Shown: positions 1 to 30,202 of the stretch, piece after piece
How the letters are laid out: the number at the start of each line of letters is the position of its first letter
Numbering within the stretch: the stretch's first letter is position 1
Assembly: GCA_026985515.1 (NCBI GenBank)
Contig: JALSQH010000193.1
Span: 1 to 30,202, forward strand
Direction: 5' to 3'
From: a bacterium
GTDB lineage: Bacteria; JALSQH01
Length of the DNA stretch: 30,202 bases
The notes under the pieces: generated by a model
Databases searched by the model: none
What the model saw: the letters and a program-made list of their open reading frames with translations, nothing else
What the model was told of the DNA's origin: nothing
Program-made: the position numbers and the translations under genes

Positions 1-1590
1 GAAGAATTGAGGGAGAAACTGAATGGAGTTTATGATCTTGAAAAGTTGGTGGCGAAGGTAATGACGGGAACAGTAAATCCGAGAGAACTGGGCAGGATCA
101 GAGACTCTCTTTCTGGAGTCTCTGAAGTAAAAAAGATTCTTGACAGGAGCATGGATGAGAGTATCAGAAAACTGGGAGAAATGCTGGCAGATTTTGAAGA
201 TCTTTATGATCTTCTTGACAGGGCACTTGTTGATTCACCGCCTGTTCTTTCCCGTGAAGGTGGTCTGATAAAAAGTGGATTTAGTAAGGAACTGGACGAA
301 TTAAGAGATTTGAAGGAGCATTCAGAAGAGATCTTGAGTGAAATTGAGGAAAGGGAGAGGGAAAGAACAGGGATACCTAACCTCAAGATTGGTTTTAATA
401 AGGTTTTTGGTTATTACATTGAGGTGTCAAAATCTTATCTCTCTCAGGTACCCGATGATTACATCAGAAAACAAACCCTTGTGGGAGGAGAAAGATTTAT
501 CACCAGAGAACTCAAGGAACTTGAAGAGAAGATTCTGACGGCTGACGAGAAAGCAAAGGAACTGGAGTATGAATTATTTATCACTCTCCGTGACAGTGTG
601 GCCAGTAGAGGGAAAAAACTTCAGGAAATAGCGGAGCAAATAGCCTTTATTGATGTTATAAGCAGCCTGGCATATCTGGCGGAAATTTACAATTATGTTG
701 AGCCAGAGATTGATGAAACCACTTCCATTGAAATTATTGATGGAAGACATCCTGTGGTGGAGCAGGCAACGAGAGATGAACCATTTGTTCCAAATTCCCT
801 GAAAATGGACACATCTTCTGAGCAGATCATCATTCTTACCGGCCCAAATATGGCGGGGAAATCCACCTTTCTCCGTCAGAATGCTCTTATAGTTCTGATG
901 GCTCAGATGGGCAGTTATGTGCCTGCTACGAAGGCCAGAATAGGAATTGTTGACAGATTATACAGCAGGGTTGGAGCCTCTGATAATCTTGCCAGGGGAC
1001 TCAGTACTTTTATGGTGGAAATGGTGGAAACCGCCAATATCTTAAATGGTGCAACGGAAAGGAGCTTCATCATTCTTGATGAGATTGGGAGAGGTACAAG
1101 CACCTTTGACGGAATAAGTATTGCCTGGGCAACAGTGGAGTACATCCACGATAAGATAGGTGCGAGAACTCTCTTTGCCACTCACTTCCATGAGTTAATG
1201 GAACTGGAGGAGAGGAAGAAAAGGGTTGTTAATTTTTCAATGGAGATTAAGGAACATCAGGGAAGAATACTGTTTATGAGAAGGGTCGTTAGAGGAGGGA
1301 GCAGTCACAGTTACGGAATTGAAGTGGCAAGGCTGGCCGGATTACCGGAAGAACTGCTCAGGAGGGCAAAGGAAATTCTATATACACTGGAGGAGGAAGA
1401 GCGTAAAAGCGGCAGAATCAGAAGAGGGAGGTATCAGGCTGAACAGCTGTCCCTTTTCAGGGATCCGGTGGAAGATTTGAAAGAGGAAATAATCCATTTC
1501 CTGTTAAAAGCTGATCTTAACAGGCTTACTCCTCTGGAGGCACTGGAAAAATTATTTCACTGGAAGGAGAAACTTGGGTCAGGTCAGTAA
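1..1590 (+). CDS. mutS: DNA mismatch repair ATPase MutS (5' end missing)
   Basis: This is the C-terminal ~529 residues of MutS, which recognises mismatched bases and recruits MutL. The frame is open from base 1, so the gene starts before the window; full-length MutS is about 850 residues, so the N-terminal mismatch-binding and connector domains are missing. Visible are part of the core/lever region, then the ATPase domain. Walker A (GPNMAGKS) is encoded at 841-864, Walker B with the signature (LDEIGRGTS) at 1075-1101, and the FATHFHEL switch near 1173. After the dimerising helices comes QLSLF (1444-1458), which matches the beta-clamp binding motif of MutS, then the family-typical LTPLEAL tail. 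MutS rather than MutS2 is favoured because the Smr domain is absent and the clamp motif is present. It overlaps the next gene by 17 bases if that gene's TTG start is used. Confidence 0.97.
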   Translation, partial: EELREKLNGVYDLEKLVAKVMTGTVNPRELGRIRDSLSGVSEVKKILDRSMDESIRKLGEMLADFEDLYDLLDRALVDSPPVLSREGGLIKSGFSKELDELRDLKEHSEEILSEIEERERERTGIPNLKIGFNKVFGYYIEVSKSYLSQVPDDYIRKQTLVGGERFITRELKELEEKILTADEKAKELEYELFITLRDSVASRGKKLQEIAEQIAFIDVISSLAYLAEIYNYVEPEIDETTSIEIIDGRHPVVEQATRDEPFVPNSLKMDTSSEQIIILTGPNMAGKSTFLRQNALIVLMAQMGSYVPATKARIGIVDRLYSRVGASDNLARGLSTFMVEMVETANILNGATERSFIILDEIGRGTSTFDGISIAWATVEYIHDKIGARTLFATHFHELMELEERKKRVVNFSMEIKEHQGRILFMRRVVRGGSSHSYGIEVARLAGLPEELLRRAKEILYTLEEEERKSGRIRRGRYQAEQLSLFRDPVEDLKEEIIHFLLKADLNRLTPLEALEKLFHWKEKLGSGQ

Positions 1591-2212
1591 GGATTTAAAA
1601 AAGATGATTTTCTTTTATCTTGTTGCGCTCCTGCTGGTGGGGGTTCTTCACAGAGTCTTACCCTCCAGACACTGGCTCTGGATAATTGTTCCTGCATATT
1701 TCCTGTATATCCCATTGTTTACTGGCGTGAACCTGAATGAGACCGGGCTGAACATAAGAGAATGGAAGAGAGGGACAAGGGATTTTATCGTAGCCTCTCT
1801 TTTAATATTCCCGCCTTACGCAATTGGATTTCGTTACTTTTATATCTATGTCCTGGGGATCCCCTTTGCCCCTGGCTTCAGGGAGAATCTGGCCACACTG
1901 ATACTTTCAGAGTTCTTCTATGTAGCTCTTCCTGAGGAGTTTTTTTACAGGGGGTATGTGCAGGGAGTTTTGAGGAAGGAAAAGGACAGGGTCTATTTTG
2001 AGGTTGCAGGTTGCAGATTCACCAGAGCAATCTTTTTTACTAGTCTTCTTTTTGCACTGGGTCATTTTGTCATAGATTTCAATCCTGCAAGATTCAGTGT
2101 CTTCTTTCCATCGTTAATTTTTGGATGTTTGAAGGAAAGAAACAATGATTTAGTGGCTCCCATACTTTTTCATGCGTCTTCAAATATTTTAATGAAGTGG
2201 TTGATGGGATGA
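1574..2212 (+). CDS. CPBP-family intramembrane glutamic protease
   Basis: This is a polytopic membrane protein of up to 212 residues with all three CPBP/Abi (Rce1-like) motifs: EEFFYR (within PEEFFYRG), FALGH and HASSN. In the family these form the glutamate/histidine active site of an intramembrane protease. Several hydrophobic segments flank the motifs. The substrate is unknown; known relatives process prenylated proteins, peptides or C-terminal sorting signals, and nothing here chooses among these. Two starts compete. TTG at 1574 has AAGGAG close upstream (1564-1569) and overlaps mutS. ATG at 1604 removes ten polar residues and has AAGGA at 1589-1593. The gene ends in a 4-base ATGA overlap with the glycosyltransferase gene, which suggests co-translation with the glycan operon. 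Confidence 0.85.
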   Translation: MGQVSKDLKKMIFFYLVALLLVGVLHRVLPSRHWLWIIVPAYFLYIPLFTGVNLNETGLNIREWKRGTRDFIVASLLIFPPYAIGFRYFYIYVLGIPFAPGFRENLATLILSEFFYVALPEEFFYRGYVQGVLRKEKDRVYFEVAGCRFTRAIFFTSLLFALGHFVIDFNPARFSVFFPSLIFGCLKERNNDLVAPILFHASSNILMKWLMG

Positions 2213-3654
2213 AGAAGGGTAGATGGGGAGAATTACTGGTTTTTTTGCTGGCTCTTCTCTTTTTTTCAGCAGGTCTGGAAAGTAAAAGTATATGGTATGA
2301 CGAAACCCTTTCCCTCATAATTTCGTCAGCTCCGCTTGGCAAGTTGTTCTTCTTCCTCAAATACTTTTCACCTCATCCCCCTGCTTATTTTCTCTTTTTG
2401 AAACCTCTCACACATATTGATTCACTCTTCCTGTGGAGGTTTCTCTCTGCTATCTTTGCATCTCTGGGAGCTGTGGCAATTTACAACTTCTTTTCAAAGA
2501 AAAGTTTCTCTCTTGCTATCTCCTTAACATTGCTCTTTATCCTGGCGCCCATCTCCCTTTACTATGCTCAGGAAATCAGAATGTACGCGATGATGGAAGG
2601 TCTTTCAGCCCTGCTGTTTGTGTTGCTGTTTGATTGTTATGAAAATTACACAGCGGCAAAGTGCTACGCTCTTTACCTTGTTTCAGTAATTTTTGCCCTT
2701 ACACATTATTTATCCATGCTGATTCTTGCGGGGCTTCTGGGAGGAATACTCCTGGCCTATTTTTATGAGGAAGAGAAGAAGAGAATAACACGATTATTTT
2801 TCCCCGTCGTTACGGGATTTATTTTAATTTTCCTGTGGTTTCTGAATGCCCGACATGCCCTGAGGGCTGCACAGAGCGGTGGCAGGGTCTGGCATCTTGG
2901 TTTTAAGTATTACTTTTCCATGCTTTCAAAGTTTTACCACCTGCCTTTTTATGCTGGAATGGTAGTTGTTACAATTATCATTGTACTTGCAATATACAAA
3001 ATTGTGAAGAGAAACAGCAGCTGGTTTTCTGAAATTACTGCACTCTTTGTAATTTTTTCCCCTTTCATTTTATTGCAGATGCATCCTCCTCATCACTGGC
3101 TCAATCCCCGTTATTTTATTGCTCTGCTCCCCCTTTATCTGATTGAATCTGGTAATCTGATAATTTTTCTTGGGGAAGTATTACGGAAAAAGAAAGTCAT
3201 TATTTATGCTACATCTCTCCTCATATTGATCTTTTTCTCCGCTTATGCCATAAGTTACGATGTGTACTATTTTAAAACAGACAAGCATGCATGGAAGGCT
3301 CTGATAAAGGATTTTGTTATCTCTGACATGAATACTTCGGTATTTCTTTTTGACCCGCCATACATGATGGTAAGCTTTACCTTTAATTTACCCACTCCAC
3401 TTGGTGAAAAACTGGAGATTTTCCATGTACCAAACAGAATTGTTTCATGGAGGAGAATAGATTTGAAATCTCCTCAAAAATCAATTTTCATTGCGCATCC
3501 ATCCTTTGTGCTGCAGAGAAAAGTTTTCAGTGAACTGAAGAGCAGAGGGTACAGAATTTACCTTGTTACCAGCAAAAAAGAAAAGGGCTATATTCCAGAA
3601 GAAATTTACAGGGTCATAGAGGGAAAACTTTATGTCTACAGGCTTGCCCCTTAA
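2209..3654 (+). CDS. GT39-like (PMT/ArnT-type) membrane glycosyltransferase
   Basis: This integral membrane protein of about 481 residues has roughly ten hydrophobic helices and a soluble C-terminal part of about 120 residues. The WYDE motif in the first outer loop, HPPAYF shortly after, YYAQEIRMYA, and NPRYF before the last helices are the pattern of bacterial GT-C enzymes of family 39. That family transfers sugars from polyprenyl-phosphate donors on the outer face of the membrane; the acidic DE pair is the usual catalytic/metal site. Acceptor and sugar cannot be told. ATG at 2209 is chosen because it overlaps the preceding stop codon as ATGA; a GTG four codons upstream (2197) is also open. 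It is followed, with a 23-base overlap, by a GT4 gene. Confidence 0.82.
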   Translation: MKKGRWGELLVFLLALLFFSAGLESKSIWYDETLSLIISSAPLGKLFFFLKYFSPHPPAYFLFLKPLTHIDSLFLWRFLSAIFASLGAVAIYNFFSKKSFSLAISLTLLFILAPISLYYAQEIRMYAMMEGLSALLFVLLFDCYENYTAAKCYALYLVSVIFALTHYLSMLILAGLLGGILLAYFYEEEKKRITRLFFPVVTGFILIFLWFLNARHALRAAQSGGRVWHLGFKYYFSMLSKFYHLPFYAGMVVVTIIIVLAIYKIVKRNSSWFSEITALFVIFSPFILLQMHPPHHWLNPRYFIALLPLYLIESGNLIIFLGEVLRKKKVIIYATSLLILIFFSAYAISYDVYYFKTDKHAWKALIKDFVISDMNTSVFLFDPPYMMVSFTFNLPTPLGEKLEIFHVPNRIVSWRRIDLKSPQKSIFIAHPSFVLQRKVFSELKSRGYRIYLVTSKKEKGYIPEEIYRVIEGKLYVYRLAP

Positions 3655-4900
3655 AGTTCTTCTGATAACTTCATATTTCCCGCCTGTTGCAGGTGCAGGT
3701 GTTTACAGATGGTATAATTTTGTGAAAATTCTGAAAGATAAAATTCAGTTCCATGTTTTGACGAGAAAACCTGAAGCCGGAGAAATTCTGGATCCCTCCC
3801 TCACAGAGGGAGTCAGTGATGTGCCTGTGTATTTTATTACACCTCTTTCTTTCAGCAGCATTTACAGAAAAATTAAGAGTGGAAAGAAAAATGGAAGTAG
3901 AGGCAGTGGAAGTGGAAGATTGCCGCTGATCCAGAGGTTTCTTCAATTACCTGATCAGAGGTTACCTGAGTTACCGCTTCTGGTGAGAGAGGGTGAGAGG
4001 ATCGTGAAGAAAAATATGATTGACATTATTATAGCAACGGCTCCTCACTATTCTTATCTGCTTGCAGGTGCCCTGTTGAAAAGAAAATTTCCGCAGATCA
4101 CTTTCATTGCTGATCTCAGAGATCCGTGGAGTCCGGCTCCACTCTTCCCATTTATCACTTCTTTCCACAGAGTAGCAAACATGAAAATGGAGAAATTTGT
4201 TCTTTCTTTAGCCGATAAAATCGTGGTGGTTAATGACGAAATGAAAAGATTGTACGTTGAAATATTCCCTGCTTTTTCTGATAAAGTTGAGGTGGTTTAC
4301 AATGGTTTTAACGAAGAGGATCTTGGAGTGTCTGTTAGGCCTATCAAAGATGGAAAATTTTGGTTTTCCTACATTGGTACACTTTACACTTACAGGGACC
4401 CCACCATCATAATTGAGGGGGCAAAACTGATAAGAAGTGATCTTGAGAGAAAAAAAGCAAAAATTTTGTTTGTGGGAGAGTTAAAGCCTCCATGGAATGT
4501 AGAACTTGGAAGATTAATTGAAAGAGAGAATCTTTGTGACCTTGTGAGAATCCCTGGCTTTGTTCAAAAGGAGAGGGCAAATGGTTACCTCTCCGTTTCA
4601 GATGCTCTTTTTCACATTGTTGGAGATTATTCAGCTGGTTTGTCTGGTAAAATATATGAGTATCTTTATTTTGAAAAGCCTGTTTGCGTGGTGGGAAGCG
4701 CCGCTGATGTGGTTTTGAAATTGTTCGAGGAAGTTGAATTCAGGGGATGGAAATTGTGCAAAACTCCTGAGGATGTGGCACTTTTCATATCTGAATTTTT
4801 AAAGGGAAAATTGAAAGCCAGTGTAAACAGGAGAAAATTACTCAAATTTACAAGAAAAAAACAGGCTGAAAAATTGCTTAAAATTATGATGGAGAATTGA
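3632..4900 (+). CDS. GT-B fold glycosyltransferase, family 4-like
   Basis: This 422-residue soluble or membrane-associated glycosyltransferase has two Rossmann-like halves. The N-terminal half has the donor/acceptor loop (FPPVAGAGVYRW) and an ADLRDPWS segment typical of one GT4 subgroup. The C-terminal half has VVYNGFN, then FSYIGTLY, ILFVGEL, IPGFV and SGKIYEYLYFEKPV, which is the nucleotide-sugar binding region with the family's conserved glutamates. It would add a sugar from a nucleotide donor to a lipid-linked glycan. A Gly/Ser/Arg-rich low-complexity patch lies near residues 88-96. ATG 3632 is supported by AGAGGG at 3618-3623 with an 8-base spacer, although this makes a 23-base overlap with the preceding gene. 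Donor and acceptor are unknown. Confidence 0.83.
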   Translation: MSTGLPLKVLLITSYFPPVAGAGVYRWYNFVKILKDKIQFHVLTRKPEAGEILDPSLTEGVSDVPVYFITPLSFSSIYRKIKSGKKNGSRGSGSGRLPLIQRFLQLPDQRLPELPLLVREGERIVKKNMIDIIIATAPHYSYLLAGALLKRKFPQITFIADLRDPWSPAPLFPFITSFHRVANMKMEKFVLSLADKIVVVNDEMKRLYVEIFPAFSDKVEVVYNGFNEEDLGVSVRPIKDGKFWFSYIGTLYTYRDPTIIIEGAKLIRSDLERKKAKILFVGELKPPWNVELGRLIERENLCDLVRIPGFVQKERANGYLSVSDALFHIVGDYSAGLSGKIYEYLYFEKPVCVVGSAADVVLKLFEEVEFRGWKLCKTPEDVALFISEFLKGKLKASVNRRKLLKFTRKKQAEKLLKIMMEN

Positions 4901-4902
4901 GA

Positions 4903-5625
4903 ATGCGGATCGCGGGAGTGAGAGTTGACGATATTACCTGGAATGAACTGGTTGAAAGGGTTGAGAATGCAATAAATGAAATGAAAAAAATAACAATAGG
5001 TTATCTGAACATTCATGTCTGGAACATGGCAAGGATCCATGAAGAGGTTAGATCCTTCCTTGAACATGCAGATATAGTTTACTGTGATGGAAAAGGCATT
5101 CAGATTGGAGCCAGACTGCTGGGGTTGAATATAAGAGAGAGATATACAGGGGCTTTTTTTATTGAGGATCTCGCTGAAATAGTGGCTGAACAGGGATGGA
5201 AAATTTTCGTCGTGGGGGGTAGGGAAGGGGTGGCTGAAAAGGCGTGTGAGAGTCTTAAAGAGAGATTTCCTTCTTTTAATTGCGCTGGAACACATCATGG
5301 TTATATTGGAGGAATGGAAGGTAAGGTGGTGGAAGCAATAAACAGAGCAGGTGCCGACATCGTTTTTGTGGGTATGGGTACTCCGCGGCAGGAAGAGTTT
5401 GTACTCCAGTATAGAGATGGTATTGACGCTCCGGTAGTATGGTGTGTTGGTGCTCTTTTTGATTATGTGGCAGGTGTTCAGAAGAGGGCTCCCCGATGGA
5501 TGAGTGAAGCTGGCCTTGAGTGGTTTTTCAGATTGATAACTGATCCTGCAAGATTGTGGAGAAGATACCTTATTGGAAACACAAAATTTTTCGTTAAAAT
5601 ATTTTTAGAGAAGCTTGGAAAATGA
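4903..5625 (+). CDS. WecG/TagA/CpsF family glycosyltransferase (GT26)
   Basis: About 240 residues, the normal size for this family. Members add the second sugar (ManNAc, ManNAcA or similar) to an undecaprenyl-diphosphate-linked first sugar in teichoic acid linkage units, enterobacterial common antigen or capsules. Visible family features are YCDGKGI near residues 60-66 with the conserved aspartate, RYTGAFF, VVGG, and GMGTPRQEEF. The positively charged C-terminal tail would hold the protein to the membrane. ATG 4903 is preferred over the TTG at 4897, because GGAG at 4891-4894 sits 8 bases upstream of the ATG. Its 3' end overlaps the next gene as ATGA, and that gene encodes the enzyme that would make its lipid-linked substrate. 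The exact sugar cannot be inferred. Confidence 0.9.
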   Translation: MRIAGVRVDDITWNELVERVENAINEMKKITIGYLNIHVWNMARIHEEVRSFLEHADIVYCDGKGIQIGARLLGLNIRERYTGAFFIEDLAEIVAEQGWKIFVVGGREGVAEKACESLKERFPSFNCAGTHHGYIGGMEGKVVEAINRAGADIVFVGMGTPRQEEFVLQYRDGIDAPVVWCVGALFDYVAGVQKRAPRWMSEAGLEWFFRLITDPARLWRRYLIGNTKFFVKIFLEKLGK

Positions 5626-7001
5626 AAAATTACAGAAAGTTGAAAACAGTTCTTGTTCTAATTGATTCAGTAGCAGTTGCTCTTGGATGGGTGAGTTCTT
5701 ATTTTATCAGATTGTGGTTAAGTGATATCTTTGGTAAGCCAATAAATCCCTTTAGAGTGTATCTGGATGTTTTGCCTCTGGTTGTTATTCTCTGGGTCAC
5801 TGGGAATGCCTCCTTTGGACTTTATCAGAGGATAAGAAGTAAAACCGGATTCGAAGACCTCACCAAGATACTCAAAGCAGATTTTATGGGGCTTCTCATC
5901 CTCATGGCAATGGGTTTCCTCTTCAAAGAGTACGATTTTGGTAGAAGTGTTGTGTTGCTTACAGGAATAACGAATTTTATCTTTCTGTCGGCAGGGAGAT
6001 GGCTTTTCAGAAAATATGAAAAACATCTCATTAAAAAGGGAATTGGAGTTACCCGTGCCCTGATAATTGGCGCAGGTACAACCGGTATCAGGGCACTGCA
6101 GAAGATAACTGATGACCCGGAAATGGGATATGAGGTCGTGGGATTCCTTGACGATGATCCTTTGAAGCAGGGAAAGAAGATTGGAAAAACCCCTGTTCTT
6201 GGTCCCCTCTCTGCCCTCAGAGAGACAGTCATAAAGAACAAAGTTGATGAAATAATTTTTGCAATTCCCGGCCTGCCGCATAAAAGAATACTGAGCATGA
6301 TAATGGAAGTGGATGATCTGGATCTCACAATCAGGGTAGTTTCTGATCTGTTTGGTGTCCTGGCACATGAAACAAATATTGACCTCATTGAAGATTTTCC
6401 AATTTTTGACCTTAAAGGAGGCAGAGCTGGACCACTGTATGATATTGCCAAAAGGATTTTTGATCTTGTTCTGGCCACAGCCGGTCTCATCATAACACTT
6501 CCCCTGTGGGTAATTATTGCCATAGCAATAAAACTTGATTCACCTGGTCCAGTGCTGTTTAAACAGGAGAGGGTGGGGAAAAATGGGAAGATTTTCATCA
6601 TGTATAAATTCAGGACGATGTACAAAGATACACCAAAATTCTCCTATGCCCCTTCTGATAAAAATGATCCCAGGATAACAAGAGTTGGAAGATTTCTGAG
6701 GACCACAAGTCTTGATGAACTGCCCCAGTTAATAAATGTAATTAAAGGTGAAATGAGTCTTGTGGGACCCCGACCTGAGATGCCATTTATCGTGGAACAG
6801 TATGAGGACTGGCAGAGAAAGAGACTTGAAGTCCTGCCCGGAATAACAGGATTGTGGCAGATTCTGGGTAGAAAGGATCTCCCCCTCCATGAAAATCTTG
6901 AGTATGATTTCTACTACATAAAAAACAGATCCTTCTGGCTTGATCTCTCCATCCTCCTCAAAACCATTCCCATTCTCATAAAAAGGAAGGGTGCATATTA
7001 A
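5622..7001 (+). CDS. Polyprenyl-phosphate sugar-1-phosphate transferase (WbaP/EpsE-type)
   Basis: This 459-residue enzyme would start glycan synthesis by transferring a sugar phosphate to undecaprenyl phosphate. Four hydrophobic helices (about residues 9-30, 46-66, 87-101, 108-127) come first. Next is a Rossmann-like domain with GAGTTG at 150-155, then the membrane hairpin (about 275-300) with DSPGP. The catalytic cytoplasmic domain follows, with FKQERVG, KFRTM, DELPQL, GPRPE and PGITGLWQ. This is the full domain order of the large polyprenyl glycosylphosphotransferases; the minimal PglC-like forms lack the first half. ATG 5622 overlaps the preceding stop as ATGA. It is the last gene of the mutS-linked glycan operon. 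The metK promoter begins two bases after its stop, leaving no room for a terminator. Confidence 0.93.
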   Translation: MKNYRKLKTVLVLIDSVAVALGWVSSYFIRLWLSDIFGKPINPFRVYLDVLPLVVILWVTGNASFGLYQRIRSKTGFEDLTKILKADFMGLLILMAMGFLFKEYDFGRSVVLLTGITNFIFLSAGRWLFRKYEKHLIKKGIGVTRALIIGAGTTGIRALQKITDDPEMGYEVVGFLDDDPLKQGKKIGKTPVLGPLSALRETVIKNKVDEIIFAIPGLPHKRILSMIMEVDDLDLTIRVVSDLFGVLAHETNIDLIEDFPIFDLKGGRAGPLYDIAKRIFDLVLATAGLIITLPLWVIIAIAIKLDSPGPVLFKQERVGKNGKIFIMYKFRTMYKDTPKFSYAPSDKNDPRITRVGRFLRTTSLDELPQLINVIKGEMSLVGPRPEMPFIVEQYEDWQRKRLEVLPGITGLWQILGRKDLPLHENLEYDFYYIKNRSFWLDLSILLKTIPILIKRKGAY

Positions 7002-7003
7002 GT

Positions 7004-7031
7004 TTGACATCCCCCCCCATTGATATATAAT
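7004..7031 (+). promoter_or_regulatory. Consensus sigma70-type promoter of metK with C8 spacer tract
   Basis: TTGACA (7004-7009) and TATAAT (7026-7031) both match the consensus fully and are 16 bases apart. The spacer contains eight consecutive C residues (7011-7018). Transcription would start near 7038, giving a leader of about 25 bases before the metK ATG, too short for a SAM riboswitch. The -35 box starts two bases after the stop codon of the upstream gene. Confidence 0.8.
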
Positions 7032-7061
7032 GTTTTAAAATCAGCAAAAAGGCAGGTTAAA

Positions 7062-9559
<2,498 letters not shown>

Positions 9560-9568
9560 GGTTTTATT

Positions 9569-9952
9569 ATGAATGATAGAAGGCGGGATAAAAGAACCCC
9601 TGTTAAGGTATGGGCAATAAATAATGCCAACAATGAGTTTGCCGTCTGGTTTTCAACAGATCCACCTGGTGGTGATGATTTCAGATTTGCCTATTCAACG
9701 AAGGATCTCAGTTACTATGGTGTATTTCTTGAAAGCACCTCTCCCCTGAGTGTGGGAACCATACTTGATCTTGAGCTGAACATTCCCACGGGTAAGGGCG
9801 TAAGAGTAAAGGGTAAAGTCGTGAGAGTGGTTGATCCGGAGGAGGCTCTCGCCACAGGGGAAACCCCCGGAATGGGTGTGGAATTTCAACCTGCCACTGA
9901 ACTGGAGAGAGAGGTAATAAAGGAGTTCGTGGACTACTTCAGGAAAAAATAG
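9569..9952 (+). CDS. PilZ-domain protein, probable c-di-GMP receptor
   Basis: A stand-alone PilZ domain of 127 residues. The N-terminal arginine motif RxxxR is present (R5 and R9 in RRDKR), and so is the second c-di-GMP motif DxSxxG (residues 46-51, DLSYYG). The later PGMGVEF segment is typical of the small PilZ proteins common in Myxococcus-like bacteria. Both ligand motifs are complete, so c-di-GMP binding is likely; the output is unknown because there is no partner domain. GAGG at 9558-9561 places the start at ATG 9569. It lies 9 bases after ahcY and is presumably in the metK transcript. The next gene downstream is mraZ, 201 bases away. Confidence 0.9.
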   Translation: MNDRRRDKRTPVKVWAINNANNEFAVWFSTDPPGGDDFRFAYSTKDLSYYGVFLESTSPLSVGTILDLELNIPTGKGVRVKGKVVRVVDPEEALATGETPGMGVEFQPATELEREVIKEFVDYFRKK

Positions 9953-10087
9953 GACCACTTTTCGTAAAACTTTGTTTTAGTTTCTGATATACCCCCAATA
10001 TATTGTTGCTTGAGTTCGTCTAACCCACTAAATAAAGGAAAATTTTCCCCGTTTTATTCTCTTCCCGATTAATTTTTCAGTAAGGGC
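9953..10087. other. AT-rich intergenic stretch upstream of the mraZ promoter
   Basis: No open reading frame and no GC-rich hairpin followed by a T-run is seen, so there is no convincing intrinsic terminator after the PilZ gene. The only notable element is a perfect 12-base palindrome, GGAAAATTTTCC at 10037-10048, about 40 bases before the -35 box. It could be a regulator site or chance in AT-rich DNA. A weak AAAAC/GTTTT inverted repeat lies at 9966-9978. Confidence 0.6.
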
Positions 10088-10116
10088 TTGACATTTGAAA
10101 ATCACATTGCTAATAT
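10088..10116 (+). promoter_or_regulatory. Consensus sigma70-type promoter of the dcw cluster (Pmra)
   Basis: TTGACA at 10088-10093 and TAATAT at 10111-10116 are separated by the optimal 17 bases. The predicted start of transcription, near 10122-10124, falls inside the first MraZ-type repeat. It is the only strong promoter found between the PilZ gene and ftsZ, so it probably drives the 17-kb cluster. Confidence 0.85.
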
Positions 10117-10156
10117 GAAGTGGAGTAAAGTGGAGTGAAGTGGAGTAAAGTGGATG
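10117..10156 (+). promoter_or_regulatory. MraZ operator: four 10-bp direct repeats
   Basis: Four tandem units of exactly 10 bases follow the -10 box without a gap: GAAGTGGAGT, AAAGTGGAGT, GAAGTGGAGT, AAAGTGGATG. The shared core is AAGTGG at 10118, 10128, 10138 and 10148. MraZ proteins are known to bind short direct repeats at one-turn spacing in front of their own gene, and the mycoplasma box AAAGTG(G/T) is nearly identical. The unit of one helical turn places all four cores on the same DNA face. The last unit contains the mraZ ATG (10154), and the third supplies GGAG as a ribosome binding site. Binding would cover the transcription start and block RNA polymerase, so autorepression is inferred. 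Confidence 0.88.
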
Positions 10157-10669
10157 GATGAACAATTGAAATTAAATCAGGAACTTGAAGATAGCTGGAA
10201 AATGCAATTTATTGGACAGTACCATCAGACAATGGATAGTAAAGGCAGGATAGTTCTTCCATCCACTTTCAAGGAAATCCTGATCCACTACTATGGTGGT
10301 GAAGTTGGGATCAATACATCTTTTGAGGACCCGGATGGAAAACTCCTCATCGTTTTTCCTCTTCCTGTTCTTGCCAGGAGATTAAACGTAATAAGAGAGT
10401 TAATGTCCAAAAATGAAAATATGCGCTACCTCTTTGAACATTACTCGGGCTCTATTCGTGGGACCATTGATTCACAGGGCAGAATAGTGGTGCCACAGCA
10501 ATTGAGGAGTGGAAGATTGAATAAAAATATTGTTGTTCACGGGAGGCTTGACACAATCGTACTCTGGGATATGGAATACTTTGAAAACAAATTCAGACCT
10601 GAATCGGAGGAACTGGAGAATATCAAAGAAACTTTGAGAAATTCCGGGAATCTCGATTTACTTTTCTGA
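10154..10669 (+). CDS. mraZ: Transcriptional regulator MraZ
   Basis: This 171-residue DNA-binding protein has two MraZ/AbrB-like half-domains, each with the signature DSxGR (residues 28-32 and 106-110). MraZ forms ring-like oligomers that bind direct repeats and control the mra/dcw operon; the repeats are present directly upstream. Most MraZ proteins begin at the equivalent of MQFIGQY, which here is residue 17 (ATG 10202). The upstream ATG at 10154 is preferred because GGAG (10142-10145) lies 8 bases before it, whereas ATG 10202 has no well-spaced site. This gives an unusual polar N-terminal extension of 16 residues. The C-terminus is also slightly longer than the common ~145-residue form. 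The next gene follows after 15 bases. Confidence 0.96.
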   Translation: MDEQLKLNQELEDSWKMQFIGQYHQTMDSKGRIVLPSTFKEILIHYYGGEVGINTSFEDPDGKLLIVFPLPVLARRLNVIRELMSKNENMRYLFEHYSGSIRGTIDSQGRIVVPQQLRSGRLNKNIVVHGRLDTIVLWDMEYFENKFRPESEELENIKETLRNSGNLDLLF

Positions 10670-10684
10670 ATATAAGGGCGGGCA

Positions 10685-11581
10685 ATGTTTGGTGCAGAAA
10701 AACCATTAGTTTTGCACAGGCCGGTAATGAAGAGGGAAGTTGTGGAATTCCTTCTTGTAGATCGAGATGGTGTATATCTGGATCTCACTTTTGGACGTGG
10801 TGGGCATGCAGAGGCGATCCTGGAACAACTTTCAGAAAAAGGTTCAATATATGTGGTGGACTGGAATAGAGAAGCATTTGAGCATGCACTTCGTATGGCA
10901 GAAGTGGATAGCAGGGTTCATCCATTTCTTGGAAATTACGGTGACCTGGATTTTATGGAGAAAAATTTTAAAGGAAAAGAATTTAATGGAATTATTGCTG
11001 ATCTTGGACTCTCAATGGATCTGATAAAAATCAGTGGCAGAGGATTTTCATTTATGAAAGATGAGCCTCTTGATATGAGATATGGTGATGGAGAGTTGAC
11101 CGCTGAATATGTTATCAACAGTTATTCAAAAAGGGATCTTGCAAGAATATTCAAAGAGTATGGAGAGGAAAAAAAGGCTGAAGTTGTGGCGGAGGAGATA
11201 GTTAGGGAAAGAAGAAAGAAAAGGATCGAAACCACCCTTCATCTTGTTTCAATAATTGAGAGGCATTTGAAAAAACGGGGGAGGATTCATCCGGCTACCA
11301 GAATCTTTCAGGCATTGAGGATAGAGGTAAATGATGAACTTGGTAATCTGAGGAGGATGCTCAGTTTTATTCCAGAGGTGGTGAAGAAAGGAAGCAGACT
11401 TGCTGTTATAACCTATCATTCTCTTGAGGATAGAATCGTGAAGGAAAAATTCAGGGAGTGGGAGATGAATGGGATGGGTAAAAGAGTTGTGAAGAAGGTG
11501 ATTGTGCCATCTGAGGAAGAGAAGAGAAACAATCCTGCTTCCAGAAGTGCAAAAATGAGAGTTTTTGAATTTGGGAGGTAA
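10685..11581 (+). CDS. rsmH: 16S rRNA (cytosine1402-N4)-methyltransferase RsmH
   Basis: This 298-residue SAM-dependent methyltransferase (formerly MraW) acts on C1402 in the decoding centre of 16S rRNA. The SAM-binding motif is DLTFGRGGH (about residues 33-41), followed by the acidic residue in VVDWN where most homologues have a DxD-type sequence. Further family motifs are DLGLS, RGFSF with PLDMRY, HPATRIFQALRIEVNDEL and YHSLEDRIVK. The position after mraZ is the standard one. It uses the product of metK, encoded upstream, and releases the SAH that AhcY removes. The start at ATG 10685 follows a GGGCGGG purine-rich stretch. The gene ends 3 bases before ftsL. Confidence 0.97.
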   Translation: MFGAEKPLVLHRPVMKREVVEFLLVDRDGVYLDLTFGRGGHAEAILEQLSEKGSIYVVDWNREAFEHALRMAEVDSRVHPFLGNYGDLDFMEKNFKGKEFNGIIADLGLSMDLIKISGRGFSFMKDEPLDMRYGDGELTAEYVINSYSKRDLARIFKEYGEEKKAEVVAEEIVRERRKKRIETTLHLVSIIERHLKKRGRIHPATRIFQALRIEVNDELGNLRRMLSFIPEVVKKGSRLAVITYHSLEDRIVKEKFREWEMNGMGKRVVKKVIVPSEEEKRNNPASRSAKMRVFEFGR

Positions 11582-11584
11582 AAA

Positions 11585-11920
11585 ATGAGGGAAGGGACAT
11601 TTGTCAGTGAGATAGTTGTAGAAGATTACAGCAGAGAGATAAAGGATTATACCGTTACGCTCATATTACTCGTAATTCTGTTTCTGGTCACCCTTACTTC
11701 TGTGGTTTTTAAAAGCAGTGTTAAAAATGCGAAGCTGATCCTGCCAAAGTATCAGGCACAGCTTGTATCTCTTGAAAATGAAAATGAATTTTTGAAGCAC
11801 AGATACAACCTGCTTGTTTCAATTCCCAATCTTAAGAAATGGGCAGTGGAACTTAATATGAGGCCTGTGGGGATAGATGAATATGTAGTCCTTGATGAAA
11901 ATGGCAGAGATGATGAGTAA
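11585..11920 (+). CDS. ftsL: Cell division protein FtsL
   Basis: A 111-residue bitopic membrane protein with a short cytoplasmic N-terminus, one transmembrane helix at about residues 23-42, and a periplasmic region of coiled-coil type (about 45-85, with LENENEFLKHRYNLL). It ends in the family-typical pattern LKKWAVELNMRP followed by YVVLDE. FtsL has very low sequence identity between phyla, so the call rests on size, topology, the coiled coil and position between rsmH and ftsI. It acts with FtsQ and FtsB to activate FtsW-FtsI. GGGAGG at 11573-11578 supports ATG 11585. The 3' end overlaps the start region of ftsI. Confidence 0.85.
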   Translation: MREGTFVSEIVVEDYSREIKDYTVTLILLVILFLVTLTSVVFKSSVKNAKLILPKYQAQLVSLENENEFLKHRYNLLVSIPNLKKWAVELNMRPVGIDEYVVLDENGRDDE

Positions 11921-13643
11921 GTATTTAAAAAAGTTGCTCTTTTACATTTATGCTGCATTGTTTCTCGCAATATGGGTCAGGCTTTACCTTGTTCAGGTGA
12001 GGTATCATGATCTCTATTCACACTACACAGAAAAGCAGTACAGGAGAGTAATAAAGGTTGAACCATATAGAGGTAAGATACTTACCAGGGATGGAACAGT
12101 TCTGGCTGAGAGTTTGCAGGTTTATTCATTGTACGCTGATCCAAAACAATACTGGAGCTTTTACAGGGACAATTCTCCTCAGGAACTGGCAAGGGTTGTT
12201 GGGGTGAAAAATATACATAAGATCCTGAGCAGAAGAGATGTAAGGTTTGTATGGATAAAAAGAAGATTGACGGACAGAGAAGTTCAAGAGGTAAAACAGC
12301 TGTCAAAAAAAGTTATCTCTGAGGGTAAAAAGAGAGGGACTCTGATTCCCTGGTTCAGGCTTCAGAAGGAGTTTATAAGGTTTTATCCTGAAGGTGAGCT
12401 GGCGGGACAGGTGGTGGGAATAACGGGATTTTCCACAGGAAACAGGTATGATGGCAGGGGTATCGCAGGCATAGAAGCCACATACAATGAATTTTTGAAG
12501 GGAAAAGAGGAAACTATAGTTGTCACAAGAGATGGAAGCAGATTGAGAAGAATAATGACTTCCAGGATCTTTCTTCCCGAAAGATTGAATGGTCTTGATG
12601 TTTACACCACAATTGATGCTTCACTGCAGGATGTGGTAGAAGAGTATCTTTCTGAGGGTGTGAAGAGAGCAGGTGGAAAGAGGGGCATGGCTGTTGTGAT
12701 GGACCCTCATACTGGAAGAATCCTGGCTATGGCCAGTTACCCCTTTTTTAATCCCAACAAAAGGGATAGGAGGAACTTGAAGTATATGAAAAATCTCGTA
12801 ATTTCCTATGGATTTGAGCCAGGGTCTGTAATGAAGCCGTTTATAGTTGCTGGAGCTCTTGATGACGGGAAATTGAGTTTGCATGAGAGATTTTATGCTG
12901 AAGAGGGAAGGTATCTTTTCGGGGGGATCGTGATCCATGATCACGAGAAGTATGGATGGTTAAGTGTACCCGAAATAATTAAGTATTCAAGCAACATAGG
13001 TATGACAAAAATTGGTGATAAATTAGGTCCCGAAGAGGTTTACAGGATACTCAGGAAATTTGGATTTGGAATGAAGACAGGTATAGATCTCTGGGGAGAA
13101 AATCCCGGATATCTGAGACACTGGAAAAACTGGTACCCTGCTGATCTTGCAAATATTTCTTTTGGTCAGGGTTTAAAGGTGACCCTTATTCAGCTTGTCA
13201 CAGCAATGTCAGTTATAGCAAATGGAGGCCTTCTTGTAAGACCATATGTGGTGGATAGGGTGGTTGATTCCAGTGGTAACATTGTCTATAAAAATGATCC
13301 TGAAATAAAAGGACGTGTTATAAGTGAAGAAACAGCAAGAATCATGAGAAGAGTTCTGCATCTTGTAACTGAAAAAGGAGGAACTGGTACTGAGGCGGCA
13401 CTTCCAGAGGTCTCTGTGGCAGGTAAAACTGGCACTGCACAGAAGTGGGTGGGTGAATACACCAGAGAAGTTTACACTGCCTCTTTTGTCGGTTTTCTTC
13501 CTTCAAATGATCCGGAGTGGGTTTTAGGAATAGTGGTTGATGAACCTGAGAAAGAAATTTATGGTGGAACCGCTGCAGCTCCAATTTTCAGAGAAATCGC
13601 AAGAGAACTGATTATTAGAAGCGGTAAATTAACCCTGAGATAA
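11913..13643 (+). CDS. ftsI: Peptidoglycan transpeptidase FtsI (PBP3-type, class B)
   Basis: This class B penicillin-binding protein crosslinks septal peptidoglycan. It has one N-terminal transmembrane helix (about residues 8-25), a dimerisation/pedestal domain beginning at EPYRGKILTRDG, and a transpeptidase domain with all three motifs. These are SVMK with the nucleophile S305 and K308, SSN at 359-361, and KTGT at 505-508. No PASTA domains follow, so it is the Gram-negative-like form. The start is uncertain: TTG 11892 and ATG 11895, 11901, 11910 and 11913 are all in frame and none has a strong ribosome binding site. ATG 11913, which overlaps ftsL by 8 bases, is taken because it leaves the usual short cytoplasmic tail. 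Translation is probably coupled to ftsL. Confidence 0.96.
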   Translation: MSKYLKKLLFYIYAALFLAIWVRLYLVQVRYHDLYSHYTEKQYRRVIKVEPYRGKILTRDGTVLAESLQVYSLYADPKQYWSFYRDNSPQELARVVGVKNIHKILSRRDVRFVWIKRRLTDREVQEVKQLSKKVISEGKKRGTLIPWFRLQKEFIRFYPEGELAGQVVGITGFSTGNRYDGRGIAGIEATYNEFLKGKEETIVVTRDGSRLRRIMTSRIFLPERLNGLDVYTTIDASLQDVVEEYLSEGVKRAGGKRGMAVVMDPHTGRILAMASYPFFNPNKRDRRNLKYMKNLVISYGFEPGSVMKPFIVAGALDDGKLSLHERFYAEEGRYLFGGIVIHDHEKYGWLSVPEIIKYSSNIGMTKIGDKLGPEEVYRILRKFGFGMKTGIDLWGENPGYLRHWKNWYPADLANISFGQGLKVTLIQLVTAMSVIANGGLLVRPYVVDRVVDSSGNIVYKNDPEIKGRVISEETARIMRRVLHLVTEKGGTGTEAALPEVSVAGKTGTAQKWVGEYTREVYTASFVGFLPSNDPEWVLGIVVDEPEKEIYGGTAAAPIFREIARELIIRSGKLTLR

Positions 13644-13645
13644 AA

Positions 13646-15145
13646 ATGAGTATCAAATCTGTAGGGGCAGAAAAAATAATTGAACTTGTTAAACCAGAAG
13701 GAAAGAAGGGAAATATACCTTCAGGAAAAGTTAATGTAAAACTGGTCACAACAGATTCACGCAGGGTGGTTACTGGTTCTGTTTTCATTGCAGTTAAAGG
13801 TGAAGAGAGGGATGGTCACGATTATATAAAAGATGCGGTGGATAGAGGAGCTTTTCTTATTGTGGGAGAAAGGGAGGATGTAGAAATTGAAGGTGCAGGC
13901 TATCTGATCGTAAAGGACTCACGAAAGGCAGCAGTGAGATTGTTAAAGTGGTTTTATGATGCACCGGATGAAAAGTTGAGGGTAATCGGTGTCACCGGGA
14001 CTAATGGAAAGACAACAACCACCTACTTGCTGGAGAGTATTTTAAGAGAGAAAGGTGAGTTACCGGGAGTTATCGGCACCGTGAACTGGCGGTATGGAAA
14101 CAGATCCATTGAAGCTTCCAATACCACTCCTTCCTTTGAAACTATCATTTCACTGATGGCTGAAATGGTAAAGGAGGGGGTGAAAAGTTTAGTTATGGAG
14201 GTCAGTTCACATTCCCTTGCTCAGAGGAGGATTGATGGCATAAATTTTGATGCTGGAGTTTTTACCAATTTATCCCGTGACCACCTGGATTATCATGGAG
14301 ATATGGAGAATTACTATTTAGCGAAAAGGAGATTTTTCTGTGAATTGCTTCCGGCTTCCGGGAAAAAGTCGTTTGGTGTAGTAAATATAGATGATCCATG
14401 GGGAAGGAGAATCGTGGATGAATGCAGTGATGTGAATCTTTTTACTTATGGCTTTGAGAAGGGTGATGCACATGTTGAGGAGGTCATTTTTTCCCCGGCT
14501 GGAATGGAGTTTACAGTAAGGATTTTTGATGATAAATGCAGTATGATTTCTGATCTCATTGGACGGTACAATCTCTACAATATTCTTGCTGCATCTCTTA
14601 CTGCACATCTTGCAGGTACTGCATGTGAGGAGATCAAAATGGGAGTTGAAAAAGTAAAAAGAGTTCCCGGAAGAGTTGAAAAGTTGTACTACAGCGGAAC
14701 TCCTGTTGTAATAATAGACTATGCCCATACCCCCGATGCTGTTAAAAATGTACTTTCTGCACTGAGGGATATCGCAGGTGGAAGAAGGATTATAACCGTT
14801 GTAGGAGCAGGAGGAGACAGGGATAAGGAAAAGAGAAAACCTATGGGTATGGAAGCAGGAAGATATTCCGATTTTGTTATTGTAACTTCTGATAATCCCA
14901 GAACGGAAGATCCTCTGAAAATCATAGAGATGGTTGCAGAAGGAGTAAAGGAGAGCGGAACCCCATTTAAAAAAATTGAAAACAGGGAAGAGGCCATCAG
15001 GGAAGCGATCATGATGGCATCAGAAAAGGATATAGTGGCAATACTTGGTAAAGGACACGAGGAATATCAGATAATTGGCTCAAAAAAAATTCCCTTCAGC
15101 GACAGGGAGGTGGCAGAAAAATTCCTTATGGAAAAGAGAAGATGA
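13646..15145 (+). CDS. murE: UDP-MurNAc-L-Ala-D-Glu:meso-diaminopimelate ligase MurE
   Basis: This 499-residue cytoplasmic Mur ligase adds the third amino acid of the stem peptide. The N-terminal substrate domain has TTDSRRV, the ATP-binding loop GTNGKTT is at 118-124, and the central domain has EVSSHSL and TNLSRDHLDYHG. The C-terminal domain contains DNPR at 416-419. In characterised MurE enzymes, DNPR contacts meso-diaminopimelate; lysine-adding enzymes usually differ at this motif. This predicts meso-DAP peptidoglycan. The gene starts 2 bases after ftsI with a poor ribosome binding site, which suggests coupling to ftsI translation. It overlaps murF as ATGA. Confidence 0.97.
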   Translation: MSIKSVGAEKIIELVKPEGKKGNIPSGKVNVKLVTTDSRRVVTGSVFIAVKGEERDGHDYIKDAVDRGAFLIVGEREDVEIEGAGYLIVKDSRKAAVRLLKWFYDAPDEKLRVIGVTGTNGKTTTTYLLESILREKGELPGVIGTVNWRYGNRSIEASNTTPSFETIISLMAEMVKEGVKSLVMEVSSHSLAQRRIDGINFDAGVFTNLSRDHLDYHGDMENYYLAKRRFFCELLPASGKKSFGVVNIDDPWGRRIVDECSDVNLFTYGFEKGDAHVEEVIFSPAGMEFTVRIFDDKCSMISDLIGRYNLYNILAASLTAHLAGTACEEIKMGVEKVKRVPGRVEKLYYSGTPVVIIDYAHTPDAVKNVLSALRDIAGGRRIITVVGAGGDRDKEKRKPMGMEAGRYSDFVIVTSDNPRTEDPLKIIEMVAEGVKESGTPFKKIENREEAIREAIMMASEKDIVAILGKGHEEYQIIGSKKIPFSDREVAEKFLMEKRR

Positions 15146-16503
15146 AGGTGGGGTTGAAACTTGAGGAAATTCTGGAAGCAACGGGTGGGAAGTTGATCAG
15201 GAGAGGTGAAGCAGAAAGCTGGTTAAGTTTCTGCAGAGATTCCAGGAAAGTAAAGAAAGGTGACTTTTTTATTCCGTTGAAAGGTGAAAGGTTTGATGGT
15301 CACGATTTTATTGAGGATGCGGTGATGAGAGGAGCCACAGGTTCCCTGTGGGGTAGAGAGGATTCTCCTAATTTGGGCATCACCCTTATAGGAGTGAAAG
15401 ATACACTGGAAGCTCTCGGCAAGATGGGTGACAGGATCAGGAGAAAATGGGGAGGAGAGATTGTTGGGATTACCGGGAGTGCAGGAAAAACAACCACCAA
15501 AGAAATAATCTGGGCAGGATTGAGTGCTTTTGGAAATGTTCATAAAACACCCGGGAACTACAACAATCTTGTAGGTGTTCCAATTTCTCTGCTGGCTCTT
15601 TCAAAGGAGGACAGATTTTCCTGTGTGGAAATGGGTATGAATTCTCCGGGAGAAATTGCGAAACTCGCAGAGATAGCTGCTCCTGACTGGAGTATTATTA
15701 CCTCAATTGGTCCCGCCCACATAGGTGCGTTTAAGGATCTCTCTGGCATTGAAAAGGAGAAAGGCTCCATTCTTGATTTCACAAAGAAGGGAGCGGTTTT
15801 CCCTGCGGGACATCCTCTGCTCACTTCAAAAGCGACGAAATCAGGCATAAGGTTCATAACCACAGGTCCTGCTGGAGAACTTGAGCTGGTTAGGTGGCAG
15901 AAAGAGAAATTAATAATTCGCTACATTGACACCAGACTTGAATTTGATATACAGTTTTCAACTCCTGTGGAAGCAGAAGATTTTACTCATGCTCTTGGAA
16001 TTGCCATACTGATGCAACTTGATCTTGACAGGTTTGTGGATGGTGTGAGAGAAAATTATACACCACCAGAGAGAAGATCCAGAATTTATAAGGGGAAATT
16101 TACAGTTATTGATGATTCCTACAATGCCAATCCTTTATCTACCAAAAAAGCACTGGAATTACTGGGAAGAATCAGTGGCAAAAGAAAGATATTCATCTTC
16201 GGTGATATGCTGGAACTTGGGGAACAGGAGGAAAAACTCCACAGAGAGATTGGGGAATATGTGGCAGAGAGTGGAATTGACACCTTCGTTGTTATAGGAA
16301 GGCGGGCTTACTGGAGTGGTGAAGAGGCTGAAAAGAGGGGGGTAAACACCTTTTTTGTTGAAAATTTCATGGAACTGGAACAATTGATGGATATTATTCT
16401 CGGCGAAAATGATGTTGTACTTGTTAAAGCGTCAAGGGCTATGAGACTTGAAAGGATAGTCGATTACTTACTGAAAAAGATAGAGGTGAAGAATGCTGTA
16501 TAA
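15142..16503 (+). CDS. murF: UDP-MurNAc-tripeptide:D-Ala-D-Ala ligase MurF
   Basis: This 453-residue Mur ligase completes the UDP-MurNAc-pentapeptide by adding D-Ala-D-Ala, which the Ddl encoded downstream supplies. It has an N-terminal domain with CRDSRKV and GERFDGHDF, and the ATP loop GSAGKTTTK at 112-120. GNYNNLVGVP follows, then EMGMNSPGEIA and DDSYNANP in the central and C-terminal domains, all typical of MurF rather than other Mur ligases. Its ATG overlaps the murE stop codon as ATGA, and its own end overlaps mraY by 11 bases. Confidence 0.97.
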   Translation: MKVGLKLEEILEATGGKLIRRGEAESWLSFCRDSRKVKKGDFFIPLKGERFDGHDFIEDAVMRGATGSLWGREDSPNLGITLIGVKDTLEALGKMGDRIRRKWGGEIVGITGSAGKTTTKEIIWAGLSAFGNVHKTPGNYNNLVGVPISLLALSKEDRFSCVEMGMNSPGEIAKLAEIAAPDWSIITSIGPAHIGAFKDLSGIEKEKGSILDFTKKGAVFPAGHPLLTSKATKSGIRFITTGPAGELELVRWQKEKLIIRYIDTRLEFDIQFSTPVEAEDFTHALGIAILMQLDLDRFVDGVRENYTPPERRSRIYKGKFTVIDDSYNANPLSTKKALELLGRISGKRKIFIFGDMLELGEQEEKLHREIGEYVAESGIDTFVVIGRRAYWSGEEAEKRGVNTFFVENFMELEQLMDIILGENDVVLVKASRAMRLERIVDYLLKKIEVKNAV

Positions 16504-17563
16504 GTTAGCACTCATATTGAAGGAGCATTTTTCTCCTTTAAATGTTTTCAGATACATTACATTCAGGACAATTGTGGCTGTTCTTTTTTCAATGGTGGTG
16601 GTTTTCGTTCTCTCTCCATGGTTCATAGAAAAATTGAGAGCATTGAATATAGGCGATAAAGCAAGAAAAGAGTATTTACCTGAACATGAGAAAAAAGAGG
16701 GAACACCCACAATGGGTGGGATTCTGCTGATCCTTTCAATTATCATCACCTCTCTGCTTCTGAATAATCTTGCTAATTCCTATGTCTGGTATGTCCTCTC
16801 AGTTACATTTTTATTTTCCGTTATAGGTCTTGTTGATGATCTCCTCAAGTTGAGAAAGAAAGAAGGTTTGAAGGGGAGTGTAAAATTTATTCTTGAATCA
16901 GTTATTGCCGTAGGTCTCGCAATTATCCTTGCAAGGGATCCATCCTTCAGCACAAAAATGGTTGTACCATTTTTCAAAAATGTTAATCCTGATCTCGGTG
17001 GTTTTTACATTTTGATTATCTGGTTTGTTATTGTTGGAACTGCCAATGCCGTTAATCTTACAGATGGTCTTGATGGACTTGCCATTGGGCCAGTACTGAT
17101 AACTGCTGCCACATATCTTGTTTTTTCATATGTTATGGGTCACGAAATAATAGCCCGCTACCTTGGATTTCCCTTCGTACCAAAAGCTGGCGAACTTGCA
17201 ATTATTTCTGGGGCTGTCATAGGTTCAGGGATTGCGTTCCTCTGGTATAACACATATCCTGCACAGGTATTTATGGGTGATGTTGGTTCTCTGGGGCTCG
17301 GTGGACTGATTGGAACGATGGCCATTCTGTCCAAGCAGGAAATATTGCTTGGAGTTGTTGGGGGAGTGTTTGTCATTGAGGCACTCAGCGTGATCATTCA
17401 GGTGACTTATTATAAGTTAACGGGTAGGAGAATCTTCCTTATGGCTCCAATTCATCATCATTTTGAAAAAAAAGGATGGGATGAGCCAAAGGTAACCGTT
17501 CGTTTCTGGATAATAAGTTTTATTCTGGCACTTGTTGCATTGAGTTCACTCAAGTTGAGGTGA
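16493..17563 (+). CDS. mraY: Phospho-MurNAc-pentapeptide transferase MraY
   Basis: This 356-residue polytopic enzyme moves phospho-MurNAc-pentapeptide from UMP to undecaprenyl phosphate to form lipid I. About ten transmembrane helices are seen. Key motifs are TPTMGG (71-76), the acidic pair DD at 115-116, NAVNLTDGLDGLA (185-197), GDVGSLGLG, and the histidine-rich loop APIHHHFEKKGW. All catalytic aspartates expected for the family are present. GAGGTG shortly upstream supports ATG 16493, which overlaps murF by 11 bases. It competes for undecaprenyl phosphate with the sugar-phosphate transferase encoded at 5622-7001. Confidence 0.98.
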   Translation: MLYKLALILKEHFSPLNVFRYITFRTIVAVLFSMVVVFVLSPWFIEKLRALNIGDKARKEYLPEHEKKEGTPTMGGILLILSIIITSLLLNNLANSYVWYVLSVTFLFSVIGLVDDLLKLRKKEGLKGSVKFILESVIAVGLAIILARDPSFSTKMVVPFFKNVNPDLGGFYILIIWFVIVGTANAVNLTDGLDGLAIGPVLITAATYLVFSYVMGHEIIARYLGFPFVPKAGELAIISGAVIGSGIAFLWYNTYPAQVFMGDVGSLGLGGLIGTMAILSKQEILLGVVGGVFVIEALSVIIQVTYYKLTGRRIFLMAPIHHHFEKKGWDEPKVTVRFWIISFILALVALSSLKLR

Positions 17564-17567
17564 GAAG

Positions 17568-18893
17568 ATGATAGAACTACTTGGTTCAAAAGTTGCCGTT
17601 CTCGGTACAGGGGTAACGGGTGAGGAAGTAACAAAGTTTTTACTCAACAGAGGTTCTTTTGTAACCGTTTATGATGAGAATGAAATCTCTGATGATAAAA
17701 AGGGTATTTTTGACTCCCTTGGGGTTGAGTACTATGAGAAGGTTAACTTTGATCAACTGACATTTACAGATTTCGATCTCGTTGTTAAAAGCCCCGGGAT
17801 ACCGTGGAAAACTGGTTTGAAAAGATCAGTGGATAGGGGAATTCCGGTGGTTGATGAGGTTGAGCTTGCCTCCTGGTTCATATCTTTTCCCATGATCGGG
17901 GTAACAGGCACAAATGGTAAAAGCACCGTTGTTGCTCTTGTAAGCGAAATTTTGAAGAGGGGTGGATATGAGGTTTTCACCGGTGGCAATTATGGAGAAC
18001 CTCTTGTCAAGGCTGTTGATATGCCTTTTGATGTTGCTGTGGTGGAGCTGAGCAGTTTTCAGATTGAGGGTTTGATAGATGCAGAATTTCTCCTTTCAAC
18101 CATTTTAAATGTTACACCTGATCACCTGGACAGATATACAGGTTTTGAAGAGTATCTCCAGACGAAGTTGAAACTGGTAACTCTTACTGAACCATTTGGT
18201 GAGGTATGGATAAACAGAGACGATGAACATCTTTCACTGGTAGACTGGAAAAGATATGACCAGAATGTGAATTTCTTTTCTGTTGATGTTCCATCGGAAG
18301 CATATATTGAGAAGGGAAAATTAATTTTCAGGGATGAAGAGGTTTTCCCATTCCCGAAAAAAAAGATACCTCCCGAAAATATCCTTGCCTCAGCAGCTCT
18401 TGCCCTGACATGGGGAGTTGAAAAGGAAGTTGTGGAGGATGCCATTGCCAGTTTCAGAGGCCTTCCCCATAGAATGGAGGAGTTTTTTGAAAGTGGGGGA
18501 ACTATTTTTGTTGATGATTCCAAATCAACCAATCCAGCCTCCCTTTTAAAGGCTCTTTCTGTGTATCCACCAGAGGATACTCTTCTCTTAATTGGGGGAA
18601 GAAGCAAAAAAGAGGGCTACGAGATTTTGAGAGAAAAGATTCAGAGATGTAAATATGTAGTTTTCTTTGGGGAGGATGGCGAATTTCTCTACCGTATGCT
18701 GGAACCTCCAGCTTATTCAATCTTCCCACGGCTGGCTGAAGCACTTGAAGACTTGGAAAAGATTGTTTCTGAAGTCAAACCCCGGTATGTGTTGCTGTCG
18801 CCGGGGTGTGCCAGTTTTGATGAATTCGAAAATTACAGAGAAAGAGGGAAGTTCTTTAAACAGAGGATAAGGGAAATATATGGGAGAGTGTAA
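17568..18893 (+). CDS. murD: UDP-MurNAc-L-Ala:D-glutamate ligase MurD
   Basis: This 441-residue cytoplasmic Mur ligase adds D-glutamate, the second stem residue. The N-terminal Rossmann domain begins VAVLGTGVTG and contains KSPGIP. The ATP loop GTNGKST is at 114-120. VELSSFQ, NVTPDHLDRY, GLPHRME, DDSKSTNP and the C-terminal LSPGCASFDEFENYRERG are the usual MurD landmarks, with no missing key residue. It starts 4 bases after mraY with AGGTGA in the upstream region. It overlaps ftsW by 14 bases. Confidence 0.97.
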   Translation: MIELLGSKVAVLGTGVTGEEVTKFLLNRGSFVTVYDENEISDDKKGIFDSLGVEYYEKVNFDQLTFTDFDLVVKSPGIPWKTGLKRSVDRGIPVVDEVELASWFISFPMIGVTGTNGKSTVVALVSEILKRGGYEVFTGGNYGEPLVKAVDMPFDVAVVELSSFQIEGLIDAEFLLSTILNVTPDHLDRYTGFEEYLQTKLKLVTLTEPFGEVWINRDDEHLSLVDWKRYDQNVNFFSVDVPSEAYIEKGKLIFRDEEVFPFPKKKIPPENILASAALALTWGVEKEVVEDAIASFRGLPHRMEEFFESGGTIFVDDSKSTNPASLLKALSVYPPEDTLLLIGGRSKKEGYEILREKIQRCKYVVFFGEDGEFLYRMLEPPAYSIFPRLAEALEDLEKIVSEVKPRYVLLSPGCASFDEFENYRERGKFFKQRIREIYGRV

Positions 18894-19998
18894 AAAATTT
18901 GATGGCATAAAACTGATGATCCTGGTCGTGATTATTTTCCTGTTTGGCCTGCTTTTCCTTTACAGTGCCAGTGTGTTCTACAACTATCGTGGAAGCATGG
19001 ATAACTATTTCACAATTATGTGGTCAACCTATGCAATAAAGCAGTTTTTATTTGGTATCGTGGGCATCTCTCTCATGATTTTGATGTACCGGATTGGGGT
19101 CGAACCTCTTTACAAATATGCGTATCATTTGATTCTGGCAGGATTGTTTCTCATGATCCTGGTTTTTGTACCCCATGTTGGTTTTTCAGCAGGTGGCGCA
19201 ACGAGGTGGATAAGATTGGGTCCCGTTAGTTTTCAACCCTCGGAATTTTTGAAACTCGCCCTCATAACCTACCTTGCAAGGTCTCTCTCAGGTAAAAAGA
19301 AGGTTATTAAAGATTTCTGGATGGGATTTTTCCCCTACATGGTTATTCTCGGTGTGGTGGCAGTTCTTCTACTGCTTCAGGAAGACATAGGAGATTTTGT
19401 CATCATAAGTTATCTGACATTTCTGCTTCTCCTCATAAGTGGTGCCGAGATACTTTACATTGCTCTGATGAGTTTACTGGGTGTTTCCATTGTGACAACT
19501 GCAATTCTATTTACACACAGAATTGACAGGGTAAAGGCATGGCTCAATCCGTGGGATTACGCCAGCAATTATGGATATCAGATTATTCAGTCTCTTGTTG
19601 CCCTCTCCAATGGGGGGGTAACAGGAAGATCCCCCGGTGCCGGGTTGCAGCAGCTCTCTTTCCTTCCTGAGGCTCACACAGATTATATTTTTGCAATAAT
19701 CGGGGAAGAAGGGGGATTCATTGTTACCACCCTTTTTATAGTGGCCTTTGTTTACCTTCTATACCTCAGTTTCAAAATTGCTCTTGCTCAGAAAAACAGT
19801 TTTAACATGATTCTTGCAATCGGCATAGCATCTCTGCTGGGAATAGAGATCATAATAAATCTTGCCGTTGTGACGAATATCTTCCCCACCAAGGGATTAC
19901 CACTTCCATTTGTCAGTTATGGAGGTTCAAATCTGCTGGTTTCTTTTACAATGATTGGAATTCTTGCTTCATTGGGGAGGAAATGTGAAGAGATGTAG
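18880..19998 (+). CDS. ftsW: Septal peptidoglycan glycosyltransferase FtsW (SEDS)
   Basis: This 372-residue SEDS-family polymerase has about ten transmembrane helices. It polymerises lipid II at the septum together with FtsI, which is encoded in the same cluster. Characteristic stretches are GGATRWIRLGP (105-115) with FQPSEFLKL just after, and AHTDYIFAIIGEEGG, with D268 at the position of the catalytic aspartate. The C-terminal PFVSYGGSNLL is also typical. The cluster position between murD and murG favours FtsW over RodA. AAGGG lies about 8 bases before ATG 18880, giving a 14-base overlap with murD. The 3' end overlaps murG by 14 bases. Confidence 0.96.
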   Translation: MGECKKFDGIKLMILVVIIFLFGLLFLYSASVFYNYRGSMDNYFTIMWSTYAIKQFLFGIVGISLMILMYRIGVEPLYKYAYHLILAGLFLMILVFVPHVGFSAGGATRWIRLGPVSFQPSEFLKLALITYLARSLSGKKKVIKDFWMGFFPYMVILGVVAVLLLLQEDIGDFVIISYLTFLLLLISGAEILYIALMSLLGVSIVTTAILFTHRIDRVKAWLNPWDYASNYGYQIIQSLVALSNGGVTGRSPGAGLQQLSFLPEAHTDYIFAIIGEEGGFIVTTLFIVAFVYLLYLSFKIALAQKNSFNMILAIGIASLLGIEIIINLAVVTNIFPTKGLPLPFVSYGGSNLLVSFTMIGILASLGRKCEEM

Positions 19999-21073
19999 CA
20001 TTATTTTTGCTGGAGGTAAAACGGGCGGGCATCTTTTCCCGGGAATTGCGGTGGCCAGAAAATTGAAGGATTACTATGGCGAATCACTCAACATCATTTT
20101 TGTAGGATTGAGGAATGGCCTTGAGGAGCGTGCCGTACCTCGTGAGGGCTGGAAGGTAGAGTTCATACCGATGACAACACCAAGGACGGGCGGAGTGATT
20201 GGTATTTTCAGATTTATTTTCTACTCTTTTCCTGTGAGTTTTCTGAAGAGTTTTCTGATCATCATAAAATACCGTCCCTCTGTTATTGTGGGACTTGGCG
20301 GTTACACTGCCTTTCCGGTGGCTCTTGCAGGCTGGTTACTTTTTGTTCCTGTGGTAATCATGGAACAGAACACATATATGGGAATCACCAACAGAGTTCT
20401 GTCAATTATTGCATCTGAAGTGTATCTCAGTTTTGAATCAAAAGAAAAAGATAGCTGGAAGTACATATACACGGGGAATCCTGTCAGAGATTTTGTCCTG
20501 AAGAGAAGGGAAGATGAGAGCAGGTTTGTAATCGGGATTCTTGGTGGAAGTCAGGGAGCAGTGGGTCTGAACAGGCTTGTCATGAAAATGTTGCCCTATT
20601 TGACCGATATAAAGGACAGGATCCATTTTATTCACCAGACTGGTAAGCACCTCCACGAGGAAGTTAAGGAGACATACAGAAGATATGGGTTCAGTGCAGA
20701 TACTTATGAATTCATAGATGATATGGGTTGGTTTTATGGACAGGTTGATCTCACGATATCCAGAGCAGGTGCTACCACAATTGCAGAACTGATAAGGGTT
20801 GGTAAGCCTTCAATTTTTGTTCCCTTTCCACATGCCGCCGATGATCATCAGCGCAAAAATGCTGAATACATAGCAGATGCCGGTGGAGGAATAGTTTTTG
20901 ATGAGAATGGAGATCCTGAAAAACTTGCAAAAATAGTAAAAGAACTTTTTTCTGACAGAAAAAAATTAGAAGAAATGTCCACTTCCCTGAAAAAACTTTA
21001 TAGGGGTGATGCTTCAGGGAAGATAGCAGAAAGACTAAAAAAATTTCTGGAGAGAACATGTTTGGAAGGGTAA
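19985..21073 (+). CDS. murG: Lipid II-forming GlcNAc transferase MurG
   Basis: This membrane-associated GT-B enzyme of 362 residues adds GlcNAc to lipid I to form lipid II. The first glycine loop reads GGKTGGHLFPG (residues 10-20), with Lys at a position that is often Gly. Then come GLGGYTAFP, EQNTYMGITNR, TGNPVR, GGSQGA, and the UDP-GlcNAc site DLTISRAGATTIAEL followed by PFPHAADDHQRKNA. GTG 19985 is taken as the start because GGGGAGG (19974-19980) lies directly upstream and the protein then begins at the expected place. The longer frame from TTG 19955 would add ten residues read in the ftsW C-terminal coding region and has no such support. It overlaps murC by 16 bases. Confidence 0.96.
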   Translation: MKRCSIIFAGGKTGGHLFPGIAVARKLKDYYGESLNIIFVGLRNGLEERAVPREGWKVEFIPMTTPRTGGVIGIFRFIFYSFPVSFLKSFLIIIKYRPSVIVGLGGYTAFPVALAGWLLFVPVVIMEQNTYMGITNRVLSIIASEVYLSFESKEKDSWKYIYTGNPVRDFVLKRREDESRFVIGILGGSQGAVGLNRLVMKMLPYLTDIKDRIHFIHQTGKHLHEEVKETYRRYGFSADTYEFIDDMGWFYGQVDLTISRAGATTIAELIRVGKPSIFVPFPHAADDHQRKNAEYIADAGGGIVFDENGDPEKLAKIVKELFSDRKKLEEMSTSLKKLYRGDASGKIAERLKKFLERTCLEG

Positions 21074-22431
21074 AGAAGTTACACTTTGTGGGAATTGGTG
21101 GAATTGGAATGAGCGGAATTGCAGAATTGCTGTTGAATATGGGTTTTGAAATTACAGGGTCTGATCTTTCCGAAAATGAACAGACCAGGCGACTGGAAAA
21201 ATTGGGTGCCAGGATCTTCTATGGTCACAGACCTGAAAATGTAGGTGATGCCCAGGTGGTGGTTATTTCTTCTGCGATAAAACCTGATAATGTCGAAGTG
21301 TTAAGAGCAAGAGAGTTGAAAATACCTGTCATTAAAAGAGCCGAAATGCTAAGTGAGTTGATGAGGATGAAATATGGGATTGCTGTGGCTGGAAGCCATG
21401 GTAAAACCACCACCACTTCAATGATTGCAAGGGTGATGATTGATGCGGGATTTGATCCCACAGTGATTGTGGGAGGAAAACTCTATGATATTGGAAGCAA
21501 TGCAAGACTGGGTAAAGGTGAATATCTGATTGCCGAAGCAGATGAGAGTGACGGATCGTTCCTGATGCTGATGTCCTACATAGCAGTGATAACTAACATA
21601 GATGAAGAGCATCTTGATTATTACCAGAGTTATCAGAACATTCTCAGAGCATTTACAGATTTTGGAAATAGAGTACCCTTCTACGGCCTGGACATAGTTT
21701 GTGGAGATGATAGGGGAGTGAAAGAGATTCTCCCTTTTCTTAAGAAAAGAGTTTTAACATACGGATTTTCAGGAGAAAATGATATAACCGCAGAAATAAT
21801 GGAGAGTGACGGTGGTTATATTTACAGAGTGAAATACCGCGGAAACGACCTTGGAATATTCAGATTAAAAATACCGGGGAAACACAATGTACTGAATTCC
21901 CTTGCAGCCATTGGAGTGGGTATGGAGCTTGAAATAGATGTGGACAGAATAAGGGAATCACTCAGTAATTTCAGTGGAGTGAAGAGACGTCTGGAAGTTG
22001 TTTACTCAGATGAGGGGATAACAATTATTGATGACTATGGTCATCATCCAACTGAAATATCAAATACTATTCAGGCTGTGAAGGAGATGTTTCCCGGAAG
22101 GAGATTGATTGTTGCGTTTCAACCCCACAGATACACCAGGACCCGGGCATTGATGAACAGATTTGGGGAAAGTTTAAAAGGTGCAGACCTTCTTATTCTT
22201 ACAGAGATTTACCCGGCTGGTGAAAATCCCATTGAGGGAGTTTCAGGGGAAGCTCTCTACTGGAATGTAAAGGATGTCGTTGGGGATAAGGTTACCTTTG
22301 CTCCCACCCTTGTGGATGTTGTGGAAGCTATTGAGGAGGTTTTTAAGGAAGGTGATGTGATATTGACCCTTGGGGCGGGAAATATTTACAGGGTTGCCGA
22401 GGAGTTGAAAGAATGGAGATTAAAGAGGTGA
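21058..22431 (+). CDS. murC: UDP-MurNAc:L-alanine ligase MurC
   Basis: This 457-residue Mur ligase adds L-alanine to UDP-MurNAc. The N-terminal UDP-binding loop is GIGGIGMSGIA (about 12-22), the ATP loop is GSHGKTTTT at 112-120, and EADESDGSF, TNIDEEHLDYY, DDYGHHPTEI and FQPHRYTRT follow. These identify MurC rather than Mpl or another Mur ligase; the position between murG and murB agrees. GGAGAG is found just upstream of ATG 21058. The end overlaps murB by 19 bases. Confidence 0.97.
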   Translation: MFGRVKKLHFVGIGGIGMSGIAELLLNMGFEITGSDLSENEQTRRLEKLGARIFYGHRPENVGDAQVVVISSAIKPDNVEVLRARELKIPVIKRAEMLSELMRMKYGIAVAGSHGKTTTTSMIARVMIDAGFDPTVIVGGKLYDIGSNARLGKGEYLIAEADESDGSFLMLMSYIAVITNIDEEHLDYYQSYQNILRAFTDFGNRVPFYGLDIVCGDDRGVKEILPFLKKRVLTYGFSGENDITAEIMESDGGYIYRVKYRGNDLGIFRLKIPGKHNVLNSLAAIGVGMELEIDVDRIRESLSNFSGVKRRLEVVYSDEGITIIDDYGHHPTEISNTIQAVKEMFPGRRLIVAFQPHRYTRTRALMNRFGESLKGADLLILTEIYPAGENPIEGVSGEALYWNVKDVVGDKVTFAPTLVDVVEAIEEVFKEGDVILTLGAGNIYRVAEELKEWRLKR

Positions 22432-23330
22432 TCAGGTACCTCAAAGAGAGGAATTACGAGTATCTTGAGAATTTTCCCATGAGCCAGTTTACGTCTATCA
22501 GAGTGGGAGGAAGGGCTGATCTTATTTTTCTGCCGAAGAATGAAGAAGAATTGATCAATTTCATAAAGGAGTTCAGGGACAAAAATCTGAAAATTACAGT
22601 GCTTGGAGAGGGGACAAATGTTATTGTCAGGGATGGGGGAATCAGAGGAGTTGTTATATCTCTTAAAAATCTCAGGGGGATCAGATTTGTCAGGGAGGGG
22701 AATTTTTACCTTGTTCATGTTAAGGCTGGTGAGCCTCTTCCTTCACTGGTGAAAAAAGGAATGACTTACGGTCTTTCGGGAATTGAGAAACTTGCAGGAA
22801 TTCCGGGAAGCGTTGGAGGAGCCATAAGTGGTAACGCGGGTCTTCACAGAAAAGGCATAGGAGAATTTGTGGAAGAGGTGGAGCTGGTGACATTCTATGG
22901 AAGAAGAAGAAAATTTGGAAAGGATGAGATTGAGTTCACTTACAGAAAAACGAAATTTCCAGTTTCAGGCATAATAGTGGAGGCAACCCTTAAGTTTCCC
23001 ATAGGTGATTGTGGAAAAATAAAGGAAATGGTTCTTGAGAATATAAAGAAAAAGAGTGATTCCCAGCCCTTAAACCTACCATCCGCAGGATCTGTGTTCA
23101 AAAATCCAGCAGGCAGAAAAGCATGGAAGTTAATAAGTGATGCAGGATTGCGGGGATTGAGGCTTGGTGGGGCAAGGATCTCTGAAAAACACGCAAATTT
23201 CATAGTTAATGAAGGAGGAGCTACAGCAAGAGACATTGAAACGATTATTGATCTTGTGAAAAAGAGGGTAAAGAAAGTTTATGGGGTTGAAATGGAAGAG
23301 GAAGTGAAAATCATAGGAGAGAAAAAATGA
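22413..23330 (+). CDS. murB: UDP-N-acetylenolpyruvoylglucosamine reductase MurB
   Basis: This 305-residue FAD/NADPH enzyme reduces the enolpyruvyl group to form UDP-MurNAc. The FAD domain has SIRVGGRAD, GEGTNVIV and the GIPGSVGGAISGNAG loop (129-143). The C-terminal substrate domain has PSAGSVFKNP, with the proton-donor serine S227, then GGARISEKHANFIVN and a glutamate near the end (EEEVKIIG). The size and the AGSVFKNP context place it in the shorter type II group, as in Bacillus and Staphylococcus, not the E. coli type I. GAGGAG at 22400-22405 supports ATG 22413. It overlaps ddl as ATGA. Confidence 0.97.
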   Translation: MEIKEVIRYLKERNYEYLENFPMSQFTSIRVGGRADLIFLPKNEEELINFIKEFRDKNLKITVLGEGTNVIVRDGGIRGVVISLKNLRGIRFVREGNFYLVHVKAGEPLPSLVKKGMTYGLSGIEKLAGIPGSVGGAISGNAGLHRKGIGEFVEEVELVTFYGRRRKFGKDEIEFTYRKTKFPVSGIIVEATLKFPIGDCGKIKEMVLENIKKKSDSQPLNLPSAGSVFKNPAGRKAWKLISDAGLRGLRLGGARISEKHANFIVNEGGATARDIETIIDLVKKRVKKVYGVEMEEEVKIIGEKK

Positions 23331-24232
23331 GGAGTAAAAAAATTGGAGTCATAATGGGTGGTGTCTCTTCAGAGAGAGAAGTGTCAATGTTAACTGGAAA
23401 AGCTGTTTCGCAGGCTTTACAGTATCTGGGTTACAGAGTTGTTGACATAGATGCTGGATGGGACCTTGTGGAAGTACTGCTTAGAGAAAAAATCGATGTT
23501 GCTTTCAACGCTCTTCATGGAACACTTGGTGAAGATGGTTATATTCAGGGTTTACTTGAATGGATGAGGATTCCATACACCGGACCTGATCTCCTGTACT
23601 GTGCCCTTTCTATGGATAAGGAACTTTCAAGAATTATTTTTGAAAGGGAGAAAATACCTGTACCACCATGGCAGAAGTATGTTAGGGGAAAAAGTGAGTT
23701 AGAATTTGATTTTCCATTTGTTGTAAAACCAGTGGCAGAGGGATCCAGTGTGGGTGTGGAAATAATAGAATCTGAGGAGCAATTTGAAAATTACCTTGAG
23801 AGATCAAGAGGAGATCTTCTCATTGAAAAATATCTGCGTGGCAGGGAGATAACTGTTGGAATCCTTGAGGGAAAACCTATTGGAACTGTGGAAATAAGGC
23901 CAAAAATTGACAGATTTTATTCCTATAAGGCGAAGTATACTCCGGGTGGCACAGAGTACCTTGTCCCTGCTCCTCTTTCCAGAAAAGAAGAGGAGGAAGT
24001 TTTTGAAATAGCTCTGAGAGCTCACAGAGCATTGAAAGGTGGTGACGAAGAAGCGGTCAGGGTTGACACAATTTATGTTGAAGGTGAGGGATTTTATGTG
24101 CTTGAAATAAACGCTCTTCCAGGAATGACATCCACAAGTTTGTTACCAAAAATTGCAAAACATGCAGGGATAGATTTTCCAGAGCTTGTGGAAAGAATTC
24201 TTTTGAAGGCAAGGTTACGGGGAAAATGGTGA
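23327..24232 (+). CDS. ddl: D-alanine--D-alanine ligase
   Basis: This 301-residue ATP-grasp enzyme makes D-Ala-D-Ala for MurF. Motifs in order are GGVSSEREVS at the N-terminus, FNALHGTLGEDG, VVKPVAEGSSVG, the flexible loop FYSYKAKYTPGGT, RVDTIYV, and LEINALPGMTSTSLLP with the Mg-binding residues. The KY pair in the loop corresponds to the dipeptide-forming type rather than the D-Ala-D-Lac (VanA-like) type. The segment LKGGDEEAVRVD differs from the usual cysteine-containing sequence, which appears to be a harmless variation. The length is that of DdlB. ATG 23327 overlaps the murB stop as ATGA, and the end overlaps ftsQ by 7 bases. Confidence 0.97.
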   Translation: MRSKKIGVIMGGVSSEREVSMLTGKAVSQALQYLGYRVVDIDAGWDLVEVLLREKIDVAFNALHGTLGEDGYIQGLLEWMRIPYTGPDLLYCALSMDKELSRIIFEREKIPVPPWQKYVRGKSELEFDFPFVVKPVAEGSSVGVEIIESEEQFENYLERSRGDLLIEKYLRGREITVGILEGKPIGTVEIRPKIDRFYSYKAKYTPGGTEYLVPAPLSRKEEEEVFEIALRAHRALKGGDEEAVRVDTIYVEGEGFYVLEINALPGMTSTSLLPKIAKHAGIDFPELVERILLKARLRGKW

Positions 24233-25020
24233 GGATAAAGGAAGATACAAAATTTAAGATCCGGTTCAGAATAAGACGTATAAAAGTGGAAATGAAAAAG
24301 CGTTCCCTTTACATTTTAATTTTTATTTTCATCTTTGCAATTTCAGCGGGAATCTATGGTGTTTTGAAAGCCTTTTTCAATAGTGACTTCTTTAATGTAA
24401 AGTATGTGCAGATAAGGGGAATGCAGAATTTAACTCCCGAAGCTGTCATAAGGCGAATTAACCTTTTCCAGCCCGTGAACATTTTTGAAATAGATACTCA
24501 GAAGCTTATCAAAAGGTTGAGTTCAATTGGGTGGGTGGAGAGTGTCTCAATTACTTCAAAATTGCCCGATACTATCATAGTGAATCTCAGAGAAAGGGTT
24601 CCTTACACTTATCTCCAGGTTGGCAAGAGATATTTTCTGATAGACAGGAATGGTGTGGTGATAACAGGCGTTAACAGGAGGAAGTTTTCTCTGCCACTTC
24701 TGAGAATAACAGATCTGTCATGCCTGAAAGATGGGAAAATTAAGCAGCCTCTTTGGAGTAACTATGTTTCGCTGGTTGAGGCCATATCTTCCTGTGGGCT
24801 TACAGGGAAAATAACCGGGATAGAGACTGACGGCGGTGGATTTAATATCTATATCAATTCTTTGAAAATAGATGCAGGCACAGGCGATTTTAAAATTAAA
24901 TTGTGTCGTCTTAAGAAGGCTCTTTCCTATCTTGAGAAAAGGGGAATTTCTGTGGAGGAGCTTCAGTTTCTTGATAAAGATGATGTCGTTGCAAAATACA
25001 CAAAAGTTGATGGGAGGTAG
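24226..25020 (+). CDS. ftsQ: Cell division protein FtsQ/DivIB (POTRA domain)
   Basis: A 264-residue bitopic divisome protein with a strongly basic cytoplasmic tail (residues 1-26), one transmembrane helix (about 27-48), and a POTRA domain (about 55-125). The POTRA domain carries VKYVQIRGMQNLTPEAV, IGWVESVSITSKLPDTIIVNLRE in overlapping shorter blocks, and then the FtsQ beta domain starting FLIDRNGVV. FtsQ links FtsL/FtsB to the early divisome. The order ddl-ftsQ-ftsA-ftsZ is the classical one. ATG 24226 has a GGGG stretch close upstream; a second in-frame ATG at 24292 would remove most of the basic tail. Sequence identity to any one family member is low, but topology and position are clear. 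Confidence 0.93.
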   Translation: MVRIKEDTKFKIRFRIRRIKVEMKKRSLYILIFIFIFAISAGIYGVLKAFFNSDFFNVKYVQIRGMQNLTPEAVIRRINLFQPVNIFEIDTQKLIKRLSSIGWVESVSITSKLPDTIIVNLRERVPYTYLQVGKRYFLIDRNGVVITGVNRRKFSLPLLRITDLSCLKDGKIKQPLWSNYVSLVEAISSCGLTGKITGIETDGGGFNIYINSLKIDAGTGDFKIKLCRLKKALSYLEKRGISVEELQFLDKDDVVAKYTKVDGR

Positions 25021-25023
25021 AAA

Positions 25024-26235
25024 ATGAAGAAGGGGGTAAGAAGATATGTGGGGATGGATGTGGGGAGCAGTAAGACAATCTGCATGGTGGGGGAGGAAAG
25101 TGAGAAGGGTCTGAAAATTATTGGTAAGGGGGAAGTAAAAACAAACGGCTTCAGAGATGGTGTTGTTGTGGATTTTGCCAGTGCAGTTAAGACCATAAAA
25201 GAAGCGGTAAGATCTGCAAGGGTTTATACTGAAGAAGAAATTGAGAATGTGGCTGTTACACTTGGTGGGACCCATGTTGAGCAGATCAGCGTTACGGTGG
25301 AAATTCCCATAAGCAAAAAATCTATCACAAAGGATGATATTCACAGATTGATTGAGTCTGCAAGAGAAGAGGCAAAAAAGAGAATAAAAGATCAGGAAAA
25401 AATTATTATTCATTCCACCCCTTACCGTTTTCTGGTAAATGGCGATACTGAGGTAGTAAATCCTGAGGAAATGGATGCAGATAGGTTGACAGCAGAGGTT
25501 AATGTTTACGTTGGTGACAGAAACAAGATTGAAAACTTTAAGAAAGCTTTTTACGAAGCAGGTGTTAATATTACCGCTGTCTTTATTCCTCATTACGCAA
25601 TGGGAATGGGGGTTTTTAACAGTGAATTCAGGGAGCAGGTGATAGGGGTTATTGATTTAGGTCACTCCCTTCTCAAAGGGGTAGTTTTCAGAAACGGGAA
25701 AATAGAGAAGATCTTTACATTTCTGGCTGGCGTTCAATACATCACAAAGGATATTGGAGCTGTTTTCAGGTTGAAACAGCAGGATGCAGAAAGGCTGAAA
25801 AAACATGGTGTGGCTTTACCATCTAAGATAACCGACCCTGATAGCACAGTGGAGGCGAGGGCTTTAAATGGAAGCATAAGAAGTTTTCCAGCAGTGATTC
25901 TCTCTGAGATTATCAGTGCCAGGCAGGAGGAGATACTGAGGCTTGTATGGGATAATATGAAAAGCAGTCCATCTTTTTCGTCAATAAAGCATGTTTATCT
26001 GATTGGTGGGGGGGCAAAGCTGAAATATGTGAAGGAACTTGCCGAAGAAATCTTCTCAGTTGATGTTACAATTGGCAGGCCCACAGGTGTTACTTCAATT
26101 GATAATGGGGTGCTGGGACCCGAGTATGTACAGGTCGTGGGGGTAATTAAAGCCCTGTACAGCAGGGGTTCAGGGCCTGAGAGAAAAAGTTTTTTTGGAA
26201 AAGTGGGAATTGCACTTAAAAAGATGTTTGCTTAA
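25024..26235 (+). CDS. ftsA: Cell division actin-like protein FtsA
   Basis: This 403-residue actin-fold protein tethers FtsZ to the membrane. The phosphate-1 loop is VGMDVGSSKT (about 9-18), the FtsA-specific 1C (SHS2) region lies about 85-165, and the adenosine motif LIGGGAKL is near the C-terminal third. The final KSFFGKVGIALKKMFA forms the amphipathic membrane helix. The phosphate-2 region reads DLGHSLLKG (211-219), lacking the usual Gly-Thr-Thr/Asp pattern; from memory, Thermotoga FtsA is also non-standard there. GGGAGG just before ATG 25024 is a strong ribosome binding site. The gene is followed by ftsZ after 22 bases. Confidence 0.96.
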   Translation: MKKGVRRYVGMDVGSSKTICMVGEESEKGLKIIGKGEVKTNGFRDGVVVDFASAVKTIKEAVRSARVYTEEEIENVAVTLGGTHVEQISVTVEIPISKKSITKDDIHRLIESAREEAKKRIKDQEKIIIHSTPYRFLVNGDTEVVNPEEMDADRLTAEVNVYVGDRNKIENFKKAFYEAGVNITAVFIPHYAMGMGVFNSEFREQVIGVIDLGHSLLKGVVFRNGKIEKIFTFLAGVQYITKDIGAVFRLKQQDAERLKKHGVALPSKITDPDSTVEARALNGSIRSFPAVILSEIISARQEEILRLVWDNMKSSPSFSSIKHVYLIGGGAKLKYVKELAEEIFSVDVTIGRPTGVTSIDNGVLGPEYVQVVGVIKALYSRGSGPERKSFFGKVGIALKKMFA

Positions 26236-26243
26236 CCAATCCA

Positions 26244-26251
26244 AAAGGAGG
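26244..26251 (+). promoter_or_regulatory. Strong ribosome binding site of ftsZ
   Basis: AAAGGAGG lies 6 bases before ATG 26258. It is the best Shine-Dalgarno match in the window and sits in the short ftsA-ftsZ gap. It fixes the ftsZ start and fits the need for far more FtsZ than FtsA. Confidence 0.85.
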
Positions 26252-26257
26252 TTTGCA

Positions 26258-27439
26258 ATGGAATTTATGGTAAAAGACGAGAAAAAAACAAAGGCGGTTA
26301 TAAAGGTCGTGGGAGTGGGTGGTGCAGGAGGAAATGCTGTTAATAACATGATTGAGAACAAACTTCAGAATGTGGAATTTATAGCCGCAAATACTGACTT
26401 TCAGGCTCTGAGCATGGTTAAGGCACCTATCCAGCTTCAGCTTGGTGAAAAGGTTACAAAAGGACTGGGCAGTGGGGGTGACCCCAGAATCGGAGAAAAG
26501 GCTGCCATAGATGACAGGGAAAAGATAAAGCAGATTCTTGAAAAGGCTGATCTTGTGTTCATAACAGCAGGTATGGGAGGAGGAACTGGCACCGGAGCTT
26601 CACCTGTAATTGCAAAAATAGCAAAGGAGCTGGAAGCACTGGTTGTTGGTGTTGTCACGATGCCCTTCAGGTATGAAGGAGCACCAAGGAGAAGAAAGGC
26701 GAAGGAAGGGCTGGAAAAATTGAAGGAAGTGGCAGATGCACTGATAGTGGTATCCAACGATAAGCTATCCCAGTTTTTTGGTAAAGGATTGAAGTTTAAA
26801 GATGTTTTCAAAAAAGCTGATGAGGTCCTCTACCTGGCTGTAAGGGGCATACTTGATGTTGTTGAGATGACAGGATATATTAATAATGATTTCAACGATG
26901 TAAAGAGTATCCTTGAAAATGCAGGCGAGGTTATAATGGGAACAGGTCTTGCAAGTGGTGAAGACAGGATTAAAAAAGCCCTTGATCTTGCAATATCCAA
27001 TCCTCTTGTTGAAAATCCAGTAATTGACAACCCCAGGAAGGTGCTTGTAAACATAAATTTCCCGGAAGACACTTTCACTTTTGATGAATTTGAAGAAGCC
27101 ATGAAATATGCCCAGGAATATTTTGGCGACGAGACTGAAATACTCCCTGGTGCCGGTGAAAGTCCTGATCTGAAGGGTGACGAGATAAGAATTACTGTCA
27201 TTGGAGCCGGTAGAAAGAGAAGAGCGGGAGAGGATTCCACCACTGAGGAGACAATCCCCCGGCACTATACTGTGGAAGAAACCGGTACCCATTCCTTCCC
27301 AACGGGAGATTATGGTCATGGGAGCGGTTCCTATTCAGGAGCTTCAGTCTCCTTTCCTCCTGAGAGAGAAATAGACAAAAATGACTTTGAAATTCCAACC
27401 ATATGGCGAAAAAATAGGGAAAACAAAGGAAAGTGGTAG
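26258..27439 (+). CDS. ftsZ: Cell division tubulin-like GTPase FtsZ
   Basis: This 393-residue protein forms the Z-ring. GTP-binding GVGGAGGNAVNNM lies near residues 19-31, the tubulin signature GMGGGTGTG is at 105-113, and the T7 catalytic loop NxDxxD is intact (N209, D211, D214). After the globular domain (to about residue 318) comes a variable, Gly/Ser/Thr-rich linker of about 55 residues. The conserved C-terminal peptide DFEIPTIWRK, which binds FtsA and other partners, follows, then a short basic tail. ATG 26258 is set by the strong ribosome binding site; the longer frame from TTG 26195 would read through ftsA coding sequence and is rejected. ftsZ ends the dcw cluster proper; a radical SAM gene begins 9 bases later. 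Confidence 0.98.
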   Translation: MEFMVKDEKKTKAVIKVVGVGGAGGNAVNNMIENKLQNVEFIAANTDFQALSMVKAPIQLQLGEKVTKGLGSGGDPRIGEKAAIDDREKIKQILEKADLVFITAGMGGGTGTGASPVIAKIAKELEALVVGVVTMPFRYEGAPRRRKAKEGLEKLKEVADALIVVSNDKLSQFFGKGLKFKDVFKKADEVLYLAVRGILDVVEMTGYINNDFNDVKSILENAGEVIMGTGLASGEDRIKKALDLAISNPLVENPVIDNPRKVLVNINFPEDTFTFDEFEEAMKYAQEYFGDETEILPGAGESPDLKGDEIRITVIGAGRKRRAGEDSTTEETIPRHYTVEETGTHSFPTGDYGHGSGSYSGASVSFPPEREIDKNDFEIPTIWRKNRENKGKW

Positions 27440-27448
27440 TCACCTGTT

Positions 27449-29011
27449 GTGCGTGTAATTGAGGAAAACAGAATAATTCCCGACAGGGGAAAGAGATACT
27501 GCGCTGGAATAGTTTTCCCCAACAGATATGAAGTTGCTACGGCAAATCTGGGTTTCCACTGGCTCTACAGGAAGGTAAATGAGCATCCATTCTTCTGGGG
27601 GGAGAGGTTTACCATTGAAAGTGACCTCTCACTCGACGGAGAAGTGAGTTTATCAGATTGTGATCTGATTTTGCTCTCAGTTTCCTTTGAAAATGATCTG
27701 CTGAATATCATAAATTTATTTAAAACTCTTAAAGTTCATATTCTTGCTGAAGAAAGAGGGGATAATCTGCCTCCAGTAATTATGGGGGGAGCGGTGACTT
27801 TTTTCAATCCCTATCCTTTCCTCAGGCTGGTTGATTCAATTGTGCTGGGTGAGGGAGAAGATAAGATATTTGCACTTCTCAATGCATTTGTTGAAAGTGA
27901 CGGAAAGAAGAAGATCTTTATTGGTAAGATCTCAGGCTTTGACTGGGTCATAACTTATGGCAAAAAGAGTGGGAAAAGATTCCCTCTGTATGCTCTTGAA
28001 GAGGGGGGCTGGTCCGTTTTTTTTTCAAATAAGGGTGAATTTGGCAGAAGCTTCCTTATAGAAATCCAGAGAGGATGCACTCATCTCTGCCGCTTTTGTG
28101 GAGCTGGTTATACCTACCTACCACCGAGATTTTTCGGAGTTGAAAAAATTATTGATACAGTTGAAACATGGGGAGAAAAGGTGCCCAGAGTCGGGCTCAT
28201 ATCACCTTCTCCCTCTGATCATCCCCGGTTCCTGCAGATTCTGGAAAGAATCATTGAAACTGGAAGAAAATTTACGCTTTCATCCATCAGACCAGAATCA
28301 GCTTGTGGGGAATTATTCGACCTTATTGCCAGGGGAGGACCAGATACACTCACCCTCGCCCCAGAGGCAGGGAGCGAAGAGGAAAGGAAAATTCTTAACA
28401 AGAACATACCCGACGATCTTTTCTTTGATTTTGCTGAAAGGGCAAGTAAAGCAGGAATAAAAAGATTGAAACTATACTTCATAATTGGGAGGGAGGAAGG
28501 TGAGGAAGAAGTAAACAATATTCTGAGTTTTCTTAAAAAGTTAAAGAATTTTTCGCGTAGAGTTGTTTTATCAGCGTCTTTCAGTATATTTGTACCCAAG
28601 CCTTTTACACCTTTCCAGTGGAAAAGCATGGATACAATTCCCTCTCTGGAATGGAAAATAAGGCGTCTGAGAAGAGAAACAGTTGCCATTGGAGTAAAAG
28701 CCACATTTGAAAATATTTATGATGCATTCACCGAAGGATTAATAGCAAGAAGTGATGAGACTCTTGTGAATCTCATTGCTGATGAAAGGAAAATTTCTCC
28801 TAAAAAGGTTGTGGTAAAAAACATGAAACTGATTGAGGAATTGCTCAACAGGGAATTTGATACTGATTATAAATTCCCCTGGGAAAGAATAGAAACCCCT
28901 CTACTGAAAAAGTTTCTTATCAGTGAATCAGTAAGGGCGATAAAGGGGAAAACCACACCCGGCTGTCTTCCTGAAAGATGCAGAAAATGTGGTGTGTGTG
29001 ATTATGGATAA
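27449..29011 (+). CDS. Radical SAM protein with degenerate B12-binding-like N-terminus, function unknown
   Basis: A 520-residue protein. The N-terminal ~150 residues resemble the cobalamin-binding-like domain of large uncharacterised radical SAM proteins (FPNRYEVATANLGFHWLY, then VIMGGAVTFFNPYPF and VLGEGED), but no DxHxxG cobalamin motif is seen. The radical SAM domain has the cluster motif CxxxCxxC at C210, C214 and C217 (RGCTHLCRFCGAGY), then SIRPES and LAPEAGSEE. The C-terminus carries four more cysteines (C506, C511, C514, C517), consistent with a second metal site. It is most like the TIGR03960-type family without its fused C-terminal domain. GTG 27449 is the likely start, 9 bases after ftsZ, with a poor ribosome binding site. 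Substrate unknown. A T9 run lies at 28017-28025 in the coding region. Confidence 0.85.
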   Translation: MRVIEENRIIPDRGKRYCAGIVFPNRYEVATANLGFHWLYRKVNEHPFFWGERFTIESDLSLDGEVSLSDCDLILLSVSFENDLLNIINLFKTLKVHILAEERGDNLPPVIMGGAVTFFNPYPFLRLVDSIVLGEGEDKIFALLNAFVESDGKKKIFIGKISGFDWVITYGKKSGKRFPLYALEEGGWSVFFSNKGEFGRSFLIEIQRGCTHLCRFCGAGYTYLPPRFFGVEKIIDTVETWGEKVPRVGLISPSPSDHPRFLQILERIIETGRKFTLSSIRPESACGELFDLIARGGPDTLTLAPEAGSEEERKILNKNIPDDLFFDFAERASKAGIKRLKLYFIIGREEGEEEVNNILSFLKKLKNFSRRVVLSASFSIFVPKPFTPFQWKSMDTIPSLEWKIRRLRRETVAIGVKATFENIYDAFTEGLIARSDETLVNLIADERKISPKKVVVKNMKLIEELLNREFDTDYKFPWERIETPLLKKFLISESVRAIKGKTTPGCLPERCRKCGVCDYG

Positions 29012-30202
29012 AGTTTATTCAGATAAATCAGGTGGAAGATAGTTTGATCATAGGCCTTTATGTAGTTCAGGTTAAATTTCCCGTATCTTCTCAAAATTTC
29101 TTTTAAATCGTAGCTTACAAATCCATCTGGAGTTACCATGGTGTAGTAATAACCATTGACATTTAGTGCAAAGTGGTGTGATTGATCAAATACCGAATTT
29201 CCCGCTGATGCAAAGGGTGATTTAATTCCTGCTAAATCAATTATGGTGTTGAAGATATCTACCTGGGAGTGTATGGAGGTGACCTCTTCTGGATAGAATC
29301 TCCCTGGTGCATATATGATTAGAGGAATACGCATAAATTCCAGGGGTCTTCTGTGCAGTTCAATTCCATACTGTTTCAAAGGAGTATTGTTCAGTAAAAA
29401 AGTGTGATCAGCAACAAAGAAAAAGATGGTGTTTTTAAACCACTTTTTCTTTTCAGCCTCTTTCATAAATTTTCCAATTGCCCAGTCAGCATAGTAAAGG
29501 GTGTTTAGGAACCCCGTGATCTGTCCTTCACTGTGTCTGTATTTTTCCCACTTTTTACCTGGCGAAATGAAGGGGATATGTGTTGCAGCTGTAAAGGCAA
29601 ATATGAAAAAGGGTTCTTTTGTATGATCAAGCAATTTTATAATCATATCATACATGTTCCTATCCCACGTACCAAGAAGCGGATGGCGTATCTCAGGTCC
29701 CGGAAAGTTCATGTCTTCTGCCCCATAGTATTCATCAAATCCCGCAATCCTTGCAATAGAATCAACTCTGAGGGATCTCCGCCAGGAGGCCTGTAACATT
29801 GTTGAGTGATAACCTTTTTTCTTTAGCAGCTTTGGAAGGTAGCTCAGGTTTGATAATTCAAGGCCACTGCCCAGGTAATCCACTCCCGGTGGTCTGATTA
29901 TCCCTGTCAAAATTGAGGTTATACCGTCCAGGCTTCTTATTCCATTGGCATAAAAATTTGTGAATTTTATTCCATTATTTGCCAGATAGTCAAAATTTGG
30001 AGTGACTTTCAATTTGCCACCGGCACCCTCATTGAAGGAGTCGATATAGAGGGCGCTGAAACTCTCAAGGAGGATAACAATAAAATTGGGAGTTTTTTTT
30101 TCACTACCGCTGGTAACAGTGTATTTTCTCACCAGAGGAAATTTTTGGTTGCAAAATATGGTTCTTTCTGATGCGATTAAGTTTTTTACAATTTTTAATG
30201 CC
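29002..30202 (-). CDS. LTA synthase-like sulfatase-fold phosphotransferase (5' end missing)
   Basis: The minus-strand frame is open to the right window edge, so the start and probably an N-terminal membrane domain are outside. The visible 399 residues form an alkaline-phosphatase/sulfatase-type domain. It has PNFIVILLESFS with the metal-binding glutamate, NGIRSLDGITSIL with a serine (codon at 29932-29934) at the nucleophile position, ATHIPF, and FVADHTF with the metal-binding Asp-His pair. The family includes lipoteichoic acid synthases and phosphoglycerol or phosphoethanolamine transferases that modify envelope glycans or lipids outside the membrane. Substrate cannot be told. A GTG at 30132 could be read as a start but the upstream in-frame sequence looks coding. 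The 3' end overlaps the convergent radical SAM gene by 10 bases. Confidence 0.85.
   Translation of the reverse strand, partial: ALKIVKNLIASERTIFCNQKFPLVRKYTVTSGSEKKTPNFIVILLESFSALYIDSFNEGAGGKLKVTPNFDYLANNGIKFTNFYANGIRSLDGITSILTGIIRPPGVDYLGSGLELSNLSYLPKLLKKKGYHSTMLQASWRRSLRVDSIARIAGFDEYYGAEDMNFPGPEIRHPLLGTWDRNMYDMIIKLLDHTKEPFFIFAFTAATHIPFISPGKKWEKYRHSEGQITGFLNTLYYADWAIGKFMKEAEKKKWFKNTIFFFVADHTFLLNNTPLKQYGIELHRRPLEFMRIPLIIYAPGRFYPEEVTSIHSQVDIFNTIIDLAGIKSPFASAGNSVFDQSHHFALNVNGYYYTMVTPDGFVSYDLKEILRRYGKFNLNYIKAYDQTIFHLIYLNKLYP

Follow-up and report, generated by a model that had tools for sequence, protein, structure and literature searches.

The four 10-bp direct repeats that lie between the -10 hexamer and the start codon of mraZ in this bacterial contig most probably constitute a standard autoregulatory MraZ operator, on whose boxes a ring of MraZ would repress both its own gene and the 17-kb operon behind it. 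From the sequence and its comparison with other genomes we put the probability of this reading at roughly 0.93. The array shows the features by which MraZ boxes are recognized, namely two or three AAAGTGK-type direct repeats at the least with 3-nt spacers, a location at the mraZ/dcw promoter and conservation in relatives, and its identity is well supported because the consensus is a known one, the repeats are linked to mraZ, and they are conserved in a relative as well as across phyla. It is an ordinary, well-placed example of an already known type of operator.

Architecture of the mraZ leader

Within the window, by which we mean the complete stretch of 30,202 nucleotides that was analysed, positions 10117-10156 read GAAGTGGAGT AAAGTGGAGT GAAGTGGAGT AAAGTGGATG (Table 1). 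Four repeats with the core AAGTGG abut the -10 hexamer without a gap and the last one ends with the three bases of the mraZ ATG, so that the description given in an earlier note on this DNA proved exact in coordinates and letters. Units 1 and 3 depart from the consensus AAAGTGKN3 in the first base only. Four AAGTGG cores at 10-bp spacing match once in the window, and 100 dinucleotide-preserving shuffles of it, searched with up to three mismatches allowed, yielded no four-core array of this kind. A four-unit RTGG array occurs a single time in the 2.36-Mb genome, at mraZ, and likewise a single time, again at mraZ, in a relative from the same family, and the reversed control pattern is absent from both genomes. 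The search for further MraZ targets in the genome thus revealed no second four-unit array, and near-matches to a single pair of units were fewer (24) than those to the reversed control pattern (39).

The promoter consists of a -35 hexamer TTGACA (10088-10093), a 17-nt spacer ending in TTGC, and a -10 hexamer TAATAT (10111-10116) of the extended type, TG-C-TAATAT. Transcription is expected to start about 7 nt past the -10 hexamer, near 10122-10124 within unit 1, and it is on this predicted, unmapped position that the earlier note's description of the entire leader as operator hinges.

As judged by Pfam, its DxxxR motifs and the predicted fold, the protein encoded downstream is MraZ. The match to PF02381 has an E value of 2.1e-13 and 50.5 bits, against a curated cut-off of 23, with one of the two half-domains reported. 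Each AbrB-like half contains a DxxxR motif (DSKGR 28-32 and DSQGR 106-110); D28, K30, R32, D106 and R110 are invariant in the alignment, and the aspartate and arginine of the motifs are invariant in 36 and in 35 sequences. The monomer model, predicted from an alignment that omitted the E. coli row (row 36), has a pLDDT of 92.8 and superimposes on the entries 1n0f, 1n0e, 9qlg, 9r4j and 9sz7, MraZ structures from M. pneumoniae and M. genitalium, with Z scores of 17.0-18.0 and rmsd values of 2.4-3.1 over 135-139 residues; the next unrelated fold follows at Z 5.3. Residues 2-16 are predicted to be helical, and this N-terminal helix, about 15 residues long, is absent from most homologues. An N-terminal extension of 16-20 residues is present in MraZ of both family members (window 10154-10201; 1441-1497 in the relative's locus, L042), and an extension, MKEDYKKQNFSDEFLGT, also occurs in the MraZ of genome G133 (locus L132).

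According to open reading frames and Pfam matches, mraZ is the first of 16 genes that run on one strand to ftsZ (10154-27439, 17.3 kb), and the 17-kb division operon of the earlier note was therefore correctly recognized. The genes at 10685-27439 are presumably controlled from the mraZ promoter. Note that the small reading frame in the ftsL position (11585-11920) gave no Pfam match at an E value of 0.001. A radical SAM gene (27449-29011) lies some 10 bp 3' of ftsZ on the same strand and may belong to the operon.

Table 1. Features of the mraZ promoter region and the cluster downstream, in window coordinates
Feature	Position	Strand	Basis or remark
Sigma-70-type promoter	10088..10116	+	consensus scan 10/12
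MraZ box 1 (predicted)	10117..10126	+	GAAGTGGAGT; transcription start expected inside
MraZ box 2 (predicted)	10127..10136	+	AAAGTGGAGT; AAAGTGKN3 matched exactly
MraZ box 3 (predicted)	10137..10146	+	GAAGTGGAGT; likely Shine-Dalgarno GGAG within
MraZ box 4 (predicted)	10147..10156	+	AAAGTGGATG; AAAGTGKN3 matched exactly; mraZ start codon 10154-10156 within
mraZ	10154..10669	+	171 aa; PF02381; two half-domains and N-terminal extension
rsmH, ftsL-position small ORF, ftsI, murE, murF, mraY, murD, ftsW	10685..27439, first part	+	ORFs, Pfam
murG, murC, murB, ddl, ftsQ, ftsA, ftsZ	10685..27439, remaining part	+	ORFs, Pfam

Conservation in a relative and across phyla

Within the phylum, the comparison comprises two genomes, that of the window and the one relative from the same family, whose contig (C57) equals JALTID010000057.1 in its first 1758 bases. 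The earlier note had proposed to search for the repeats in front of mraZ in related genomes and named, as evidence against its reading, relatives with mraZ and the promoter that lack them; the relative is no such case, as it retains promoter and array alike. Its leader reads TTGACATTTG...CATTGCTAATAT, followed at 10-bp spacing by the cores GTGG, ATGG, GTGG and GTGG and a weaker GTGA. The promoter (L042 1381-1409) has the same hexamers, spacing and extended -10 as that of the window. Identity between the two sequences amounts to 84% in the promoter (10086-10116) and 80% in the array, and to 47% in the upstream intergenic DNA and 40% in the first codons; the array occupies the same place, and its spacers have diverged while the cores were kept. 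The two MraZ proteins are 48% identical over the part available. In the relative's assembly contigs break within mraZ (at the end of L042 and the start of L039/L043), with an overlap that differs by one residue. A gene for S-adenosylhomocysteine hydrolase and one for a PilZ-domain protein are located directly upstream of the cluster (window 8228-9952; L042 2-1228), and this neighbourhood is conserved between both family members.

For a broader survey, mraZ leaders were drawn from 77 named rsmH loci and from the loci of the family search, giving 70 scorable leaders of 150 bp each. Two or more GTGG cores at a spacing of exactly 10 bp occurred in 56 of them, from many phyla, versus 14 of 6328 control windows, and at least three units in 19 leaders versus none of the 6328 controls. 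No other spacing in the range of 5-19 bp gave such pairs in more than 2 of the 70 leaders; the harmonic spacing of 20 did so in 30. The consensus of 169 units is AAA-GTGG-NNN. The MraZ site is not universal, because 14 of the 70 leaders lack a strict two-unit array within the 150 bp. Of 386 genomes, 19 contain the strict four-unit pattern, and 10 of those 19, the present one among them, have an array that directly precedes mraZ.

Operator function, translation start and alternative readings

In the mechanism that we propose, MraZ would form a ring of AbrB-like subunits in which adjacent subunits each occupy one AAAGTGG box, the boxes being spaced by one helical turn. On four boxes such a ring would lie over the site of transcription initiation and roughly 30 bp at the beginning of the transcribed region, and therefore should hinder RNA polymerase and repress mraZ together with the 17-kb division and cell-wall operon. 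We infer binding, ring stoichiometry and repression at these boxes, taking the repressing rather than activating role over from other species. A ring contacting four boxes, as the earlier note had predicted, would agree with the solved complex of M. genitalium MraZ on a 4-box promoter (PDB 9sz7), and the tight autorepression predicted along with it appears plausible.

Because the boxes extend into the translation start, unit 3 would supply the Shine-Dalgarno sequence and unit 4 the start codon. The GGAG of unit 3 (10142-10145) is situated 8 nt 5' of ATG 10154 and is likely the best Shine-Dalgarno candidate for mraZ. As a search for 16S in this assembly found none, a generic anti-Shine-Dalgarno sequence was assumed, with which the duplex energy is -5.9 kcal/mol for ATG 10154 versus -3.3 kcal/mol for ATG 10202. 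The latter codon would give the usual MraZ N-terminus (MQFIGQY), but is disfavoured as a start because its Shine-Dalgarno sequence is weaker and because the relative has no ATG, GTG or TTG at or near that place. The only starts available to the relative before the domain are GTG 1441 and GTG 1444, both in unit 4 and with no other in-frame ATG, GTG or TTG, and translation would thus begin inside the operator there as well. With these starts, MraZ of both family members would gain its short N-terminal helix.

The same features could suggest that the repeats work mainly in RNA, as a purine-rich ribosome-binding leader with multiple GGAG motifs instead of as protein-binding DNA. The position of the unit 3 GGAG, its pairing, the best available with the generic anti-Shine-Dalgarno sequence, and a purine-rich leader without special folding (z 0.70, with no structured leader RNA seen) are in line with this. 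Across phyla, however, the GTGG cores keep an exact 10-bp spacing regardless of the distance to the start codon, as expected of a DNA site read once per helical turn, and the same motif is bound by MraZ in other species (PMC7761207, PMC5282649), so that we consider a primary role in translation very unlikely.

Somewhat less probable still is control of mraZ by a G-quadruplex, an idea put forward for S. aureus, where the relevant passages of PMC11796246 report that a motif able to form a G4 lies downstream of the mraZ promoter, with similar ones in other bacteria. The present array does contain four GG tracts, but tracts of two at 8-nt intervals should at best form a weak two-tetrad structure, and it is not the length of the G-run that is conserved but the GTGG core and the 10-bp interval, both of which are explained by the known MraZ box. 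The G-rich S. aureus stretch itself is probably an MraZ box array; those passages make no mention of MraZ boxes. More generally, G-rich motifs downstream of mraZ promoters that have been called G-quadruplexes may be MraZ boxes.

Chance, or a recent functionless tandem duplication of a 20-mer, to which the two perfect 20-bp copies found by Tandem Repeats Finder might point, can practically be dismissed because the comparative data contradict it, the relative's array having kept its cores among diverged spacers at the same place, with 80% identity against 40-47% in the flanks, and arrays recurring before mraZ across phyla. The 20-bp super-period reported earlier does hold locally, as the alternation of G and A is real and, in Tandem Repeats Finder, a period of 20 scores 100% and one of 10 scores 92%. 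It does not hold in general: in 37 mraZ arrays of at least three units the spacers were no more alike at a lag of 20 (identity 0.456) than at a lag of 10 (0.451; Wilcoxon p = 0.99), and the super-period is a local accident.

With the MraZ operator as the preferred reading, one further property of the units deserves mention. Units 1-3 of the window (10120-10148) read RTG-NNN-stop (GTGGAGTAA, GTGGAGTGA, GTGGAGTAA), as do the units before the start in the relative (L042 1411-1439; GTGGAGTAA, ATGGTGTAA, GTGGAGTAG), and the pattern RTG NNN TRR is thus found in 6 of 6 pre-start units of the two family members versus 15 of 89 in other mraZ leaders. Since shared ancestry and unit duplication leave few independent events, we regard this as a curiosity and not as a finding. 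That a single 40-bp element might unite the operator, a ribosome-binding site in unit 3, the start codon in unit 4 and several minimal reading frames in succession is a doubtful proposition. If it were true, the start-codon-stop units could halt stray initiation at the GTG cores, and the N-terminal helix of this MraZ would have arisen when its start codon moved into the operator.

Comparison with known MraZ operators

With this array the MraZ-box rule also covers a bacterial lineage that has been poorly sampled, and the survey provides a small cross-phylum table of box number and of position relative to the -10 hexamer and the start codon; by itself the array opens no long-standing question. 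In 39 arrays with a promoter-like site scoring at least 8/12 close upstream, the gap between the -10 hexamer and the first core ranged from overlap to 13 nt, most commonly 8 nt, and is 3 nt here and 1 nt in the relative and in two further loci (L106 and L132). The start codon follows the last core at distances of 0 to about 90 nt across leaders. Here the ATG lies 4 nt after the start of that core, in L055 and L073, both from Bacilli MAGs, 5 nt, and in L114 6 nt; four units at or close to the -10 hexamer are also seen in L127 (G175) and L132 (G133), where the distance from the last core to the ATG is 12 nt and 9 nt, respectively. These five loci, with two to four units, belong to other phyla. 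The overlap with transcription start and start codon had been singled out as the notable part of the arrangement, an assessment that is not sustained, as a published B. cenocepacia operator also lies over the transcription start and arrays in unrelated lineages touch the -10 hexamer, hold the start codon, or both.

In B. cenocepacia, four 7-nt repeats with 3-nt spacers are bound by MraZ (PMC7761207), and this operator, PmraBc, resembles the present one in that the four repeats follow the -10 hexamer and span the transcription start. The leader of E. coli K-12 mraZ (L120) likewise has GTGGG at 10-bp spacing just past the -10 hexamer, but with three strict GTGG units and an ATG that lies outside the array, 24 nt beyond the point where the last unit begins. 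In Mollicutes, the binding site of M. gallisepticum MraZ is given as (AAAGTGKN3)3 in PMC5282649, with reference to Fisunov 2016, and in M. genitalium the sole copy of the site is at the mraZ promoter, where loss of mraZ raises mraW, MG_223 and ftsZ RNA about 4-8 fold (PMC8475190). Core, 10-bp period, location at the mraZ promoter and a single copy per genome are common to the Mollicutes site (PMC5282649, PMC8475190; PDB 9r4j, 9sz7) and the present array, whereas units 1 and 3 here begin with G and not with A, and a full 16-gene cluster stands downstream in place of four genes.
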